Assembly: GCA_019670725.1 (NCBI GenBank)
Contig: AP024629.1
Coordinates: forward strand, 3,038,001 to 3,102,000
DNA length: 64,000 nucleotides
Direction of reading: 5' to 3'
Origin: Alphaproteobacteria bacterium SO-S41
Lineage (GTDB): Bacteria > Pseudomonadota > Alphaproteobacteria > Micropepsales > Micropepsaceae
Shown here: positions 1-64,000 of the stretch, one piece after another
How positions within the stretch are numbered: the first letter of the stretch is position 1
Layout of the letters: the number at the start of each line of letters is the position of its first letter
Position numbers and translations under genes: made by a program
Notes under the pieces: model-generated
Seen by the model: only the letters and a program-made list of their open reading frames with translations
The model's database searches: none
What the model was told of the DNA's origin: nothing

Positions 1-120
1 GTCGAATTCATCCCGTTCTTCCTGGGTGAACGCAGTCCCCTTGTTCAGCAGCGGATCGGTCAGCAGCTCATAGCCGGTGCGGTCCGTGACGATTTCGGTC
101 TGGCTGCCTTCGGACTCCAT
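1..120 (-). CDS. maeA: NAD-dependent malic enzyme, N-terminal 40 residues (gene cut by window edge)
   Basis: Only the first 40 codons lie in the window; the ATG is at 118-120 and the rest runs off the left edge. The stretch PLLNKGTAFTQEERDEF matches the N-terminal signature of NAD-dependent malic enzymes (E. coli MaeA has PLLNKGSAFSMEERRNF at the same place). The enzyme oxidatively decarboxylates malate to pyruvate in the cytoplasm. The NAD-binding and catalytic regions are not visible, so integrity and cofactor choice cannot be judged. GGGAG about 10 bases upstream of the ATG is a plausible ribosome binding site. Confidence 0.8.
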   Translation of the reverse strand, partial: MESEGSQTEIVTDRTGYELLTDPLLNKGTAFTQEERDEFD

Positions 121-140
121 CGCACGCGACTCCCAACGAT

Positions 141-158
141 GCGGTTCCCTTGAACCGC
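141..158 (-). terminator. Hairpin downstream of bioD
   Basis: A perfect 7-bp stem (GCGGTTC / GAACCGC) with a 4-base loop lies 16 bases past the bioD stop codon and 20 bases before the malic enzyme start. No T-run follows on either strand, so it is at best a weak terminator or an mRNA 3' end stabiliser for the bioF-bioD transcript. Confidence 0.4.
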
Positions 159-173
159 TAGACGGCAATCATG

Positions 174-854
174 TCAAAACAATGCGGCCAGCCGGGCGGC
201 AAGATCGTCGGCGGAGGACTCCGGCGACGCGTCGCGGCGGAAGGCGACCAACGGGACGTCCCCCGCCAAACGCGCGAGGGCCGCGACCGTTTCGTCGAAC
301 GGCGCCTCGCCGGAGCTTTCGCTGACAGCGACGGCCGCGACCTGGAGACCGCGCGCCCTGAGGCACGCCAGGGCCGTCAGGGTGTGGCTGATCGCGCCGA
401 GATAGGAGCCGCTGACCAGCACGACCGGGCCGGAGAGCGCCGCCATGAGGTCGAGCATAGTGTGATCGTCGTCCAACGGCGACATGACCCCGCCGGCGGT
501 TTCGACCAGCAGGATCGCGTCGCCCACCTCCGTAGTCCGCGTCTGGCAGAGGTCCCGCACATCCGAGAACGCCAGCACCCGCCCCTCCCGCTTCGCGGCC
601 AGCGGCGGCGAGAGCGGCGCGGCGAAGCGAAGGGGCGCGATGTGGGCGACGGTCTCGGCAGTGACGGGTTGGCCCAAGGCTTCCAGCAGCATGGCGGGGT
701 CGCTGCCGGTGTAGTCCGCCTCGTCCACGCCGCTCGCGACCGGCTTCAGCGCATCGATCGCAAGGCCGCGCCGGGCGAGCGCACGCAGCAGCGCGGCGGC
801 GACATAAGTCTTGCCGATATCGGTGCCCGCGCCGGCGATGGAGAGCACCGGCAT
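174..854 (-). CDS. bioD: Dethiobiotin synthetase BioD
   Basis: 226 residues, the usual BioD length. It closes the ureido ring of dethiobiotin from 7,8-diaminopelargonate, CO2 and ATP, the penultimate step of biotin synthesis. The N-terminus carries the P-loop GAGTDIGKT (residues 8-16) and the middle the conserved ETAGGVMSPL segment expected in BioD. The start ATG shares one base with the bioF stop (TGATG), so the two genes are translationally coupled in a bioF-bioD operon. bioA is divergent next door; bioB and bioC are not in the window. Confidence 0.95.
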   Translation of the reverse strand: MPVLSIAGAGTDIGKTYVAAALLRALARRGLAIDALKPVASGVDEADYTGSDPAMLLEALGQPVTAETVAHIAPLRFAAPLSPPLAAKREGRVLAFSDVRDLCQTRTTEVGDAILLVETAGGVMSPLDDDHTMLDLMAALSGPVVLVSGSYLGAISHTLTALACLRARGLQVAAVAVSESSGEAPFDETVAALARLAGDVPLVAFRRDASPESSADDLAARLAALF

Positions 855-2002
855 CAGGCGGGCTTCAGGCGATTGACGGCGGCGGCGAGGCGTTCGATGT
901 CGCGGTCGTCATGCCCAGCGCTGAAGGCGATGCGCAGGCGCGCGGTGCCGACGGGCACGGTGGGCGGGCGGATGGCGACGACGGCGAAACCCTGGTCCTC
1001 CAACGCTGCCGAGGCCGCGAGCGCGGTCTCGGCGCTGCCGAGCAGGACAGGCACGATGGGCGACTGCGCGGGTGGCAGATCGGTCAAACGCGTGAACAGC
1101 CGCGCCTTGGCGACCGGCGCGGCGCAGAGGGCCGGGTCGGCCGCGATGACATCCAGCGCCGCGATGGCGGAAGCTGCGGAGGCAGGCGGCAGGCCGGTCG
1201 AATAGACGACGGTCCGCGCCCGCGTCTTCACGAAGTCGATCACCGGCTGGGTCGCGCAGAGATAGCCGCCATAACCACCGATCGCCTTGGAAAGCGTCCC
1301 CATCTGCAGATGAATGTGCGCACCGGGGAACAGCGCCGCCGAACCCTTGCCCTCGCCCAGCACACCGACGCCATGCGCGTCGTCGCTGAGCAGCCAGGCA
1401 TCGTTCGCGGCGCAGATGTCCGACAGGCGATCGAGCGGCGCGATGTCGCCATCCATGGAGAACACGCCATCGGTCGCGACGATCGCATGGCCCGCGGCGG
1501 CGCGATGCTCGCCCAGCAGCGCGGCGAGATGATCCACGTCGTTGTGCCGGAACGGCAGCACGCGCGCGCCCGATAGTTTCGCCCCTGCCCAGATACAGGC
1601 ATGGGCGAGCTCATCGACGATCACGAGATCGTCAGGTCCGGCGAAGGTCGGGATGATTCCGGTATTGGCGAGATAGCCCGAGCCGAAGACGCACGCGGCT
1701 TCCGTGCCCTTCAACGCCGCCAGACGTCGCTCCAGCGTCTCCAGCAGCGGATGATCGCCGGTGATGAGGCGCGACGCGCCGGCACCCGCGCCATAGGCCA
1801 GCGCCGCATCGGCGGCGGCCTGCTTTACGGCGGGATGGTGCGAGAGATTCAGATAGTCGTTGCACGAAAAGGAAAGCAGCCGCTTGCCGCCGCGCTCCAG
1901 CCACAACCCGTCGGTCCTGATGGTCTCGACCAGCGTCCGGCGCAGCGTGCGCGCGTCGAGCGCGGTCAGCTTGACCTCTGCGTAACGTGTCAGGGAGTCC
2001 AT
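854..2002 (-). CDS. bioF: 8-amino-7-oxononanoate synthase BioF
   Basis: 382 residues from the ATG at 2002 (MDSLTRYAEVKL). An upstream in-frame non-ATG extension exists but adds 37 residues unlike the family and runs towards the bioA start. BioF is a PLP enzyme that condenses pimeloyl-ACP (or -CoA) with alanine. Visible family marks are FSCNDYLNLSHHP near residue 45, GSGYLANTG, DDAHGVGVLGEGKG and the PLP-lysine segment GTLSKAIGGYGGY. It ends one base into bioD, its downstream partner. Confidence 0.95.
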   Translation of the reverse strand: MDSLTRYAEVKLTALDARTLRRTLVETIRTDGLWLERGGKRLLSFSCNDYLNLSHHPAVKQAAADAALAYGAGAGASRLITGDHPLLETLERRLAALKGTEAACVFGSGYLANTGIIPTFAGPDDLVIVDELAHACIWAGAKLSGARVLPFRHNDVDHLAALLGEHRAAAGHAIVATDGVFSMDGDIAPLDRLSDICAANDAWLLSDDAHGVGVLGEGKGSAALFPGAHIHLQMGTLSKAIGGYGGYLCATQPVIDFVKTRARTVVYSTGLPPASAASAIAALDVIAADPALCAAPVAKARLFTRLTDLPPAQSPIVPVLLGSAETALAASAALEDQGFAVVAIRPPTVPVGTARLRIAFSAGHDDRDIERLAAAVNRLKPA

Positions 2003-2071
2003 GCAGCTCTTCGATTGCGTGACGGGCGCGCAACGCATAGCAACGCGCGGCTCGCATGCAACGGGAAAACG
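2003..2071. promoter_or_regulatory. Divergent bioF/bioA promoter region
   Basis: The 69 bases between the divergent bioF and bioA starts must hold both promoters. An imperfect inverted repeat TTGCG-N9-CGCAA lies around 2014-2033, followed by a second CGCAACG/AGCAACG echo. This could be a repressor site. I see no match to the BioR palindrome (TTATCTATAA) known from other alphaproteobacteria, nor an E. coli-like BirA operator. Confidence 0.35.
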
Positions 2072-3337
2072 ATGACCGACACGCCAGAGTGGTACGAGAC
2101 CGGCGCACGTCACGTCTGGCGGCCCTATACCCAGATGAAGACCGCGCGGCCGCCGCTGAATGTGACGCGCACGGAAGGCGCGACCATCGTGCTCAGTGAC
2201 GGGCGCGTGCTGATCGACGGCGTCGCGTCATGGTGGACGGCCTGTCACGGCTATAACCATCCGCACATCGCCATGGCGATCACCCAGCAACTCGCCCGCG
2301 CGCCGCATGTGATGTTCGGCGGCCTCGCGCATGAGCCGGCCTATCGCCTGGCGCGGCGCTTAGCAGAGCTGCTGCCCGGCGATCTCGATCACGTCTTCTT
2401 CGCGGAGTCCGGTTCTGTCGCGGTCGAGATCGCGATGAAGATGGCGATCCAGTACTGGCTTAATCGCGGCCTCACCGGGAAGACGCGCTTCGTCTCGTTC
2501 CTCGGCGGCTATCACGGCGATACGCTGGCGACGATGAGCGTGTGCGATCCCGAAGAGGGCATGCACACGATCTTCAACGGCGTCATGCCGCCCCAGCATG
2601 TCGTGGCGCTGCCGCGCAATGCCGCGTCGGAGGCGACGCTGGATGCGCTGCTCGCCGCGCATCATGGCGAGATCGCCGCGATCCTTGTCGAACCCCTGGT
2701 GCAGGGCGCGGGCGGTATGGTGCTGCATCCGCCCGAAGTCCTGCGGCGGCTGCGCGCCCTCGCCGACCGGCACGGCGTGCTGCTGATTTTCGACGAGATC
2801 TTCACCGGCTTCGGCCGCACCGGCACGCTGTTCGCGATGGAACAGGCGGACGTCATCCCCGACATCGTCACGCTGTCCAAGGCGCTGACCGGTGGCACGC
2901 TGCCGCTCTCATGCGCCGTCGCGCGTACACCGGTGTTCGACGCGTTCTGGTCGGATGATCCCAACGCCGCGTTGATGCACGGCCCCACCTATATGGCGAA
3001 CCCCCTCGCCTGCGCCGCGGCCAATGCGAGCCTCGATCTGTTCGCGGACGGCACCTGGCACGCCAATGTCGCGCGCATTTCAGACGGACTCCGCGCGGGA
3101 CTGGAACCCTGCCGCACCCTGGCCCGCGTGCGCGATGTGCGCGTGCTGGGTGCGATTGGCGCGGTGGAGCTGGACCATGTCGTTGACTCCACGCGCCTAT
3201 CGGAACGCTTCGCTGCCGAGGGTGTATGGATCAGGCCGTTCGGACGGATCGCCTATCTGACACCGGCCTTTGTGGTGAGCGACGCGGAACTCGCCAAGCT
3301 GACCAGCGCAATCGTCCGTGTGCTGAGCGAGGATTAG
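2072..3337 (+). CDS. bioA: Adenosylmethionine--8-amino-7-oxononanoate aminotransferase BioA
   Basis: 421 residues, starting at the ATG MTDTPEWYETG. It transfers the amino group of SAM to 8-amino-7-oxononanoate to give diaminopelargonate. Typical BioA motifs are HVWRPYTQMK at the N-terminus, ASWWTACHGYNHP, the YHGDTLATMS segment, DEIFTGFGRTG and the PLP lysine in TLSKALTGGTLPLS. Divergent from bioF-bioD. Its last four bases overlap the end of the convergent beta-barrel gene. Confidence 0.95.
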   Translation: MTDTPEWYETGARHVWRPYTQMKTARPPLNVTRTEGATIVLSDGRVLIDGVASWWTACHGYNHPHIAMAITQQLARAPHVMFGGLAHEPAYRLARRLAELLPGDLDHVFFAESGSVAVEIAMKMAIQYWLNRGLTGKTRFVSFLGGYHGDTLATMSVCDPEEGMHTIFNGVMPPQHVVALPRNAASEATLDALLAAHHGEIAAILVEPLVQGAGGMVLHPPEVLRRLRALADRHGVLLIFDEIFTGFGRTGTLFAMEQADVIPDIVTLSKALTGGTLPLSCAVARTPVFDAFWSDDPNAALMHGPTYMANPLACAAANASLDLFADGTWHANVARISDGLRAGLEPCRTLARVRDVRVLGAIGAVELDHVVDSTRLSERFAAEGVWIRPFGRIAYLTPAFVVSDAELAKLTSAIVRVLSED

Positions 3338-4695
3338 TAACCCGTCGTCAGGCCCAGGCGGAACACGTTGCGCGTGGCATCGCCCGCGATATCCGACGAG
3401 CGCTCCTCATATCGGTAGTCGGCCGTCACGCGGATGCGCGGTGTGAAGACGTAGTCGAAGCCGAGGCCGGTGAAGAAGCGGTCGTCCTTGCGGTCGGAGC
3501 CGTCATAGGTTTCGCGCTGCCAGCCGACCTCGCCGCGCACCAGCAACTGGCGCAGCGGTTCGTATTCGACGCCGAGGCGCACGCTATCGCGTGTGACCGG
3601 CGAGGTGATCGCGCCGCCCGCTTCCAGCGCCGTGCGCTCCGCGCCGAAATCGCGACGCGCGTTCAGGTGGAACGACATCAGTTCGGTCGCGAACCAGTCG
3701 AGCGAGGCACCATAGGTGAAGCCGGTGACCTCGCCGCCGTCGGGGTAGGACTGCACCGCATAACCGGCAAAGGCCTCGCCGGTCAGCACGCGGCTGATCT
3801 CGAACTCGGCGCCCGCGACGGCGCGCCAGCCGTCGCTGTCGGCGGTCTCGTCGGTGTAGCGCTGGATGTTGTAGCCGCCCTCGACAAAGAGCGCAGTGCC
3901 CGGCGTGAAGCGCCAGCCGGCGCGCAGCTTGGCATCGGCATTGGTGCCGGTGCGGAAGGCCTGGTCAACCAGCACGCCGCTTTCGGTCAGGCGGTCGTCA
4001 TAGTCGGAATAGACGACATCGCCGCTCGCGGTGACGAACCAGCGGCCTGTGTCGAAGGTGACGCCGAGCGAGGCGGGCACGCTGAGATAGCGCGCGAGAT
4101 CGACATAAGGATCGAACAGGCCGCCGATCACGATACCGTCGGTAGCGCTGTCCTCCGACGAAGTGACCGCGACGCCGATCGCGCCGCGGATGCGGACGTA
4201 ATCGCTGACCTGGGCGTTGAAGTTGAGGCCGCCGTTGTAGTCGAGATGGTCGAGATCGGCGGCGTCCGTGTACCAGATCTGCGAGACCTCGGCGTAGGCG
4301 CCGTAGGAATTCGGCCCGTCCTCGTTGACGACATCGACGCGGCCACGCAGCTCGACGGTCGGACTGGCGATGGGGTTGTCGGCCGAGACCGTGACATTGT
4401 CGTCATAGCCGCCGCGCAGGGTCAGCGATGGCGTCACCTTCCACGGCCCCGCCATCAGGCCGGGCGTCGCATTGTTGCGGTTGAACCGGTCGCCGACGCT
4501 TTCGGGCTCGGGCGGCGGCGGCACAGGGTCGCGGCGCAGCATCGGGGCCTGTTCGGGGTCCGGCGCGCGGACCGATTGCTCATCGGGCTGCGCCGCCGCG
4601 GACTCGCGCAGCAGCCCCGTGCCAGGCGCCTGCGCCCAGGCGCTCGACGCGCCCAGGATCGCTAGCAACGGCAGGAGGCAGCTTCGGGCCGGCAT
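3334..4695 (-). CDS. Outer-membrane beta-barrel protein of the polysaccharide locus (BBP2-like, possible Wzp partner)
   Basis: 453 residues. A signal peptide (about 1-21, ending AWAQA) is followed by a Pro/Glu-rich linker. The remainder is alternating amphipathic strands such as LTLRGGYDDNV, YGAYAEVSQIWY, FVTASGDVVYSDY, FVEGGYNIQRYTD and VTADYRYEERSSD, ending in a terminal Tyr as outer-membrane barrels do. The pattern fits the putative beta-barrel porin 2 type found in alphaproteobacterial exopolysaccharide loci. It is divergent from the short polysaccharide-export lipoprotein at 4833. By analogy with myxobacterial Wzp porins it may form the outer-membrane pore which that short exporter lacks; this role is inference. 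Confidence 0.75.
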   Translation of the reverse strand: MPARSCLLPLLAILGASSAWAQAPGTGLLRESAAAQPDEQSVRAPDPEQAPMLRRDPVPPPPEPESVGDRFNRNNATPGLMAGPWKVTPSLTLRGGYDDNVTVSADNPIASPTVELRGRVDVVNEDGPNSYGAYAEVSQIWYTDAADLDHLDYNGGLNFNAQVSDYVRIRGAIGVAVTSSEDSATDGIVIGGLFDPYVDLARYLSVPASLGVTFDTGRWFVTASGDVVYSDYDDRLTESGVLVDQAFRTGTNADAKLRAGWRFTPGTALFVEGGYNIQRYTDETADSDGWRAVAGAEFEISRVLTGEAFAGYAVQSYPDGGEVTGFTYGASLDWFATELMSFHLNARRDFGAERTALEAGGAITSPVTRDSVRLGVEYEPLRQLLVRGEVGWQRETYDGSDRKDDRFFTGLGFDYVFTPRIRVTADYRYEERSSDIAGDATRNVFRLGLTTGY

Positions 4696-4742
4696 CGGGC
4701 GGCGAATCCTCGGATCAAGATCGCCACCGTGATGCGGTAAGA

Positions 4743-4805
4743 ATGGTTAATGGCGGTTTACCCTGTGCGGGCCGCCTGGCACGGATCAGCGTTAACGCGC
4801 GTTAA
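4743..4805. promoter_or_regulatory. Divergent polysaccharide-locus promoter with TTAA motifs
   Basis: The 137-base gap between the divergent beta-barrel and exporter genes contains ATGGTTAA (4743-4750), the reverse complement of the CtrA half-site TTAACCAT. It also holds a perfect 14-base palindrome TTAACGCGCGTTAA (4792-4805), close to the CtrA full site TTAA-N7-TTAA but with a 6-base spacer. The positions suit control of both promoters. CtrA involvement is inference. Confidence 0.4.
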
Positions 4806-4832
4806 ACACGCCCGTCCTAGGTTGGACGAACC

Positions 4833-5432
4833 ATGAAGTCCGCCCTCGTCTTCCTGCGGGTCGTCCCGCTGCTGCTTGCCGCCGCGCTCGCGGCCTGCAC
4901 CAGCCCGATCACCAATGTGGCCGCGGGCAATCCCGCCAGCCGCGCGATCGGCCCGTCCGGCGGCGCCGAGGCCGCGACCGAGATCGCCGTGGGCGATCGG
5001 CTACGCATCGCGGTCTTCGGCGACGACAAGATGTCGGGCGAATACAATGTCGGCGAGAGCGGCGCGATCACCGTGCCCTTGGCCGGTCCCGTCTCTGTCG
5101 CGGGGCGGACACCGGAGGACGCGGCCAAGGCGATCGCCTCGGTGCTGGTCACCGCCGGCCTCTTCCGCGACCCCAAGATCACCGTCGAGATCCTGACGCT
5201 CAGGCCGTTCTACATTCTGGGCGAGGTGAACCGGCCCGGCGAGTATCCCTATCGTCCCGGCCTGTCGCTGTTCGCGGCGGTGGCGACGGCGGGCGGCTAT
5301 ACCTATCGGGCGGACAGCGGTTCGGTCTTCATCCGCAAGGCAACGGAGAAGACCGAGCGCAAGTTCGACATCAATTCGGACATCGCCATCATGCCCGGGG
5401 ATGTCATCCGCATCCCCGAACGCTACTTCTGA
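4833..5432 (+). CDS. Short polysaccharide export lipoprotein (OPX/GumB-like)
   Basis: 199 residues. The lipoprotein signal ends at LAAC, so Cys22 is the lipid anchor. Then comes a polysaccharide-export domain (about 52-120, with YNVGESGAITVPLAGPV) and one SLBB-like domain (about 128-185, with FYILGEVNRPGEYPY and AAVATAGGYTYRA). E. coli Wza is about 380 residues and continues into further ring domains and an outer-membrane helix. Both are absent here, so this is the short OPX class. It should sit at the inner face of the outer membrane as the exit portion of the exopolysaccharide exporter, working with the Wzc-like protein (14902-16983) and perhaps the adjacent barrel. Confidence 0.88.
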   Translation: MKSALVFLRVVPLLLAAALAACTSPITNVAAGNPASRAIGPSGGAEAATEIAVGDRLRIAVFGDDKMSGEYNVGESGAITVPLAGPVSVAGRTPEDAAKAIASVLVTAGLFRDPKITVEILTLRPFYILGEVNRPGEYPYRPGLSLFAAVATAGGYTYRADSGSVFIRKATEKTERKFDINSDIAIMPGDVIRIPERYF

Positions 5433-5435
5433 GCC

Positions 5436-6206
5436 TTAGTAGGCGGCGCGGCCCAGCAGCACGGCGGGGACGGTCTGCAGCAGGATGCGGATGTCGGCCA
5501 GCAGCGAGAAGCTGCGGATGTACTCCAGATCCGAAGCGACACGGGCCCGGGCATGGGTGGCGTCGCCGATCTCGCCGCGCAGGCCGCGGACCTGGGCAAG
5601 GCCGGTGATGCCGGGGCGCACGCTGTGGCGGGCGAAGTATTCCGGAACCAGGTCCTCGTAACGGACGCCGGCGGCGTGCATGCCGAGCACGTGGGCGCGG
5701 GGGCCGACCAGCGACATGTCGCCCTTCAGCACGTTGAAGAGCTGCGGCAGCTCGTCGAGGCTGCTGCGGCGGATGAAGCGGCCGACCGGCGTGACGCGCG
5801 GGTCGTTGGCGACGGTGTGCGAGATGCCGGTCTTGTCTTCCAGTTCGACGAACATCGAGCGGAACTTGTAGACACGGAACGGCGTGTTGCCGCGGCCCCA
5901 GCGGCGCTGCGTGAAGAGCACCGGGCCGCGGCTGGTCAGCTTCACGGCCAGCGCGACGCCGATCAGGACCGGCGAGAGCAGCAGGATGAGGATCGAGGCG
6001 ACCACCACGTCGAAGGCCCGCTTGATCGCGAAGGCGACCGTGCGGTTGCCGGGGACGGCGACCGGGCGGCGGAGCAGGAAGGTGGAGGGCGTCAGGTCGT
6101 TGCTGATATTGAGCATCGTCGACATGCCGAACTCGCCGATATTGAACGGCGCGCGGCCCAGTTCGGTCGCGGTGTCGGCATTGGCTCCGGTCGGCTGAAT
6201 GTTCAT
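5436..6206 (-). CDS. Monotopic undecaprenyl-phosphate sugar-1-phosphate transferase (initiating glycosyltransferase)
   Basis: 256 residues from the ATG at 6206, which has AGGAAG 10 bases upstream; a longer in-frame N-terminus reading to 6302 is possible. One hydrophobic helix (AFDVVVASILILLLSPVLIGV) is followed by the bacterial sugar transferase domain: KLTSRGPVLFTQRRWGRG, FRVYKFRSM, RRSSLDELPQLFNVLKGDMSL and GPRAH. This initiates repeat-unit assembly by moving a hexose-1-phosphate from UDP-sugar to undecaprenyl phosphate. It lacks the multi-spanning N-terminal half of WcaJ/WbaP. It converges on the exporter gene with a 3-base gap. Confidence 0.88.
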   Translation of the reverse strand: MNIQPTGANADTATELGRAPFNIGEFGMSTMLNISNDLTPSTFLLRRPVAVPGNRTVAFAIKRAFDVVVASILILLLSPVLIGVALAVKLTSRGPVLFTQRRWGRGNTPFRVYKFRSMFVELEDKTGISHTVANDPRVTPVGRFIRRSSLDELPQLFNVLKGDMSLVGPRAHVLGMHAAGVRYEDLVPEYFARHSVRPGITGLAQVRGLRGEIGDATHARARVASDLEYIRSFSLLADIRILLQTVPAVLLGRAAY

Positions 6207-6411
6207 GGCAACCTGACTTCCTGATCCGAGACGTCCAATTGCGGGACGCTTGCGGAGGGCAGGTTTCAAAGGGCGTGCCAGCACCGAACTACTAATTTTC
6301 ATTAGGGTTATTAAGGGGTTACTTGATATTTACCTTAACGGCGGAGGGCCGTTTGAGGGGCATTGGCGGATCCTTAAGCGAGGTATGCGACAGCTGATCC
6401 ATGGCCCGCGC

Positions 6412-8040
6412 ATGAGCATCACGAGCGACTTATTGTGCAATGCGGCATCACGCCGCCCGGACGTAGCGTTAATCGGCGCGGGGCCGGTCGGGCTGAAGCT
6501 CGCGCTCGACCTCGCCGATGCCGGACTGCAGGTCCTGCTGATCGAGTCGGGTCAGCAGGCGCTCAGCGACGCCGAGATTCCCGACCCCGCCCGCCATGCC
6601 CCCATGAACCTCGCGGTGAAGCGCGGCCTCGGCGGCACCTCACTGTTGTGGGGCGGGCGCGCCGTCGCCTTCGATCCCATTGATTTTGCTCAGCGCGACT
6701 GGGCTCCGGGTGCCGACTGGCCGCTGGCCGATACGGATGTGCGCCCCTGGTACGACACGGCCTGCCGCTTCCTCGACTGCGGCCCGCCGGTCTTCACCGA
6801 GACCTGGCCCGAGCCCCTGCCCGCCGCCGACGGACTGAGGCTCGACGAACTGGAGCGCTGGTGCGCTCAGCCGAACATGGCCGCAGTGCACGGCGCGCGT
6901 GTTGGGGCACACCCCCACATCGCGGTGGCGCTGGATGCCACGGTGCTGAAGATCACGGTCGCGGAAGACGGCATCGCCGCCGTCGAGGTCGCGCATAATG
7001 GTGAACGCACGACGGTTAATCCCCGCGCGCTGATTGTCGCAGCGGGCGGCGTCGAGACCGCGCGGCTTCTCTTGGCGAGCCGCGTGGACCGCCCACACCT
7101 CTTCGGCGGCCCGGATGGCGCGCTCGGCCGTTTCTATATGGGACACGCATTCGGCTCGATCGCCGACATCCAGTTCCTGCGGCGCGAGGACGACGCGCGC
7201 TTCAACTTCCACAAGGACGCGTCCGGCCGCTATGTCCGCCGCCGCTTCACGCTGGATGCGGCGACACAGACGCGGCTGAAGCTGCTCAATATGTCGGCCT
7301 GGCCCGAACTGCCCGAACTCTACGACCCCGCCCATCGCAGTGCGATCCTCTCGCTCGCCTATCTGGCGTTGCGCATGCCGGTGATCGGACCGCGGCTGAT
7401 GGCCGAGGCGATCCGCCGCCGCAAGCTCGGCGACGGCCCGGCGCGGATCGGCGCGCATCTCTGGAACGTGCTGAAGGGTTCGCCCGGCGCGGCGTGGTTC
7501 GCGATCAACTTCCTGCGCGCCCGCGGCGCGAAGGTCCGCCTACCCGGCTTCTTCGTGCTGAATGGCGCACATCGCTACGCCTTCCACTTCCACGCCGAGC
7601 ACGCGCCCAGCGCGGACAGCCGCGTCACGCTGGCCGACACGCGCGATGCGCTGGGGATGCCGCGCGCGCGGATCGACCTGCGCTTCGGCGCGGTGGATGC
7701 CGAGTCCATCCTCGCGACGCATGATGCGATGGCCGAACGGCTCCAGGCCGCGGGTATCGCGCGGATCGAACACCATCTGCCCGTCAACGATCGCGCCGCC
7801 GCGATCCTCGCCCAGGCCTCGGATGGGTTTCACCAGGTCGGCACGGCGCGCATGGCCGTCGATCCCAAGCGCGGCGTCGTCGATGCCGACGCGCGGGTGC
7901 ACGGCACGGCCAATCTGTTTCTGGCGGGGTCAGCGATCTTTCCGTCGTCGGGTCAGGCGAACCCGACGCTGCTCGCAGTCGCGCTGGCGGCACGGTTGGC
8001 GGATCATTTGAAGGCGGCGCTTCCGGATTTGCCGGGTTAG
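6412..8040 (+). CDS. GMC-type FAD-dependent oxidoreductase
   Basis: 542 residues if the ATG at 6412 (MSITSDLLCN) is used; an ATG at 6385 is the alternative and neither has a clear ribosome binding site. The N-terminal FAD motif is GAGPVG in VALIGAGPVGLKLALDLAD, with E in LIESG closing the Rossmann fold. The C-terminal GMC signature is plain: HQVGTARMAVD, RVHGTANLFLAGSAIFPSSG and ANPTLLAVALAARLADH. GMC enzymes oxidise alcohols or sugar hydroxyls. Its place inside the polysaccharide locus suggests it oxidises a nucleotide or lipid-linked sugar, but the substrate is unknown. No signal peptide is seen. Confidence 0.85.
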   Translation: MSITSDLLCNAASRRPDVALIGAGPVGLKLALDLADAGLQVLLIESGQQALSDAEIPDPARHAPMNLAVKRGLGGTSLLWGGRAVAFDPIDFAQRDWAPGADWPLADTDVRPWYDTACRFLDCGPPVFTETWPEPLPAADGLRLDELERWCAQPNMAAVHGARVGAHPHIAVALDATVLKITVAEDGIAAVEVAHNGERTTVNPRALIVAAGGVETARLLLASRVDRPHLFGGPDGALGRFYMGHAFGSIADIQFLRREDDARFNFHKDASGRYVRRRFTLDAATQTRLKLLNMSAWPELPELYDPAHRSAILSLAYLALRMPVIGPRLMAEAIRRRKLGDGPARIGAHLWNVLKGSPGAAWFAINFLRARGAKVRLPGFFVLNGAHRYAFHFHAEHAPSADSRVTLADTRDALGMPRARIDLRFGAVDAESILATHDAMAERLQAAGIARIEHHLPVNDRAAAILAQASDGFHQVGTARMAVDPKRGVVDADARVHGTANLFLAGSAIFPSSGQANPTLLAVALAARLADHLKAALPDLPG

Positions 8041-8063
8041 CGTTTTCGCTCCCCCCAACAAAT

Positions 8064-8133
8064 TGTCATGCCCGCGCAGGCGGGCATCCAGGAGCCGCGT
8101 GGAATGTGGATGCCCGCCTGCGCGGGCATGACA
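8064..8133. repeat. Paired palindromic (REP-like) element
   Basis: Two 27-base arms (8064-8090 and 8107-8133) are perfect inverted repeats of each other around a 16-base loop. Each arm is itself palindromic (ATGCCCGC-GCAG-GCGGGCAT). It lies in the convergent gap between the GMC oxidoreductase and the aldo/keto reductase and could act as a bidirectional terminator. A related element with a different core is at 44258-44339. Confidence 0.85.
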
Positions 8134-8146
8134 GCTGGGGATGAGC

Positions 8147-9067
8147 TTAGGGCGCGCCGATCAGCGCATCGACCTTGGCAACCAGCGACACATCCGGTGC
8201 ACGCGACGCTACTGCGGCGTTGGCCGCGAGGTGCCCTGCCGCGTAGTTCGAGGTGATGACGACGCCCTCAGGGTTCACCGCGAAAGCGTAGTCGAGCAAC
8301 AGCGCCGGCAGATCGTCCGTGTCGAGCGCCTTGATCGCCTCGGGCTTCTGGCGCGCCACGCGCTTCAGCGCATCGAGCGCGCCGGCGACGCCAAACACCG
8401 AATGCGTGACCGTGAAGGCCGGAGCGCCTTTCAGCGCTGTCAAGTTGCGCGCGAACGGCGAGTTCGCGACCTGCGCGACATCGACCGGCAGGCCGGCCGC
8501 ACGGGCCGCCGCGATCACGTCGGGCGAGCCCGCCACGCCGATACGCGCGGCGAGGCCCTGATCGCGGAGATCGGTCAGCGCGGCGATGACATCGGGATTG
8601 CGCACATCGTCCAGCGACGGCTCGTGCAGCGCGAGCACCGCGACGCTGTCGCGGCCGAGCCGTTCGAGGCTCTGGAACAGGCTGATCCGCACCGTCTCGC
8701 CGTCGAGCGCCACGCGTTGTGCGCCGTCGGGGCGCAGGCGCTTCACCAGCGGACGCAGCGCCGGTATCGCCGCGACCAGCGGGCGCGCAATCGATCCGAT
8801 CGCGCGCTTGGCGATGTTTCGGCGCGGCGCGACGAGGCCGACCTTGGTCACGACGGCGACGTTCGCGCCCCGTAGCGCTTCACCAAGGATCTTCTCGGCG
8901 CCGCCATCGCCATAGGACGGCGCGACGTCGAACCACGTCACGCCGGCGGCGAGCGCGCGCTCGATCGCCGCGCGTCCGGTTGCCGCCGAGACGCGCGAGC
9001 CCAGGGACGCGCAGCCGAATCCCAGCGCCGAAACGGGTCCGACGCCGTCGAGCGTAACGTTGCGCAT
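8147..9067 (-). CDS. Aldo/keto reductase family protein
   Basis: 306 residues. The family is recognisable from GFGCASLGSRVSAATG at the N-terminus, GVTWFDVAPSYGDGGAEKIL (Asp and Tyr of the catalytic tetrad), VVTKVG (Lys) and the barrel pattern that follows, with ALHEPSL in place of the usual histidine region. It would use NAD(P)H to reduce a sugar carbonyl or aldehyde, or run the reverse reaction. It ends the minus-strand glycosyltransferase group, 2 bases after the GT4 gene. Together with the GMC enzyme across the repeat element it suggests redox tailoring of a sugar; this link is inference. Confidence 0.8.
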   Translation of the reverse strand: MRNVTLDGVGPVSALGFGCASLGSRVSAATGRAAIERALAAGVTWFDVAPSYGDGGAEKILGEALRGANVAVVTKVGLVAPRRNIAKRAIGSIARPLVAAIPALRPLVKRLRPDGAQRVALDGETVRISLFQSLERLGRDSVAVLALHEPSLDDVRNPDVIAALTDLRDQGLAARIGVAGSPDVIAAARAAGLPVDVAQVANSPFARNLTALKGAPAFTVTHSVFGVAGALDALKRVARQKPEAIKALDTDDLPALLLDYAFAVNPEGVVITSNYAAGHLAANAAVASRAPDVSLVAKVDALIGAP

Positions 9068-9069
9068 GA

Positions 9070-10311
9070 TTACTCCGCCGCGACGGCGACGGAGGACGGC
9101 GTCGCCGGCGGCTTACCCTTGCGGGCGATGTCGCGGAGCGCCGTGAAGAGGCGGTTCATCTGATTGTCGATCGACCACGGCACGATCTTGTCGTGTACGA
9201 CCTGCGGATCGACCTTGCCTGCCTTGATCTCGGCCCACTGCGCCAGGATCGCGTCGGAGGCGAGCACTTCGGAATCTTCGACCGTCGCCCCGCGTTCGGC
9301 CATGCGGCCATTCACACCCTGCGTCACGACCTGGTCGTATTGCGGCAAACGAAGCCCGCCGAACGGCCGGCCGCTCGCCAGCAGCTCCAGCAGGAAGCAC
9401 GGCATGCCTTCCCAGTGCGAGACGAGAATGCCCATGTGAACCTTCTGCATCACCGCCGCGACGCCTTCGGGCAGCAGCGCGCCGTGGCGCACCGTGTATG
9501 CTTCGATGGCCGCGAATTCTGGGAAGCGATGCGGATCGGCAGAGCCGCAGAAATGGAACTCGAACGCGCCGTCCAGCTTCTCGTGCAGCCGCCGCGCGAC
9601 GCGGAACATCAGCGACGGGTCCTTGAACTCGTCGAGCCGGCCCGCATAGACGAGGCGCAGCTTGCCGTCGCTGAGATCGAACGGCGTCGCGTGATACATG
9701 TCGGTGTCGACGGAGACGGTCAGCACCTCGGCCTTCTTCGCCTGGCTTGGATATTTCTGCGCGATGCGATCGCGGATCTTGGGCGTGACGCAGAAGATGC
9801 GCTTGGCGAGACGGAAGGCCATCCATTCGGCCATCGCGTTGATGCGCCAATGACGGCTTAGCACCGAGTCCATCTTGTCGGTCTTCGGGTCACCTTCATT
9901 ATGCGCCATGACGACGAGCGGACAGCCCAGCATGCGCGCGAAGGGCGCGAACTCGAAACGCTCGACCTCGGCCGAGGCGGCCTCGCCGGCGATGATGCGG
10001 CGCAGCTTGGGGATATGGCGGCCCAGTGCCTTCGCGAAGCGGAAGGTGACGGAGTTCGAGACGTTCTTCGCGGCCGTCGTCTGCGCGTTGGTGGGGATGT
10101 GCAGGACCGGCACGAAGTCGATCTCGCGGCCGGCGACGGTGATCGTTACCATCTTGCCTATTTCCAGATCGCCGAAATCGTCGAGCCCGATCATCAGCAC
10201 GCGCATGTCGGCGGGGTGCTTGCGCAGCACCTGACGCACATGGGTCTCCATGCCGCCGACCTTGGTGCCGCGGGGATCGAAGCAGTGAATGGAGACGAGG
10301 CGTTGGGTCAT
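9070..10311 (-). CDS. Glycosyltransferase, GT4-like
   Basis: 413 residues from ATG 10311 (MTQRLVSIHCFDPRGTKVGG); an in-frame TTG at 10329 would add six residues. The two-domain GT-B layout shows a GGMETHV donor/acceptor loop near residue 26, MAHNEGDPKTDK mid-protein, then KLRLVYAGRLDEFKDPSLMF starting the C-terminal Rossmann domain and GILVSHWEGMPCFLLELLASGRP, the E-x7-E region of GT4. It likely adds a sugar to the lipid-linked repeat unit on the cytoplasmic face. Donor sugar unknown. Preceded by the methyltransferase gene in the same operon. Confidence 0.82.
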   Translation of the reverse strand: MTQRLVSIHCFDPRGTKVGGMETHVRQVLRKHPADMRVLMIGLDDFGDLEIGKMVTITVAGREIDFVPVLHIPTNAQTTAAKNVSNSVTFRFAKALGRHIPKLRRIIAGEAASAEVERFEFAPFARMLGCPLVVMAHNEGDPKTDKMDSVLSRHWRINAMAEWMAFRLAKRIFCVTPKIRDRIAQKYPSQAKKAEVLTVSVDTDMYHATPFDLSDGKLRLVYAGRLDEFKDPSLMFRVARRLHEKLDGAFEFHFCGSADPHRFPEFAAIEAYTVRHGALLPEGVAAVMQKVHMGILVSHWEGMPCFLLELLASGRPFGGLRLPQYDQVVTQGVNGRMAERGATVEDSEVLASDAILAQWAEIKAGKVDPQVVHDKIVPWSIDNQMNRLFTALRDIARKGKPPATPSSVAVAAE

Positions 10312-10332
10312 ATGCGCAGGGTCCGGCAAGGC

Positions 10333-10989
10333 TCAGCGAACGGCGATGAGGGATTTGGTGAAGCCATAGGCGCGCTCGCGCTCCAGCTTCCCATCGGGGA
10401 AGAGATGCATGAAGCGGCGCGCGTCGAGCAGATTGGAATCCTCGATGAAGCGCTGCGCGTCGTCGATATTCGTGGCCTTGGGGAAGGCGCCCAGCGGCCG
10501 GCGCATCGCCTTGTTGACGCGCATCGGCTCGGGCAGCCAATGGAAGAACAGCGAGCGGAAATGAGGCTCCATCGGGAACCAGTAATTCGGGGTCTGCACG
10601 AAATAGCGCGGCGCGAGGCGGCGCACCTCGCGCGCCATGGCGCTCATCTCCGACCAGCGGCCGACATGTTCCATGACGGAATTGGAATGGACGACGTCGA
10701 AACTGTTGTCGGCGAAGGCGCTCATGTTAGTGCAATCGCCCTGGATCGCCTCGAAGCGCGGGTCGTCCAGCCGTTCGGGCTGCAGGTTCACCACGGTGAA
10801 GGAGAGATTGCGTCCCGCCCACACCGGTTCAAGGTCCAGCCAGTAGTCGCGGTTGCCGCCCATATCGAGGACGCGGCAGCTGCCCTGCTTGGCGAGGATC
10901 TCGTCGGCGATCTCGACAAAGCGTTTCAGGCGCTTGGCGCGATAGCCCGTCTGGGCGCCCCAATGCTCCTCGCCAACCTTACCAGCCAC
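10333..10989 (-). CDS. SAM-dependent methyltransferase of the polysaccharide locus
   Basis: 218 residues from a GTG start with AAGGAT nine bases upstream. The class I Rossmann motifs are CRVLDMGGNRDYW (motif I), FTVVNLQPE, IQGDCTNM and FDVVHSNSVMEHVGRW (motif IV/post-I). Probably methylates a sugar or a lipid-linked intermediate. It is divergent from the GH10 gene across a 62-base gap that contains GTATG-N10-CATAC, and it heads the methyltransferase-GT4-AKR transcript. Confidence 0.82.
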   Translation of the reverse strand: MAGKVGEEHWGAQTGYRAKRLKRFVEIADEILAKQGSCRVLDMGGNRDYWLDLEPVWAGRNLSFTVVNLQPERLDDPRFEAIQGDCTNMSAFADNSFDVVHSNSVMEHVGRWSEMSAMAREVRRLAPRYFVQTPNYWFPMEPHFRSLFFHWLPEPMRVNKAMRRPLGAFPKATNIDDAQRFIEDSNLLDARRFMHLFPDGKLERERAYGFTKSLIAVR

Positions 10990-11051
10990 GTGCCAAATCC
11001 TTAAGTATGCTGAGGTTAGTCATACACATCGGCGGTTAAGGGAGCGTGCGC

Positions 11052-12161
11052 GTGAAGCTCGACCGGAGAGGCTTTCTGGCGGCCGGCGCTGCGGCGGCGC
11101 TGCTGCGTCCTGGAGTTGCACAGGCTGTGTCGCCGCTCAACCTCGGCGCCGACGCCGCCGACCGGGGGATCGTATTTGGCAGCGCCTTCGACCGTGAAAT
11201 CTTCGACGACACAGCCTATGCCGCCCTTCTACGCGCCCAATGCCGCATCGGATCGCTGGAGAACAGCCTCAAATTCGACTGGCTGAAGCCGACCGGAAAT
11301 GTCGCGGATTTCAGCGCTTCCGACCGGCTCGTCGACTTCGCCGTGGAGAGCGGCATACGACCGCGCGGCACCGCGCTGATCTGGAACGACTGGCTGCCAG
11401 ACTGGCTGAAATGGACGACGGTGCTGGAGCGTCGTTCGATCATGGAAAAGCACATCGACGAAGTGGTCGGGCGCTATGCCGGACGCGTGCAATCCTGGGA
11501 CGTGGTGAACGAGCCTTTCTTCCCGCCGCACGGCATCGACGGTGGCTATCGCAAGGGCCTGTGGCTGGATGCGATGGGGCCGGATTACATAATCCACGCA
11601 TTCAAGCGCGCCGCAGCGGCCGATCCCAAGGCGCAGCTCGTGCTCAACGAAGCCTTCTGCGAACAGGACGACGAGCTCGGGAAATCCATCCGGCCGCTGC
11701 TGCTGAACGAGGTGAAGCGGCTGCAGGATGCGGGCGTCAAACTGGACGCGATCGGGTTCGAAGCGCATCTGAGGCCCGAGCTCCCGTACGACGATCAGGC
11801 CTTCGTAGCCTATGTCGCCGAGATCGCGGCGCTGGGCGTCGACGTGATGATCACCGAGCTCGACGTCAATGACAGCCACATGCCCGACGACGAGGCCGAG
11901 CGCGATGCGCAGGTCGCGGCGCGGGTGCACGATTTCCTGGGCGCGGTGCTGCAGGTACCGCGGGTGACGACGGTGATCACCTGGCATCTCAGCGATCGCT
12001 ATTCCTGGTATCGCGGCGCGGACTGGTATGCCGATCAGGTGCGCGCCGGCGGCGGCACGCCGGGTCGTCCGGTCAGATCGCATCTCTACGACGATCAGTT
12101 GCAGCCGAAGGCGGCGGCGTTCGCTGCACGCGATGCGCTGAAAGCGTCAGGCCCGCACTAG
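11052..12161 (+). CDS. Tat-exported GH10 family glycoside hydrolase (endo-xylanase-like)
   Basis: 369 residues using GTG 11052, chosen because AAGGGAG lies eight bases upstream; GTG 11046 is possible. The N-terminus is a twin-arginine signal (DRRGFLAAGAAAALLRPG). GH10 hallmarks are the acid/base Glu154 in WDVVNEPF and the nucleophile Glu269 in ITELDVND, plus TWHLSDRYSW near the end. GH10 enzymes cleave beta-1,4-xylans and some other beta-glycans. Placed beside the flippase and polymerase genes it more likely trims or releases the organism's own polysaccharide than degrades plant xylan; that is inference. It overlaps the convergent flippase gene by 15 bases. Confidence 0.88.
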   Translation: MKLDRRGFLAAGAAAALLRPGVAQAVSPLNLGADAADRGIVFGSAFDREIFDDTAYAALLRAQCRIGSLENSLKFDWLKPTGNVADFSASDRLVDFAVESGIRPRGTALIWNDWLPDWLKWTTVLERRSIMEKHIDEVVGRYAGRVQSWDVVNEPFFPPHGIDGGYRKGLWLDAMGPDYIIHAFKRAAAADPKAQLVLNEAFCEQDDELGKSIRPLLLNEVKRLQDAGVKLDAIGFEAHLRPELPYDDQAFVAYVAEIAALGVDVMITELDVNDSHMPDDEAERDAQVAARVHDFLGAVLQVPRVTTVITWHLSDRYSWYRGADWYADQVRAGGGTPGRPVRSHLYDDQLQPKAAAFAARDALKASGPH

Positions 12162-13580
12162 GCGGCTGCGCACCTTGGCGAACGCGACGCGCGCGCCGTC
12201 GGGGAACATCACCCCCATGGCGATGCCGTAGACGAGCACGCCGGCGGCGACTTCGATCAGCATGCCCGTCAGAGAATGAGCGAGCGGCAGGAAGACGAGC
12301 ACCGCCGTCATCGCCGCCGTCGCGCCGGCGATCTTCGCGATATCGGCGAGGCGCAGGTAGAAGCCGAACAGGCGGTTGGCGACGATGAAGCTGAAGAGCT
12401 CGCCGATAATCGCGGCGACGAGACAGCCCGCGACGGCACCCTGGATGCCGCCGATGCGGAGGCCGATCCAGCAGCACACGACGATCGCGCCGGCCTCCAG
12501 CATCGTGCTCCAGATGTTCAGCGTCGTGCGCTCGAACAGCAGGAAGACCTGGTCGGATCCGTGGTTCTTGAACGCGCGGATGGCCCCGGCCGCGACCGCC
12601 ATGGGCAGGATGTCGATGGTGATGGGCACATAGGCGGCGGCGACCAGCGTCTCGACCAGCGACTCGTTGAGGACGATGACTCCCGCGACCGATGGCACGA
12701 GAATGGCGAGCAGCAGCGCGCTGTTGGTCGCGAATTGCGGCAGCGCGCCGGCGGCGCCCAGTTCATGGATCTTCTGCACGGCGATGGTGAACGAAGCGCC
12801 CGTCACCAGCATCGCGGCGAAACTGGTGAGGCGGAGGCCCAGCCACCAGCCGACCGTGACATAGCCGACCGCGGCGACGTCAAATTCGAGCTGAACGATG
12901 AAGCGGATCGCCTGGCTGCCGACCCAGACGAGCAGGCTCGCCACCACCAGCGGCGCACCGTAGCGCCAGGCGGCGGCCAGCAGCTTCGCATCGGGCCGGG
13001 GCCGCACGGCCTTGAGGCGCATCAAAGGCAATGCAAGCGCGAGCGCCAACACCTGCGCCACCGTATAGGCCCAGAGCAGCGCCTCGGGCGTCGGCCCGAT
13101 GAAGTTGACCGCGAGCAGGCCGAAGACCAACCCGATGCCGGAGCCGACGATCTGGATGACGCTGAACGCGGTGATCTCGAAATGCGCGCGGGCCCGGTCG
13201 GCGAAATGGCTGCCGATATTGCGGGTCAGCGTGAAGCAGACCGCCGCCGCGATGAAATGCAGCGTCGGCTCGATATCGAGGAAATAGCGCACGGCCAGCG
13301 CCGCGAACGCCGCCTGGAACAGCGCGGCGGCGATCTGCACCGCCCACTCCATGCCGTCGAGCCGGGCGCGGTCGGTGAGGGTCGAAGTGTAACGCAGCAC
13401 GAAAGCCGACCACCAAGCGAGCGCTGCGAGCCCCGCCACCTCCTGGATCGCCCAGACCAGCACATAGGCGCCGAGCGCCTCGGGCGCGAGCCAATAGGTC
13501 CAGACGACCGCCGCCGCCATCTGCGCCAGCGGCCCGATCACCTGGGCCGGCAGATAGAGAATGGTCTGGCGCATCAGCAT
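12147..13580 (-). CDS. Wzx-like polysaccharide flippase
   Basis: 477 residues from ATG 13580 (MLMRQTILYLP), two bases after the polymerase stop. About 12-14 hydrophobic segments are spread evenly (for example GPLAQMAAAVVWTYWLAP, ALWAYTVAQVLALALALPL, ILVPSVAGVIVLNESLVETLV), the layout of MATE/MOP-superfamily polysaccharide exporters. It would flip the undecaprenyl-linked repeat unit to the periplasm. The same frame stays open upstream through the polymerase gene, but that stretch is antisense-like sequence and not part of this protein. Confidence 0.85.
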   Translation of the reverse strand: MLMRQTILYLPAQVIGPLAQMAAAVVWTYWLAPEALGAYVLVWAIQEVAGLAALAWWSAFVLRYTSTLTDRARLDGMEWAVQIAAALFQAAFAALAVRYFLDIEPTLHFIAAAVCFTLTRNIGSHFADRARAHFEITAFSVIQIVGSGIGLVFGLLAVNFIGPTPEALLWAYTVAQVLALALALPLMRLKAVRPRPDAKLLAAAWRYGAPLVVASLLVWVGSQAIRFIVQLEFDVAAVGYVTVGWWLGLRLTSFAAMLVTGASFTIAVQKIHELGAAGALPQFATNSALLLAILVPSVAGVIVLNESLVETLVAAAYVPITIDILPMAVAAGAIRAFKNHGSDQVFLLFERTTLNIWSTMLEAGAIVVCCWIGLRIGGIQGAVAGCLVAAIIGELFSFIVANRLFGFYLRLADIAKIAGATAAMTAVLVFLPLAHSLTGMLIEVAAGVLVYGIAMGVMFPDGARVAFAKVRSRLVRA

Positions 13581-13582
13581 CG

Positions 13583-14887
13583 CTAGCGCGCCTCCGCCGG
13601 CCGCGGACGCGGCGCGCGCCGCATCAGGATCAGCAGCATCACCACGAACTGCGCCAGCGTCGTCGACTTGCCCGACAGCGAGGCAGAGGTGGAGCAGACC
13701 GTCAGGAAGAACAGGATGGGCCAGAAGGCACGCACCTGCGTCGCTCGCCAGAGGTCGTAGAAAAAGGTCAGCAGGCCGATAAAGAACGGCAGGCTGATCA
13801 GGATGCCGTAATAGGCGATGAAGGCGATCCAGAAGCTCTCGATGCCGAAGGCGATGCCTTCGGTCCGCTGCAGCGTCGCGACGACTTCGGGATCGGCGCC
13901 GACCAGCAGCTCGTGAAACGGGATGCGGCCGATCAGGTCGAACATCCGCACGCGGCTTGCGGCCGAGCCCTCGTCGCTGATGAAGCGCATGATGAATTTG
14001 TCGAGGAAGCCGTCGGCGACCAGCAGGATGATGCCGATCACCAGCACGGGCACCAGGAAGGCGGCGGCTGCGGCGGCGTTCACCGAGAACTTGCGGCCAT
14101 TCAGCAGCAGGATCGCATGGCGGAAGGCGATCACGCCCGCGAAGAGCCCGAAAAGCAGCGTCGCGAAGCGTCCGCCGAACACCGCCATCGCGAAGATCTG
14201 CAGCAGCAGCGCGGCGGCGCGCCAGCCCGACGTCAGATCGCGCCCGCCGCCGAGCAGCAGCATCAACGCGTAGGACGCCGCATGGAGGGCATTGTTGAGG
14301 GGGTGGCCGAGCAGCGCCGACGAGCGGTAGTCGGAGTTCAGCTCCATCCCCTGCGCGACGATCGGCGTCAGGCGCCAGCCGGTGCCGAACTCCGCAATGC
14401 CGAGTAGCGCGTTCGCCGCCATGAAGACGTGGATGAACAGCGCCATGCTGCGTTTGTGCGCGGGCGACAGGCGCACCACGATGATCGACAGGGCGATCGG
14501 CAGCAGGAAGGAGTCGAACGTCGCCGTCAGCGGCGAGCCCTGGAACACCACGATGTAGGCGAACAGCATCGCCCAGGTGATGAGGAAGACGAGCGTGCCC
14601 TTGTGGCGCTGGATGATCTCGTCGAGCAGCGCCATCGCATTGCGGCGCTCCGCGAACATGGCGAGCAGCGCCAGGAAGGCGAAATAGGTCGCGGGCGCAA
14701 TCTTCTGCCACTGCGCGCCGCCCGAGGTCTCATAAGCCATGCCGAGCATGGTGAGCATCAGGCTGGAGACCAGATACATCACCGCGACCGACGCGAAGGC
14801 GAAGAACGCCATCGGGCCGATGCCGCCGGTTTTCCGGCGGGGCGGCGACTTGATCCAGGCCGATGCGTTCATCTCGTTCGCCGGCAT
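13583..14887 (-). CDS. Wzy-type polysaccharide polymerase / O-antigen ligase-like protein (VpsF-like)
   Basis: 434 residues from ATG 14887; a TTG at 14905 overlapping the preceding gene would add six residues. It has roughly 11 transmembrane segments and a large periplasmic loop between about 280 and 340 (DKFIMRFISDEGSAASRVRMF, FHELLVGADPEV), as in Wzy/WaaL proteins. SRVRMFDLI is the sort of Arg-containing periplasmic motif these polymerases use. The overall look is that of the VpsF group. Polymerises repeat units in the periplasm. Operon order on minus: copolymerase, polymerase, flippase. Confidence 0.78.
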   Translation of the reverse strand: MPANEMNASAWIKSPPRRKTGGIGPMAFFAFASVAVMYLVSSLMLTMLGMAYETSGGAQWQKIAPATYFAFLALLAMFAERRNAMALLDEIIQRHKGTLVFLITWAMLFAYIVVFQGSPLTATFDSFLLPIALSIIVVRLSPAHKRSMALFIHVFMAANALLGIAEFGTGWRLTPIVAQGMELNSDYRSSALLGHPLNNALHAASYALMLLLGGGRDLTSGWRAAALLLQIFAMAVFGGRFATLLFGLFAGVIAFRHAILLLNGRKFSVNAAAAAAFLVPVLVIGIILLVADGFLDKFIMRFISDEGSAASRVRMFDLIGRIPFHELLVGADPEVVATLQRTEGIAFGIESFWIAFIAYYGILISLPFFIGLLTFFYDLWRATQVRAFWPILFFLTVCSTSASLSGKSTTLAQFVVMLLILMRRAPRPRPAEAR

Positions 14888-14901
14888 GGCGATGCCCGCC
14901 T

Positions 14902-16983
14902 TCAAGCCGTCGCCTTGCCCGCCATCGTCAGCACGATGCCGCAGGTCTTTTCGCCGCGGATGCGCAGCGCGCGCAGGGCGGCGGCGACATCGCCGCGCGT
15001 GGTCGATTCCGCCTTAAGGACGAGCGCCACCTGGTCGACCGCTTCCGCGATGGCACGGGCATCGGGCTCATCCCGCAGGGGCGCGCCGACGAAGAGGACA
15101 TAGTCGAATCGCGCGCGGGCATAGGTGATCAACCGCTCGATCGCGGCGCGCGACGGGCGATAACGCGAGACCTTGGACGTCACGGCCATCGGCAACGCCT
15201 GGAAGCCGCTCGCGCCCGAACCGGCCAGCGCATCGGTGAAGCGCACCTTGCCGGCCAGCACTTCCATCAGGCCCACCGACGCGTCCGGCGCGACCATGGC
15301 CGAGAGCGAGCGGTTGACGGGATCGGCGTCGATGATCAGGACGCGCTCGCCGGCGGCGACTGCCGCGAGGGCGAGATTGAGACCCACCAGAGCCGAGCCA
15401 TCGCCCTTGCGTGAGGCAACGATCAGGGCGGAGCGTTCGGCCTGACGCTGAACAGGATCGCGCAGCTCGGCGCGGAGCAGGCGGATCGCATAGTCGAAGC
15501 TGCCGTCCGGCCCGCGCTTGCGCGCACGGAAAGGCGGCACCACGGCAAGAACGTCGAGCCCCGCGCGACGCAGCTGCGCCGCGTTGCGGATGCGGTCGTC
15601 GAAGCGCTCGCGCAGCAGCGCCAGCGCGGCGCCGCCGCCGAGGCCCAGCGCCAGCGCGATGCCGATGATGAAGAGACGCGGCGGGAACGAGGCCGCCGAC
15701 GGCATCGCAGCCGGCGCGATGACGCGGGCAGACGAGATTTCCAGCCGCTCCTGCTCGCTCGTTTCCTTGGCGCGGGCCAGAACGGATTCGTAGACTTCGC
15801 GGATGGCATCGGCCTCGCGCTGCAATTCGCGGAGCTGGATGAGAACGCCGGCGTCCTTCACGTCCTGTCCGGTGACGCGGTCGAGTTCGGCCTGCAACGC
15901 GGCGACGTCGCCCTTGGCGCGTTCCAGGTCGTTGCGCGCGGAGGCGGCGATACGCCCGACTTCCGCATTGATCTGCGCCTGCAGGCTTGCGACTTCCGCG
16001 CGCACCTTGATGACGGAGGGATGGCGGTCGCCCAGCGTCGCGGAGAGATCGGCCTCGCGGCGCTGCGCATCGGCGAGCTGCGCGCGCAGCGCGGCGATCA
16101 CCGGCGACGCCAGCGCTTCCGACGACGAGGCGGCGTCGCTGCGGCTGATCTGGTCGTAGCGCGCCTGCGCCGTCGCCAGCTTGGCGCGCGCTTCGACGAG
16201 GCGCTTGTTCAACTCGTCGAGCTGCTGCTCGGTCGTCGCAGAACCGTCCTTGCCGACAAGGCCGTTGGCGGCGCGATAGGCTTGAACCTTGTCTTCGGCG
16301 GCGCGCAGCTGCTCCTGCAATTCGGAGAGGCGCGCGGTCAGCGCTTCGTTGGCGCGGCGGGTTGCGGCGCGCGCGGCATCGTTCTGGTCGTCGATATAGG
16401 CCGCGGTCACGGCATCCGCGACCTTGCGCGCCCAGACCGGATCCTTGGCGGTCGAGCGCACTTCCAGCACATAGGTGCGGTCAGCGCGGCTGGCCGCAAT
16501 GCGGCGGCCGAGCGTGTCGAGCGCGCTCGCGGCGCGCTCAACGGGGTCTTCGGACTTGCCGCCAAACTCCTCGACATTAGCGAGGCCGAGCGTTTCGACG
16601 ACGCGGCCGAGCACGGCGTCCGAGGTGATGACGCGCACCTGGCTTTCCACAAGCGCGGCGTCGGAGCCCGAACCCGCGGAGAGAACTTCGGTCTGCAGCA
16701 CGCGTTGATCGCGCGGGTCGAGCAGCAGCAGCGCCGAGGTCGTGTAGAGCTTGGGCGTCACCACGAGATAAGCGAGCGCGAGGCCGACCAGCAGAACGGC
16801 GGGCACGACGACGGTCAGCCAGCGCCGGCGCAGGATGTCGATCAGGCCGCGAATATCGATGCCGTCTTCGCCGGGATGATTGTCCGGCTCGAACGCAACC
16901 GGGGGCGGCGGCGGCCGGTGATCGCCGGCGCGCCGCAGCGGACGGGCGCCGCCGCTATAGGGGGTCATCGCAGCCGACTGCAT
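14902..16983 (-). CDS. Wzc/GumC-like polysaccharide copolymerase with degenerate kinase domain
   Basis: 693 residues from ATG 16983, with AAGGAT upstream. A Wzz domain with an N-terminal TM (WLTVVVPAVLLVGLALAYLVV) leads to a long periplasmic coiled coil (about 190-430) and a second TM (LFIIGIALALGLGGGAALAL). The cytoplasmic BY-kinase-like domain follows. Where an active kinase has GEGKS/T it reads KGDGSALVGLNL, so the Walker A Lys and Ser/Thr are missing. The Walker A' LIIDADPVNRS is kept. The C-terminus (EKTCGIVLTMAGKATA) has no tyrosine cluster. It should control chain length and span the envelope to the OPX lipoprotein, but probably does not autophosphorylate. Confidence 0.88.
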   Translation of the reverse strand: MQSAAMTPYSGGARPLRRAGDHRPPPPPVAFEPDNHPGEDGIDIRGLIDILRRRWLTVVVPAVLLVGLALAYLVVTPKLYTTSALLLLDPRDQRVLQTEVLSAGSGSDAALVESQVRVITSDAVLGRVVETLGLANVEEFGGKSEDPVERAASALDTLGRRIAASRADRTYVLEVRSTAKDPVWARKVADAVTAAYIDDQNDAARAATRRANEALTARLSELQEQLRAAEDKVQAYRAANGLVGKDGSATTEQQLDELNKRLVEARAKLATAQARYDQISRSDAASSSEALASPVIAALRAQLADAQRREADLSATLGDRHPSVIKVRAEVASLQAQINAEVGRIAASARNDLERAKGDVAALQAELDRVTGQDVKDAGVLIQLRELQREADAIREVYESVLARAKETSEQERLEISSARVIAPAAMPSAASFPPRLFIIGIALALGLGGGAALALLRERFDDRIRNAAQLRRAGLDVLAVVPPFRARKRGPDGSFDYAIRLLRAELRDPVQRQAERSALIVASRKGDGSALVGLNLALAAVAAGERVLIIDADPVNRSLSAMVAPDASVGLMEVLAGKVRFTDALAGSGASGFQALPMAVTSKVSRYRPSRAAIERLITYARARFDYVLFVGAPLRDEPDARAIAEAVDQVALVLKAESTTRGDVAAALRALRIRGEKTCGIVLTMAGKATA

Positions 16984-17019
16984 CTTAACCAAATCCTTGT
17001 CAGGCGCCCCGCCGCTCTT

Positions 17020-17787
17020 TTACGAGCTTCGGCGTGCGCCTGCACCTCGCCACCGAGCCCATAGTAAACGCCAAAGAAATTTAGAATTTCCCAAAAGGTA
17101 GCGCTGCCACAGCCGCCCCGGCTCCCGGCCGAGCCGGTAGACCCACTCCATGCGCACCGCGCGAAACGCCGCGGGCGCGCGGGAAACCCGGCCCGAAAGG
17201 AAATCGAACAGCGCGCCGACGCCGACCGCGACGCTGCACTCGAGGGCCGCGAAATTTCGGTCGATGAATTTTTCCTGGCCGGGATTTCCGAGCGCCACCA
17301 GCAGGATATCGGGTTTTAGCGCGTTGATGGCGGTGACAATCCCCGCTTCTTCCCAGGCGTGGAAATAGCCGTGATAGGCGCCGGCGATGACATGCTGTGG
17401 CGCCAGTTCGGCGATCCGTGTGCCCGCCATGCCCGCAACGCCCGGCAGGCCGCCGAGCAGATAAATGCGGGCCGACGTCTTCGTCTCGGTGAGAAAGCGC
17501 GGGGTGAAATCGGTGCCGTTGAGGTTTTCGGGAAAGCGCGCGCCATGCAGCACGCGGCCCGCGATATCGACACCGACGCCGTCGTTAAGGATCGTGAAAC
17601 CATCGAGCACCGCGCGAAAGGCCGCGTCCCGGCCTGCGAGGTTCGAGGTATGCGCGTTGAGAAAGCCGAGCTTGATCCGCTCGCCCCGCGCGCGGCGCGC
17701 GTTGATGTCGGCGATCGCCTCGTCGGCTGTCGCGGCGGTGACCCTGACACCCATGATGTCGCGTGTCGGCAGCGCTGTTTCGCTCAT
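17020..17787 (-). CDS. WecG/TagA/CpsF family glycosyltransferase (GT26)
   Basis: 255 residues. Family motifs in order: LGFLNAHTSNLA, ILNDGVGVDIA (residues about 67-77), ENLNGTDFTPRFL, IYLLGGLPGVA, LVALGNPGQEKFI and GVGALFDFLSG followed by RAP. GT26 enzymes transfer ManNAc(A) or other sugars from UDP donors to lipid-linked acceptors. The start ATG overlaps the stop of the upstream GT4 gene by four bases (ATGA), so the two are coupled. Downstream is the copolymerase gene after 36 bases. Confidence 0.9.
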   Translation of the reverse strand: MSETALPTRDIMGVRVTAATADEAIADINARRARGERIKLGFLNAHTSNLAGRDAAFRAVLDGFTILNDGVGVDIAGRVLHGARFPENLNGTDFTPRFLTETKTSARIYLLGGLPGVAGMAGTRIAELAPQHVIAGAYHGYFHAWEEAGIVTAINALKPDILLVALGNPGQEKFIDRNFAALECSVAVGVGALFDFLSGRVSRAPAAFRAVRMEWVYRLGREPGRLWQRYLLGNSKFLWRLLWARWRGAGARRSS

Positions 17788-18857
17788 GGTGCCGTCACCT
17801 CCGCGATCAGCGTTTCGAATTGGTCGAGCGCGCGGTCGAGCGAAAACGTATCGGCGCGGACGCGATGCGTGGCGGGATCGCCGGGATCCGCCAGTGTCGC
17901 GTCGATCGCCGCCGCCATTTCAGCAACATTGCCGACGGCGACGAGTTTGCCGTCGAGCCCGTTGCGCAGCACCTCTTCCGGCCCGCCACAGCGCGTGGCG
18001 ACGACCGGAATGCCATGGCCGAGCGCCTCGACGATCACATTGCCGAATGCTTCGGTGCGCGAGGAGAGCGCCAGCATCTTGGCCTCCGCATAGGCGGGCC
18101 AGGGCTCTTTCAGATAGCCGCGAAACGTGACGCGATCGGCGATCCCGAGATTTTTTGCGAGCGCCTCCAGCGCGCCACGCTCGGGCCCATCGCCGAGCAC
18201 GACGAGCTGCGGATTCTGCGTGGATTGCGCAATTGCGGCCAGCAAAGTGGCGAAGTCTTTCTCCGGCACAAGACGTCCCACCGCGAGCACGATATTGGGA
18301 CGCGCCGCGAGCGCCTCTGCCGTTGGTATGCTTTCGAACGGGGGCAGGTGGATCGCGTTGTGAATTGTCGTCACGCGATCTGGCCGGGCACGAAAACGGC
18401 GGATGAGATAATTCCTGAGATCGTCGGAGACGACGACGGTGCGCGCCGACAGGCGGCTAGTGAAGATCGTCGAGGCGTAATTGAAACGGCCGAGGAAACG
18501 CGGCTCTGCATCGTAGCGACCGTGCGCCGACAGCACCGCCGCGCCCTTCCAGCGCGCCAGCGTTTTCGCCAGCAAAAGCTTGAGGTTTGACGCACCCACC
18601 GCGGCGAAGGCGACCGCCGGCTTTTCACTTTTCAGATAGCGCGCGATCGCCCGCACGGCCTTGCCGTGACCCTGCCCGAACACGACGCGCTTCATGTCGG
18701 CGGGCAACAGCCCGGCATTTTCCGGCGCTTCGAAATCGACTCCGAACGTCACATCCCAGCCACGCGCGTGCAGGCCGGCTGCCACCAGCGCCCATACCCG
18801 CTCGGCGCCGCCACCAACCAGGCCGTGTGTATAAAATAGCAGCCGCTTGTTAGGCAT
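17784..18857 (-). CDS. Glycosyltransferase, GT4 family
   Basis: 357 residues, a full GT-B enzyme. Seen are FYTHGLVGGGAERVW at the N-terminus (GGAE acceptor loop), VTTIHNAIHLP, then the C-terminal donor domain with NIVLAVGRLVPEKDF, LVVLGDGPERGAL and SSRTEAFGNVIVEALGHGIPVVAT, which holds the E-x7-E motif. Cytoplasmic sugar addition to the repeat unit is the likely role. It is first in a minus-strand operon (GT4-GT26-copolymerase-polymerase-flippase) and is divergent from the propeller gene. Confidence 0.9.
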   Translation of the reverse strand: MPNKRLLFYTHGLVGGGAERVWALVAAGLHARGWDVTFGVDFEAPENAGLLPADMKRVVFGQGHGKAVRAIARYLKSEKPAVAFAAVGASNLKLLLAKTLARWKGAAVLSAHGRYDAEPRFLGRFNYASTIFTSRLSARTVVVSDDLRNYLIRRFRARPDRVTTIHNAIHLPPFESIPTAEALAARPNIVLAVGRLVPEKDFATLLAAIAQSTQNPQLVVLGDGPERGALEALAKNLGIADRVTFRGYLKEPWPAYAEAKMLALSSRTEAFGNVIVEALGHGIPVVATRCGGPEEVLRNGLDGKLVAVGNVAEMAAAIDATLADPGDPATHRVRADTFSLDRALDQFETLIAEVTAP

Positions 18858-18974
18858 TTCGCAAAAGGCTTGGGGTTAAGGTCATCCCGGAAAATAAGAC
18901 GAAGTTCTGAATTTAAAGTTCGCCTGACTGCCGCTGCGTGCGGCGATGTGCGGACAAGGGGTTTCCGGCACCGC

Positions 18975-20465
18975 GTGGCGACGTCTCGGCTCGACATCAG
19001 GCTGGCCATCGATCCGGCGCGCGCCCGTCAGTGGCACCGCGCGCTGGCCGACGAATTGCGCCGCCGCGGGCACTCCGTCGCGATTGCGCTCAGGCCCGGC
19101 GGGCGGCGCGTGCCGCAGACCATTGGCGTGCTGCTGGCGCTCGAAAGCGTGACCGGCAAACCGTGCCCGAAATCCTTGGGCTCGCCGTGGGCGGGCGACG
19201 CCTTGTCGAAGGCCGCTTCAGTCTCCGCCACGACGCCGCAGCTCGAAATCGACGTGACCGGCCAGCCGCGCGCCGACCAGACGCTGCGCACCCTCTCTCC
19301 CGTTTATGATGATGGCCTCGTCGAAGAGGCTGCCGTTGCGGCGCTGATCGCCGGCTATTTTCCCGCCATCGGCATCCGCGACAGCAATGCCGCTGCCTCG
19401 CCGCTGATGACCCATCCCGGCCTCGACTCCGCGCACCGCGTCGGGCGCTCGCTCGACAATCTCGGCGCCCGCCTCGTCGCGCTGTTCGCGCGCGCCGTGG
19501 ATGCGGTGGCGTCCGGGCAGACGGTGGCCGGCAACAAGCCGCTCGCCGTGCGCGACGCCAATGTCTGGCACGCCAGCGACGCGCTGGGCGCGCTCACCTT
19601 TTCCGCGCGGCGCCTGCTGAAGAAAATGCTGGCGCGCGGGCCGCATTGGTATGTCGGCTGGCGGCGCACGGTGCACAACCGCGCCTATGACACGCTGGCG
19701 GTTCCCGCCGGCGGCTGGACGCGCCTGCCCGACGACGGCAAGCGCTTCTACGCAGATCCCTTTGTCGCCACCTATGGCGGCAAGACCTGGATCCTCGTCG
19801 AGGAATTCCCCTACGCGACCGGTCGTGGCATCATTTCCGCGGTGGAACTCGGCCCGAACGGCCCGATAGATACGCCCCGTCCGGTGCTCGAAACCGGTAG
19901 CCACCTCTCCTACCCGTTCATCTTCGAACGCGACGGGCAGATGTGGATGATCCCGGAAAGCGCGGAAAACCGCACCGTCGATCTCTACCGCGCCGAGGCG
20001 TTCCCGGATCGCTGGGTCCATGTCGCGACGCTGCTGAAGGACATCCCGGTCGGCGACGTCACGATCGCCGATCACGGCGGCAAGCTCTGGATGTTCGGCA
20101 CGGTCGGCGAGGGCGATGCCTCGTCCTGGGATGCGCTGCACCTGTGGTCCGCGGAAAAGCTGGAAGGCCCGTGGCACGCCCATGGCGATAACCCGGTTTT
20201 GATGGACGCCCTCGGTGCGCGGCCCGGCGGCGCGTTCTATAGGAAGGACGGCGCCCTGTGGCGCCCGGCGCAGGACTGCACCACCGGCTATGGCGTGGGG
20301 CTTGCACTCTGCCAGGTGACGAAGCTGGACGACGACGGCTTCGAACAGGAAATCAAGGCGGTGCTGCGGCCCGGCGGGCCCGATTGGCCCGGAACGGGAC
20401 TGCACACGTTGAACTGGGCGGCCGGCGTCGAGGTCGTCGATGGCTGCCAGGATCGCAGGCGATGA
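18975..20465 (+). CDS. Two-domain protein: formyltransferase-like N-terminus plus GINT1_N-like beta-propeller
   Basis: 496 residues if GTG 18975 is the start; an in-frame TTG at 18870 gives 531, and no start has a strong ribosome binding site. The N-terminal 200 residues (IRLAIDPARARQWHRALADE, NAAASPLMTHPGL) look like a formyltransferase-type fold lacking clear catalytic residues. From about residue 225 a five-bladed propeller is suggested by repeats such as RFYADPFVATYGGKTWILVEEF, SYPFIFERDGQMWMIPESA and ADHGGKLWMFGTVGEG. This C-terminal part resembles the domain seen in glucosamine-inositolphosphorylceramide transferases and GH43/68-type furanosidases. Likely a carbohydrate-acting enzyme; activity not known. 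The stop overlaps the next start (ATGA). Confidence 0.6.
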   Translation: MATSRLDIRLAIDPARARQWHRALADELRRRGHSVAIALRPGGRRVPQTIGVLLALESVTGKPCPKSLGSPWAGDALSKAASVSATTPQLEIDVTGQPRADQTLRTLSPVYDDGLVEEAAVAALIAGYFPAIGIRDSNAAASPLMTHPGLDSAHRVGRSLDNLGARLVALFARAVDAVASGQTVAGNKPLAVRDANVWHASDALGALTFSARRLLKKMLARGPHWYVGWRRTVHNRAYDTLAVPAGGWTRLPDDGKRFYADPFVATYGGKTWILVEEFPYATGRGIISAVELGPNGPIDTPRPVLETGSHLSYPFIFERDGQMWMIPESAENRTVDLYRAEAFPDRWVHVATLLKDIPVGDVTIADHGGKLWMFGTVGEGDASSWDALHLWSAEKLEGPWHAHGDNPVLMDALGARPGGAFYRKDGALWRPAQDCTTGYGVGLALCQVTKLDDDGFEQEIKAVLRPGGPDWPGTGLHTLNWAAGVEVVDGCQDRRR

Positions 20466-21415
20466 ACACGCAAACCACGATCGACGACGGCATTTTCGCG
20501 GAATGGCCGGCTCACCAGGCGGCCGTCTGGGGCCGCGAGCCCGTGAAGACCCGCCACCGCCTGCACGAATCCCCCCTGCTCTCCTTCGCCGCGCTCGGCG
20601 ACCTGATCGACGCCTATCCGCGCCAGCACTACAGCCTCATCCATATGGGCGCGCGCGGCGAGCGCCGGTTCTGGCGCGAGGGCGACCTCAACGGCATGAA
20701 GGGCGCCGACGTCATCGAGTGGATCGCCAACGGCCGGATGTGGCTGAACCTCCGCCGCGTCGATGAGGTGGATTCGCGCTACGCCGATCTCCTGCATCTC
20801 GCCTATGACGCGATCGCGGCGAACGCGCCGGGGCCGAAGATGACCAACACCTCGATGGGCATCCTCATCTCCTCGCCCAACGCGCAGGTCTATTACCATT
20901 GCGATCTGCCCGGCCAGGCGCTGTGGCAGATTCACGGCCGCAAGCGCATCCTGATTTATCCCAACCGCGAACCCTTCCTGCTGCCGGGATCGCTGGAGGA
21001 CATCGCGCTGTTCGGCGTCGAGGTCGACCTGCCCTACGAGGAATGGTTCGAGAAATTCGCGCAGAGCTTCGAACTGGAGCCCGGCGACATGGCGCACTGG
21101 CCGCTCAACGCGCCGCACCGGGTGGAGAATTTCGACATGCTGAACGTGTCGATCACCTCCGAACACTGGAGCGACGAGATCACCCGCCGCCACCGCGTCA
21201 ATGTCGCGAACGGCCTGCTGCGCCACCGGCTCGGCTGGGCGCCGCGCAGCCGCGGCATTGCCGGCCCCGTCTATTGGGCGAAGGCGGCGATGCAGTCCGC
21301 CATGCGCCGTTCGTCCTGGGTCGCCAAGCAGCGCGCCGGCCGCCGCGCCGTTGACTTCAAGCTCGACCCCGCCCATCGCGGCGGCGTGCTCGACATCACG
21401 CCGGCCACCACGTGA
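20462..21415 (+). CDS. JmjC/cupin-like Fe(II) oxygenase-family protein
   Basis: 317 residues. A double-stranded beta-helix is indicated by the HxD metal motif His146-Cys-Asp148 in YYHCDLPGQALWQIHGRKRI and the distal His219 in NAPHRVEN, preceded by LEPGDMAHWP. This facial triad fits JmjC-type 2-oxoglutarate/Fe(II) oxygenases, which hydroxylate proteins, lipids or small molecules. The gene overlaps both neighbours by four bases (ATGA before, GTGA after), forming a tight propeller-JmjC-GNAT operon at the edge of the polysaccharide locus. Its substrate is unknown; a sugar or lipid modification is a guess from context. Confidence 0.75.
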   Translation: MNTQTTIDDGIFAEWPAHQAAVWGREPVKTRHRLHESPLLSFAALGDLIDAYPRQHYSLIHMGARGERRFWREGDLNGMKGADVIEWIANGRMWLNLRRVDEVDSRYADLLHLAYDAIAANAPGPKMTNTSMGILISSPNAQVYYHCDLPGQALWQIHGRKRILIYPNREPFLLPGSLEDIALFGVEVDLPYEEWFEKFAQSFELEPGDMAHWPLNAPHRVENFDMLNVSITSEHWSDEITRRHRVNVANGLLRHRLGWAPRSRGIAGPVYWAKAAMQSAMRRSSWVAKQRAGRRAVDFKLDPAHRGGVLDITPATT

Positions 21416-22545
21416 GCCCTGACGTCAAGATCAGCTGCCACGCGCATTTCGGCGCGGTCTCGCCGGCTTGGGCGGAGCTTGCGCGCGACGGCCGTGCGAC
21501 GCCCTTCCAGACCGCACCCTTTCTCGCCGCCTGGTACGCGACGCTGGGCGCACGGCCCGATGTCACACCCGCCATTGTCGAAGTGCTGCGCATTTCCGAC
21601 GGCGTGCCCATCCTGCTGCTGCCGCTGGTCGTCGAGCGCCAGGGGGGCCTTCGCGTTCTCACCTTCGCCGATGCCGGCGTCGCCGATAACAACGTGCCGG
21701 TGCTCGGCCCCGCTTTTCACGGCGAAAAGTCGTTCAAGAAACTCTGGCGCGAGATCCTGGCCGTGCTGCCGCCGGCCGACATCCTGCGCTTCGAGAAGCA
21801 GCCGCTGCTGGTCGGCGACAAGCCGAACCCGCTGGCGACGATCGGCAACATGCATCTCTCGCCGCTCAGCGCCCATCCGCTGACCATGGCAGAGAGCTTC
21901 GAGGACTATTCGCGCAGCCGCACCACCAAGTTCCGCAAGGAGCAGGAGCGCGTCTGGCGCGTCTTCAACCGCCATGAGACCGCGCGCTTCGACCTCATCT
22001 CGGATGCCGGCGTCGCCAACCGCATCATGCACGACATGGACCGGCTGCAGGCCGCGCGCATGAAGGAGCTCGGCATCGACTCGCTGCTGGAGCATGACGG
22101 TTATATCGCGCTCTATCACCGCCTCGTCGCGGACTCGCTGGAGCGCGGCATTCATCTGGGCGCGCTCACCGCGAACGGCGAAATGGTCGGCGCGCTGATG
22201 GGGATTTCCGACGGCCGCACCGTCACCTTCGTACGCATCGCCCATGCCGGCGGCGAATGGGCGACCTGTTCGCCCGGCCGGCTCGTCATCGAGCGCATGA
22301 TGATGGCGCTGCACGAACGCGGCATCCGCCGCTTCGATTTCTCGATCGGCGATTACGGCTACAAGGACAATTTCAATATCGGCACCGAGCCGCTGATGGA
22401 CCTGGCGCTGCCGCTGTCATGGCGCGCCTGGCCGCGCATCGCGATGGGCCGCGCCCGCGCGGCCCTGCGCCAGTCGCCCCTCGCCCGCCGCCTGCGCAAC
22501 AGCCTGAGGGGCAAGCCCGCTCAGTCCTTGGCGCGCTCGACGTAG
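21412..22545 (+). CDS. GNAT-fold acyltransferase, BcsL/CelD-FemAB type
   Basis: 377 residues from GTG 21412, overlapping the JmjC gene. It shows the double GNAT layout of the CelD/BcsL group: [18 protein letters not shown] at the N-terminus, [19 protein letters not shown] in the centre, [20 protein letters not shown], and C-terminal [20 protein letters not shown]. Such proteins are common in exopolysaccharide clusters and probably acylate sugars. Last gene of the tailoring operon. It overlaps the convergent efp gene by 25 bases. Confidence 0.85.
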
Positions 22546-23093
22546 GAGCCGTCGGCGGTGTTCACGACGATGCGCGTGCCGGCGGAAACGTGCGGCGGCA
22601 CGGCGCTCTTCACGCCGTTCGACAGCAGCGCCGGCTTGTAGGACGAGGTCGCCGTCTGGCCCTTGGTCACCGGCTCGGTCTCGACGATTTCCAGCGTCAC
22701 GCGCTGGGGCAGTTCAACCGAAATCGCGATGTCGTTGAAGACGGCGATTTCGCACTTCATGTTTTCCTGCAGATAGGCCGCCTGGTCGCCGATGACGTCC
22801 TTGGCGACGGAGAGCTGCTCGAAGTTCTCCTGGTTCATGAAGATGAAGTTGTCGCCGTCGTCATAGAGATAGGTGTAGTCGCGGTTGTCGATCAGCGCCT
22901 TTTCCACCGCATCGGTCGTCTTGTAGCGCTGGGTCGTCTTCACGCCGTCCGAGATACGGCGCATGTCGATCTGCGTCGTGGGCGTGCCCTTGCCGGGGAA
23001 GAAGCTTTCGGCCGTCAGGACGACGTAAAGACGACCGTCTTCCATCTCGATGACATTGCCTTTGCGGACGTTGCTTGCGATGACCTTGACCAC
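22521..23093 (-). CDS. efp: Elongation factor P
   Basis: 190 residues, the family length, from GTG 23093 preceded by AGGAGG with 6-base spacing. EF-P rescues ribosomes stalled on polyproline. The three-domain protein shows [14 protein letters not shown] at the start, the modification loop FFPGKGTP with Lys35 (E. coli Lys34), and the C-terminal [18 protein letters not shown] / [13 protein letters not shown] signature. The divergent epmA-epmB genes encode the enzymes that beta-lysylate this lysine. Confidence 0.97.
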
Positions 23094-23145
23094 GAAATTC
23101 CTCCTCGCGCGGGCAGAGCCGCACGGAACCAGTACCGAATGAACG

Positions 23146-24204
23146 GTGAAAAACTTGGCGGGTGATATACGTTCGGCGGTCCCACGCCAAGCGCCGTGGT
23201 GGCAGCCGGACCGGCATGCGGACCGAGCCTCCTTTCTGGCGGCCCGGGTGCGGATCCGGTCCCTGGTGCGGGCCTGGTTCGAAAAACGGGGCTTTACCGA
23301 AGTCGAAACCGGCCTGTTGCAGGCTTCACCCTGCGCGGAAACCCATCTCCACGGCTTCGCAACTGAGCGGGTGTTCCCCGACGGCAGGCGCGAGACCCTA
23401 TATCTGCCCACATCCCCGGAATTCGGGGCCAAAAAGCTGCTGGCGGCCGGGGAAAAGCGGATTTTCGAGCTGGCCCGGGCCTTCCGCAACCGCGAGGCCA
23501 GCGCCATCCACGCCCCCGAATTCACCATGCTGGAATGGTACCGGGCGGAGGAGCCCTACGGCACCGTCATCGACGACACGATCGCCCTCATCCGCGCCGC
23601 CGGGCCGACCCTGACCCACCGCAAGCGGACCGCGGACACCGCGGCCGAGCCGGTGCGGCTGACCATCGCCGAGGCCTTCAAGCAATTCGCCAACATCAAT
23701 CTGCTGCTGACCGTCGGTGGCCATGGCGAAACCGACCGCGACGGTTTCGCGGCCATGGCGACCAAGGCCGGCGTCGCGCTGGCCGGCGATGACACCTGGG
23801 AGGACATCTTCACCCGGGTGATGGCCGAGCTGATCGAGCCCGAACTCGACCCGTCCGTCCTCACCGTCCTCTACGAATACCCCGCGCCCGAGGCCGCTCT
23901 CGCCCGGCGCACGAAACACGATCCGCGCGTTGCCGAGCGCTTCGAGGTCTATGCCTGCGGCGTCGAGCTCGCCAACGGCTTTGGCGAACTCACCGATGCG
24001 GCGGAGCAGCGGGTGCGCTATGAGGCGGCCATGAACGAGAAGGAACGGCTCTACGGCGAGCGCTATCCGGTGGACGAGGAGTTCCTCGCCGCCGTCGCAG
24101 TCATGCCCGAAGCCAGCGGCGTCGCGCTCGGCTTCGACCGGCTCGTCATGCTGGCGAGCGGCGCAGACCGCATCGAGCAGGTGATATGGACGCCGCTTCC
24201 CTGA
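23146..24204 (+). CDS. epmA: EF-P beta-lysyltransferase EpmA (PoxA/GenX)
   Basis: 352 residues, a class II lysyl-tRNA synthetase catalytic core without the anticodon-binding domain. Start taken as GTG 23146; no better start is in frame before the conserved [10 protein letters not shown]. Motif 2 is [13 protein letters not shown] followed by [12 protein letters not shown], and motif 3 is [12 protein letters not shown]. The enzyme attaches (R)-beta-lysine to EF-P. It is divergent from efp across 52 bases, and its 3' end overlaps epmB by 19 bases. Confidence 0.95.
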
Positions 24205-25214
24205 CCATTCGCGATGTGCGGGGCCTCGCTTCGGCCGGCCTCGCCGACGACGATGCGGCGCTCGCCGCGGTCGCTTCGCGCTATGCCATCGCCATCACGC
24301 CGGACATGGCGCGGCTGATCGACCGCAGTGATCCCGCCGATCCCATCGCGCGGCAATTCGTTCCGTCCACGGACGAACTCGACATAAAGCTGGACGAGAC
24401 CGGCGACCCCATCGGCGATGCCCGCCACACGCCGGTGCCGGGCATCGTGCATCGCTATCGCGACCGCGCGCTGCTGAAGGTGATTTCGGCCTGCCCGGTC
24501 TATTGCCGCTTCTGCTTCCGCCGCGAGATGGTCGGCCCCGGCCAGGCGCCGCCGCTGACCGGCGAAACGCTGGATGGCGCCCTCGCCTATCTCGCCCAGC
24601 ACGATGAGATCCGCGAAGTGATCCTCACCGGCGGCGATCCCTTCATGCTCTCGCCCCGCCGCGCCGCGGAGATCGTGGCGCGGCTGGAGGCGATGCCGCA
24701 TATCCGTGTGCTGCGCTGGCATACCCGCGTGCCGGTCGTCGATCCCGGCCGCGTGACGCCCGACTTCGCCGCCGCCATCGCCTCGCAGCGCACCGCGGGG
24801 TGGATCGCCATCCATGCCAACCATCCGCGCGAGTTGACCGAAGCCGCGCAGTTCGCCATCGCCCGCCTGCGCAAGGCCGGCTTCGCGCTGGTCAGCCAGA
24901 GCGTGCTGCTGAAAGGCGTCAACGACGATGTCGACACGCTCGCCGCCCTGATGCGCGGCTTCGTCGATCTCGGCATCAAGCCCTATTACCTGCACCACGC
25001 CGACCTCGCGCCCGGCACCAGCCATTTCCGCACCACCATCGCCGAAGGCCGGGCCCTGATGCGTGCCCTCCACGCCCGCATCTCCGGCTTGGCACTGCCA
25101 ACCTACGTGCTGGACATTCCCGGCGGCGTCTCGAAGGCCCCCCTGACGCCCGGCTATTGGCGCGACGGCGAAGTCATGAGCGCCGAGGGCGAGTGGCTGG
25201 ATTATCGCGGCTGA
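24186..25214 (+). CDS. epmB: EF-P lysine 2,3-aminomutase-like radical SAM enzyme EpmB
   Basis: 342 residues. Radical SAM cluster Cys103-x3-Cys107-x2-Cys110 in CPVYCRFCFRRE; EVILTGGDPFML and KPYYLHHADLAPGT are lysine-2,3-aminomutase family marks, with a PLP lysine expected near the C-terminus. It makes (R)-beta-lysine for EpmA. At about 340 residues it is EpmB-sized, shorter than clostridial KamA (about 415). The coding overlap with epmA implies coupled expression. EpmC, the hydroxylase, is not seen. Confidence 0.93.
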   Translation: MDAASLTIRDVRGLASAGLADDDAALAAVASRYAIAITPDMARLIDRSDPADPIARQFVPSTDELDIKLDETGDPIGDARHTPVPGIVHRYRDRALLKVISACPVYCRFCFRREMVGPGQAPPLTGETLDGALAYLAQHDEIREVILTGGDPFMLSPRRAAEIVARLEAMPHIRVLRWHTRVPVVDPGRVTPDFAAAIASQRTAGWIAIHANHPRELTEAAQFAIARLRKAGFALVSQSVLLKGVNDDVDTLAALMRGFVDLGIKPYYLHHADLAPGTSHFRTTIAEGRALMRALHARISGLALPTYVLDIPGGVSKAPLTPGYWRDGEVMSAEGEWLDYRG

Positions 25215-25298
25215 CGGCACATCGAGGCCGTTAGCAAACGCACATGTTTAATGCCGTCATCCCGGCCTAAACTGTCGCCGACACTCCGAGGGTTCCTT

Positions 25299-26462
25299 AT
25301 GCGCCTGCCCGCCCGGCTCCTCTGTCTCGCCGCCCTGCTAGTCCCCGCGCCCGCGCTGGCGATCCCGATCCAGCCGATCCAGGGACCGCAGGTGCTCGGC
25401 CCTGTCGCGCCGGGCTCGCCCATCGAGGAAACCATCTGGCGCTTGAAGGTCGACGATCACGACTGGGATGCAATCGCCATCCACTGCTATGCCGGCCCAG
25501 ATGCGCCGGCCGCGACGCTGCTCTATCTCCCCGGCACCAACATGAACGGCGCGGCGGCGCTGAAGGACGAGGCGCATAATCTCTGGATCAGTCTCGCGGC
25601 GCACGGTATCCGCGTGTGCGCGATGGACTACCGCACGCACAACATTCCGCCCGAGCGCGAGATCGGCACGCTTACGGCCCTGAAGGACTGGACGACCGAG
25701 GCCTTCGTCCGCGACGTCGGCGACGCGGTCGTCATGGCGGGCAAGGGCCAGAGCAAAATCTTTCTCGCCGGATTCAGCCGCGGCGCCTCGCTCGCCTACG
25801 CTTATGCCGCCAAGCGGCCCGGCGAAATCGCCGGCCTCATCATCCTCGACGGCTCATTCAAGTCGGCGACGCCCAAACCGTTCGACGCCGACGCCGCGCT
25901 GGCTGAACTGGAAACCGGCGGCAAGTGGGCGAGCGATGTCGGTGGCCGGCGCGGCTGGGTGGCACGTCAGATGATGATGGAAGCCGCGGCGACCAACCCG
26001 GACGGCCCCGCCACCGACCCGGCCTACAAAACGGCTGGCGAACAACTCGCCGCGGTCGTTCAGAAATCATGGGGACCCGGCGGCCTCGCCAACCCCGAAG
26101 GCGGGATTTCCAAGCCGCAGGTGCTGGCGACGCTGATGCGCGACTATGACCGCTACTATCCCGCCATTCAGGACATCGAAGGCAAGCGCATTGCCGCGCA
26201 GACCGACGATCCGACAACGAAACTCGACGACGGCTGGGGCGAAATGACGGTGCCGATCCTCGCCTTCACCAGCACCGGCATGGGCGCGGACTGGCAGGCC
26301 AATGTCCGTTATTCCGCCGAGGCGAGCGGTTCCAAGGACGTCACCGTCAACGTGCTGCAGGACTACGGCCATCTCGATGTGCTGGTCGCCGAGGATGCGC
26401 CGCGCGCGGTCTATGAGCCCATCCGCGCCTGGGTGATCGCGCATAGCGGGGCCGGCAAATGA
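25299..26462 (+). CDS. Secreted alpha/beta hydrolase
   Basis: 387 residues from ATG 25299, six bases after GAGGG. The signal peptide is MRLPARLLCLAALLVPAPALA. The nucleophile elbow is GFSRG in FLAGFSRGASLAY (Ser at about residue 163), with TLLYLPGTNMNG as the oxyanion strand and YGHLDVLVAEDAP carrying the C-terminal His; the acid is likely in LAFTSTGMG and following. A periplasmic esterase or lipase-like role is probable; the substrate cannot be read. It is followed 20 bases later by the Rsm22 gene. Confidence 0.75.
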   Translation: MRLPARLLCLAALLVPAPALAIPIQPIQGPQVLGPVAPGSPIEETIWRLKVDDHDWDAIAIHCYAGPDAPAATLLYLPGTNMNGAAALKDEAHNLWISLAAHGIRVCAMDYRTHNIPPEREIGTLTALKDWTTEAFVRDVGDAVVMAGKGQSKIFLAGFSRGASLAYAYAAKRPGEIAGLIILDGSFKSATPKPFDADAALAELETGGKWASDVGGRRGWVARQMMMEAAATNPDGPATDPAYKTAGEQLAAVVQKSWGPGGLANPEGGISKPQVLATLMRDYDRYYPAIQDIEGKRIAAQTDDPTTKLDDGWGEMTVPILAFTSTGMGADWQANVRYSAEASGSKDVTVNVLQDYGHLDVLVAEDAPRAVYEPIRAWVIAHSGAGK

Positions 26463-26482
26463 CGCACGGGGCGGCGCGCTGA

Positions 26483-27454
26483 ATGGAGCTTCCCGCCGCG
26501 CTGCGCATAGCCGTCGACCGGATGCTGGACGGCGTGAAGCTGGCCGATCTCCAACGCGACGCCGCCCGCCTCTCCGAGCGCTACCGCGCCGAGACGCGCG
26601 ACGGGCGGCTGCACATGGACGATGCGGCGGCGGTGCGCGCCTATCTCGCGACGCGCCTGCCCGCAACCTATGCCGCCGTCCGCGCAAGCCTGTCGGCGCT
26701 GACGGGGGCACGGCCTGACTTCGCACCTGCGACCCAGCTCGACATCGGCGCGGGACCGGGCACGGCGGTGTGGGCGGCGGAAGATGCCTTTTCCAGTCTC
26801 ACATCCGTGACGCTGATTGAGACCAGCGCGGCGGCCCGCGACATCGGCCGCACGCTCGGCGCGGGCAGCGCCATCGCCGCGACCTGGCGCGACGGCGACA
26901 TCGCGCGCGGTCTGCCCGACCTCGCGCCGGCCGATCTTGTCACCATGGCCTATGTGCTGGACGAGGTGTCGCCGGAAGTCGCGCATCGCATCGTCGCGGC
27001 GCTGTGGGCGCTCACCGGCGATACGCTGCTGATCGTCGAGCCCGGCACGCCGGCGGGCTGGCAACGCATCCTTGCCGCGCGTGCGGCGCTCATCGCCGCC
27101 GGCGCACACATCCTCGCGCCCTGCCCGCACGCCGCGCCCTGCCCGCTCGCCGCGCCGGACTGGTGCCACTTCGCCCGCCGTGTCGCGCGCTCGCGCATCC
27201 ATCGCCTCGCGAAGGGCGCTGAGGTGCCGTGGGAGGACGAGAAATATCTCTTCCTCGCCGTCAGCCGCTTTCCGGCCGCCGCGCATCCCGCCCGAGTCCT
27301 CGCCCCACCCCGCGATGGCAAGAACCGCGTGACGCTGAAGCTCTGCCGCGCCGACGGCACCGCCGCCGAAGTGCTAGTCACCAAGCGCGACGGCGAGGCC
27401 TACAAAGCCACTCGCCGCGCCGCATGGGGCGATGCGCTGGAGATTGCGGGATGA
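26483..27454 (+). CDS. Rsm22-family methyltransferase-like protein with Fe-S cysteines
   Basis: 323 residues. N-terminal helices (SERYRAETRDGRLH) lead to a Rossmann domain with LDIGAGPGTAVWAA and MAYVLDEV, as in Rsm22/METTL17. Four cysteines, Cys214 and Cys220 (APCPHAAPCP), Cys228 (DWCHF) and Cys288 (LKLCRADG), match the [4Fe-4S]-type cysteine pattern of that family. Mitochondrial relatives assist small ribosomal subunit assembly; the alphaproteobacterial form is the likely ancestor. Located between the hydrolase and the TauD-type gene on the same strand. Confidence 0.85.
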   Translation: MELPAALRIAVDRMLDGVKLADLQRDAARLSERYRAETRDGRLHMDDAAAVRAYLATRLPATYAAVRASLSALTGARPDFAPATQLDIGAGPGTAVWAAEDAFSSLTSVTLIETSAAARDIGRTLGAGSAIAATWRDGDIARGLPDLAPADLVTMAYVLDEVSPEVAHRIVAALWALTGDTLLIVEPGTPAGWQRILAARAALIAAGAHILAPCPHAAPCPLAAPDWCHFARRVARSRIHRLAKGAEVPWEDEKYLFLAVSRFPAAAHPARVLAPPRDGKNRVTLKLCRADGTAAEVLVTKRDGEAYKATRRAAWGDALEIAG

Positions 27455-27502
27455 GCCGCCCGGGTCCATTCTGGCGGCATAAGAAGACCACGGGAGAGCG
27501 CC

Positions 27503-28354
27503 ATGAATGTCGCGGTGAAGCCTGAGTCCTACACGCATTTCGAAGCCCGTCCGCTGTCGCCGACGATCGGCGCGGAGCTGATCGGCTTCGACATCGCCCA
27601 CCACAACAGCGACACCGCGATCGAGGACGTGCGCCGCGCGCTGCTGCAGTGGAAGGTCGTCTTCTTCCGCGACCAGGACATTACGCGCGCCCAACATATC
27701 GCCTTCGCGCGGCGGTTCGGCGAACTCGAAATCCATCCGGCGACGCCGAAGGACCAGGAAGACCCCGAGGTGCTGCGCATCGCGCACGGCGCCAACTCCA
27801 AGGGCTCGGAGAACAACTGGCACTCCGACGTGACGTGGCGCGCCGAGCCCTCGCTCGGCTCGATCCTGCGCGCCATCGAGGTGCCGGACGTCGGCGGCGA
27901 TACGCTGTTCGCCGACATGTATGCCGCCTATGACGCGCTCGACCCTGCGTTCAAAAAATTCGTCGAGGGCCTCACCGCGGAGCACGACATCGCCCGCGTC
28001 TTCGCCAAGCGCCTGGGCGCCAACGCCGACGCGCTGCGCGCCAAGTTCCCGATCCAGCAGCATCCGGTTATCCGCACCCATCCAGAGACGGGCCGCAACG
28101 GCATCTACGTCAATATCGGCTTCACCGAGCGCGTCCTCGGCCTCTCGCGCAAGCAGAGCGACTGGGTGCTGAACGAACTCTATGAGCAGGCCAAGCTGCC
28201 CGAATTCCAGTGCCGCTTCCGCTGGAAGCCGGGCAGCCTCGCGTTCTGGGACAACCGCGCCTGCCAGCACTACGCGGCGTCGGATTACTTCCCGCTCGTC
28301 CGCATCATGGAACGCGTCACGGTGAAGGGGGACCGACCGTTCTTCAGGGGGTAG
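27503..28354 (+). CDS. TauD/TfdA-type 2-oxoglutarate-dependent dioxygenase
   Basis: 283 residues with GGAGAG nine bases before the ATG. Metal ligands are His107 and Asp109 in NNWHSDVTW and His256 in RACQHYAASDY. ATPKDQEDPEV, VGGDTLFADMY, THPETGRNGIYVN and SLAFWDNR are family features, with the Arg of PLVRIMERV placed to bind 2-oxoglutarate. Hydroxylates sulfonates such as taurine, or related acids. No sulfonate transporter is adjacent, so the substrate stays open. Converges with the GNAT gene, two bases apart. Confidence 0.88.
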   Translation: MNVAVKPESYTHFEARPLSPTIGAELIGFDIAHHNSDTAIEDVRRALLQWKVVFFRDQDITRAQHIAFARRFGELEIHPATPKDQEDPEVLRIAHGANSKGSENNWHSDVTWRAEPSLGSILRAIEVPDVGGDTLFADMYAAYDALDPAFKKFVEGLTAEHDIARVFAKRLGANADALRAKFPIQQHPVIRTHPETGRNGIYVNIGFTERVLGLSRKQSDWVLNELYEQAKLPEFQCRFRWKPGSLAFWDNRACQHYAASDYFPLVRIMERVTVKGDRPFFRG

Positions 28355-28356
28355 CG

Positions 28357-28842
28357 CTACAGCGCCTTCTCGAAACTCCGCCGTTCGCCGCGCGCGCCCG
28401 TTTCCACGAAGCCTTGGCGCAGCCAGAATTTGGCGGCGAGGTCGTTGTCGTCGTCGACTTCGATGGCAAAGCGTTCGGCGCCGGATTGCTTCAGGCGCGT
28501 GGCGAGTTCGGCGACCAGCGCGGCGCCCATGCCGGCGCGGCGATAGCGCGGGTCGATCACCATCAGTTCGATGAAGCAGCAGTCCGGGGTCGGCGCTCCG
28601 GCGCGCAGTTCGACGATGCCGCGCAGCACGCGCATCTCGTCATAGACGCCGAGGCACGTCGCCATCGCGTTCGGCGATTGTGTCGGCGGCTTGTGGCGGT
28701 TGATGCCCGGGCCGTGGCGCAGCAGGTCGGCCACGGCGCCCGCGTCGGCCTCCGCCACCGGCCGCACCTTGTAGCGGCGCGGCTCGGTACGGCTGGGCAG
28801 TTCCAGCGAGAAGCGGATCCCGTCCGCCGGGCCCGTACTCAC
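28357..28842 (-). CDS. GNAT family N-acetyltransferase
   Basis: 161 residues from GTG 28842, whose bases overlap the acyl-CoA dehydrogenase stop (GTGA). The acetyl-CoA loop is RYRRAGMGAALVAEL (R-x2-G-x-G/A), preceded by FIELMVIDP and followed by FAIEVDDDNDLAAKFWLRQGF, the usual GNAT beta4-beta5 region. Substrate unknown. Co-transcription with the two dehydrogenases is likely from the overlap. Confidence 0.85.
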   Translation of the reverse strand: MSTGPADGIRFSLELPSRTEPRRYKVRPVAEADAGAVADLLRHGPGINRHKPPTQSPNAMATCLGVYDEMRVLRGIVELRAGAPTPDCCFIELMVIDPRYRRAGMGAALVAELATRLKQSGAERFAIEVDDDNDLAAKFWLRQGFVETGARGERRSFEKAL

Positions 28843-30086
28843 CGGCCCGTCGGCGCGTCCTTGAACGCGACGTCCTTATCGACGCGGATGTCGCCGGGCA
28901 GGCCCAGCACGCGTTCCGCGATGATGTTGCGCAGGATCTCGTCGGTACCGCCGGCGATGCGCAGGCCCGGCGAGGCGAGATAGCCCTGCTGGAACGCCGC
29001 GCCCATCGGCGCTTCCTCGGGGTCCATGATAACACCGGCCGCGTCCTGCAGGTCGGTGCCGAAGCCGGTGACGTCCTGCAGCTTGGGGGCCGAGACCAGC
29101 TTGCCGATCGAGGCCTCGGGCCCCGGCTGCTGCCCACGGCTCAGCGCCGTCAGCGTGCGGTAGGTCGTGTATTTCAGGCCCTGGCTGCGGACATAGGTGT
29201 CGGCGATCTTCTCGCGCACCACGGCGTTCTTGATCGCGAGCCCGTCTTCCAGCTCGGTCGAACGGGCAAGTTCCAGCAGTTCCTTCCAGTCCGCGCCCGC
29301 ACCGCCGGCACCGCCGCCGACCGCGAGACGCTCGTGCATCAGCGTGGTCAGCGCGACCTTCCAGCCGTCGCCGACCGCGCCCAGGCGCTGGCTGTCGGGC
29401 ACGCGCAGGTCGTTGAAGAAGACCTCGTTGAAGTTCGCGCCGCCGCTGATCTGCTTGATCGGCTTCACGGTGACGGCCGGGTCCTTCATGTCGATGTAGA
29501 ACATGGTCAGACCCTTGTGCTTGGGCACGTCGGGGTTGGTGCGGGTCAGCAGGATGCCGAAGTCGGAATAATGCGCGCCGGAGGTCCAGACCTTCTGGCC
29601 GTTGATGACCCAGTCGTCGCCGTCCTTAATGGCGCGGGTCTTGAGGCCCGCGACGTCGGAACCGGCCGAAGGTTCGGAGAAGAGCTGGCACCAGATTTCC
29701 TCGCCGCGCAGCGCGGAGGCGACGTAACGCTCCAGCGCCTCGGGCTTGCCGTAGGTCATCAGCGTCGGGATGCACATGCCGAGGCCGATGTCGAAGAAGC
29801 CGCCCTGGGTGTCGAACTTGGCTTCTTCCTGATTGTAGATGACCTGCTGGATCGGCGTGCCGCCGAGACCGCCGAACTGCTTGGGCCAGGTGACCTTGGC
29901 GTAGCCGGCCTTGGCGCGCTTGGCCTGCCACTCGCGGGCACGGGCCAACGCATCGGCCTCGACGCGGCTGTAGCCGGCGCGCATCGGGGCCGCGGCGCCT
30001 TCGGCGCGGGGCTTGGCGTTGGCGGAGAGCCAGGCGCGCGCTTCGGTGCGGAAGGCGGCTTCTTCGGGCGTGTCGTTGAAGTCCAT
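28839..30086 (-). CDS. Acyl-CoA dehydrogenase (probable catalytic subunit of a pair)
   Basis: 415 residues. FAD/substrate motifs: CQLFSEPSAGSDVAGL, VINGQKVWTSGAHYSDF and RIAGGTDEILRNIIAERVLGLP. The residue aligned with the medium-chain catalytic Glu (YEGTS) is Gly here. TTLMHERLAVGGG offers a Glu in helix G, the position used by isovaleryl- and some sterol-type dehydrogenases. It oxidises an acyl-CoA to the enoyl-CoA. Preceded by a second dehydrogenase gene 12 bases upstream, as in heteromeric FadE pairs. Confidence 0.9.
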   Translation of the reverse strand: MDFNDTPEEAAFRTEARAWLSANAKPRAEGAAAPMRAGYSRVEADALARAREWQAKRAKAGYAKVTWPKQFGGLGGTPIQQVIYNQEEAKFDTQGGFFDIGLGMCIPTLMTYGKPEALERYVASALRGEEIWCQLFSEPSAGSDVAGLKTRAIKDGDDWVINGQKVWTSGAHYSDFGILLTRTNPDVPKHKGLTMFYIDMKDPAVTVKPIKQISGGANFNEVFFNDLRVPDSQRLGAVGDGWKVALTTLMHERLAVGGGAGGAGADWKELLELARSTELEDGLAIKNAVVREKIADTYVRSQGLKYTTYRTLTALSRGQQPGPEASIGKLVSAPKLQDVTGFGTDLQDAAGVIMDPEEAPMGAAFQQGYLASPGLRIAGGTDEILRNIIAERVLGLPGDIRVDKDVAFKDAPTGR

Positions 30087-30098
30087 GATCGGTCCTCC

Positions 30099-31223
30099 TT
30101 ACGCTGCGTTCTTGCGTTCGAGCTGGGTGACGAGCTTTTCCTTCCAGACGCGCTGGGCGCCGAGGGCAAGGCCGTCATTCTTGGCGCGGCGGTAGTAGAG
30201 CTGGCAGTCCAGCTCCCACGTGTAGCCCATGCCGCCATGGGTCTGCAGGTTCTCGCGGCTGGCATAGTCGTAGGCCTGCGTCGCGGCGATGCGCGCACCG
30301 GCCGCCGCTTCGGGCAGTTCGGCGGCGCCGGTCGCGAGCGCCCACGCCGCGTAATAGGCGTTGGAGCGCGCGATCTCGGTATTCACGTACATGTCGGCCA
30401 GCTTGTGCTTGATCGCCTGGTACGAGGCGATCTGGCGGCCGAAGGCGTAGCGGTTGAGCGCGTAGTCCTTGGCCATCGCGAGGCAGGCATCCGAGCCGCC
30501 GACCTGTTCGAAGGCGAGCAGGATCGCAGCGCGGTCGAGGATCTGGCGGGTGAGGTCCCAGCCCTCGCCCGTGGCGCCCAGCGCTTCGGCCGGCGCGCCG
30601 GCGAAGGTCACCGCGGCCTGGTTGCGGGTGGGGTCGAAGGTGCGCAGGTTCTCGACGGTAACGCCGGAAGCCTTGAGATCGACGATCGCCAGCGAGAGCG
30701 AGCGTTCGCCGCTGTCGCCGGTGCGGACCAGCACGATCGCGATGTCGGCATTCGCGCCGTCGGCGACGGGCTCTTTCTTGCCGTCCAGCTTGCCGCCCTT
30801 GAAGGTCGTCTTGATCGTCTTCGGCGTCGCGGCGTTGGCGCCTTCCGAGGTCGCGAACGTGCCGATCAGTTCGCCGCTGGCGAGCTTGGGCAGGTATTTC
30901 TGCTTCTGCTCCTCGCTGCCGGCAACAAGGATCGCCTCGGTCGCGAGATAGACGGAGCTGGCAAAGGGAATGGGCGCGACGGCGTTGCCCAGTTCCTCGG
31001 CGATTACGCAGAGCTCGAGATAGCCAAGGCCGAGGCCACCGTATTCCTCGGGGATCGCGGTGGCGGTCCAGCCCATCTCGGCGACCGATTTCCACAGCGC
31101 GCGGTCATAGCTGTCGCCGCCGTCCAGAATGGCGCGCACCGTCTTGGGCGGGCACTTGTCTTTCAGGAAGCGCTTGGCCTGCTCGCGCAGCTCCTTTTGA
31201 TCGTCGGAGAAATCAAAGTTCAT
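30099..31223 (-). CDS. Acyl-CoA dehydrogenase, second member of the pair
   Basis: 374 residues. The family is clear from PEEYGGLGLGYLELCVIAEELG, GTFATSEGAN, NRYAFGRQIASYQAIKHKLADM and NLQTHGGMGYTWE. In place of YEGTS it reads LALGA, and the helix G Glu is replaced by Asp in LDRAAILLAFEQ, so neither known catalytic base position is kept. It may be the non-catalytic partner in a heterotetramer with 28839-30086, as described for mycobacterial sterol-side-chain enzymes; this is inference. First gene of a three-gene operon. Confidence 0.88.
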   Translation of the reverse strand: MNFDFSDDQKELREQAKRFLKDKCPPKTVRAILDGGDSYDRALWKSVAEMGWTATAIPEEYGGLGLGYLELCVIAEELGNAVAPIPFASSVYLATEAILVAGSEEQKQKYLPKLASGELIGTFATSEGANAATPKTIKTTFKGGKLDGKKEPVADGANADIAIVLVRTGDSGERSLSLAIVDLKASGVTVENLRTFDPTRNQAAVTFAGAPAEALGATGEGWDLTRQILDRAAILLAFEQVGGSDACLAMAKDYALNRYAFGRQIASYQAIKHKLADMYVNTEIARSNAYYAAWALATGAAELPEAAAGARIAATQAYDYASRENLQTHGGMGYTWELDCQLYYRRAKNDGLALGAQRVWKEKLVTQLERKNAA

Positions 31224-31338
31224 CTTACGCGTCTCCCCTTGGCGTTTATTGCTCGCTTGGGAAGAGACCTAGCGCAGGGTGTCGCGGACGCAAAGCACGA
31301 CCTTGCAGAAATCCCAGCAAATCATTGCTGCAATGCGA

Positions 31339-31367
31339 TACGGCCGCCCCTGTGCGAGGCGGCCGTA
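31339..31367 (-). terminator. Hairpin between hypothetical gene and acyl-CoA dehydrogenase operon
   Basis: A 10-bp stem TACGGCCGCC / GGCGGCCGTA encloses a 9-base loop, 22 bases past the stop of the minus-strand gene 31390-32256. No T-run follows, so factor-independent termination would be inefficient. Confidence 0.5.
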
Positions 31368-31389
31368 GCGTCAATTCGGGGCGGGCAAA

Positions 31390-32256
31390 CTAGCGGCGGA
31401 AGTAGGTCAGGCCGCGGCCTGCATCGCCGACGAAGCACTGGGCCGTGGCGCGCGTGTCGATCAGCGTCCCGGCGATGGAATCCGCCACAGCGCGATCGTT
31501 CACCTCATAGAGCGTCGTGCGCCCGCTCTGGACTTGCCACGAGCGGCCGCGCTTCTGCACCGAGATATTGCCGATCTGGGTGCAGTATTCGCCGCCGACC
31601 GAGCCGCGCGGCAGGCTGCCGTCGGACTTCGTCCAGTATTCGAAGCCGCCCTCTTCGATCGTGCAGTATTCCGAGAGGCCCTGTGACTGGAGGATGTAGC
31701 GCGCAAAGCCCGCCTCATCCGGCGTGTCGAAGGTGGCGACGGTCGTGCCGCCATTGCCGAGCACCCAACCGCCGCTGCCGTTGTCGTAGCGGATGCGCAG
31801 ATTGCCGACCGAGGTGCACTCGGCCTCGACGCCGCTGCCGCGATCCGCGCGGCGGAAGGTTTCCGAGGTGTAGGTCGCGGGGCGGCCGTCGCGATAGCTC
31901 TGGATCATGACGACCTGCAGCCGGTCCTTGCCGGCACTGGTCGCGATCACCTGGCGCGAGGCGTCGCCGCCTTCGAAGCCGGCGGAGACGCCGATCACGT
32001 CGCGCCCGACATTGTTGCGGCCGGGCGGGAGCAGCGCGTAGCCCGTCGCATTGCCGAGATCGCAGGGGCGCGGCGAACAGGTGGCGGCGCCGCGGACCGA
32101 GAAGGTCGAGCCGTCGAATTTCAGATCGAACTCGGTGAGGCCGCCGTTGGTCGGCTTGGTGTTGTCCCACGCGCCTTCGATATCGGCGACCGAGGCTTGC
32201 GCGGCCGAAAGCAGAAGGGCCGCGGAGGCTACAGCGCTCATAAGATGTCTGGTCAT
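31390..32256 (-). CDS. Secreted protein of unknown function, duplicated N-terminal domain plus two Cys repeats
   Basis: 288 residues from ATG 32256 with AGGAGAAAG just upstream; signal peptide about 1-22 (ending AAQAS). Residues 23-127 (VADIEGAWDN through TSETFRR) closely match the whole mature protein encoded at 32349-32765. Residues 130-288 hold two copies of a roughly 75-residue repeat of the form C-x2-(V/I)G-N-x20-W-x-V, then an A-rich helix and C: ECTSVGNLRIRYDN...YCTIEEG and EYCTQIGNISVQKRG...QCFVGDA. I do not recognise a function. Probably periplasmic, disulfide-bonded. Confidence 0.7.
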   Translation of the reverse strand: MTRHLMSAVASAALLLSAAQASVADIEGAWDNTKPTNGGLTEFDLKFDGSTFSVRGAATCSPRPCDLGNATGYALLPPGRNNVGRDVIGVSAGFEGGDASRQVIATSAGKDRLQVVMIQSYRDGRPATYTSETFRRADRGSGVEAECTSVGNLRIRYDNGSGGWVLGNGGTTVATFDTPDEAGFARYILQSQGLSEYCTIEEGGFEYWTKSDGSLPRGSVGGEYCTQIGNISVQKRGRSWQVQSGRTTLYEVNDRAVADSIAGTLIDTRATAQCFVGDAGRGLTYFRR

Positions 32257-32348
32257 GTCTTTCTCCTGAACCGCTACCTTCGTTGAGGTAGAGCCTGTTT
32301 CCTGAACCGGGGATGACCCGTTTTTCAGTGCGCGATTTCGGTGGGCGG

Positions 32349-32765
32349 CTAGCGCCGGCGGCTGAAATTTTCGGTGGTGTAGATGGCCGGGCGGCCGTCG
32401 CGGAACGCCTGGATAACCGTCACCTGCAGCCGGCCGCCGCGCCCGCCGGTCGCGATGACCTGGATCGAGGCGCCGCCGGATTCGAAGCCGGCGGAGATGC
32501 CGACCGCGTCGCGGTCGGGGTTGCGACCGCCGGGCGGAGTCAGCACATAGCCGGTGGTCTCGCCGAGATCGCAGGCCTTGCGGCCGCACGGCGCGCTCGC
32601 CCCGACCGAATAGGTCGAGCCTTCATAGGCGATGTCGAGAACCGACAGCGCGCCGCCGCCGCGATCATTCTGCCAGATGCCTTCGAGATCGCGGGCGGCG
32701 GCATGGGCGGAGGTGGAGAGCGCCAGTGCGCCGGCCAAAGCCGACGCGAAAATCAGCGGTTTCAT
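32349..32765 (-). CDS. Small secreted protein of unknown function, paralog of the next gene
   Basis: 138 residues from ATG 32765 with AAGGAAG upstream; signal peptide to about residue 22 (LALSTSAHA). The mature part (RDLEGIWQNDRGGG, YEGSTYSVGASAPC, CDLGETTGYVLTPPGGRN, VGISAGFESGGASIQVIAT, AFRDGRPAIYTTENFSRRR) aligns along its full length with the N-terminal domain of 31390-32256. Two cysteines in APCGRKACDLG probably pair. The EGIW/EGAW opening and PCDLG motif resemble small lipocalin-like bacterial secreted proteins, but no function is assigned. The pair is a tandem duplication. Confidence 0.65.
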   Translation of the reverse strand: MKPLIFASALAGALALSTSAHAAARDLEGIWQNDRGGGALSVLDIAYEGSTYSVGASAPCGRKACDLGETTGYVLTPPGGRNPDRDAVGISAGFESGGASIQVIATGGRGGRLQVTVIQAFRDGRPAIYTTENFSRRR

Positions 32766-32930
32766 GGGAGCTTCCTTCTGCACGCAACGCGGGTATTCCG
32801 GCTTCAACGCGCTGGCAGCGGTTCCGATCCCTAACAATCCGCTAAGCATCGCCTTAACCCCGCCTTAGTGCGATCGCCGCTAGGGTCAGGATCGGATCTA
32901 AGAAACTCGGCGCGGGTGGGCTGCGAGACC

Positions 32931-33473
32931 ATGGCGAAGGCGCAATATCACAAGAATCAGCGGGTTTATGTGAAGACGATCGGCACGTGGGCCATCGTCG
33001 AGCGCGTCGTGCCGCAATGGACCAAAGGCCTCGATGAGCCGATCCGCATCTATTACGACGTGGGTCTCGGCCGCGAGTTCGGCGCCGACGAGCTGCAGGG
33101 CGAGCAGACGCTGCAGACCCAGTTCGATGACGGCTCGACGAACTGGCGCATCATCCGCGCCCGCAACAAGTGGCAGGCGCCCGAAGATTCCGCCCATCAC
33201 CCTCATCCCGGCACCTATCCGGTCGTCGTGACCGGCGAGACCGATTGGGGCGGCTGGCGCGTGCCCGGCGCCGAATACGATCTCAACCCGCAGAAGATCG
33301 AGGCGCAAAGCCGCCTCATCGCCAATGCGACGAAGCTTTACTCGATCGCGACCTCGCTGCTTGAAGCAGCGAAGGAAGAGGCCGAGCACCTGCCCGATTC
33401 CATGCTGGAGCTCGCCCGCGATGTCGCCAAGGTCGTCAAGGCGATCGACGGACAGCTCGACCCGACCGCCTAG
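32931..33473 (+). CDS. Conserved hypothetical protein, 180 aa
   Basis: 180 residues from ATG 32931. No signal peptide or TM. The N-terminal half reads like a small beta-barrel or SH3-like domain (YHKNQRVYVKTIGTWAIVERVVPQW, IRIYYDVGLGREFGADEL). Then comes TNWRIIRARNKWQAPEDSAHHPHPGTYPVV, and a helical C-terminus (LIANATKLYSIATSLLEAAKEE). I recognise no family with a known function. It converges on the thioesterase gene with a 4-base overlap. Confidence 0.7.
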   Translation: MAKAQYHKNQRVYVKTIGTWAIVERVVPQWTKGLDEPIRIYYDVGLGREFGADELQGEQTLQTQFDDGSTNWRIIRARNKWQAPEDSAHHPHPGTYPVVVTGETDWGGWRVPGAEYDLNPQKIEAQSRLIANATKLYSIATSLLEAAKEEAEHLPDSMLELARDVAKVVKAIDGQLDPTA

Positions 33474-33889
33474 CGCGGCGGGATCGAATAGGTCGCGGTC
33501 GCCTGCGCGACCAGAGCCTCGCCCGACGTCACCGCGATATCGATGACGGCGAGGCGCTTCCCAAGTTTCAGGATTTGCGCCGTGCCCAGGATCGGCCCCA
33601 GCGCCGGCTTGCGCAGGAAGTTGATCGTCATGTTCGTCGTGACGGCCAGCGCGACCGGCCCGATATGCGCGAGGATTACGGCATAGGCCGCGAAGTCGGC
33701 GAGCGCGAACAGGGTCGGACCGGAAACGGTATCGCCGGGCCGCAAATGCCGGTGATCGGGGTCGAGGCGGATCGTCGCCGTGTTCTCAGCGACGGACGTG
33801 ATCGTGTAATGCTGGCCGCCCGCATTCATCTGCGGGAAGGCCGTTGCGAAGAACGCCTCCAGCGCCGCGACATCCATCAAGATCGCCAT
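33470..33889 (-). CDS. PaaI-type hotdog-fold thioesterase
   Basis: 139 residues, single hotdog domain. RHLRPGDTVSGPTLFALADFAAY is the helix and catalytic loop region of PaaI/YdiI-like acyl-CoA thioesterases, and NMTINFLRKPALG the following strand. The usual catalytic Asp/Glu region is present as ALADFA. Would hydrolyse an acyl- or aryl-CoA in the cytoplasm. Divergent from pepN. Confidence 0.78.
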   Translation of the reverse strand: MAILMDVAALEAFFATAFPQMNAGGQHYTITSVAENTATIRLDPDHRHLRPGDTVSGPTLFALADFAAYAVILAHIGPVALAVTTNMTINFLRKPALGPILGTAQILKLGKRLAVIDIAVTSGEALVAQATATYSIPPR

Positions 33890-33960
33890 CCAATACCCCC
33901 GTCCGGCAATGCCGCCCTTTTGAATTCCGCGGCGCGCATCCGACCTGATATAGCTCGGGC

Positions 33961-36603
33961 ATGAAAACGGAAACGCCCCCGACCATCCGCCTGGCCGACT
34001 ATCGCGCGCCGGACTACCGCATCCTGAAGACCGACTTGACCTTCCGGCTGGAGCCGGACGCGACGCGGGTCGTCGCCCATCTGACGCTCGAAGCGACGAA
34101 CGACAACGCCGCCGCGCTGCAGCTCGACGGCGAAGAGCTGACCTTCGTGTCGGCCGCGATCGACGGCAGGGCGCTGGCAGCCGGCGACTACTCGCTCAAC
34201 GACAACGGCCTGCTGATCACCGCGCCGCCGGCCCGCTTCGTGCTGACGACGGAGGTCGAGATTTCGCCGGCCCGGAATTCGGCGCTGTCAGGGCTCTACG
34301 TCTCCGACGGCATGCTCTGCACTCAGTGCGAGGCGGAAGGCTTCCGGCGCATCACCTGGTATCTCGACCGGCCCGACACGATGGCGGTGTTCACGACGCG
34401 CATCGAAGCGGACCGCGCGGCGTACCCGGTGCTGCTGTCGAACGGCAATCTGATCGACAGCGGCGAGCTCCCCGGCGGCCGGCATTTCGCGGTGTGGGAA
34501 GATCCGTTCAAGAAGCCCGCCTATCTCTTCGCGCTGGTCGCCGCGCAGCTCGGCCATATCGAGGACAGCTTCGTCACGATGAGCGGGCGGACGGTGACGC
34601 TGCGGGTCTATGTCGATCCCGGCAACGAGCCGCGCGCGCATTACGCGATGGAATCGCTGAAGCGCGCGATGAAATGGGACGAGGAAGCGTATGGCCGCGA
34701 ATACGATCTCGACATCTTCATGATCGTCGCCGTCGCCGCATTCAATTTCGGCGCGATGGAGAACAAGGGTCTCAACATCTTCAACGACAAATACGTGCTG
34801 GCCGATCCGGAAACGGCGACCGATACGGATTTCGAGCTGATCGAGGGCATTGTCGGCCACGAATATTTCCACAACTGGAGCGGCAATCGCGTCACCTGCC
34901 GCGACTGGTTCCAGCTCTGCCTGAAGGAAGGCTTCACGGTGCTGCGCGACCAGCAGTTCTCGGAAGCCATGCGCTCGGAGGCCGTGCAGCGCATCGATGC
35001 GGTGAAGCAGTTGCGCGCCCGGCAGTTCGCCGAGGATGCCGGCCCGCTCGCCCATCCCGTGCGGCCCGAGAGCTATATCGAGATCGACAATTTCTACACC
35101 GCGACCGTCTACGACAAAGGCGCGGAGGTCGTGCGCATGCTGCACACGATGCTTGGGCAGGAGCAGTTCCGGAAGGCGAGCGATCTCTATTTCGATCGCC
35201 ATGACGGCGAAGCCGCGACCGTGGAAGCCTTCGCCAAATCCTTCGAGGACGCGACGGGCGCGGACCTGACGCAGTTCCGCCTGTGGTGGTCGCAGGCCGG
35301 CACGCCGGTGGTGAGCGTCGAGACCAGCTATGACGCCGCGGCGCAGACCTTCGACGTCACGCTGCGCCAGAGCTGTCCGCCGACGCCGGGCCAGCCCGAC
35401 AAGAAGCCGCTCGAGCTGCCGATCCGGCTGGGCCTCGTCGGCGCCGACGGCGGCGACCTGCCGCTGCAGCTCGACGGCGAGAATGCGCCTGTAGGTAGCG
35501 AACGCGTGCTGAAGCTCACCGGCCCTGAACAGACCTTCCGCTTCGTGCATGTCGCGGAACGGCCGGTGCCCTCGATCGCGCGCGGGTTCTCCGCGCCGGT
35601 GAAGGTCGAGATCGCGCTCAGCCGCGAAGACCGCGCCTTTCTGATGGGCCGCGACGGTGATCTCTTCAATCGGTGGGAGGCTGGTCAGCAATACGCGCAG
35701 ATGCACCTGCTGGAGCTGACCGCCGCGGCGGCGGCCGGCACGGCACTGACACCGGATGCGGCGCTTATCGACGCCTATGGCCGCGTCCTCGCCGATGCCG
35801 ACCGCGATCCGGCCTTCGCCGCGCTGGCGCTGACCCTGCCCTCGCTGTCGGACCTGCTGCAGTCCATGCCGGCGGGCGAAGCGGATGCCGAAACGGCGCA
35901 CAAAGCGAAGACCGCGCTGACGACCGCCATCGGCCAGGCGCTGCGTCCCGCCTTGCTGGACGCGTATCACCGGTCGGCGCCGACGGAGGCGTTCCAGCCG
36001 GATGCCGAACAGTCTGGCCTCCGGGCGTTGCGCAATGCCACCCTCAGGCTGCTGACGGCCGAGGGCGATGCCACGGCGGCGGAACTCGCTTATGCCCAGT
36101 TCACCAGCGCCACCAACATGACCGACAGCATTGCCGCGCTTTCGGTCCTCTCCGCCATCGACCACCCGCTGCGCGCCGACGCCCTCGCCGCTTTCGAAGC
36201 GCGCTGGTCCGACAATCCTCTGGTTATGGACAAGTGGATGAGCGTCCAGGCCGGCTCGTCCTTGCCCGGCACGCTCGACGAGGTGAAGCGGCTGACCGGC
36301 CACAAGGCGTTCAGCATGGACAATCCCAATCGCTTCCGCGCGCTGGTCAGCGTCTTCGCGAGCGCCAATCCGCTGCGCTTCCACGCGGCAGACGGCGCGG
36401 GCTATCGCTTCGTCGCCGACCAGGCGCTGGCGATGGACAAGGTCAACCCGCAGGTTGCGGCGCGGCTCTTCGGCGTCTTCGAAAGCTGGCGGCGGTTCGC
36501 GCCGCATCTGCGCGCGCACATGCAGCGCGAGATCGAGCGCGTCGCAAAGAGCGAAGGCCTGTCGAAGAATCTTTTCGAGATTGCCACGCGCTCTTTGGTC
36601 TGA
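33961..36603 (+). CDS. pepN: Aminopeptidase N (M1 family)
   Basis: 880 residues, the length of bacterial PepN. Zinc site His300-Glu301-x2-His304 in VGHEYFHNWSGNR and Glu323 in LKEGFTV; substrate-anchoring GAMEN in FGAMENKGLNIFNDKYVLA. The C-terminal helical domain is complete. Removes N-terminal residues from cytoplasmic peptides. The start ATG is preceded by a weak site. Followed by a hairpin and a PleC-like kinase gene. Confidence 0.97.
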   Translation: MKTETPPTIRLADYRAPDYRILKTDLTFRLEPDATRVVAHLTLEATNDNAAALQLDGEELTFVSAAIDGRALAAGDYSLNDNGLLITAPPARFVLTTEVEISPARNSALSGLYVSDGMLCTQCEAEGFRRITWYLDRPDTMAVFTTRIEADRAAYPVLLSNGNLIDSGELPGGRHFAVWEDPFKKPAYLFALVAAQLGHIEDSFVTMSGRTVTLRVYVDPGNEPRAHYAMESLKRAMKWDEEAYGREYDLDIFMIVAVAAFNFGAMENKGLNIFNDKYVLADPETATDTDFELIEGIVGHEYFHNWSGNRVTCRDWFQLCLKEGFTVLRDQQFSEAMRSEAVQRIDAVKQLRARQFAEDAGPLAHPVRPESYIEIDNFYTATVYDKGAEVVRMLHTMLGQEQFRKASDLYFDRHDGEAATVEAFAKSFEDATGADLTQFRLWWSQAGTPVVSVETSYDAAAQTFDVTLRQSCPPTPGQPDKKPLELPIRLGLVGADGGDLPLQLDGENAPVGSERVLKLTGPEQTFRFVHVAERPVPSIARGFSAPVKVEIALSREDRAFLMGRDGDLFNRWEAGQQYAQMHLLELTAAAAAGTALTPDAALIDAYGRVLADADRDPAFAALALTLPSLSDLLQSMPAGEADAETAHKAKTALTTAIGQALRPALLDAYHRSAPTEAFQPDAEQSGLRALRNATLRLLTAEGDATAAELAYAQFTSATNMTDSIAALSVLSAIDHPLRADALAAFEARWSDNPLVMDKWMSVQAGSSLPGTLDEVKRLTGHKAFSMDNPNRFRALVSVFASANPLRFHAADGAGYRFVADQALAMDKVNPQVAARLFGVFESWRRFAPHLRAHMQREIERVAKSEGLSKNLFEIATRSLV

Positions 36604-36777
36604 GTGACGGCTCAAAAGTGAGTCCCGAAGGCCTCACTTTGGAAAAGTAAGAGTCGGTTAACGACTCGTAAGCGATTCGCACGTGACATGAGTGTTAACG
36701 GGCCAATAATCCGTGATTAACGATTCGCACGCGCCGGATCGTTGAGGCGGGGAACGGCGCGGCAGTAACGGACATTC
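36604..36777. promoter_or_regulatory. Intergenic region with hairpin and direct repeats upstream of the PleC-like kinase
   Basis: 174 bases. An 8-bp hairpin (AAAGTGAG 36615-36622 / CTCACTTT 36633-36640) just after pepN may terminate it. A second small inverted repeat GAGTCG-N5-CGACTC lies at 36651-36667. The 11-mer CGATTCGCACG occurs twice, at 36673-36683 and 36721-36731, 48 bases apart. Several GTTAAC/TTAA words (for example 36657, 36695, 36716) may be response-regulator contacts for the kinase promoter. No gene is seen. Confidence 0.4.
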
Positions 36778-39381
36778 ATGGCGGCGGGGATCAAGGCGGC
36801 GGATGGCGAGCGCGACGAGGTCGTCGTAGCCGCTCCACGCGTTCGCACACCGCGTTGGCTTCGGGCCGACCCCAAGAGCGCGATGATCCTAGCTGGACTC
36901 ATCGTGCTGGCGATCGCTGCCGCCGTGCTGATGCAGCTCCGCCGCGATCATCAGGTAACGCTGAAGGCCGCCGAGTTGCGCCTCACCGATCTCGCCTGGA
37001 GTTCGTCGATGGCGGTGCGCGGCGTCATGGAGAACACCGAACGCGTCCTGTCGCTGGCGGTGAGCGCCACCCAGGCCGACGTCGCGAACCCGGAGGCCGC
37101 GCTGGCGACGCTGACCCGGCTGGAGCCGCTGATCGTCAACATCGTGCTGCTCGGGCCTGACGGCATGCTGCGCGCCAGCAAGACCGGCAAGGCGCCTTAC
37201 CCGCAGTTCTTCACCAACCAGCCCTTCTACGAGGCCTTCGTCAAAGAAGGCGCGACGCTTACCCGTCTGGTCGGACCGTTCGCCGATCCGGTGCTGGGGG
37301 CCTCGCCCATCGCACTGTTCATCCGCATTCCCGGCCAAGGCGGCGCGTTCGGCGGCATCGCCATCGCGCTGATCGATCCGCAGGCGCTCGCCCGGCGCAT
37401 CGGGTCGTATTCCTCCGACGTTTCCATCGTCGTCACCGATGCCGAAAACCGCATCGTCTCGGGCATGCGCGCCGGCAAGGCGCTGGAGATCGGCGAGCTC
37501 GGCCAGCCCCTGCCCTTCTCGACAGCCGCCAATGCCGACGGCTCTCCCGGCATCAAATACGTGCCGGCGGGCGACGGCCGCGCGCTGGTCGCGACCTCGT
37601 TCGTTCCCGGCTACGGCTCGTCCGTCGTGATCTCGCAGACCACGGACACGCCTCTGGCGCCGTGGTTCGGGTCGATCTGGCTGTTCGCGATGCTGCTCGC
37701 CGGCCCGATCGCACTCGGCTCGATCCTCGCCACCGCCCTCACCGGCCAGGCCAACGACGCGAAGCGCACGCGCGCCGCCCTGCGCAAGAGCGAGGCGCGT
37801 TACATCGCGGCCGTTACCGGCGCGCGGGCCGGCGTCGCCGAGTTCAATCCGGCGGCCGAGACCGTCACCATCCTGCCCTCGCTCTCCGAACTCATGGGGC
37901 AAAGCACCCAGACGGGGATCATCAAGTGGGCGGACTTCCTGCGCCTGCTGCACCCCGACGACGCGCAGGCGTTCCGCGGCGCGATCGACGGCGCCCGCCG
38001 CACGCGCGCGCCGGCCAGCGCCGCTTTGCGTCTCGCCCACGGCGAAGGCCGCTGGACCTGGGTGCGCTTCGTCATGCAGCCCGGCGAGGGCGCCGCGATT
38101 ACCGGCGTCGCGGCCGACATCAATGATGAGCGCGAGTCGGAAGCCCGCCGCACCGCCGCCGAAATCCGCCTGCGCGAGACCATCGAGAACGCGCCCCAGG
38201 GCGTCGTCCTGTGGGACCGCAACGAGCGGCTCGCCATCTCGAACCGCAAGTTCCGCGAATTCCTGGGTCTGCTGGACGACGTCGCCATCGCCGGCGCGCC
38301 GCGCGACGAGGTGATCGCCTCGCTGCTGCAGCCGGGCGAGGAGATCACCGCTGCCGGCAATCCGCAGCATTGGCAGGTGCGCAAGCTGGAAGGCCTGCCC
38401 GACGGCAGCGACGAGCTGCTGCTGATCGACGGGCGCTGGCTGCATGCCTCGCACCGCACGACCTCCGATGACGGCCAGGTCAGCGTCTTCACCGACGTGA
38501 CCGCGATGAAGAACCAGGAGGCGGAGCTGATCCGCCGCGAGGTCGAACTGCGCGACGCGGTGACCAGCCTCGAACGCTCACAGGGCATGCTGGAGAACCA
38601 GGCGATCGAGCTGACCAAGCTGACCGGCCGCCTCGAGACCGAAAAGCAGCGGGCCGAAGAGGCCAACCGCGCCAAGACCGAGTTCCTGGCCAATATGAGC
38701 CACGAGCTGCGCACGCCTCTGAACGCGATCATCGGCTTCTCGGAGATCATGGGCGCCGAGCTGTTCGGCCCGCTCGGCCATCCCAAATATGTCGAATACG
38801 CCCGCGACGTCGTGGCGAGCGGCCAGGGCCTGCTGGAACTCATCAGCGACATTCTCGACATGTCGAAGATCGAATCCGGCGAGATCCACCTGGAGCCCGA
38901 AGCGCTGGACGTTCACGCCGCCGCTGCCGAAGCCATCCGCATGATCAATCCGCGCGCCACCGAAAAGGGCGTGAAGGTGTTGATCGACGTGCCTACCGAA
39001 CTCACCGTGCGGGCCGATGCGCGGGCAGTGAAGCGCATCCTGCTCAATCTCCTCTCGAACGCCGTGAAGTTCACCGAGCATGGCGGCGCGACCCGCGTGC
39101 GGGCGCGTCTGCACGGCGAATTCGCGGTCATCGCGGTCGAGGACACGGGCTGCGGCATCGACCCGGCGGACATCCCCAAGCTCGGCAAACCGTTCGTCCA
39201 GCTCGACCGCCCGGAGAACGCCAAGACGCGCGGCACGGGCCTCGGCCTCGCGGTCGCGAAGGCGCTTGTGGACATGGGTGGCGGCGGGCTCGCCATCGAG
39301 AGCGCGCCGGGCCGCGGGACGATCGTGCGGTTTACCTTACCCATCGAGGCAAACCCCGCCTTCGAACTGCCCAGCGCCTAG
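36778..39381 (+). CDS. PAS-containing sensor histidine kinase, PleC/DivJ-like
   Basis: 867 residues. One TM near 40-60 (SAMILAGLIVLAIAAAVLMQL), a periplasmic sensor of about 210 residues, a second TM (LFAMLLAGPIALGSILATAL), then PAS domains (about 340-450 and 465-580). These are followed by HisKA with His642 in ANMSHELRTPLNAIIGFSEIM and an HATPase domain (NLLSNAVKF, VEDTGCGIDP, GTGLGLAVAKALV). ELFGPLGHPKYVEYARD is typical of the PleC/DivJ/PdhS group that sets DivK phosphorylation and cell polarity in alphaproteobacteria. No receiver domain. Whether it is PleC itself cannot be settled without phylogeny. Confidence 0.9.
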   Translation: MAAGIKAADGERDEVVVAAPRVRTPRWLRADPKSAMILAGLIVLAIAAAVLMQLRRDHQVTLKAAELRLTDLAWSSSMAVRGVMENTERVLSLAVSATQADVANPEAALATLTRLEPLIVNIVLLGPDGMLRASKTGKAPYPQFFTNQPFYEAFVKEGATLTRLVGPFADPVLGASPIALFIRIPGQGGAFGGIAIALIDPQALARRIGSYSSDVSIVVTDAENRIVSGMRAGKALEIGELGQPLPFSTAANADGSPGIKYVPAGDGRALVATSFVPGYGSSVVISQTTDTPLAPWFGSIWLFAMLLAGPIALGSILATALTGQANDAKRTRAALRKSEARYIAAVTGARAGVAEFNPAAETVTILPSLSELMGQSTQTGIIKWADFLRLLHPDDAQAFRGAIDGARRTRAPASAALRLAHGEGRWTWVRFVMQPGEGAAITGVAADINDERESEARRTAAEIRLRETIENAPQGVVLWDRNERLAISNRKFREFLGLLDDVAIAGAPRDEVIASLLQPGEEITAAGNPQHWQVRKLEGLPDGSDELLLIDGRWLHASHRTTSDDGQVSVFTDVTAMKNQEAELIRREVELRDAVTSLERSQGMLENQAIELTKLTGRLETEKQRAEEANRAKTEFLANMSHELRTPLNAIIGFSEIMGAELFGPLGHPKYVEYARDVVASGQGLLELISDILDMSKIESGEIHLEPEALDVHAAAAEAIRMINPRATEKGVKVLIDVPTELTVRADARAVKRILLNLLSNAVKFTEHGGATRVRARLHGEFAVIAVEDTGCGIDPADIPKLGKPFVQLDRPENAKTRGTGLGLAVAKALVDMGGGGLAIESAPGRGTIVRFTLPIEANPAFELPSA

Positions 39382-39448
39382 GCAGTTAACCAGTTCTTCA
39401 ACCTTTCGGTGATCGCCCCCCGGCCCTCGGTAGAGTGCGGGCATCGCC

Positions 39449-41080
39449 ATGTTCCGATTCCTCGCCATCGCCTTGCTTGCGGTCCTTGCCGCGTCTCCGC
39501 GTGCCGCGTGGGCGCGCGAGGAAGCGCGCACGATCGTCGTGCTGCACGATGGCGGCGATGAGGCCTCGCCGCTGGTCTATGCCGCGCCCGTCCTGAAATA
39601 TCTGGGCCTGCTGGTCGAGCCGCACAGCGCCGCCGATCCCCTGCCCGATCTCGCCGGCCGCGCGGATGTGCGCGGCGTGCTGATCTGGCTCGACACCGGT
39701 GCCGTCGCCGATCGTGCCGGCTTCACCGCCTGGGTGCGCGGCGCCACGCAGCAGGGCCTGCCGGTGGCGCTGATGGGCGCGACACCCGACGCCGACGACC
39801 GCTTCGGCCTCTTCCTCGCGCTCGACCTGCTCTACGCGCATGACGAGCGCGCTTACACCTACGACCTGCGCGCCGTGGAGAAGGACACGGCGTTGATCGA
39901 AGCCGAGCGGCGCTTCGACAATCTCTTCCCACCCGTTGACATCGTGCGCCCGCTGCAGGACGCGGCCGTTCAGCCTCTGCTGGTGCTGCAGCGGCGCAGC
40001 GACGTGACCGATCGGACGATGCCGCTGATCGTGACGCCGAAGGGCGCCTATGCGGCGGCCGGCTATGCGCTGTGGGTCTCGCCGGACGGCAAGACGCAGC
40101 GCTGGATGGTTGATCCCGTCGCCTGGTTCCGCCTCGCCTTCCACCTCGATGCGGTGCCCACCCCCGACCTGACGACGCTGAACGCGCGCCGCATCTTGTC
40201 GCTCGCGCTCGCGCCGTCAGGCCCGGATGACGGGCCGGCGGCGATCGCGGCCGGCGAGCACCTCATGGCCGGCCATCCCGAGCGGTCGCTGGACGTGCTG
40301 CTGGATGGTCCGGGCAACCGCGGCCCAGTCGCACCGCCGCGCCCCTGCGCGGATCGCGCCCGCGCGCATCTCATGGGCTACAGCCATCTGCTCGCGCAGT
40401 TGGATGCCGGCGAAGCGCCGCGCCGCATCGCCGGCTACACGCCGGTGCTGCTCGTCTGCGAGGCCGAAAGCGATCTGACCGCCGGCGCCGCCAATGCGGT
40501 GCTGGGGCACGCGCGCACGCTGCCGCTGGCGACCTCCAAAATCTCGCCCGAGGCGCTCGACATCGATTTCGGCGCAATCCGGCTTGATCGCATCGATACC
40601 GGCGTGTGGCGCGTCCTCGATCGCGGCGCGCTGAACACGCTGCGCTTCGACGATGCCGATCACCTGCGCATCGACTGGAGCCGGACCGAGGGTGTGCTGG
40701 GCGCGGGCCGCGTCCATGGCGCGCTCTATATCTCGCTCGATCCCGATGCGGGCGAACCGGTTGTCGCGCTCACCAACATGCCGTGGGAGCCGCCGCCTTT
40801 CGCGACGCTGGTCGAATCCCGCTGGATGATCTCCGGCCTCGTGCGCGACGTCGAAACGGCGGCGATGAACGTCCAGGGCTCCGGCCCCGGCGACATGGTC
40901 TGGTCGGTCGAGCCGTTCTCGGAATGGGAGCTCACTTTCAAGCCGAAGACCGGCGCGCCCGCGCGCTATCGCGCCGTGGCCGGGTTCGACGGCGTGCTGT
41001 CCTTCTCGCTGCCCGCGTCGGCGGGCGATGGCGGCACGCTGACGTTCGAACGGCACGACCTTGCGGAGGTCGGACCATGA
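39449..41080 (+). CDS. PelA-like exported protein with degenerate deacetylase domain
   Basis: 543 residues; signal peptide about 1-22 (AAWA). Three regions recall PelA: an N-terminal segment (LKYLGLLVEPHSAADPLPD, VRGVLIWLD); a join GAYAAAGYALWVSPDGKTQRW...VDPVAWFRLAFHLDAVPTPD leading to TTLNARRI; and a C-terminal beta region (VWRVLDRGALNTLRF, GALYISLDPD). In PelA the strand after RRI starts the NodB-type deacetylase with an HIDGD-like metal site. Here it reads LSLALAPSGPDDG and no metal-binding His pair follows, and the domain is shortened. A catalytically dead PelA relative in an envelope complex is the reading; homology is judged by eye only. Confidence 0.5.
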   Translation: MFRFLAIALLAVLAASPRAAWAREEARTIVVLHDGGDEASPLVYAAPVLKYLGLLVEPHSAADPLPDLAGRADVRGVLIWLDTGAVADRAGFTAWVRGATQQGLPVALMGATPDADDRFGLFLALDLLYAHDERAYTYDLRAVEKDTALIEAERRFDNLFPPVDIVRPLQDAAVQPLLVLQRRSDVTDRTMPLIVTPKGAYAAAGYALWVSPDGKTQRWMVDPVAWFRLAFHLDAVPTPDLTTLNARRILSLALAPSGPDDGPAAIAAGEHLMAGHPERSLDVLLDGPGNRGPVAPPRPCADRARAHLMGYSHLLAQLDAGEAPRRIAGYTPVLLVCEAESDLTAGAANAVLGHARTLPLATSKISPEALDIDFGAIRLDRIDTGVWRVLDRGALNTLRFDDADHLRIDWSRTEGVLGAGRVHGALYISLDPDAGEPVVALTNMPWEPPPFATLVESRWMISGLVRDVETAAMNVQGSGPGDMVWSVEPFSEWELTFKPKTGAPARYRAVAGFDGVLSFSLPASAGDGGTLTFERHDLAEVGP

Positions 41081-41631
41081 ACGGGCCGCTGCGCTTCCTG
41101 TCGGGCATCCCGCTGATGCTGATGGCGGCGGCGCTGCTGGTGCTCGGCCTGCAGCGGGTCGTGCCCGCGCCCGGCCCCGTGGTCGTCGCCCCGTCCTATA
41201 GCGATCTGCTGATCGAAGACGGCCAGTTCGATGCCGCCGTTTTCTGGAACGGCGTGCTGGCGAAGGACGGCGATCCCGCCGCGCTGCGCCGCCTCGCCGC
41301 CACCGCCGATCTCGCAGGCCTGCCGGGGATGCGCGCCTCCGCGCTGGAGCGTCTGGTCAAGACGGGCCGCGCGACGCTGGCCGAGCATGTCGAAACGGCG
41401 CAATTGCTGGCCTGGGCCGGCGCGCTGCCCGATGCGCTGACGGTCATGTTCAACGCCGAGCGCCGCTTTCCCGACAAGGTCGATCTCTCGTTCCTGTCGT
41501 TCTACGCAGCGCTCGCCCGCGATTGCCGGCGCGCCGATGTCGCCGTGCCGCTGGCCCAGCGCATGTGGACACAGACCGACAATGAAGCGGTGCTGCGTAT
41601 CCTGATCGACCTCTCCGGTACCGGGCGCTAG
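41077..41631 (+). CDS. Membrane-anchored helical-repeat protein, partner of the PelA-like gene
   Basis: 184 residues; the start overlaps the upstream stop (ATGA). One N-terminal TM (GIPLMLMAAALLVLGLQRVV) is followed by a periplasmic domain of antiparallel helices of TPR/Sel1 type (YSDLLIEDGQFDAAVFWNGVL, ALRRLAATADLAGLPGMRAS, TAQLLAWAGALPDALTVMFN, VAVPLAQRMWTQTDNEAVLR). Its coupling to the PelA-like gene suggests the products work together, as PelB TPRs do with PelA. It is far smaller than PelB and has no beta-barrel. Function unknown. Confidence 0.55.
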   Translation: MNGPLRFLSGIPLMLMAAALLVLGLQRVVPAPGPVVVAPSYSDLLIEDGQFDAAVFWNGVLAKDGDPAALRRLAATADLAGLPGMRASALERLVKTGRATLAEHVETAQLLAWAGALPDALTVMFNAERRFPDKVDLSFLSFYAALARDCRRADVAVPLAQRMWTQTDNEAVLRILIDLSGTGR

Positions 41632-41635
41632 CGCC

Positions 41636-42997
41636 TCACAGATACCAGTCGTGCTCGTGCGCCGGGATGGTGGCGTTGAAGCGCTTGTATTCGACGCGCT
41701 TCGCCTCGGCATAGACATCGACATAGACGCCGAGCGCCGAACGCAGGACCTTGGAGTTCTGCAACTCCTCCAGCGCCCACATGATCTCGAACGGCACGGT
41801 CGGATCGAGGAAGTCCGACGCATCGCCCTCGTGCGGCGGGCCGGGATCGATCTTGTTGTCGAGCCCGTGCTTGATGCCGAGCAGGATCGCGGCGAGGACG
41901 AGATACGGATTGGCGTCGGCGCCGGCGACCCGGTGTTCGATGCGCGTCGCCGCATCCTCGCCCGCGGGAATGCGCAAGCCCGTCGAGCGATTGTTGATCC
42001 CCCAGCGCCGGTTGACGGGCACGAAGAGATTGGGCGTGAAGCGGCGGAACGCGTTGGCGTTCGGCGCGAAGATCGCCATCGCCTCGTGCATCGTCGCGGC
42101 GAGGCCGCCGACGGCATGGCGCAGCGTGTCGGTGAGGCCCGGCATGCCCGCGAAGACGTTCTTGCCGTCTTTCATCAGGCTGACATGGACATGCATCCCG
42201 CTACCCGCCGTGCCCGAATAGGGCTTCGCCATGAAGGTCGCTTCCATGTTCTGCTCGCGCGCTACCGTCTTGATGAGCGGGCGCAGCAGTGCGGCGTGAT
42301 CGGCCGCGGCGATCGGATCGTCGATGTGGTTGAGATTGATCTCGAACTGGCCCGGCGCGTATTCGGCGACGGCGGTCGTCGCGGGAATATGCTGGCGCTT
42401 GCACTCGTCGGCGACCGCGGTGAGGAAGGTGTTGTAGCGGTCGAGATCGCTGATGCCGTAGACCGAGATCGCCTTCTCGCGGATGCCCGTTGTCGGGCAA
42501 AGCGGCGGCTGCGGCGAGCCCGCGCCGGTGCGGTCGGGATCGATCAGGAAGAATTCCAGCTCCACCGCCACAACGGGCGTCAGCCCCGTTTCGGCGAACT
42601 GCTCCATGGCGTGGATGAGGACGTTGCGCGGTTCGACCTCGAGCGGGTTGCCGTGCTGGTCGTGCAGAGTCATCATCACCTGCGCGCGGCGATGCGGCGC
42701 CTTGCCGACCGTCACCAGCGTGCCGGGCACCGGATAGGAGGTGCCGTCGGGATCGCCGTCGTCCGAACCGAGACCCAGCGGATTGGTCATCTCGCCGCGC
42801 GCATCGAGCATGAAGATGTCGCCCGGCATCTGCATGCCGATCGTGTAGAGCTTGCGTGCATCCGAGATGGGGACCCGTTTACCGCGCAAGGCGCCGTTCA
42901 GATCGATGAACACGGCGTCGACGATGGCGATGTCGGGATGAGCGGCGAGGAATGTATCGAATTCGGCGGCTGGAGAAGCCTGATCGGTATCCGGCAT
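41636..42997 (-). CDS. Glutamine synthetase-family gamma-glutamylpolyamine ligase (PuuA-like)
   Basis: 453 residues from ATG 42997 with AGAAGGG upstream. Glutamine synthetase metal and ATP motifs: VAVELEFFLIDPD, SPGQFEINL-type APGQFEINLNHID, GTAGSGMHVHVSL, NRRWGINNRSTGLRIP and RIEHRVAGADANPYL. The N-terminal DLNGALRGKRVP and EVEPRNVL match PuuA rather than GlnA, so gamma-glutamylation of putrescine or a related amine is likely. The adjacent PotD-like binding protein and the speD/speE genes fit. Ends four bases from the TPR gene, convergent. Confidence 0.85.
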   Translation of the reverse strand: MPDTDQASPAAEFDTFLAAHPDIAIVDAVFIDLNGALRGKRVPISDARKLYTIGMQMPGDIFMLDARGEMTNPLGLGSDDGDPDGTSYPVPGTLVTVGKAPHRRAQVMMTLHDQHGNPLEVEPRNVLIHAMEQFAETGLTPVVAVELEFFLIDPDRTGAGSPQPPLCPTTGIREKAISVYGISDLDRYNTFLTAVADECKRQHIPATTAVAEYAPGQFEINLNHIDDPIAAADHAALLRPLIKTVAREQNMEATFMAKPYSGTAGSGMHVHVSLMKDGKNVFAGMPGLTDTLRHAVGGLAATMHEAMAIFAPNANAFRRFTPNLFVPVNRRWGINNRSTGLRIPAGEDAATRIEHRVAGADANPYLVLAAILLGIKHGLDNKIDPGPPHEGDASDFLDPTVPFEIMWALEELQNSKVLRSALGVYVDVYAEAKRVEYKRFNATIPAHEHDWYL

Positions 42998-43151
42998 GAT
43001 GCCCTTCTGTTTGGGGAGCGGGAAGATAGGCTTCCCGCCCAAAAGGGGCAACTCGCGCCCGGCTCAATTGACGCGGTGCGGCATTTCAGGGGAAGCTTCC
43101 CGCGCTGGGCGCGGACAACCGATGCCGCCGCCGCAATTTTGGAGGCTAATC

Positions 43152-44243
43152 TTGTCCTTCCGTTCCCTCTTCATGGCGACTGCCACCCTCGCCCTTGCCG
43201 GCGCGGGCGTGCTGCTGGCGACGCAGGACAACGTGTCCCGTGCGATCGCCGCCGACGGCCAGGAGGTGACGCTGTTCACCTTCGAGACGCTGGCGAACGA
43301 TGAATTGCTGGGCGAATACGTCGCCAAATACGGCGCCAAGCCGCAGACCCAGGTCTTCGCCGACGAAGACGAAGCCTTCGCCAAGATGCGCGCGGGCTAT
43401 GCGCCGGACGTGATGGGGCCGTGCTCGTATGAATTTGGGCGCTGGCAGGAAGCGGGCCTGCTGCAGCCGATCGACGTCACCAAGCTGAAATACTGGCCGG
43501 TGATCGCGCCGACGCTGAAGAAGATCCCGGGCGCGATGATCGACGACACGCATGCCTGGTTCGTGCCGCAATACTGGGCGCAGACCTCGATCACGTATCG
43601 CAAGGACCTGGCGCCGGAATACGCCGCCAATGAAAGCTGGCAGATTCTGTTCGACCCGAAATATCAGGGCCGCATCGCCGCGCTGGAAGGCGTCGACGAC
43701 ACGGTGACGCTGGTCGCGAAGTCGATGGGGATCGACCCCTATGCGATGAGCCCCGAGCAGTGGGCCCAGGTGCAGGACAAGCTGCGCGAACTCGTCGCCA
43801 ATGCCCGCGTCATCACCACCGACCAGTCGACCATCGCGCAGGGCCTCGCGTCGGGCGAACTCGTCGCGGCGATCACCTGGTCGGACAGCTGGGCGACCTT
43901 GAAGAATGACGGCGTCGATGTCGGCTTCATGGACCCCAAGGACACCGGCCGCTTCACCTATGTCTGCGGCTTTACGCTGCACAAGGACGCCAAGGACCTC
44001 GACAAGGCCTACACGCTGATGGACTCTGGCCTGTCGCTCGCCGCGGCGCGCTACCTCGTGACCGGCTATTCCAACGGCTCGGCGAACGCGGATGCGATGA
44101 ACCAGCTCACGGACGACGAGCTGAACAAGGCCGGCCTGCCGCGCGACGTGGAACACTTCCTGTCGACCGGCACCTTCCAGGTCCGCCTGCCGAACAAGGA
44201 CGATATCATCAAGACGTGGAACGAGATCCGCGCGGGGCTTTAA
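43152..44243 (+). CDS. Periplasmic polyamine-type binding protein (PotD/PotF family)
   Basis: 363 residues if the TTG at 43152 is used; GGAGG lies 6 bases before it. ATG 43173 is the alternative. The signal peptide runs to about residue 33. Binding-protein features: LFTFETLANDELL, FADEDEAFAKMRAGYAPDVMGPC, ITYRKDLAP, ITWSDSWATLKNDGVDV and the closing DDIIKTWNEIRAGL. Captures spermidine or putrescine for an ABC importer. Its permease and ATPase partners are probably the potB-potC-potA genes 8 kb downstream. Divergent from the PuuA-like gene. Confidence 0.85.
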   Translation: MSFRSLFMATATLALAGAGVLLATQDNVSRAIAADGQEVTLFTFETLANDELLGEYVAKYGAKPQTQVFADEDEAFAKMRAGYAPDVMGPCSYEFGRWQEAGLLQPIDVTKLKYWPVIAPTLKKIPGAMIDDTHAWFVPQYWAQTSITYRKDLAPEYAANESWQILFDPKYQGRIAALEGVDDTVTLVAKSMGIDPYAMSPEQWAQVQDKLRELVANARVITTDQSTIAQGLASGELVAAITWSDSWATLKNDGVDVGFMDPKDTGRFTYVCGFTLHKDAKDLDKAYTLMDSGLSLAAARYLVTGYSNGSANADAMNQLTDDELNKAGLPRDVEHFLSTGTFQVRLPNKDDIIKTWNEIRAGL

Positions 44244-44257
44244 TTTCCCCAACCTGT

Positions 44258-44339
44258 CGTCATGGCCGGGCCTGACCCGGCCATCCAGTAACGGCGGTTG
44301 GACACTTGCTGGATGGCCGCCTCAAGGGCGGCCATGACG
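44258..44339. repeat. Paired palindromic (REP-like) element, second copy type
   Basis: Two 31-base arms (44258-44288 and 44309-44339) are inverted relative to each other around 20 bases. They agree at their ends (CGTCATGGCCG and CGGCCATCCAG) but differ in the 9-base centre. Each arm is itself palindromic: TGGCCGGG-CCTGA-CCCGGCCA in the left arm. It shares the GTCATG/CATCCA ends with the element at 8064-8133, in the same kind of convergent intergenic setting. Confidence 0.85.
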
Positions 44340-44358
44340 GATGTAGAGACAATAGAGA

Positions 44359-44384
44359 AAGGCCCCGGAGCGATCCGGGGCCTT
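44359..44384. terminator. Strong bidirectional terminator hairpin
   Basis: A perfect 11-bp stem AAGGCCCCGGA / TCCGGGGCCTT with a GCGA tetraloop, flanked by A-rich sequence on the left and TTCTTC-type sequence on the right. It lies between the convergent binding-protein and periplasmic-sensor genes, so it can end both transcripts. Confidence 0.75.
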
Positions 44385-44391
44385 CTTCATG

Positions 44392-45021
44392 TCAGGGATT
44401 GGTTGGCGGCGGCGGCGGCGGCTCGCCTTCCGGGGGAGGCGGCGGGGGCGGCATCGCGCCGTCCGGGCCCGGCGCGCCGCCAGGCGGCGGCGTTTCGTCC
44501 GGTCCGCCGCGACGGCCAGGGCCGCCCGGACCACCGGGACCGCGATCGTCCTTGCCGGGCCGGCGGTCGCGCATCGCCTGGCGCACGCGGCCCCGTTCTT
44601 CCGGCGTCAGTGCATTCGCGATCTCGATCACCATCTCGCCGGTCGCTTCGGCGACGGCGGCGTCGGCATCGCGCATGGTCTTCAGCGCCGCGCGCAGCTT
44701 CTCGCCGTCGAACGGCTCCGCATCGACCGCGTCGCGCACACCGTCACGCGCCGTGCCGGCGGCGAGGAAGAGCGGACGCAGCTCGGCCGCATGGGCTTCG
44801 CGGATCTTTCGCACCTTGTCGCGGGCGCCGTCAGGCAGCGCGCGCTCGATCTGGCGCGGCAGCCAGAAGCCGCCCATGCCGCCATCGCCCATCGCATTGC
44901 GGAACTGGTGGACCCGCCAGGCGCCGAGCGCGAGCACCGTCAGCAGCACCACATTGATGAACAGCGAGGCATAAAGCGGCCAGCGGCGGCGGGGCCGCAC
45001 GGTCACGGTCGTATCGCTCAC
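44392..45021 (-). CDS. Periplasmic heavy-metal-sensor/Spy-CnrX-like protein with Pro-Gly tail
   Basis: 209 residues from GTG 45021, overlapping the upstream stop by four bases. N-terminal TM anchor (PLYASLFINVVLLTVLALGAW), then a helical domain (IERALPDGARDKVRKIREAHA, LTPEERGRVRQAMRD) of the LTxxQ/heavy-metal-sensor type. About 60 residues of Pro/Gly-rich low-complexity tail (GPGGPGGPGRRGG, PPPPPPPEGEPPP) end the protein. It is the third gene of an ECF sigma operon, so it probably senses envelope or metal stress and feeds the anti-sigma factor. No clear metal ligands are seen. Confidence 0.75.
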   Translation of the reverse strand: MSDTTVTVRPRRRWPLYASLFINVVLLTVLALGAWRVHQFRNAMGDGGMGGFWLPRQIERALPDGARDKVRKIREAHAAELRPLFLAAGTARDGVRDAVDAEPFDGEKLRAALKTMRDADAAVAEATGEMVIEIANALTPEERGRVRQAMRDRRPGKDDRGPGGPGGPGRRGGPDETPPPGGAPGPDGAMPPPPPPPEGEPPPPPPTNP

Positions 45022-45482
45022 AGCACGTCCTCCTCGGAAATCGTCTCGCCGCCGCTGAGCGGGGCGATGTCCGTTCCCGTATCTTCTGTCGTGGTGGCGA
45101 CCTCGCCGGATTCATTGAGGCCCAGCCGGTCGGCCGCCGCCGCCTGGACGCCGACGCCCAGCATAAGCGCGGCGCAAAGACCGAGCGCCGGACGCCACAC
45201 CGGCGTGCCGGGAAAGAGATCGCGCCACAGCGATTTCAGCCACGAGACCTTCGGACGCCGTGCCAGCACGCGCGCTGCGAGCGCCGCGCTCGGCGCTTCG
45301 ACCGGCGCCATGTTCAGCAGGCGATCCAGCGCCTCGGCCTCGGCGACCAGCGCTACGGCGCGCGGATCGCGCGCAGCGAAGGCCTGCGCCGTGATGCGTT
45401 CAGCGGGCGGCCAGTGCAGCGGCTCGGCGCCGTAAGCGTCGAGGATTTCACGCAACCGTTCGATCGTCATTCTGTCGACCAT
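45018..45482 (-). CDS. Probable membrane anti-sigma factor
   Basis: 154 residues from ATG 45482 with GAGGGGAAAC upstream. The cytoplasmic N-terminal part is helical (MTIERLREILDAYGAEPLHWP, AVALVAEAEALDRLLNM). A TM follows (WRPALGLCAALMLGVGVQA), then a short periplasmic tail. No zinc-type HxxxCxxC motif. It lies between the ECF sigma gene (14-base gap) and the periplasmic sensor gene (4-base overlap), the standard place for an anti-sigma factor; the role is inferred from that. Confidence 0.65.
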   Translation of the reverse strand: MVDRMTIERLREILDAYGAEPLHWPPAERITAQAFAARDPRAVALVAEAEALDRLLNMAPVEAPSAALAARVLARRPKVSWLKSLWRDLFPGTPVWRPALGLCAALMLGVGVQAAAADRLGLNESGEVATTTEDTGTDIAPLSGGETISEEDVL

Positions 45483-45496
45483 GTTTCCCCTCACTG

Positions 45497-46072
45497 TCAT
45501 GCCTGCGCTGTCCGAGTCGCCGATGCCCCCGCACCGGCCAGATGACGCAGTTTCTCCTTCAGCGCGCGGCGGCCGCGCGACAGCAGCGATTCCAGCGCCT
45601 CGACGCTGATCTCCAGCGTGGACGCTGCTTCGATATTGGTGAGGCCCTGATAGTGGCAGAGCGTGATGGCCGCCCTCTGGCGCGCCGGCAGGGTCTGCAG
45701 CGCGGCGTCCACGGCGAGGGCGGTCTGATTCTGCCCGAGCGTCTGTTCGGGATCGGGCGCGGTATCGGCGCGCTCCTCGATCTCGTCGAGCCCGACGCCG
45801 CGCTTCTTGCGCAGCCGGTCGTAGCAGGCATTGATCGCGACGCGGTGCAGCCACGTCTCGAATTTCGCCGCGCCGGGTTTCCAGCGGGCCGCCTGCGTCC
45901 AGACTTTAAGGAAAACGTCCTGTGCCACGTCCTCTGCCTCGGCAGAGTCGCCCAGCATCCGGCGGGCAAGCGCAGTCATCCGCGGCAAATGCCGCGCGAC
46001 CAGCCGCGATGCGGCCTCTGCGTCGCCCCGCCCCGTGGCTTCCACGAGGCCGGCGTCGGGATCCTCCACCAT
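45497..46072 (-). CDS. ECF-type RNA polymerase sigma factor
   Basis: 191 residues from ATG 46072 (GAAGGG upstream); ATG 46126 would add 18 residues but has no ribosome binding site. Region 2 is LVARHLPRMTALARRMLGD, AEDVAQDVFLKVW and FETWLHRVAINACYDRLRKKR; region 4 is LQTLPARQRAAITLCHYQGLT and ISVEALESLLSRGRRALKEKL. First gene of the sigma/anti-sigma/sensor operon. Target promoters cannot be read; no ECF consensus is obvious in its own upstream region. Confidence 0.92.
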   Translation of the reverse strand: MVEDPDAGLVEATGRGDAEAASRLVARHLPRMTALARRMLGDSAEAEDVAQDVFLKVWTQAARWKPGAAKFETWLHRVAINACYDRLRKKRGVGLDEIEERADTAPDPEQTLGQNQTALAVDAALQTLPARQRAAITLCHYQGLTNIEAASTLEISVEALESLLSRGRRALKEKLRHLAGAGASATRTAQA

Positions 46073-46432
46073 GCGCCCTTCGATTCGCGAGTTGTCGCAC
46101 CTCGATCGGAGCGATTTCTGCTCCATCTAACGCGAACACTCTCAGAATCCGTCGCCGGGGCAAACCCGCGGGCGACGTCCGTTCGGAGCACAGGGAATTT
46201 ACGCGCCTGCGGGAAACGGTCTCGGTTTACGTGAGGCAGACGAGGCTCAGCTCGCCTGCCGCCCCGCAAACGGGTGGCCGTACCGCCAGTCGCGCTCTAA
46301 ATCGCAGGCAGGCACGGTGTGCCCGCGTGCGGTCCGGAGGATCCCGACGCCAGATCTCGTGAGAGACGCCGACGGGCTCCGGTCCGACCGGAGCCCGTTC
46401 AGCATCATTGAGTTAGTTTCGTCCCAGCCGGC
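46073..46432. other. 360-base gap with secondary structure, no gene recognised
   Basis: No credible protein gene. The region upstream of the sigma gene holds an imperfect hairpin (GGCAGACGAG / CTCGCCTGCC, about 46241-46264), a GC-rich repeat area (about 46305-46330) and the strong hairpin at 46372-46398. It should contain the ECF promoter. A small RNA is possible, but no known RNA family (RNase P, SRP, 6S, tmRNA) was recognised. Confidence 0.4.
46372..46398. terminator. Hairpin terminator downstream of speD
   Basis: A perfect 12-bp stem ACGGGCTCCGGT / ACCGGAGCCCGT with a 3-base loop, 35 bases past the speD stop on the minus strand. There is no clean T-run, so strength is uncertain, but the stem is long and GC-rich. 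Confidence 0.6.
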
Positions 46433-46930
46433 TTACGCCGGCATTGCGCCGCGCTTAATCTCTTCGACGACGACACGCTTGGGCTTGAACGCCGCCTCGA
46501 AGACCGGAATGGCCAACTCAGGCTGCGCGTCGCCGCACATGAAGACGTCGAAGGCTGCAAAGCCCTTTTCCGGCCAGGTGTGGCAGGAAATGTGGCTCTC
46601 GCTCAGCACCGCAACACCCGAAATGCCGCCGTTCGGTTCGAACACGTGCGTGTGGATGTGCAGCAGCGTCGCTCCCGCCGCCTTGATGGCGTCGAGAAAG
46701 GCCTGCCGGATACGGACGTCGTCGTCCAAACCTTCGCAATCCCACAGATCGATCGTGAGATGCTGACCGGCGTACTTCACGCCGTTCTTGGTGATCCAGT
46801 AGTCCTTGGGCGCATCTACCGTTTCGGCATCATTGGCCGAAACAAGAACCGGAAGGGTCCTCGCCGGGGTCTGTACGGAAACCGCCAGTGCCTCGTTGAT
46901 CGCCACTACCTTTTTTGCAAGTCGGGCCAT
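46433..46930 (-). CDS. speD: S-adenosylmethionine decarboxylase proenzyme, short prokaryotic class
   Basis: 165 residues; a strong GGGAGGG site precedes the ATG. It decarboxylates SAM to give the aminopropyl donor for spermidine. The self-cleavage site is LSESHISCHTWPE: Ser102 after Glu101 becomes the pyruvoyl group, His107 is the processing residue, and Cys122 in DVFMCGD is the catalytic proton donor. An N-terminal extension of about 40 residues precedes the conserved core (AGQHLTIDLWDCEGL). Divergent from speE across 274 bases. Confidence 0.95.
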   Translation of the reverse strand: MARLAKKVVAINEALAVSVQTPARTLPVLVSANDAETVDAPKDYWITKNGVKYAGQHLTIDLWDCEGLDDDVRIRQAFLDAIKAAGATLLHIHTHVFEPNGGISGVAVLSESHISCHTWPEKGFAAFDVFMCGDAQPELAIPVFEAAFKPKRVVVEEIKRGAMPA

Positions 46931-47204
46931 GTTGCCCTCCCTAAAAAAGCAGCGTTATCGACAAGTGGAGTAATACGCACTCCGGTGATTCCTCGTGGGC
47001 GAACCCCGTTTGGAGAGCGGCGTATGTATGGATAGCGGCCCCCCTACGCAAGCGGTTTTTTGGGCTTTTGCGCAAAATTTCGCGGAATGTGTCGCCAAAC
47101 ATTTATGACAGTCGTGTAGCGGGCGAAATTCCTAACGATTTGTGTTTGCCGCTGCTCCGGCGCACTCCTATAAGCCGCCAAATTCCGCCGCTTGGAGATG
47201 CGCG
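46931..47204. promoter_or_regulatory. Divergent speD/speE promoter region
   Basis: 274 bases without a gene. It carries AT-rich runs unusual for the window (GGTTTTTTGGGCTTTTGCGCAAAATTT around 47050-47085, in parts) and a small hairpin GGAGT-N8-ACTCC near 46966. The AT-rich block is a likely promoter location. No known polyamine-responsive RNA was recognised. Confidence 0.4.
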
Positions 47205-48080
47205 ATGACCAAAACCTTCACCGAGACGCTGCATTCGGGGTATGCGCAGACGTTGACGATCAAAGGCGAACTGCTCGTCGACGAGCAGTCGCCTTTCCAG
47301 CGCGTGAAGTTCTTCGACACCGAGCGCAACGGCCGCGTGCTGACGCTCGACGACAACGTCCAGACAACGACGCGCGACCACCATGCCTATTCGGAAATGC
47401 TGACCCACCTGCCGATCTTCGAGCACGGCAAGGTCAAGACGGTGCTGATCGTCGGCGGCGGCGATCTCGCCATCGCGGCCGAGGCGCTGAAGCACAAGGG
47501 CGTCACCAAGGTCGTGCTGGCCGAGATCGATCCGGTGGTGATCGAGAAGTCGCGCGAGCTCTTCGCCGACATCAACAAGAAGGCGTTCAAGGACAAGCGG
47601 ATGGATATCCAGGTGGTCGACGCGTTCGACTATCTCGCCCGTCCGGAATCGAAGGGCGCCTTCGACCTCATCATCGCCGACCGCCCCGATCCGATCGGTC
47701 CGGGCGCGATCCTGTTCGCCGACGATTTCTACAAGCGCATCAAGGCGGCGCTGCGTCCCGGTGGGTTCGCCGCGTTCCAGACCGGCGTGCCGTTCTACCA
47801 GCCGGAAGAACTGACCGACACGCTGAAGCAGCTCGGCCGTCTCTTCGGTGCCGCCGGGACGTATCTCACCGTCGTTCCCACCTATATCGGCGGCTTCATG
47901 GCGCTGACCTGGGTCTCGGCCGACGGCGCGATCCTCGGCGACGCGAAGAAGGCGAAGAAGATCGAGAAGGCCTTCGCCGCCTCGGGCGTGAAGACCGAGT
48001 ACTACACTCCCGCCATCCACCAGGCCGCCTTCGCCCTCCCCGCCTGGATCGCTAAGCTGGTGCCGAAGAAGCGGAAGTAG
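47205..48080 (+). CDS. speE: Spermidine synthase (polyamine aminopropyltransferase)
   Basis: 291 residues from ATG 47205 (GGAG upstream). The N-terminal beta domain (LLVDEQSPFQRVKFFDTERNG) and RVLTLDDNVQTTTRDHHAYSEMLTHLP are typical. The SAM-type Rossmann motif is LIVGGGDLAIAAEAL, with Asp87 in GGGDL where most have GGGDG. The catalytic region reads ADRPDPIGPG (Asp159) where most have DSTDPVGP. These two changes may alter amine preference. Transfers aminopropyl from decarboxylated SAM to putrescine; speD is divergent. Confidence 0.9.
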   Translation: MTKTFTETLHSGYAQTLTIKGELLVDEQSPFQRVKFFDTERNGRVLTLDDNVQTTTRDHHAYSEMLTHLPIFEHGKVKTVLIVGGGDLAIAAEALKHKGVTKVVLAEIDPVVIEKSRELFADINKKAFKDKRMDIQVVDAFDYLARPESKGAFDLIIADRPDPIGPGAILFADDFYKRIKAALRPGGFAAFQTGVPFYQPEELTDTLKQLGRLFGAAGTYLTVVPTYIGGFMALTWVSADGAILGDAKKAKKIEKAFAASGVKTEYYTPAIHQAAFALPAWIAKLVPKKRK

Positions 48081-48086
48081 GCAGCT

Positions 48087-48989
48087 TCAGAGCCTGACGC
48101 GCGCGGCGAGGAAATCGAGAAACACCCGGACGCGGGCGGGCAGATGGCCGCCCTGGCCGACATAGACGGCGTGGATCGCTTCGATGTCGCCGGGGTTCTG
48201 CGCTTTCAACACCTCCACCAGGCGCCCGGCGCGAATATCCTTGCCGACATGGAATTCGCCGAGCCGCGCGATGCCGAGACCGGCCATCGCCATGCGCCGC
48301 ATCGTTTCACCGTCGCTGCCCAGGGCCATCGCGCGCGGCGTCCATGAGACGATGGCGCCATCCCTCCCGCGAAACGGCCAGGTGCGCACCTGGCGATGGA
48401 AGTTGAAGGCGAGGCAGTCGTGCCCAGCGAGGTCTTCGACCCTCTTTGGCGCGCCACGCCGCGCGATATAGTCCGGCGACGCCACCGTGAGGATGCGGCT
48501 CTCGCCTAGCTTGCGGGCCATCAGACGCGACTCCTTCAGCGGTCCGACGCGGATCGCAACATCCGCCCGCTCGGCGACCAGATCGACCACCATGTCGGTG
48601 AGGACGAGATCGATGACGATCTCCGGATAGAGCGCCCGGAATGCCGGCAGCAACGGGATCAGAGTCTGATGCCCAAACGGCAGGTTGGAATTGATCCGCA
48701 GCCGGCCGCGCGGACTGGCGCCCGCCGTCGCCTCGCGCTCGGCCTCGTCGATCTCGCCGAGGATGCGGTTGACGCGCTCCAGGAACGCTGCGCCCTCCGG
48801 CGTCAGTTGAATGCGCCGGGTGGAGCGCGTGAGCAGCCGCGTGCCGAGACGTGCCTCCAGCCGGGCCACCAGCTTGCTGACGCCCGAAGGTGTCATGCCG
48901 AGCGCACGGGCAGCGGCGGAGAAACTCCCCGCCTCCACGGTGCGCGCGAAGACCTCCATTTCGCCGGAGCGGTTGGTTTCGGCCGGCAT
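48087..48989 (-). CDS. LysR-type transcriptional regulator
   Basis: 300 residues. The winged helix-turn-helix is FARTVEAGSFSAAARALGMTPSGVSKLVARLE; the effector domain follows (LRINSNLPFGHQTLIPLLPAF, ADVAIRVGPLKESRLMARKLG). Subgroup of the PecT/YafC/CrgA kind. Divergent from an MFS exporter gene across about 105 bases, so it most likely controls that gene and itself. Inducer unknown. Confidence 0.92.
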   Translation of the reverse strand: MPAETNRSGEMEVFARTVEAGSFSAAARALGMTPSGVSKLVARLEARLGTRLLTRSTRRIQLTPEGAAFLERVNRILGEIDEAEREATAGASPRGRLRINSNLPFGHQTLIPLLPAFRALYPEIVIDLVLTDMVVDLVAERADVAIRVGPLKESRLMARKLGESRILTVASPDYIARRGAPKRVEDLAGHDCLAFNFHRQVRTWPFRGRDGAIVSWTPRAMALGSDGETMRRMAMAGLGIARLGEFHVGKDIRAGRLVEVLKAQNPGDIEAIHAVYVGQGGHLPARVRVFLDFLAARVRL

Positions 48990-49094
48990 ATCTATGACCT
49001 CAAGTCACAAATCATGATCTTTCCGGAACCCTAGTCGCATCGGCGGAACGTGTCCATTTTGACCGTTCCGCCAGTCGCACATCCGGATTCGACC

Positions 49095-50279
49095 ATGCCG
49101 CTCGCTCTCCTCGCCCTCGCCGCCGGCGCCTTCGGTATCGGCGTCACCGAATTCGTCATCATGGGCCTGCTGATCGAGGTCGGCGGCGATCTCGGCGTTT
49201 CGATCCCCGCGGCGGGCCTGCTGATCTCCGGCTATGCGCTCGGCGTCGTGGTCGGTGCGCCGCTGATGACGACGCTGACCGCGCGCTGGCCGCGCAAGAC
49301 GACGCTGCTGGCGCTGATGGCGGTCTTCACGCTCGGCAATCTCGCCTGCGCCCTCGCGCCCGACTACGGCACGCTGATGGCGGCGCGCATCGTGACCGCC
49401 TTCGCGCATGGTACGTTCTTCGGCGTCGGCTCGGTCGTGGCGACGACCTTGGTCGCGCCCGATCGCAAGGCCTCGGCCATCGCGATCATGTTCACCGGCC
49501 TCACTGTCGCGAACATCCTTGGCGTGCCTTTGGGCACCTGGCTCGGCCAGAGCTTTGGCTGGCGTTCGACCTTCTATGTCGTGACCGCGATTGGCGTCGC
49601 GGCATTCGCCATCATCGCCACGCTGGTGCCGGCGGACCGCGCAGCGCCGGAGCAGACGCGGCTGCGCGACGACCTCAAGGTGCTGGCGCGTCCAGCCGTG
49701 CTGCTCGGCCTCGCGACGACCGTGCTGTCGTGGATCGGCGTCTTCGCGGCCTTCACCTATATCGCGCCGCTGCTCACCGAGGTCGCGGGCTTCGACGAGG
49801 GTTCGGTGTCACCGATCCTGCTCGTCTTCGGCGCCGGACTGGTGGCGGGCAATTTCCTTGGCGGACGGCTCGCCGATCACCGCGTCATGTCGGCCGTGCT
49901 AGCGACGCTGGCCACGCTTGCCGCCGCGCTGCTGGTCATGGCCTTCGCGATCCACAGCCAGATCGGCGCCATCGCGTCCGTCTTCCTGCTCGGCGTCGCC
50001 GGCTTCGCGACCGTGCCGCCGCTGCAGATGTGGGTGCTGAACAAGGCCGAGGGCGCGGGCCAGAGCCTCGCCTCGAGCTTCAACATCGCCGCCTTCAATC
50101 TCGGCAATGCGATCGGCGCGTGGCTGGGCGGTGCGGTGATTGCGGGCGGCTTCGGCCTCGCCGCCCTGCCCTATGTGGCCGCCTTGGCGCCGCTTGGTGC
50201 ATTCGTTCTGGCGCTGCTGTCGCGGCGGCTGGAGACGCGCTCTGCGCCGGCCGCCGCGCCGCTCTGCCCTCAGGCGTAG
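49095..50279 (+). CDS. MFS efflux transporter, AraJ/DHA1 type
   Basis: 394 residues from ATG 49095 (MPLALLALAAGAFGIGVTEF, the usual AraJ-like start); GTG 49050 would add 15 residues. Twelve TMs are expected. The DHA1 loop motif between TM2 and TM3 appears as GAPLMTTLTARWPRKTTLL, and TM4-5 has FAHGTFFGVGSVVATTLVAPDRKA. Probably a drug/H+ or sugar efflux pump under the divergent LysR regulator. It overlaps the convergent beta-lactamase gene by 10 bases. Confidence 0.88.
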   Translation: MPLALLALAAGAFGIGVTEFVIMGLLIEVGGDLGVSIPAAGLLISGYALGVVVGAPLMTTLTARWPRKTTLLALMAVFTLGNLACALAPDYGTLMAARIVTAFAHGTFFGVGSVVATTLVAPDRKASAIAIMFTGLTVANILGVPLGTWLGQSFGWRSTFYVVTAIGVAAFAIIATLVPADRAAPEQTRLRDDLKVLARPAVLLGLATTVLSWIGVFAAFTYIAPLLTEVAGFDEGSVSPILLVFGAGLVAGNFLGGRLADHRVMSAVLATLATLAAALLVMAFAIHSQIGAIASVFLLGVAGFATVPPLQMWVLNKAEGAGQSLASSFNIAAFNLGNAIGAWLGGAVIAGGFGLAALPYVAALAPLGAFVLALLSRRLETRSAPAAAPLCPQA

Positions 50280-51214
50280 GTCGCCGCGATCCGCCCGACC
50301 TCGGCGAGGATCGTCGCGTTCTCCTTCATCGTGCGTCCCTTGCGGTCGTAATAGACCGTGACGATCAGCGGCGCGCGGCCGGGCGGCCAGATGATCGCGA
50401 TGTCGTTGGTCGGGCCGTCCTCGCCGGTGCCGGTCTTGTGGCCGATGATCCAGTCGCCCGGCAGGCCTTTGCGGATTCGATCAGGCCCCGTCGTCGTCGC
50501 CTTTATCCAGCCGGTCAGGATCTCGCGCGAGGCGGGTGTCAGGGCATTGCCCAGCAAGATGGCCTGCATCGTCGCGGCCATGGCGGCGGGCGAGGTCGTG
50601 TCGCGCGTATCGCCCTTGGCGACATCGGCATTGTTCATGTGCGGCTCGAAGCGGTCGAGGCGCGTGACGCTGTCGCCGAGCCCGCGCAGGAAGACCGTTA
50701 CGAACTCCGGACCGCCGCACTCCTTCAGCAGCAGATTGGCGGCGGCGTTGTCGCTGGTGGTGATCGTGGCGTGGCACAGTTCGCCGATCGTCATGGTCTG
50801 GCCGACATGCTTCGCCGTCGTGTCCGAGTTGGGCACGATGTCGCTCTTGGCCACAGGGATGGCGCGATCGAGGCTGATGTCGCCCGCATCCATGCGCTGC
50901 AGGATCGCCGCCGCCAGCACGAACTTGAACGTCGAGCAGAGCGCGAAGAGTTCGTCCGCGCGATGGCCATAGCTCTGCCCCGTCCCGGTATCGCGCACCG
51001 CGACGCCCAGCCGCCCGCCTTCACGGCCCTCAAGCGCGGCGAGCGCGCCGACGGGATCCTTGTGCAGCGGCTCGGCCTCGGCGGCGCGGGCCGACAGGCG
51101 CAGACCGCCGACCACCGCAAACCCGGCCAAAGCAGGAAGGAAGGCTGCCAAAGACGCGCGGCGGGTCAGTCCCCGGCGCGCCGTGAATTCGGTCTTAGGA
51201 TTAGTTTTCTTCAT
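50270..51214 (-). CDS. bla: Class A beta-lactamase with Tat-type signal
   Basis: 314 residues. The N-terminus (ARRGLTRRASLAAFLPALAG) has twin arginines before a hydrophobic stretch. All class A motifs are intact: S-T-F-K at Ser94-Lys97 in LCSTFKFV, S-D-N at 154-156 in TTSDNAAAN, Glu190 in LDRFEPHMNN (Ambler 166) and K-T-G at 260-262 in GHKTGTGEDG. It should hydrolyse penicillins/cephalosporins in the periplasm. Spectrum not deducible; Cys precedes the active-site Ser as in several class A enzymes. Divergent from an AmpR-type gene. Confidence 0.95.
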   Translation of the reverse strand: MKKTNPKTEFTARRGLTRRASLAAFLPALAGFAVVGGLRLSARAAEAEPLHKDPVGALAALEGREGGRLGVAVRDTGTGQSYGHRADELFALCSTFKFVLAAAILQRMDAGDISLDRAIPVAKSDIVPNSDTTAKHVGQTMTIGELCHATITTSDNAAANLLLKECGGPEFVTVFLRGLGDSVTRLDRFEPHMNNADVAKGDTRDTTSPAAMAATMQAILLGNALTPASREILTGWIKATTTGPDRIRKGLPGDWIIGHKTGTGEDGPTNDIAIIWPPGRAPLIVTVYYDRKGRTMKENATILAEVGRIAATYA

Positions 51215-51324
51215 GACATGCCTCAGAATTTGTCGCCCGCCTGCCTCACCTCAGATATTCGGCGCCGCTGCGGCGTCGTGCAAACGATGTTATCTTGGAT
51301 CCGCCCCTAGAAAATCTAGTGCCG
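51215..51324. promoter_or_regulatory. bla/ampR-type intergenic operator region
   Basis: 110 bases between divergent starts. CTAGA-AAA-TCTAG (51307-51319) is a perfect 5-bp-arm palindrome six bases before the regulator ATG, and GGCGCCGCTGCGGCGTCG lies around 51261-51278. LysR regulators bind T-N11-A sites here in related pairs. The palindrome is the best candidate for autoregulation. Confidence 0.4.
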
Positions 51325-52194
51325 ATGACGCGCCCCAATCTGCCCCTCAACGCCCTGCGTGCCTTCGAAGCCTCGGCCCGGCATCGCTCCTTCACCAAGG
51401 CGGCGGCCGAACTCCATGTGACCCAGGCGGCCATCAGCCATCAGGTGAAGGCGCTGGAAGAACGACTGGGCGCGCGGCTGTTCCACCGCGCGCCGCGCGG
51501 GCTGATGCTCAGCGACGAGGGCGTCGCGCTGCTGCCGGCGCTCAGCGAATCCTTCGACCGGATCGGACGGCTGCTGGAGCGTTTCCAGGACGGGCGGGTC
51601 CACGAGGTGCTGACCATCGGCGCCGTCGGCACTTTCGCGGTCGGCTGGCTGCTGCCGCGCCTCGCTGCCTTCCGCGAAGCGCATCCCTTCGTCGATCTGC
51701 GGCTCCTCACCAACAACAACCGCGTCGATCTCGCGGCCGAAGGGCTCGATGGGACAATCCTCTTTGGCGACGGCAGTTGGCATGGCGCGGACGCCGAACG
51801 CCTGTTCGCCGCGCCGCTCTCGCCGCTCTGCACGCCCGAGATCGCGGCGCGCCTGCAGCACCCCTCCGACCTCGCGGGGCACACGCTGCTGCGTTCGTAC
51901 CGGGTGCAGGAATGGCCCGCCTGGTTCGCCGCCGCCGGCCTGCCCGATGCGGTCGAGGCCCGCGGCCCGGTCTTCGACGCCTCGCTGACGATGATCCAGG
52001 CCGCCCTGCAGGGCGAAGGCGTGGCGCTCGCGCCGCCGGCGATGTTCACGCGTGACCTTACCGAGGGGCGCCTGGTGCAGCCGTTCACGACCTCCGTCGT
52101 CACCGGCGCCTATTGGCTGGTTGTCCTCAAGGGAAAGGCGCCCACCCCGCCCATGGCCGCGTTCCGGAACTGGCTGTTCAGCCTCGCCGCCTGA
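51325..52194 (+). CDS. ampR: LysR-type regulator of the AmpR/GcvA group
   Basis: 289 residues from ATG 51325. The start MTRPNLPLNALRAFEASARH and the helix-turn-helix FTKAAAELHVTQAAISHQVKALEERLG are nearly those of AmpR. The effector domain follows (VLTIGAVGTFAVGWLLPRLAAF, NRVDLAAEGLDGTILFGDG). In AmpR systems muropeptides released by beta-lactams switch the protein to activate the divergent beta-lactamase gene. Same arrangement here, with a class A instead of class C enzyme. Confidence 0.88.
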   Translation: MTRPNLPLNALRAFEASARHRSFTKAAAELHVTQAAISHQVKALEERLGARLFHRAPRGLMLSDEGVALLPALSESFDRIGRLLERFQDGRVHEVLTIGAVGTFAVGWLLPRLAAFREAHPFVDLRLLTNNNRVDLAAEGLDGTILFGDGSWHGADAERLFAAPLSPLCTPEIAARLQHPSDLAGHTLLRSYRVQEWPAWFAAAGLPDAVEARGPVFDASLTMIQAALQGEGVALAPPAMFTRDLTEGRLVQPFTTSVVTGAYWLVVLKGKAPTPPMAAFRNWLFSLAA

Positions 52195-52283
52195 GGCGGC
52201 GTTATGCCGCTATTTGCGCGACCAAGGTTGCGGCGCAGCAAGAACTGCGAAAGACTTGGTTTACGGCAATCCCGGGGGCGCGT

Positions 52284-53366
52284 TTGACGGCAGGATCGGC
52301 GGCACGAGCAGGCAGCCAATGGGCGGGCGCTTTCACGCGTTCGGAATCCCTCCGCGGCTGGACGCTGCTAAGCCCGACGGTGATCGTGATGGTGGCCGGC
52401 CTCGCCGCCCCGCTCGCGATCATGCTCCTTTACAGCTTCTGGCGGCAGGACGGCCCGAACGTCGATACGACGCTGACGACGTTCAACTACGAATACGCGC
52501 TGACGAAGTACTACCCGATCTTCCTGCGCTCGCTGTGGATCTCGGGACTGGTGACGCTGGCGACGGTGCTGCTCGCCTATCCCATCGCCTATTACGTCGC
52601 CTTCCACGTCAAATCGTACAAGTTCGTTTGGCTGATTTTGCTGACGATCCCGTTCTGGACCAGCTATCTGCTGCGCGTCTTCGCCTGGCGCATCATCCTC
52701 GCCCGCGACGGTGTCATCAACGGCACGCTGCAGGGCACGGGGCTCATCGACGAGCCGATCAACTGGCTGCTCTTTTCCGATTTCGCGATCGTCCTCACCC
52801 TCGCCCATGCCTGGGCCGCGTTCGCGATTCTGCCGATCTATGTGAGCCTTGAGAAAGTCGACCGCACCCTGCTCGAAGCCGGCGCCGATCTCGGCGACGG
52901 ACCGGTGCGCAGCTTCTGGCGCATCACCTTCCCGCTTTCGCTGCCCGGCGTCATCTCGGCCATCACGCTCGTCTTCGTGCCGACCATCGGCGACTACGTG
53001 ACGCCCGATCTCGTCGGCGGCCCGCGCGGCGGCATGATCGCCAAGATGGTTTACAACTCCTTCAAGGGGAATGACTGGCCGCTGGCGGCGGCGACGGCGA
53101 TCCTCTCCATGATCTTCGTCGCCTCGATCGCCTTCCTGCTGATCCAATTGTTGCGGAAATCGATCGTCGATCCCCTCGGGGCGTTCGTGATCGCCGTGGC
53201 GATCGCCGTCAGCGTCTATTTCGCCTCGTTCGTGCTCACCCTCGTGCGCGCCAACGTGCCCGAAGGCACGCCCGCCATCGCGATCGTGCTGGTCCTCGCC
53301 ATCCTCTTCGTCGTGGGCGTCTACTACACGGTCATCGCGCTCCGCGCCGCGCTGGGGAGGAGCTGA
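52284..53366 (+). CDS. potB: Polyamine ABC transporter permease PotB-like
   Basis: About 360 residues from TTG 52284; the start is uncertain, and no ATG precedes the first TM. Six or more TM segments are followed by the binding-protein-dependent permease EAA loop: LLEAGADLGDGPVRSFWRITFPLSLPG in parts. FVPTIGDYVTPDLVGGPRGGMIAKMVYNSF is characteristic of PotB. An extra pair of C-terminal TMs (LGAFVIAVAIAVSVYFASFVL, AIAIVLVLAILFVVGVYYTVI) lengthens it beyond E. coli PotB (about 275-285). First gene of potB-potC-potA. Confidence 0.88.
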   Translation: MTAGSAARAGSQWAGAFTRSESLRGWTLLSPTVIVMVAGLAAPLAIMLLYSFWRQDGPNVDTTLTTFNYEYALTKYYPIFLRSLWISGLVTLATVLLAYPIAYYVAFHVKSYKFVWLILLTIPFWTSYLLRVFAWRIILARDGVINGTLQGTGLIDEPINWLLFSDFAIVLTLAHAWAAFAILPIYVSLEKVDRTLLEAGADLGDGPVRSFWRITFPLSLPGVISAITLVFVPTIGDYVTPDLVGGPRGGMIAKMVYNSFKGNDWPLAAATAILSMIFVASIAFLLIQLLRKSIVDPLGAFVIAVAIAVSVYFASFVLTLVRANVPEGTPAIAIVLVLAILFVVGVYYTVIALRAALGRS

Positions 53367-54196
53367 TGGCCCGCACCCTCAAGAAGGTCGGCGAACGCGG
53401 CTGGGGCATCACCATCTTCGCCTTCGGCTATCTCGCCTTCCTCTACGCCCCGATGCTGGTGCTGCCGCTCTTCTCGTTCGCGGACCAGACGATCTTCCGC
53501 TTCCCGATCGAGAAGTTCTCGACCCGCTGGTACGAGGAGATCGCCAACCGGCCGGAAATGCTCGGCGCGCTGTGGAACAGCCTGATCGTGGGCGTTATCG
53601 CCTCGCTGGCCGCCACCCTGCTCGGCCTGCTCGCCGCCAAGGCGATCACCCGCTACGCGATGCCCGGCAAGAACGTGGCGCTCGGCCTCATCTCCATGCC
53701 GCTCTTCATTCCCGAAGTGCTGCTGGGTCTCGCGCTGCTCATCATCCTCAACGTCGCGCACATCCCGCTGTCGCTGATGACGATTGCGGCCGGCCACGTG
53801 ATGCTCTGCACGCCGTTCGCGATGGCCGTGCTGATCGCCCGCATGGACGGCTTCGACAAGAGCCTGGAAGAAGCCTCGCTCGACCTCGGCGAAAGCGGCT
53901 GGATGACCTTCTGGCGCGTTACCTTTCCGCTGATCGCGCCGGCCGTCGTCTCCAGCCTGCTGCTCACCTTCATCGTCTCGTTCGACGAGTTCCTGCTCGC
54001 CTTCTTCCTGCAGGGCAACGAGATGACGCTGCCGCTCTATATCTGGGGCCAGCTCCGCTTCCCCTCAAACTTCCCCCCGGTGCTGGCGCTCGGCACCTGT
54101 ATCCTGCTCGCGTCCTGCATCCTCGTCGTCTTTGCCGAATGGCTGAGACAGGTGGGTGCGCCCAAGGACAGACCGTCTGTCGGCGTTGGAGGCTGA
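53366..54196 (+). CDS. potC: Polyamine ABC transporter permease PotC-like
   Basis: 276 residues; its ATG shares one base with the potB stop (TGATG). Six TMs; EAA loop EEASLDLGESGWMTFWRVTFP. FSFADQTIFRFPIEKFSTRWYEE is the N-terminal periplasmic segment typical of PotC, and FIVSFDEFLLAFFLQGNEMTLPLYIW its C-terminal signature. Forms the membrane channel with PotB. Confidence 0.93.
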   Translation: MARTLKKVGERGWGITIFAFGYLAFLYAPMLVLPLFSFADQTIFRFPIEKFSTRWYEEIANRPEMLGALWNSLIVGVIASLAATLLGLLAAKAITRYAMPGKNVALGLISMPLFIPEVLLGLALLIILNVAHIPLSLMTIAAGHVMLCTPFAMAVLIARMDGFDKSLEEASLDLGESGWMTFWRVTFPLIAPAVVSSLLLTFIVSFDEFLLAFFLQGNEMTLPLYIWGQLRFPSNFPPVLALGTCILLASCILVVFAEWLRQVGAPKDRPSVGVGG

Positions 54197-54203
54197 CCCG
54201 AAA

Positions 54204-55310
54204 ATGACCGACAGCGATTACATCCGCATCGAACACGTCACCAAGCGCTTCGGCGCCTTCCGCGCCGTCGACGACGCCGAATTCGCGATCCAGCAGGGCG
54301 AGTTCTTCTCGCTGCTCGGCCCATCAGGCTGCGGCAAGACCACGCTGCTTCGCATGATCGCCGGGTTTGAATTCCCGACGGACGGCGAGATCTATATCGA
54401 CGGCCAGCCCGTCACCGGGGTCCCCGCCAACAAGCGGCCGACCAATATGGTGTTCCAGTCCTACGCGATCTTTCCGCACCTCAATGTCTACGACAACATC
54501 GCCTATGGCCTGCGCAAGCTGAAGCTCTCCAAGGCCGAACTCGACAAGCGGGTCGGCGAGGCGCTGGAGATGATCAAGCTGAGCGGCTTCGAGGGCCGCA
54601 AGTCCGACCAGATGTCGGGCGGCCAGCGCCAGCGTATCGCGCTCGCCCGCGCGCTCATCAATCGCCCGAAAGTGCTGCTGCTGGACGAGCCGCTCGGCGC
54701 GCTCGACAAGAAGCTGCGCGAGCAGATGCAGTTCGAACTGCGCCAGCTGCAGAAGACGGTCGGCATCACCTTCATCTTCGTCACCCACGACCAGGAGGAG
54801 GCGCTGTCGCTCTCCGACCGGATCGCGGTGATGCAGAAGGGCAAGGTGCTGCAGATCGCCTCTCCACGCGAACTCTACGAATCCCCGAACTGCCGCGAGG
54901 TCGCGGATTTCATCGGCACGATGAACTTCATGCGCGGCTCGGTGAAGGCGATCGACGGCAAGACGGCGGTGGTCGATGTCGAAGGTCTCGGCCTCGTCAA
55001 CGCGCCGCTGCCGGAAGATTATTCCTTCGCGCCCATCGGGGCCGAGGTGCTGATCGGCGCCCGCCCGGAGAAGCTCGACGTCGTGCGCGGCGCCCCGCAT
55101 CCCGGCGAAAAGGGCGTGAAGGGCGACATCGGCGCCTGCGCCTATCTCGGCGACCGCAACCACTACCAGGTCACCATCGCCGGCCGCGCCGAACCGCTGC
55201 AGGTCGCGACTGAACAGGGCGACCGCTCGACGCTTGCCAGCTTCAGCCCGGGCGAGCACGTGACCGTTTCGTGGGGCGACAACAGCCTGGTGCTGCTGCC
55301 CAAGGACTAG
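54204..55310 (+). CDS. potA: Polyamine ABC transporter ATPase PotA-like
   Basis: 368 residues from ATG 54204. Walker A GPSGCGKTTLL, Q-loop NMVFQSYAIFPHL, signature QMSGGQRQRIALARAL, Walker B VLLLDEPLGALD and His switch FVTHDQEEAL. The C-terminal TOBE domain (about 280-365, VLIGARPEKLDVV, GACAYLGDRNHYQV) is present. Powers uptake through PotBC; the binding protein is probably that at 43152-44243. Confidence 0.95.
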   Translation: MTDSDYIRIEHVTKRFGAFRAVDDAEFAIQQGEFFSLLGPSGCGKTTLLRMIAGFEFPTDGEIYIDGQPVTGVPANKRPTNMVFQSYAIFPHLNVYDNIAYGLRKLKLSKAELDKRVGEALEMIKLSGFEGRKSDQMSGGQRQRIALARALINRPKVLLLDEPLGALDKKLREQMQFELRQLQKTVGITFIFVTHDQEEALSLSDRIAVMQKGKVLQIASPRELYESPNCREVADFIGTMNFMRGSVKAIDGKTAVVDVEGLGLVNAPLPEDYSFAPIGAEVLIGARPEKLDVVRGAPHPGEKGVKGDIGACAYLGDRNHYQVTIAGRAEPLQVATEQGDRSTLASFSPGEHVTVSWGDNSLVLLPKD

Positions 55311-55329
55311 ACCACCGCGGGGAAACACG

Positions 55330-56316
55330 ATGTCCGAATCCGTCTCCGGCCAGTCCCAGGGCGGCATCGCCGTCGTGCCGCCCGCAGCGCCCACCACCCC
55401 GCGCGATCCTCGCAGCTTTGTCAGCCACGCCTATGAGGAGCGGACGGCCGATCTCGGCGAGATCGTCATGAACTATGCCGAGACCGGTTCGCCCGCCAAT
55501 CCCGCGCTGCTCCTGATCCCCGGCCAGACGGAATCGTGGTGGGGCTATGAGAAGGCGATGGCGCTCCTCGCCGCCGATTTTCATGTCTTCGCCGTCGATC
55601 TGCGCGGCCAGGGGCGCAGCACCTGGACGCCGGGACGCTACACGCTCGACAATTTCGGCAACGATCTCGTCCGCTTCATCGCGACGGTGATCAAGCGGCC
55701 GGTCATCGTCAGCGGGTGCTCGTCGGGCGGTCTGCTCTCGGCATGGCTCTCCGCCTATGCGCTGCCGGGACAGGTGCGGGGCACGGTCTGGGAAGACCCG
55801 CCCTTCTTCTCGTCGGAGACGACGCCGCTGGTCGGCCAGTCGATCAAGCAGGCCATCGGGCCGGTCTTCAAGCTCTACGCGACCTATCTCGGCGACCAAT
55901 GGAAGATCGGCGATTGGGAGGGGATGAAGAAGGCCGCCGCCGCCGATCCCCTGCCGCTCCTGCGCGGCATACCGTTCGCCGCCGAGCCGCCGCAGAATCT
56001 GCTGGAGTACGATCCAGAATGGGGCCGCGCCTTCTGGGAAGGCACCGTCGCGCGCAACTGCCCGCACGAGACATTGCTGGCTCAGGTGAAGACCCCGGTG
56101 CTGCTCACCCATCACGGCCGGTTCGTCGTGCCGGACGGCGGCCGGCTGCTGGGCGCGATGTCAGACCTTCAGGCGGCGAAGGTGCAGGACCTCGTCAAGG
56201 CGGCCGGCCAGCGCATCGAATATACCTCGCTGCCCACCGCCGCGCACGCCATGCACAATGCCGACCCGAAGACCTTCGCGGACCTCGTGACCGCCTGGGC
56301 GAAGGGGCTGGCCTAA
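55330..56316 (+). CDS. Alpha/beta hydrolase
   Basis: 328 residues, 19 bases after potA. ALLLIPGQTESWWGYEKAM gives the oxyanion strand, FAVDLRGQGRSTWTPG the usual DLRGxGxS, the nucleophile elbow is SGCSSGGLLSAW (Ser at about residue 137), and the C-terminal His is in TAAHAMHN. A 35-residue Pro/Gln-rich N-terminus precedes the fold; no signal peptide is evident. It may be co-transcribed with potBCA, but a link to polyamines is unproven. Substrate unknown. Confidence 0.8.
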   Translation: MSESVSGQSQGGIAVVPPAAPTTPRDPRSFVSHAYEERTADLGEIVMNYAETGSPANPALLLIPGQTESWWGYEKAMALLAADFHVFAVDLRGQGRSTWTPGRYTLDNFGNDLVRFIATVIKRPVIVSGCSSGGLLSAWLSAYALPGQVRGTVWEDPPFFSSETTPLVGQSIKQAIGPVFKLYATYLGDQWKIGDWEGMKKAAAADPLPLLRGIPFAAEPPQNLLEYDPEWGRAFWEGTVARNCPHETLLAQVKTPVLLTHHGRFVVPDGGRLLGAMSDLQAAKVQDLVKAAGQRIEYTSLPTAAHAMHNADPKTFADLVTAWAKGLA

Positions 56317-56328
56317 CCGCCTGCGGAG

Positions 56329-59229
56329 CTAAACAGGCTCGCCGACCAGCCGGGCAAAGCGCGCGGCGACGTCGGCTTCCAGCTCTTCCAGCTCGGCCTG
56401 TAGCGCGGGGAAGCTCTCCGCCTCCCCCGCACGGACCAGCAGGGTCTGGAGCCCGACCTCCGTCAGCGCGGCCGCATCGTCTTCGGATGTCAGGCGCAGC
56501 ATGTGGTTGACGCGCGAATAGAGCAGATAGGCGCGGGTCAGCGCCTCGAAGTCGGCATCGTCCAGCGCCGCAACCGCGTGCAGACGCCGCAGCGCCTCCA
56601 GCGTCGCGCCGGCGAAGACGTCCGGCGCGCGATGGCCGGCGATGAGCTGCGCGGTCTGGGCGATGAACTCGACATCGATCATGCCGCCGCGGACAGTCTT
56701 GAGATCGAACGGCCCGGTCCCAGGCTTCTCGCGCAGCAACAACGCCCGCATCGTCGCCGCATCGCCCTTGATCTTGGCGGGATCGACGGGCCGGGTGAGC
56801 ACGGTGCGGATCGCGGCGCGCACCGTGTCGGCGAACGCGCCGTCCGCGATCACGATCCGCGACCGGGTCAGCGCCATGCGCTCCCACGTCCACGCATCCT
56901 CGGCCTGATAGGCCTCGAACGTCGCGAGGCGCACCGCGACCGGCCCCTTGCTGCCCGACGGACGCAGCCGCATGTCGACTTCGTAGAGCCGCCCTTCGGC
57001 CGTCGGCGCAGTCAGAGCGGCGATCAGGCGCTGCGACAGGCGGCTGAAATAGACGCTGGGCGTCAGCGGCGAAGCGCCATCCGAGGCCGGCGCTTCATCG
57101 GCATGGCCGTAGAGAAAAACGAGATCGAGATCCGATGCCGCGGTCATCTTGGCGGCCCCGAGGCGCCCCATCGCGACGATGGCGAACACACCGCCCGCGA
57201 CCCGTCCATGCGCCGCCTCGAACGCCGCGCGGACGCGGGCATAGACGGCGAGCAAAGCGCTCTCGGCGACCAGCGCGTAGGCCGAGCCCACCTCCTCCGG
57301 CCCCAGCGCCCCGCGCAGCAACTGGAAGCCGACGCGGAAGTTCTGCTCCCGCGCCGTGCGCCGCGCCGCGTCGAGCATCGCCTCATAAGCGTCCGCCTCG
57401 CCGAGCGCGCGCTCGAAGGCGGCATCGACCTCAGCCCGGGTCGGCTGCACGCGCAGGAAATCCGGGTCGAGCAGCGCATCGAGCACGGCCGGCGTCCGCG
57501 CCAGATGGCGGGCGAGACGCGGCGCGCCGCCGCACACCTCGGCGAGAATATCGAGCAGCCAGGGATTGGCCTTCAGCAGCGAGAAGACCTGCACCCCCGC
57601 CGGCAGGCCGCGCAGCAGCGCGTCGAAGCGGGCGAAGGCGACATCCGGGTCGGCCGTGCGCGCCAGCGCCGCCAGCAGCGCCGGCATCAGCGCGGTCAGC
57701 AATTCGCGCGCGCGGGGACTGCGTGTCGCGGGCATGCGGCCGTGATGCCAACCGCGAATGGCGGCCGACAGGCTTTCGGCCCGCTTGAAGCCTTGCGACG
57801 CCAGCGTCTTCAGCGTCTCGGGATCGTCGTCCACGCCGGTGAAGACCAGCGAGCCCTCGGGCGCGCCGAGCGGCGCCGAGCTTTCGAACAATTGCGCATA
57901 GTGGCGCTCGACGGTGAGGAAGACCTCGCGCGTCCGCTCTTCGAACACGGCGGGATCGGCGACGCCCATGAAGCGCGCGACATTGACGCGGTCGGTATCG
58001 CTCTTGGGCAGGCGGTGGGTCTGTTCATCGGCCACCATCTGCAGGCGGTGTTCCAGCGTCCGCAGATAGACATAGGCCTCAGCGAGATCGCGCTCCGCCT
58101 CGACGCTGACCACCGACTCCTCGGTCAGTGCGCGCAGCGCATCCAGCGTGCGCCGCTGGCGCAGCACCGGATAGCGCCCGCCAAGAATGAGCTGCTGGGT
58201 CTGGGCGAAGAACTCGATCTCGCGAATGCCGCCCCGTCCCAGCTTTACGTCGTGGCCGGCGATCGCGACCGTCGAGCCGCCTTTCGCCGCGTGGATCTGG
58301 CGCTTGATCGAGTGGATGTCCTCGATGGCGGCGTAGTCGAGATATTTGCGCCAGACGAAGGGTTTCAGTTCGTCGAGGAATGCTTCGCCCGCCGCGAGAT
58401 CGCCGGCGCAGGCGCGCGCCTTGATCATCGCCGCGCGCTCCCAGTTCTGCCCCATGCCTTCGTAATAGGCCGCAGCGGCATCGGTGGAGATCGCCACCTG
58501 TGTCGCGCCGGCATCGGGGCGGAGGCGCAGATCGGTGCGGAAGACGTAGCCGTCGGCCGTCCGCTCCTGCAGCGCCTTCACCATGAACTGCACGACGCGC
58601 ACGAGGAACGGCACGGGCTCGACGCCCGGCGCGATCGGCAGGATCTCGCCGTCGAAGAACACGACGAAGTCGATGTCGCTGGAATAGTTGAGTTCGAACG
58701 CGCCGTACTTCCCCATCGCCAGCAGGATGAGTCCGCTCTCCGCCGCGGGGTTCGCGGTGTCGCGCGGCTTGAAACGGCCGGCGGTCGCTTCCGTCTTCAA
58801 TGCGAAGCCGAGCGCCGATGAGAGCGCGGCATCGGCCAGCCGCGTCAGCGCGCCCGTCACCTCGTCCAAGGTGAGCGCGCCGGCGATGTCGCCGAGCGCG
58901 ATCGCGAGCGCGGCACGGCGCTTGGCGGTGCGCAGACGGGCGAACAACTCCTCGCGCGAGGCGGCGGCTTGCGCGGCGGCCGCTGCGTCAATTTCAGCCT
59001 CCGCAATCGCCGCGCCGCCGCGTTCTTCCAGCGCCGTCATCAGCGCGGCCTCGCGGATCATGGACTGCGCGAGATAGGGGCTGCACCCTGCCGCGAAGGC
59101 GACGAGACGCTGGAAGCGCGCATCCGCCAGCGTCACGCCGGCCGCAGCGAAACGTTCGGCGACGCGTTCTGCGCGCGCCTCGTCCGTACCGGGCGGCAGG
59201 CTGTCGATCGCGTCGGGCCAGATGGACAT
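56329..59229 (-). CDS. glnE: Bifunctional glutamine synthetase adenylyltransferase/adenylyl-removing enzyme GlnE
   Basis: 966 residues from ATG 59229 (MSIWPDAIDSLPPG); an upstream in-frame extension to 59259 would add ten. Both nucleotidyltransferase halves show the G-x11-DxD site: ALGKYGAFELNYSSDIDFVVF-type sequence in the N-terminal (de-adenylylase) half and MGRLGAAKMTAASDLDLVFLY in the C-terminal (adenylylase) half. GRGGIREIEFFAQT and GGMIDVEFIAQTAQL are the paired family motifs. Tunes GlnA activity to nitrogen supply with PII. No glnB or glnA here. Confidence 0.96.
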   Translation of the reverse strand: MSIWPDAIDSLPPGTDEARAERVAERFAAAGVTLADARFQRLVAFAAGCSPYLAQSMIREAALMTALEERGGAAIAEAEIDAAAAAQAAASREELFARLRTAKRRAALAIALGDIAGALTLDEVTGALTRLADAALSSALGFALKTEATAGRFKPRDTANPAAESGLILLAMGKYGAFELNYSSDIDFVVFFDGEILPIAPGVEPVPFLVRVVQFMVKALQERTADGYVFRTDLRLRPDAGATQVAISTDAAAAYYEGMGQNWERAAMIKARACAGDLAAGEAFLDELKPFVWRKYLDYAAIEDIHSIKRQIHAAKGGSTVAIAGHDVKLGRGGIREIEFFAQTQQLILGGRYPVLRQRRTLDALRALTEESVVSVEAERDLAEAYVYLRTLEHRLQMVADEQTHRLPKSDTDRVNVARFMGVADPAVFEERTREVFLTVERHYAQLFESSAPLGAPEGSLVFTGVDDDPETLKTLASQGFKRAESLSAAIRGWHHGRMPATRSPRARELLTALMPALLAALARTADPDVAFARFDALLRGLPAGVQVFSLLKANPWLLDILAEVCGGAPRLARHLARTPAVLDALLDPDFLRVQPTRAEVDAAFERALGEADAYEAMLDAARRTAREQNFRVGFQLLRGALGPEEVGSAYALVAESALLAVYARVRAAFEAAHGRVAGGVFAIVAMGRLGAAKMTAASDLDLVFLYGHADEAPASDGASPLTPSVYFSRLSQRLIAALTAPTAEGRLYEVDMRLRPSGSKGPVAVRLATFEAYQAEDAWTWERMALTRSRIVIADGAFADTVRAAIRTVLTRPVDPAKIKGDAATMRALLLREKPGTGPFDLKTVRGGMIDVEFIAQTAQLIAGHRAPDVFAGATLEALRRLHAVAALDDADFEALTRAYLLYSRVNHMLRLTSEDDAAALTEVGLQTLLVRAGEAESFPALQAELEELEADVAARFARLVGEPV

Positions 59230-59262
59230 GGGGCTCACAGTGCTACCGGCGGCAGACAAACA

Positions 59263-59292
59263 AAAGGGCCTGCCGTGGACGGCAGGCCCTTT
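59263..59292. terminator. Rho-independent terminator of the HU gene
   Basis: A perfect 12-bp stem AAAGGGCCTGCC / GGCAGGCCCTTT with a 6-base loop. Read on the minus strand it lies 18 bases past the HU stop and runs into TTTTGTTTG, a good T-tract. It ends just before the glnE start, so it insulates the two genes. Confidence 0.85.
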
Positions 59293-59310
59293 GTCGAACG
59301 GCTGGCGTGC

Positions 59311-59601
59311 TTACGCGCCGGCGGCCTTCTTCAGCGCCGCGGCGGGCTTGAAGCGCAGCGTCTTGGACGCCTTGATCTTGATGGCTTCGCCGGTGCGCGG
59401 GTTGCGGCCCTTGCGCGCCGCGCGCTTGCCGACCTTGAAGGTGCCGAAGCCACCGATCGTGTAGCCCTTGTCCTTGCCGGCCTTGAGGCCCGCTTCGATC
59501 GCGCTGAACACACGCTCGACCTGACGCTTCGCGTCCGCCTTGCTGATGATGTCCTTCTTGTCGAGGCCGGCGACGAGTTCGATAAACGCTGCTTTGCTCA
59601 T
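59311..59601 (-). CDS. hup: HU-family nucleoid protein
   Basis: 96 residues from ATG 59601 with GGGGGAAAG upstream. HU signature GGFGTFKVGKRAARKGRNPRTGE with the DNA-intercalating Pro in RNPRTG, and the C-terminal IKASKTLRFKP. Lysine-rich end (AAALKKAAGA). A small abundant DNA-bending protein; the strong terminator and ribosome binding site fit high expression. Confidence 0.96.
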   Translation of the reverse strand: MSKAAFIELVAGLDKKDIISKADAKRQVERVFSAIEAGLKAGKDKGYTIGGFGTFKVGKRAARKGRNPRTGEAIKIKASKTLRFKPAAALKKAAGA

Positions 59602-59849
59602 TTGAGGTCTTTCCCCCTGCTTGATTCGTGATCCAGATATACAATCGTTCCTGACCCGTGACACGGAAATCGTTATGCCAGAGCGGTTTTGCGTGCGGTG
59701 CAGCGCGGAAACCCTGTTCGAATCGGGATTTGACGAGCGATACATGATCTAAAAACGCGTGCAAGCATCTCCTTGGCGGCGCAAACGCCGCACCGTCCGG
59801 GCGCGCCGATGCGAAGATGCCGCTTGCGGATGGCGCGCCGCTGCGCTCC

Positions 59850-61274
59850 ATGTCGTCCGTGACCCAACCCACAACTGCCAACGCCCCAATCGCCGACGGC
59901 GATCTCACCTTTGCGGGCGGCAAGCCAGCTTCGGTGCCCGCACGTCTCGCCTGGACGTTCTTCGAATTCGCCGGCGGCCCTTACTTCGTCGTCCTCCAGA
60001 TCTTCGTCTTCGCTTCGTATTTCGCGGGCGTCGTCGTCATCGGCGATCCCGTGAAGGGCCAGGCCTATTGGGGCTATACCGGCGGCATCGCCGGCCTGCT
60101 CATCGCGCTCTGCAGCCCGGTGATCGGCGCGATCGCCGACAAATACGGACCGCGCAAGCCGGGCGTCGTGCTGTTCACGCTGATGGCCGTGCCGTTCATG
60201 ACCGCGCTGTGGTTCGTCGGCCCGGGCGACAACCTGCTCGCCTCGATCTGCATCATCTATGCGAGCCTCTTCTTCGAGCTCGCCTATATCTTCCACAACG
60301 CGATGCTCCCCGCGATCGCGCCGGCGAACCGGGTCGGCATTCTCAGCGCCGGCGGCTATGCGATGTCCTATGCCGGCGCGATGGTCGCCTTCGCGGTCTG
60401 GTTTGCGCTGCCGAGCTTCGGCCTTGGCGGCGGCGCCGAAGACGGCTTCGCCCAGGAACGCGGCGCCGGCCCGCTCGCCGCGCTCTTCGCCGTCGTCTTC
60501 GTCCTGCCGCTGCTGCTGCTGACGCCCGACACGCCGCGCACCGGCATGTCTCTGAAGGCCTGTATCCAGGCAGGCTTCACGTCGCTCTTCGGCACGCTGC
60601 GCAAGGTCGGCGCCTATCGCAACATCGTGCTCTTCCTCGTCGCGCGCATGATCTATTACGACGGCCTCACCGCCGTCTTCGCCTTTGTCGGCATCTACGC
60701 CGCGACCGAGTTCGGCTGGGTGTCCGAGGTCGCGATCTACGGCCTGCTCATCATCGTCACGGCGGCGCTGAGCGCGGTCGTCGGCGGCATCATCGACGAC
60801 CGCATCGGTTCGAAGACGACGATCATGGTTTCGCTCGTCATCTTCTCGGTGTGCCTCGCCCTCAATCTCGGCACCGACCCGCATCGCCTCTGGTACTTCA
60901 TCGCGCTCTCTCCGACCGACGCGGCGGCGCAGTTGCCGATCGTCGGCGGACTGCTCGCGCCCATCGGCTTCGACCTGCTGCCGGAACAGGTGTTCGTCGT
61001 CATCGGCATCATCGGCGGGCTCTTCATCGGCCCGGCCCTGTCGTCCAGCCGCACGCTGATGGCGCGGCTCGCCCCGCCGAACCAGGTCGCGGAGTTCTTT
61101 GGCCTCTACAATCTCACGGGTCGCGCGACGGCATTCCTGGCGCCGCTCACCATCGGCGTCATCACCCAGACGACGAACGACCAGCGCGCCGGGCTCGGCG
61201 TGATCTTCGTCTTCATCGCGATCGGCTTCGTCCTGCTCAGCTTCGTGAAGGAGCCGCGGCGGCCGGCGCGCTAG
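59850..61274 (+). CDS. MFS transporter, UMF1/Atg22-like
   Basis: 474 residues from ATG 59850 (MSSVTQPTTAN); ATG 59817 would add 11. Twelve TMs. WTFFEFAGGPYFVVLQIFVFA at TM1 and IYASLFFELAYIFHNAMLPAIA, GILSAGGYAMSYAGAMVA are characteristic of the bacterial UMF1 group related to the yeast vacuolar effluxer Atg22. Late motif RTLMARLAPPNQVAEFFGLYNLTG. Thought to export amino acids or similar small molecules; substrate not known. Divergent from hup across 248 bases. Confidence 0.85.
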   Translation: MSSVTQPTTANAPIADGDLTFAGGKPASVPARLAWTFFEFAGGPYFVVLQIFVFASYFAGVVVIGDPVKGQAYWGYTGGIAGLLIALCSPVIGAIADKYGPRKPGVVLFTLMAVPFMTALWFVGPGDNLLASICIIYASLFFELAYIFHNAMLPAIAPANRVGILSAGGYAMSYAGAMVAFAVWFALPSFGLGGGAEDGFAQERGAGPLAALFAVVFVLPLLLLTPDTPRTGMSLKACIQAGFTSLFGTLRKVGAYRNIVLFLVARMIYYDGLTAVFAFVGIYAATEFGWVSEVAIYGLLIIVTAALSAVVGGIIDDRIGSKTTIMVSLVIFSVCLALNLGTDPHRLWYFIALSPTDAAAQLPIVGGLLAPIGFDLLPEQVFVVIGIIGGLFIGPALSSSRTLMARLAPPNQVAEFFGLYNLTGRATAFLAPLTIGVITQTTNDQRAGLGVIFVFIAIGFVLLSFVKEPRRPAR

Positions 61275-61283
61275 GCACGCCGG

Positions 61284-61994
61284 TCATCTCAGGCAGCAAC
61301 GCCGGCGGACGCCGTCATTGTACTCGACACGAAAGATCCGCTCCGGCGCCGCACGCGAGGCGCAGGCTTCGGTGGCCGTCAGCGTGACGCTCATCGGATG
61401 CCCCGCGTCATCGGTCGCCGCGATCGCCCAGGCATTGGCGGTGGTCTGCGTCGCCGGCGTGCTGCGCTTGAGGATAACCGGCGGCAGGTCCCGCCGGCCC
61501 GCGTCACCATCGGCAACGGACACAATGGTAATCGCGCTCCGCGTGATGGCGACGGTGCCATAGCCGGTCATGTCGCAGGTCAGCCCCGCGGTATCGTCGT
61601 ACACAAAGGCCGGCTCGGTCTGCGTCCACGGCTCGACATAGCGCGCGAGAATCCACCAGCTCGGATCGGACGGGTAGTCCTTGCTCAATTCCAGCCATTC
61701 GTTCTCGCCGTCGCTGACGCGCTTGCCAGAGATGAAGATGCGCCCCGGACCGGCCGGAAACGCGTCGTAGTGATGCGCGCCCTGAAGCGACGGCCGGTCG
61801 AACGAGGTCAGCCCCAACCCGTCCGGCAATCCCACCACCCGCACCATGCCCGCACTGACCGTCGCGGGATCGAGAATCTCCGGCTCGCGGCTCGTCCCGG
61901 CATCCGCCGCCAGAACGGCGCCTGCCAGGCCTGCGGCGAGGAGGGGCCAGATGAATGCGCGTCGCAGGGCGCGGTTGGGCGACGACATGGACAT
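61284..61994 (-). CDS. Secreted protein of unknown function, cysteine-containing paralog A
   Basis: 236 residues from ATG 61994, which shares one base with the preceding stop. A signal or anchor helix lies at 15-37 (AFIWPLLAAGLAGAVLAADA). The mature domain contains VRVVGLPDGLG, GRIFISGKRVSDGENEWLEL, WWILARYVEPW, LTCDMTGYGTVAITRSAITI and ends CASRAAPERIFRVEYNDGVRRRCCLR (last part). It aligns along its length with the product at 61994-62662, including four cysteines. No family recognised. It ends 9 bases from the convergent MFS gene. Confidence 0.6.
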   Translation of the reverse strand: MSMSSPNRALRRAFIWPLLAAGLAGAVLAADAGTSREPEILDPATVSAGMVRVVGLPDGLGLTSFDRPSLQGAHHYDAFPAGPGRIFISGKRVSDGENEWLELSKDYPSDPSWWILARYVEPWTQTEPAFVYDDTAGLTCDMTGYGTVAITRSAITIVSVADGDAGRRDLPPVILKRSTPATQTTANAWAIAATDDAGHPMSVTLTATEACASRAAPERIFRVEYNDGVRRRCCLR

Positions 61995-62662
61995 CACCCC
62001 GCTCCCGGATCGCAGCACATATGCGCCCCGCGCGTGTCTTCGTATTCGTAGCGTTGCGGCTGAAGCCCCGTCGCCGTGCGACAGACCTGCGTGTCCCTCA
62101 GGCGTGCGATGAAACGCGCGTCCTTGCCCACCGCCGCCATCGACCAGACGCCGGGCGAAACCTCTTCCGCACCGGCAGCCACCTCATAGCTCTCTGTCCA
62201 GTCGCCCTCGTGCATCTCCTCGTGCTGGAGATGATCGATCTGGATGGCGTGCGGCCCGATCGAATATTTGAGATCGTCGTTCCCCTCCCAGTACTGGCAG
62301 GACAGCGGCAGGGTCAGCGCAGCCGGGGCGGGCACATACGGCGCGAGATAGGATTTGAGGACCCAGGGAATCTCGCTCCGGTCCCTGAAGGTCGGCTGAT
62401 AGTCCGTCTGCACCCAGACCTCGCCGCCAATCACGACTTCCTGCCCCGTCAGAAAGATCCTGTCGCCAGAGAAGGACCACCCCGTGGGCTGCCCGTCCGT
62501 CTCACCCGGCTTCGCCCACAGGCCCATGACGGTGCCCGCGGGAAGCCCGGTCACGACCCGCAGTTGCGCGAGGTCGCCGGGAATGAGCGCGTTGTCGTCA
62601 CGCGCGGTGGCGGCGAGCACCAGGCCGCTTGCGGCAAGGAGGACGATCAGGCTGCGAGACAC
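61994..62662 (-). CDS. Secreted protein of unknown function, cysteine-containing paralog B
   Basis: 222 residues from GTG 62662, which has GGGAG about nine bases upstream; ATG 62704 is possible. Signal peptide SRSLIVLLAASGLVLAATA. Mature part: LRVVTGLPAGTVMGLW, GDRIFLTGQEVVIGGEVWVQ, WVLKSYLAPYV, LSCQYWEGNDDLKYSIGPHA, ending CRTATGLQPQRYEYED and HMCCDPGAG. The Cys pattern (one central, one before R-Y/V-EY, a terminal CC) matches paralog A. It follows the sensor kinase gene on the same strand after 86 bases. Function unknown. Confidence 0.6.
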   Translation of the reverse strand: MSRSLIVLLAASGLVLAATARDDNALIPGDLAQLRVVTGLPAGTVMGLWAKPGETDGQPTGWSFSGDRIFLTGQEVVIGGEVWVQTDYQPTFRDRSEIPWVLKSYLAPYVPAPAALTLPLSCQYWEGNDDLKYSIGPHAIQIDHLQHEEMHEGDWTESYEVAAGAEEVSPGVWSMAAVGKDARFIARLRDTQVCRTATGLQPQRYEYEDTRGAHMCCDPGAG

Positions 62663-62732
62663 GGCGACGGGCTCCCGAGCGGTCTTAAGCCGCCATACCC
62701 GCATGACACGGGTAAAACCCAAGGGCGTAAAG

Positions 62733-62748
62733 CCCTCCGTTTGGAGGG
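62733..62748 (-). terminator. Short hairpin directly after the kinase stop
   Basis: CCCTCC / GGAGGG with a 4-base loop abuts the stop codon of the kinase and is followed on the minus strand by CTTTACGCCC and TTGGGTTTTACCC. With a 6-bp stem it may be an attenuator or partial terminator between the kinase and the secreted paralogs. Confidence 0.35.
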
Positions 62749-64000
62749 TCAGTCCTTCAGGTGGAAGCGCAGGGTCGCGATCAGGCCGGGCTTGGCGTCG
62801 CCGAGGTCGATGCGGGCATCATGCAGGCGCGCCACGGCGGCAACGAGGCTGAGGCCGAGGCCGCTGCCCGGCTCGTTGCGGCTGGCCTCCAGGCGGACGA
62901 AGCGGCGCAGCACATGGTCGCGCTCGGCCTGCGGGATGCCGGGGCCGGTGTCGCGCACCTCCAGCACCGCTTCCTCGTCCAGCAGCTTCAGCGAGGCGAT
63001 CACCGCGCCTTCCTCGGGCGTGTACTTGATCGCGTTGTCGATGAGGTTGGCGAGCGCCTGCGAGATGAGACCGCGGTCGCCGTTGATCTCCGCCGGCTTC
63101 AGCGCGACGACCTTCAGCGTGATGCGCTTCGCCTCGGCCAGCGGCTCGTAGAGGTCGGCGATGTCGCTCAGCACGGCGCGGAGGTCCAGCGGCTCGAAAT
63201 TCTCGCGCGCCTCGCCGGTCTCGGCGCGGGCGATCAGCAGCAGCGAGTTGAACGTCGCGATCAGCCCGTCGGATTCCCCGATCGCCCCCTCCAGCGCCTC
63301 GCGATATTCCTGCTCGGTCGCCGGCTTCATCAGCGTGACCTCCAGCCGCGAGCGGAGGCGGTTCAGCGGCGTGCGCAGATCGTGCGCGATATTGTCGGCG
63401 ACCTCGGTCATGCCCGACATGAGCCGCTCGATCTGGTCGAGCATCGAATTGAGGTTCTCGGCGAGTTCGTCGAATTCGTCATTGGCGCCCGACAGGGGCA
63501 CGCGGCGGGCGAGATCGCCTTCGATGATGTCGCGGCTGGTGCGGTTGATGACGTCGAGGCGGCGCGTCACGTTGCGGCTCATGACGAGGCCGCCGATCAG
63601 GCCGAGGCCCAGGGTGATGACGGCGGACCAGAAGAGAGCGCTTTCGATGCGGTCCTCGATCTCGCGGCGCTCATGCACGTCGCGCCCGACCAGCAGGTGA
63701 AACCCGCCGCGCAGTTCGAAGTGGCGCGCCCGCGCCGAGCGCCGCTCGGTCTCGCCCGGGCTGGTGCGGTCATAGGTGAAATAGACCCAGTCGCCCTGCC
63801 CCATCGGCACATCCGGCCAGGCGCTGAGATTGCCTGCAATGCGCGAGAAATCGGCATTGGCGAGAATGTAGAGCCCGGTGCCGCCGCCCGCGCTGCGCTC
63901 GATGATGACCTGGCGGAGGCCCGGCAGGCCTTGCTGGGTGTACTGTTCGCGCAGGCCCAGGATCTCGGCGTTGATCGTCTCATCGGTCTGCGCCGCCATG
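62749..64000 (-). CDS. HAMP-containing sensor histidine kinase (N-terminus beyond window edge)
   Basis: At least 417 codons. The frame is open to the edge, and the expected N-terminal TM before QTDETINAEILGLREQY is missing, so the start is probably outside; the ATG at 63997-63999 is internal in my reading. Order: periplasmic sensor (about 150 residues), TM (ALFWSAVITLGLGLIGGLVM), HAMP, HisKA with ADNIAHDLRTPLNRLRSRLE, HATPase with ALANLIDNAIKYTPEE, EVRDTGPGIP and PGSGLGLSLVAAVARLH. A response-regulator gene is expected upstream. Two secreted paralogs follow it. Confidence 0.9.
   Translation of the reverse strand, partial: MAAQTDETINAEILGLREQYTQQGLPGLRQVIIERSAGGGTGLYILANADFSRIAGNLSAWPDVPMGQGDWVYFTYDRTSPGETERRSARARHFELRGGFHLLVGRDVHERREIEDRIESALFWSAVITLGLGLIGGLVMSRNVTRRLDVINRTSRDIIEGDLARRVPLSGANDEFDELAENLNSMLDQIERLMSGMTEVADNIAHDLRTPLNRLRSRLEVTLMKPATEQEYREALEGAIGESDGLIATFNSLLLIARAETGEARENFEPLDLRAVLSDIADLYEPLAEAKRITLKVVALKPAEINGDRGLISQALANLIDNAIKYTPEEGAVIASLKLLDEEAVLEVRDTGPGIPQAERDHVLRRFVRLEASRNEPGSGLGLSLVAAVARLHDARIDLGDAKPGLIATLRFHLKD

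Follow-up and report, generated by a model that had tools for sequence, protein, structure and literature searches.

Wzc-type co-polymerases (PCPs) are described by a standard model in which they need cycles of tyrosine phosphorylation. As reported for Escherichia coli Wzc, the dephosphorylated protein is an octamer held by the tyrosine tail of one protomer in the active site of its neighbor, phosphorylation of the tail dissolves this octamer, and the kinase-dead variant K540M is octameric (PMC8285477). BY pseudokinases, including fusions to PCP-2 proteins, have already been published (EcpK, HfsB, PssP2 and SMc01795), so that the kind of protein considered here is not new. EcpK of Myxococcus xanthus was proposed in 2025 to be a BY pseudokinase that acts, independently of phosphorylation, as a scaffold for its partner PCP, EpsV (PMC12004946). 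Among the fused PCP-2 pseudokinases named in the same account are SMc01795 of Sinorhizobium meliloti, Mlr8439, BCETI_6000729 and VV1_2305, the fused forms coming from Sinorhizobium, Mesorhizobium, Brucella and Vibrio (PMC12004946), and PssP2 of Rhizobium leguminosarum, a protein of 586 amino acids, is reported to lack the A, A' and B motifs (PMC4182512). Our search of the literature on SMc01795/CuxR and on unipolar polysaccharide with a PCP found, among the papers listed, none on the pseudokinase clade described below.

We analyzed a window of 64,000 nucleotides from the genome of Alphaproteobacteria bacterium SO-S41, which carries on its minus strand a gene for a PCP-2a pseudokinase co-polymerase (14902-16983, 693 amino acids from ATG). 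The same open reading frame extends to a TTG at 16992 (14902-16992, minus strand, 696 amino acids), of which the ATG at 16983 is codon 4; this ATG is the better start, since two orthologues from the genus begin with an ATG at the corresponding position. Residues are numbered here from the TTG. A Wzz domain (residues 44-134; 16591-16863; PF02706, 48.4 bits) and a GNVR domain (residues 389-462; 15607-15828; PF13807, 34.6 bits) both score above their cut-offs, and the secondary structure of the AlphaFold2 model places transmembrane helix 1 within the Wzz domain (residues ∼58-78) and transmembrane helix 2 at the GNVR domain (residues ∼439-464). They are followed by a pseudokinase domain with a BY-kinase fold (residues 501-690; 14923-15492), as supported by structure matches. 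The combination of Wzz and GNVR domains, two transmembrane helices and a fused cytoplasmic domain of BY-kinase fold is that of a PCP-2a protein of the Wzc type, and Wzc is also the top match in a sequence search of the PDB (E value, 1e-14). The kinase-domain profiles, by contrast, remain below threshold (AAA_31, 21.2 bits versus a cut-off of 27; TIGR01007, 62.9 versus 108), as do the matches to the NCBIfam exopolysaccharide transport and Wzc kinase families. The gene product is thus a full-length Wzc-like PCP-2a co-polymerase, that is, an inner-membrane protein that aids the synthesis and export of a sugar polymer.

The first-pass annotation of this gene had proposed that its kinase domain lost the P-loop and the C-terminal tyrosine cluster but kept Walker A' (LIIDADPVNRS), and all three statements held up on alignment. 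The degenerate Walker A motif (residues 528-535, RKGDGSAL; 15388-15411) has Ser533 and Ala534 at the positions of the Lys and the Thr/Ser of intact BY-kinases, the Walker A' motif (residues 552-557; 15322-15339) contains both Asp555 and Asp557, and the last 30 residues (14905-14994) include no tyrosine. An additional defect had been missed, namely, the replacement of the Walker B Asp by Val635 (residues 631-638, YVLFVGAP; 15079-15102). The EX2RX2R ring-interface motif (named in PMC3795738) is also broken, with Tyr501 in place of the Glu and with Arg504 and Arg507 retained. The protein therefore agrees with an active BY-kinase only at Walker A', differing from it at Walker A, Walker B, the tyrosine cluster and EX2RX2R, and it has what defines a BY pseudokinase, a BY-kinase fold without catalytic motifs or tyrosine tail, except that Walker A' is retained. 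For comparison, 90 of the 110 aligned rows (two of which are duplicates) have an intact Walker A motif, a class defined by the motif itself so that K533 is present in 90/90 by construction, and at least three tyrosines occur in the last 30 residues of 83 of these 90. Two of the PCPs with an intact Walker A motif, L039 and L027, have no tyrosine in their last 30 residues and possibly combine an active P-loop with the absence of a substrate tail. Given that the PCP domains score above and the kinase models below their cut-offs and that orthologues from other genomes lack the same residues, the motif loss reflects neither chance nor misalignment.

Despite this motif loss, the fold of the kinase domain is predicted to be kept. 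The AlphaFold2 model built from a 50-row alignment has a mean pLDDT of 84.3, with blocks of the kinase domain mostly at 86 to 95 (a model from a 7-row alignment was weak, with a pLDDT of 71.5, and was set aside). VIA-align superimposes the domain on the kinase domain of Etk (3cio; Z, 29.1; 227 aligned; 2.4 Å), on that of Wzc in its octamer structure (3la6; Z, 28.9) and on full-length Wzc K540M (Z, 29.3), with MinD/ParA proteins as the next-ranked matches (Z, 17), and Foldseek gives the pseudokinase domain a match with an E value of 3e-12.

Judging from profile matches, the gene sits in a cluster for a Wzx/Wzy exopolysaccharide pathway. Its stop codon is overlapped by 4 bases by the gene for a Wzy polymerase of the VpsF family (13583-14905, minus strand; NF038256, 284.7 bits against a cut-off of 150; 8 hydrophobic segments), beyond which lies a Wzx flippase-like gene, weakly HfsF-like (12147-13535, minus strand, start provisional; NF050818, 67.5 bits, below the cut-off of 700; 11 hydrophobic segments). 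On the other side are genes for a WecG/TagA/CpsF glycosyltransferase (17020-17787, minus strand; PF03808, 178.4 bits), a GT4 glycosyltransferase (17784-18857, minus strand; PF00534, 117.4 bits) and a GINT1_N-type protein, likely a glycosyltransferase (18870-20465, plus strand; PF24793, 105.4 bits). The cluster further holds an initiating phosphoglycosyl transferase with an HfsE/WcaJ-like catalytic domain (5436-6302, minus strand; PF02397, 218.2 bits; TIGR03025, 297.6 against a cut-off of 295.6), a short OPX polysaccharide export protein (4833-5432, plus strand; PF02563, 72.9 bits) and an outer-membrane β-barrel of the BBP2_2 type (3334-4695, minus strand; PF10082, 190.7 bits), which is probably the partner of the short OPX protein. 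In the family, each of the six orthologue loci has the WecG and GT4 genes adjoining the PCP gene; a Wzy gene follows the PCP gene in five of them, as well as in 6/8 other loci of the clade described below. A special link of the pseudokinase PCP to a short OPX protein with a separate β-barrel was considered and rejected, as both are common beside intact Wzc; among the best 80 loci, an OPX protein of any length is present in 65 and a barrel in 60.

Several further features of this region were observed. In the GINT1_N protein, the match to the N-terminal part of glucosamine inositolphosphorylceramide transferase 1 occupies the second half, and the first 290 residues have no strong Pfam match. Homologues of this protein are encoded near the pseudokinase PCP in L045, L046, L049, L051, L053, L055 and L058, and the genera in which such a homologue lies near the PCP are Bosea, Methylobacterium and Aureimonas. 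The cluster adjoins genes for an AAA_26 protein, a class I/II aminotransferase and a class III aminotransferase (174-3337), which look like biotin synthesis genes (the first bioD-like, the second bioF-like). A scan of the window with Rfam returned no match. A GH10 glycoside hydrolase gene also lies in the cluster (11046-12161, plus strand), with the same neighbor genes in L044 and L045, and GH10 genes are found near the degenerate PCPs of L048, L020 and L029 as well; a GH10 gene, prmN, is described as part of the Sphingomonas promonan cluster (PMC11340318).

Relatives of the co-polymerase were found at an E value of 1e-20 in 63 of the 96 genomes of the window's family. Orthologues with 66 to 69% identity occur in three of the four other genomes of the genus, further relatives with 39 to 43% identity occur in two genomes of a second genus (g6) and one of a third (g3), and all six lack the same catalytic residues as the window protein. 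In a collection of species genomes, the same loss was found, among the best 80 loci retained, in Methylobacterium, Bosea, Aureimonas and MAGs. We built a tree of 55 chosen rows of the 110 from the PCP part only, with the kinase columns excluded, and in this tree 15 degenerate proteins, including that of the window, form a single alphaproteobacterial clade (SH-aLRT, 100) that spans the window's genus, two other genera of its family, Methylobacterium, Bosea, Aureimonas and MAGs. Lys533 of Walker A and the interface Glu501 are present in none of the 15 members and at least three tail tyrosines in none of 14, while the Walker B Asp is absent from all seven members of the window's subclade versus present in 7/7 of the other members with residues there. 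The motif loss is therefore inherited and not a matter of decay. Asp555 is found in 15/15 and Asp557 in 14/15 members, so that near-invariant Walker A' aspartates (15322-15339, minus strand) coexist with the loss of Walker A throughout the clade. Placing all 18 degenerate proteins in a single group was rejected (p-AU, about 1e-51); the remaining three (L020, L029 and L036) make up an independent second group of degenerate PCP-2a proteins from the same bacterial family, likewise without a tyrosine tail, and L036 retains the Lys, has Asn for Thr and lacks the Walker B Asp. A sample of 385 genomes from across the class yielded 113 with a match; since 28 of the 29 non-window loci examined were intact and only L131 was degenerate, the degenerate form looks uncommon in the class. 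The five relatives examined out of 166 matching plasmid records all have intact motifs.

We consider it probable that this protein, the only PCP-2a co-polymerase found in its genome, retains its pseudokinase domain as a phosphorylation-independent structural scaffold, where the lack of activity, the formation of a ring and the scaffold role are the parts that we infer. The pseudokinase would neither bind ATP canonically nor autophosphorylate, and it would offer no tail to be phosphorylated. Its folded domain would make up the base of the co-polymerase ring on the cytoplasmic side and keep the two transmembrane helices and the periplasmic helices in a conformation supportive of the neighboring Wzy and of the export proteins of the outer membrane, and any assembly or disassembly of the ring would be driven by partner binding and not by a phosphorylation cycle. 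According to this proposal, a structural function is the reason for the retention of the domain. The protein is comparable to a Wzc that is kinase-dead by nature and has no tail. Whether a ring forms through the Wzc interface is uncertain because the tyrosine tail and the EX2RX2R Glu are both lost, and for the same reason a ring, if formed, would not be held as in Wzc. Counting against the scaffold is the report that both kinase and phosphatase activities are required in E. coli (PMC8285477). The idea of the first-pass annotation that regulation works by a nucleotide-free conformation comes close to this scaffold reading, in which there is no kinase cycle.

The conservation pattern speaks against a pure scaffold at one point, since a scaffold need not require the near-invariant aspartates of Walker A'. 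An unlikely alternative is that the pseudo-active site uses the Walker A' Asp to bind a ligand, be it a nucleotide, a metal or a loop of a partner protein, and that this binding replaces phosphorylation in the control of ring assembly. The special conservation of the Walker A loop is gone in the clade, where its identity is 0.21 versus 0.33 for the whole domain (0.68 versus 0.44 across all intact rows), and that of the Walker A' region is kept (0.75 versus the same 0.33). The latter value favors a pocket, as does a basic residue (Arg or Lys) at position 528 in 5/7 rows of the window's subclade versus 0/90 intact rows; however, a Walker A loop that is conserved below the level of its domain, together with the loss of the Lys and the Thr/Ser and, in the window's subclade, of the Walker B Asp, is not what a ligand site would suggest, and the conservation of Walker A' may be structural. 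A specific form of this idea is that the dead kinase does more than serve as a scaffold, the Walker A' aspartates forming a repurposed pocket whose occupancy, instead of tyrosine phosphorylation, moves the ring from one state to another. Walker A, the tail and the interface Glu would then have been lost first and Walker B later, in the window's subclade alone, with A' retained throughout; we regard this form as quite unlikely.

Control in trans, either by another kinase, such as a Hanks-type kinase that modifies the cytoplasmic domain, or through mixed rings that also contain an active BY-kinase PCP, is very improbable. The window genome is complete, consisting of one contig of 4.44 Mb that encodes one Wzz-domain protein, the pseudokinase PCP, and searching all of it with TIGR01007 returned no BY-kinase above the cut-off. 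Besides the PCP there were seven weaker hits, of which the five examined by open reading frame are of the ParA/MinD type (ParA, FlhG, Mrp, CpaE and a second ParA-like protein) and the other two (L008 and L009) are partial and lie outside the Walker A part. Given the complete contig, the sole Wzz-domain protein and the empty search, a stand-alone BY-kinase in this genome is unlikely, and the earlier suggestion that a separate kinase is used finds no support for BY-kinases. Five Hanks-type Ser/Thr kinases are encoded in the genome, which would allow such control, but none lies within the window, and the protein has no tyrosine tail. Among eight genomes of the family, a BY-kinase above the cut-off is present in four (G008, G014, G087 and G093), that is, in 4/7 of those with the pseudokinase PCP, and absent from the window genome, G011, which also lacks a relative of this PCP, and G012 and G013, which are only 91 to 92% complete. 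At least in the window genome, the pseudokinase PCP thus does not depend on the cell also having an active BY-kinase. Sequence, phylogeny and genome content all give good support to the proposed absence of phosphorylation cycling. A cognate phosphatase was also sought, and both hits to the LMWP family were rejected as lying outside the exopolysaccharide cluster; one adjoins an ArsR-like gene and reads as an arsenate reductase, and the other is in a hisD-like region.

Decay of the kinase domain into a remnant without a role would agree with the relaxed Walker A loop but is extremely improbable, as the gene has no stops, the fold is predicted to be retained, the clade is old and the dN/dS ratio of the pseudokinase domain is below 0.45 in all six same-genus pairs (0.087 to 0.443, Nei-Gojobori). 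This ratio is lower than that of the periplasmic part in four of the six pairs, and the pseudokinase is the least-changed part between L011 and L012 (91% identity), so the domain is under purifying selection within the genus.

A phosphorylation-independent scaffold in a genome whose sole PCP is a fused pseudokinase would offer a clean test of how a cell sets the length of its polymer and controls export when the phosphorylation cycle is missing, and near-invariant Walker A' residues in a dead kinase are a specific, testable oddity. It would also add a fused form, present in several alphaproteobacterial genera, to the phosphorylation-independent group proposed from EcpK and HfsB. The window protein shares with EcpK the BY-kinase fold, the lack of Walker A, Walker B and tyrosine tail, and a Wzx/Wzy exopolysaccharide pathway; EcpK, however, is described as a separate protein and is reported to lack Walker A' too (PMC12004946), whereas the window pseudokinase is fused to its PCP and keeps this motif. 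M. xanthus is described as having two active BY-kinases, in contrast to none above the cut-off in the window genome. The likeness to the holdfast proteins HfsA/HfsB of Caulobacter lies in an alphaproteobacterial Wzx/Wzy pathway with a pseudokinase (PMC12004946). The Wzx and phosphoglycosyl transferase of the window resemble the HfsF and HfsE models below their cut-offs, but HfsB is described as a separate protein, and the window PCP matched no model named HfsA or HfsB. With E. coli Wzc and Etk, which are active PCP-2a proteins, the window protein shares the domain order and the predicted fold but not the catalytic residues or the tyrosine tail. Going by their descriptions, it is like SMc01795, Mlr8439, BCETI_6000729, VV1_2305 and PssP2 in being one polypeptide with a kinase-like domain devoid of catalytic motifs, although PssP2 is reported to have a much shorter periplasmic part and to lack A' (PMC4182512). 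What is distinctive here is that a genome with no BY-kinase above the cut-off encodes a pseudokinase that has retained its Walker A' motif.

Follow-up and report, generated by a model that had tools for sequence, protein, structure and literature searches.

Two short, overlapping genes (ORF1 and ORF2) in the 64,000-nucleotide stretch of Alphaproteobacteria bacterium SO-S41 DNA analysed here (the window) descend from pelA and pelB; they have about an even chance (a probability of roughly 0.5) of being the remnant of a pel operon that has turned into a non-catalytic periplasmic scaffold or glycan-binding pair. Counted for this explanation were the homology of the two proteins to PelA and PelB, the chromosomal slot shared with complete pel operons, the PelA tree, a loss confined to one genus, the absence of PelF, PelG and the PelB barrel, purifying selection, a conserved pair of cysteines and the well-folded domains. 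Against it stood the evolution of both genes at about twice the rate of their neighbours, the retention of TPRs other than those that bind PelA in P. aeruginosa, and a promoter scan that yielded only a weak consensus site ahead of the kinase. The gene order in the window is pepN, histidine kinase, ORF1, ORF2, glutamine synthetase and polyamine-binding protein. The two reading frames, the length of 543 residues for the first protein and the ATGA overlap had been described in an earlier interpretation of the same DNA (the sequence-only reading), and were confirmed. The features are listed below by window coordinates and strand, with the domain limits of ORF1 set using those published for P. thermotolerans PelA (hydrolase, residues 37-292; mixed alpha/beta domain, 293-498; deacetylase, 499-792; then a beta-rich domain; PMC12022489).

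36778..39381, +, membrane histidine kinase 67 bp upstream of ORF1, with PAS, HisKA and HATPase domains and a weak match to dCache by Pfam
39449..41080, +, ORF1, short PelA homologue lacking both the hydrolase and the deacetylase active site, 543 aa
39449..39514, +, putative signal peptide of ORF1, residues 1-22, ending in AAWA, read from the sequence
39518..40198, +, mixed alpha/beta domain of ORF1, residues ~24-250, aligned to 9CGY chain residues 268-480
40199..40573, +, deacetylase (CE21/NodB-like) remnant of ORF1, residues 251-375, from the alignment with full-length relatives
40346..40348, +, Cys300 of ORF1, invariant in five aligned short proteins
40457..40459, +, Cys337 of ORF1, invariant in five aligned short proteins
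40574..41077, +, beta-rich C-terminal domain of PelA in ORF1, residues 376-543, placed by aligning the profile to 9CGY as far as chain residue 893
41077..41631, +, ORF2, PelB N-terminal remnant, 184 aa, 42% identical to the PelB of a related genome (G006)
41095..41160, +, membrane helix of ORF2, residues 7-28, from the sequence and the AF2 model
41197..41619, +, ~4 helical pairs resembling TPRs in ORF2, residues 41-181, AF2 pLDDT above 90
41636..42997, -, glutamine synthetase family gene bordering the slot on the right, conserved beside pel operons or their remnants in the family

The single-sequence phmmer search of the PDB with ORF1 returned one entry, PelA (9CGY), with an E-value of 1.7e-11 and ORF1 residues 35-254 aligned to chain residues 268-480, and a profile of ORF1 and its relatives matched the same structure over positions 25-541 (E = 4e-50), which bears out the earlier proposal of a PelA-like protein. 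The AF2 model of ORF1 (mean pLDDT 74, pTM 0.71) also had 9CGY as its best PDB match, both with Foldseek (E = 3e-22) and with VIA-align (Z 21.1, 446 residues, rmsd 6.3); the mixed alpha/beta domain was modelled well except for residues ~140-160, and the pLDDT of the beta-rich domain was mostly 80-92. Judged by sequence comparison, ORF1 is thus a PelA homologue by descent. With Pseudomonas PelA (9CGY; the founding member of CE21) it has in common the mixed alpha/beta domain and its end (DPxAF...PxPDxTTxNxRR), the C-terminal remnant of the deacetylase and the beta-rich domain, all in the same order, as well as pelB as the next gene downstream. Unlike Pseudomonas PelA, it is devoid of the hydrolase, of ~200 deacetylase residues and of all metal-binding and catalytic residues, and lies outside a pel operon. 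The PelA domain order with a C-terminal beta region, as given in the sequence-only reading, stood, but the N-terminal part proved to be the mixed alpha/beta domain and not a glycosidase segment. The hydrolase (alpha-1,4-N-acetylgalactosaminidase) domain was absent, with ORF1 and the profile aligning to 9CGY only from chain residue 255 on; a hydrophobic N-terminus was common to all five aligned ORF1 orthologues. The closest relatives of ORF1, by tree and by slot, are full-length alphaproteobacterial PelA proteins that also lack the hydrolase (G049, G006, G010, G032 and others), those of G049, G010 and G032 beginning directly with the mixed alpha/beta domain, as ORF1 does, whereas they differ from it in keeping DGD, HxxxH and YYH and in belonging nearly always to PelG-bearing genomes. 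Since the hydrolase is missing also from the complete PelA of G049, this domain was probably gone before the deacetylase was lost. No family was assigned to ORF1 or ORF2 with the Pfam, NCBIfam and PADLOC libraries; the silence of Pfam carries no meaning, because it is blind even to full-length alphaproteobacterial PelA.

The deacetylase is reduced to ~125 residues in ORF1, compared with ~290 in the full domain; the deletion takes out ~200 residues of the barrel, beginning with HIDGDG, including HxxxH and stopping short of the last strand. At the site of the (I/M)YFSHIDGDGW of the relatives, ORF1 was found to carry ILSLALAPSG, and in the residual strand the short proteins have Leu or Thr in place of the catalytic histidine. 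The HxDGD, HxxxH and YYH motifs were missing from the alignment in all five proteins of the genus, having been deleted or replaced, which agrees with the earlier description of a shortened deacetylase without metal-binding histidines. In the AF2 model only beta-alpha ... beta-alpha was predicted for this region, with residues 285-330 at low confidence; metal binding by the shortened domain was rejected, as no His/Asp set remains. The remnant is also the fastest-evolving part of ORF1 and contains indels. The invariant Cys337 lies two residues after the lost catalytic His, in a column that is never Cys in 19 full-length PelA proteins, and Cys300 and Cys337 may form a periplasmic disulfide that closes the truncated domain.

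The start of ORF2 overlaps the stop of ORF1 in all five genomes of the genus (ATGA or GTGA). ORF2 had been proposed to encode one transmembrane helix and TPR-like helices, as a reduced PelB might, and this was supported by an AF2 model with an overall pLDDT of 88, for which the Foldseek matches were TPR proteins, by blastp against residues 116-223 of the PelB of G006 (42% identity over 108 aa, E = 3.7e-23) and by hhalign of the ORF2 family against PelB N-termini (99.3% for the TPR part). The membrane helix is placed as in PelB, where it also precedes the TPRs, but it could not be aligned in sequence. The PelB of G006 comes from the same chromosomal slot in a related genus, and the part aligned to ORF2, residues 96-225, corresponds to the repeats nearest to the inner membrane. 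From these alignments, ORF2 is a reduced PelB by descent, 184 aa long as against ~1000 plus a barrel in PelB; it ends after the TPRs, and the C-terminal beta-barrel porin, which is the outer-membrane pore, is absent from it along with the PelA-binding TPRs. P. aeruginosa PelA was reported to need TPRs 9-14 of PelB, with modelled contacts to TPRs 9-15 and 13-19 (PMC12022489). The repeats kept in ORF2 are membrane-proximal and not TPRs 9-19, which leaves the pair without the classical PelA-PelB interface.

The slot flanked by pepN and the histidine kinase on one side and by glutamine synthetase on the other has the same borders in related genomes. In G006, G010 and G032, which belong to other genera (g3, g7 and, for one genome, g5), it holds a full pel operon, composed of the kinase, Hpt and receiver genes, a pelA with deacetylase, a pelB with TPRs, a separate barrel gene, a PelD-resembling GAF protein, pelF and pelG. 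These operons were read from pairs of contigs, because the contigs are broken within pelA; in G006 both ends of the operon are fixed, since pepN borders it on one contig and glutamine synthetase on the other. The Hpt and receiver genes were located between kinase and pelA in the pel-positive relatives (L021:1229-1962, L019:9072-9840 and L022:3634-4346). In the genus of the window, ORF1 orthologues were found in 5/5 genomes and the slot holds only the two short genes, with the qualification that one contig does not include the left border and that an extra gene precedes glutamine synthetase on two contigs; four of the five genomes are MAGs, and that of the window is a single 4.44 Mb contig. The extra gene, of ~402 aa, lies between ORF2 and glutamine synthetase (L017:2330-3538 and L018:3755-4963) and resembles, by eye, an NhaA-type antiporter. 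The sequence-only reading had noted no pelC-G nearby, and for PelF and PelG this was extended to the whole genome, as PelG and PelF (PF16933 and PF11997) were absent from all five genomes of the genus, two of them rated 100% complete, in searches where the positive controls matched. The PelB barrel was likewise not found in the five genomes with a three-sequence barrel profile, which matched G006, G010 and G032 (its own sources) as well as G469, G421, G209 and G049. PF16963 (PelD_GGDEF) matched no genome, the pel-positive ones included.

In the PelA tree (FastTree, shared columns), the five short proteins grouped with the three full-length PelA proteins of the family, with a support of 0.999 and a long stem, and a separate acquisition of ORF1 was rejected on the basis of this tree and the shared slot. 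Several genomes have the kinase directly beside glutamine synthetase, among them the relatives G008 and G013, which have no pel genes. A homologue of the PelB barrel was found alone in the slot between kinase and glutamine synthetase in another genus of the family (G009; L080:7983-9524 on G009:C1, a frame of 513 aa, E = 1.8e-37); pelA and PelG were not found in this genome, where the same operon has left a remnant of a second kind. The family thus provides a graded series, from the full operon to truncated PelA and PelB only, barrel only and empty slot, which looks like the stepwise erosion of one ancestral pel operon.

The loss of the deacetylase is confined to the genus of the window, being found in 5/5 of its PelA homologues and in none of the 19 full ones elsewhere in the class. 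PelA homologues were detected in 21 of 387 alphaproteobacterial genomes, 19 of them outside the genus, where pelA spans ~2.1-2.3 kb and the deacetylase motifs (DGD, HxxxH and the catalytic His) are present in 19/19, with Q for the first His in G049; the possibility that all alphaproteobacterial PelA are short was accordingly rejected. PelG was also present in 18 of these 19 genomes, the exception (G364) being a fragmented genome with pelA near a contig end. No other PelA with the same deletion was seen in 397 genomes of the phylum, and a scan of genome contigs matched only MAGs of the genus and one distant sequence. A shortened tandem duplicate of pelA was observed beside a full-length copy in G490 (L087, G490:C18:174877-176283), with a different internal deletion that affects the mixed alpha/beta domain as well as the first half of the deacetylase. 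In the published survey, every PelA homologue with a searchable genome was in a pel operon (PMC12022489), but this survey required over 85% coverage and would have missed proteins of the ORF1 type.

Among the alternatives, a periplasmic accessory of the neighbouring histidine kinase, with the truncated PelA and PelB binding a glycan and signaling to the sensor domain, is considered unlikely. The kinase has a periplasmic dCache-like region, its distance to ORF1 is 67 bp in the window and 67-77 bp in two more genomes of the genus, and it is immediately upstream in a fourth, the contig of the fifth beginning too near ORF1; no promoter- or terminator-like site was seen on the + strand between kinase and ORF1. 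In the pel-positive relatives, pelA is also preceded by the kinase with its Hpt and receiver genes. Against this, the Hpt and receiver genes next to the kinase have disappeared from the slot in the genus of the window, where only the kinase stays, and the kinase is kept beside glutamine synthetase in G008 and G013. Its persistence in relatives without pelA indicates that it does not depend on the truncated PelA; the association with ORF1 and ORF2 is positional only, and the link is weakened. A working role in a different system of exopolysaccharide export, for instance in a Wzx/Wzy-type cluster, where ORF1 and ORF2 would guide or protect the chain without deacetylating it, is improbable as well. 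The usual substrate of PelA and PelB is a chain crossing the periplasm (PMC12022489), and Wzz-like, Poly_export (Wza-like), WecG-type and GT4 glycosyltransferase genes are present in the window; nevertheless, this cluster is unlinked (20 kb away) and has a different assembly logic, and the porin part of PelB is gone. The Wzx/Wzy-type exopolysaccharide cluster spans window positions 3334-18857 and comprises a BBP2 barrel, Wza-like Poly_export, Wzz-like and WecG-type proteins and GT4 glycosyltransferases.

Both short genes were open in all five species, at pairwise protein identities of 42-70%. For the closest species pair, dN/dS was 0.26 for ORF1 and 0.25 for ORF2, compared with 0.10-0.13 for the right-hand neighbours, and within ORF1 it was 0.21 for the mixed alpha/beta domain, 0.25 for the beta-rich domain and 0.35 for the deacetylase remnant; distant pairs were near saturation at third positions, so their ratios are not trustworthy. 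Divergence in the closest pair was dominated by the third codon position (0.20, 0.16 and 0.45 at positions 1, 2 and 3 for ORF1; 0.18, 0.15 and 0.42 for ORF2). In neutral simulations at the observed synonymous distance (d 0.8), ORF1 remained free of stops in 0/400 runs and ORF2 in 3-5%. By these comparisons, ORF1 and ORF2 are maintained by purifying selection under a constraint looser than that of their neighbours, and their evolution at about twice the rate of the neighbours also fits slow relaxation. That the pair is functionless, decaying debris of a pel operon, yet undisrupted, would accommodate this faster evolution, the poorly modelled remnant with its indels and the piecemeal operon loss in other genera of the family, but it is very unlikely in view of the frames intact in five species, the conserved start/stop overlap, the dN/dS of ~0.25 and the simulation, and the open frames and this ratio imply that the genes are not simply debris. 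The retention under selection agrees with the repurposed module of the sequence-only reading rather than with decay.

For the pel remnant with a non-catalytic role, the following history can be proposed. A complete pel operon would have occupied the slot in the ancestor of the family; the ancestor of the genus would then have lost the genes for synthesis and export, together with the barrel and most TPRs of PelB and the deacetylase core of PelA. What remains of PelA is the mixed alpha/beta domain, linked to the beta-rich domain by a short remnant, and what remains of PelB is a TPR stub that has a membrane helix and overlaps ORF1 translationally; both frames have stayed open under purifying selection throughout the speciation of the genus. 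The stub would have its anchor in the inner membrane and its TPRs in the periplasm, where it may hold the exported ORF1 protein. Free of enzymes, ORF1 might act as a non-catalytic scaffold or glycan-binding protein, performing neither deacetylation nor hydrolysis, and its ligand may be an envelope polymer or that of another exopolysaccharide; alternatively, it could aid another envelope complex. More tentatively, the non-catalytic PelA domains might be a self-sufficient glycan-binding or scaffolding device and the pair, once synthesis, deacetylation and export had been lost, an inner-membrane-anchored envelope sensor or assembly factor, possibly feeding the adjacent kinase, which would make ORF1 a PelA homologue working outside any pel operon.

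What the mixed alpha/beta and beta-rich domains do was left open in the 2025 paper on the PelA structure (PMC12022489). The natural deletion fixed in this genus removed the enzymes and kept exactly these two domains, whose function thereby becomes directly testable. A PelA without deacetylase and a PelB reduced to an anchor and a few repeats, both retained after the genes for making Pel, a biofilm sugar, had been lost, point to a new, non-enzymatic job for old parts, and the case illustrates how an exopolysaccharide operon may erode into a different, selected module.

The model of ORF1 residues ~25-234 also matched the folds of oligosaccharyltransferase (OST) chains (Z 12-13 over ~195 residues, these matches reaching to ORF1 residue ~400), the IFT52 N-terminal domain (Z 10.8) and ThuA-like domains (Z ~10.5), all at ~10% identity. 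The OST chains are presumed from their length to be of the OST48/Wbp1 type. In the predicted structure this amounts to a resemblance of fold only, and the non-enzymatic scaffolds among these proteins (OST chains, IFT52) fit the proposed role but prove nothing. Further along the window, a beta-lactamase family protein (50270-51214, - strand; PF13354, E = 1.9e-48) was found to be conserved in a relative of the genus (L015:1277-2191).
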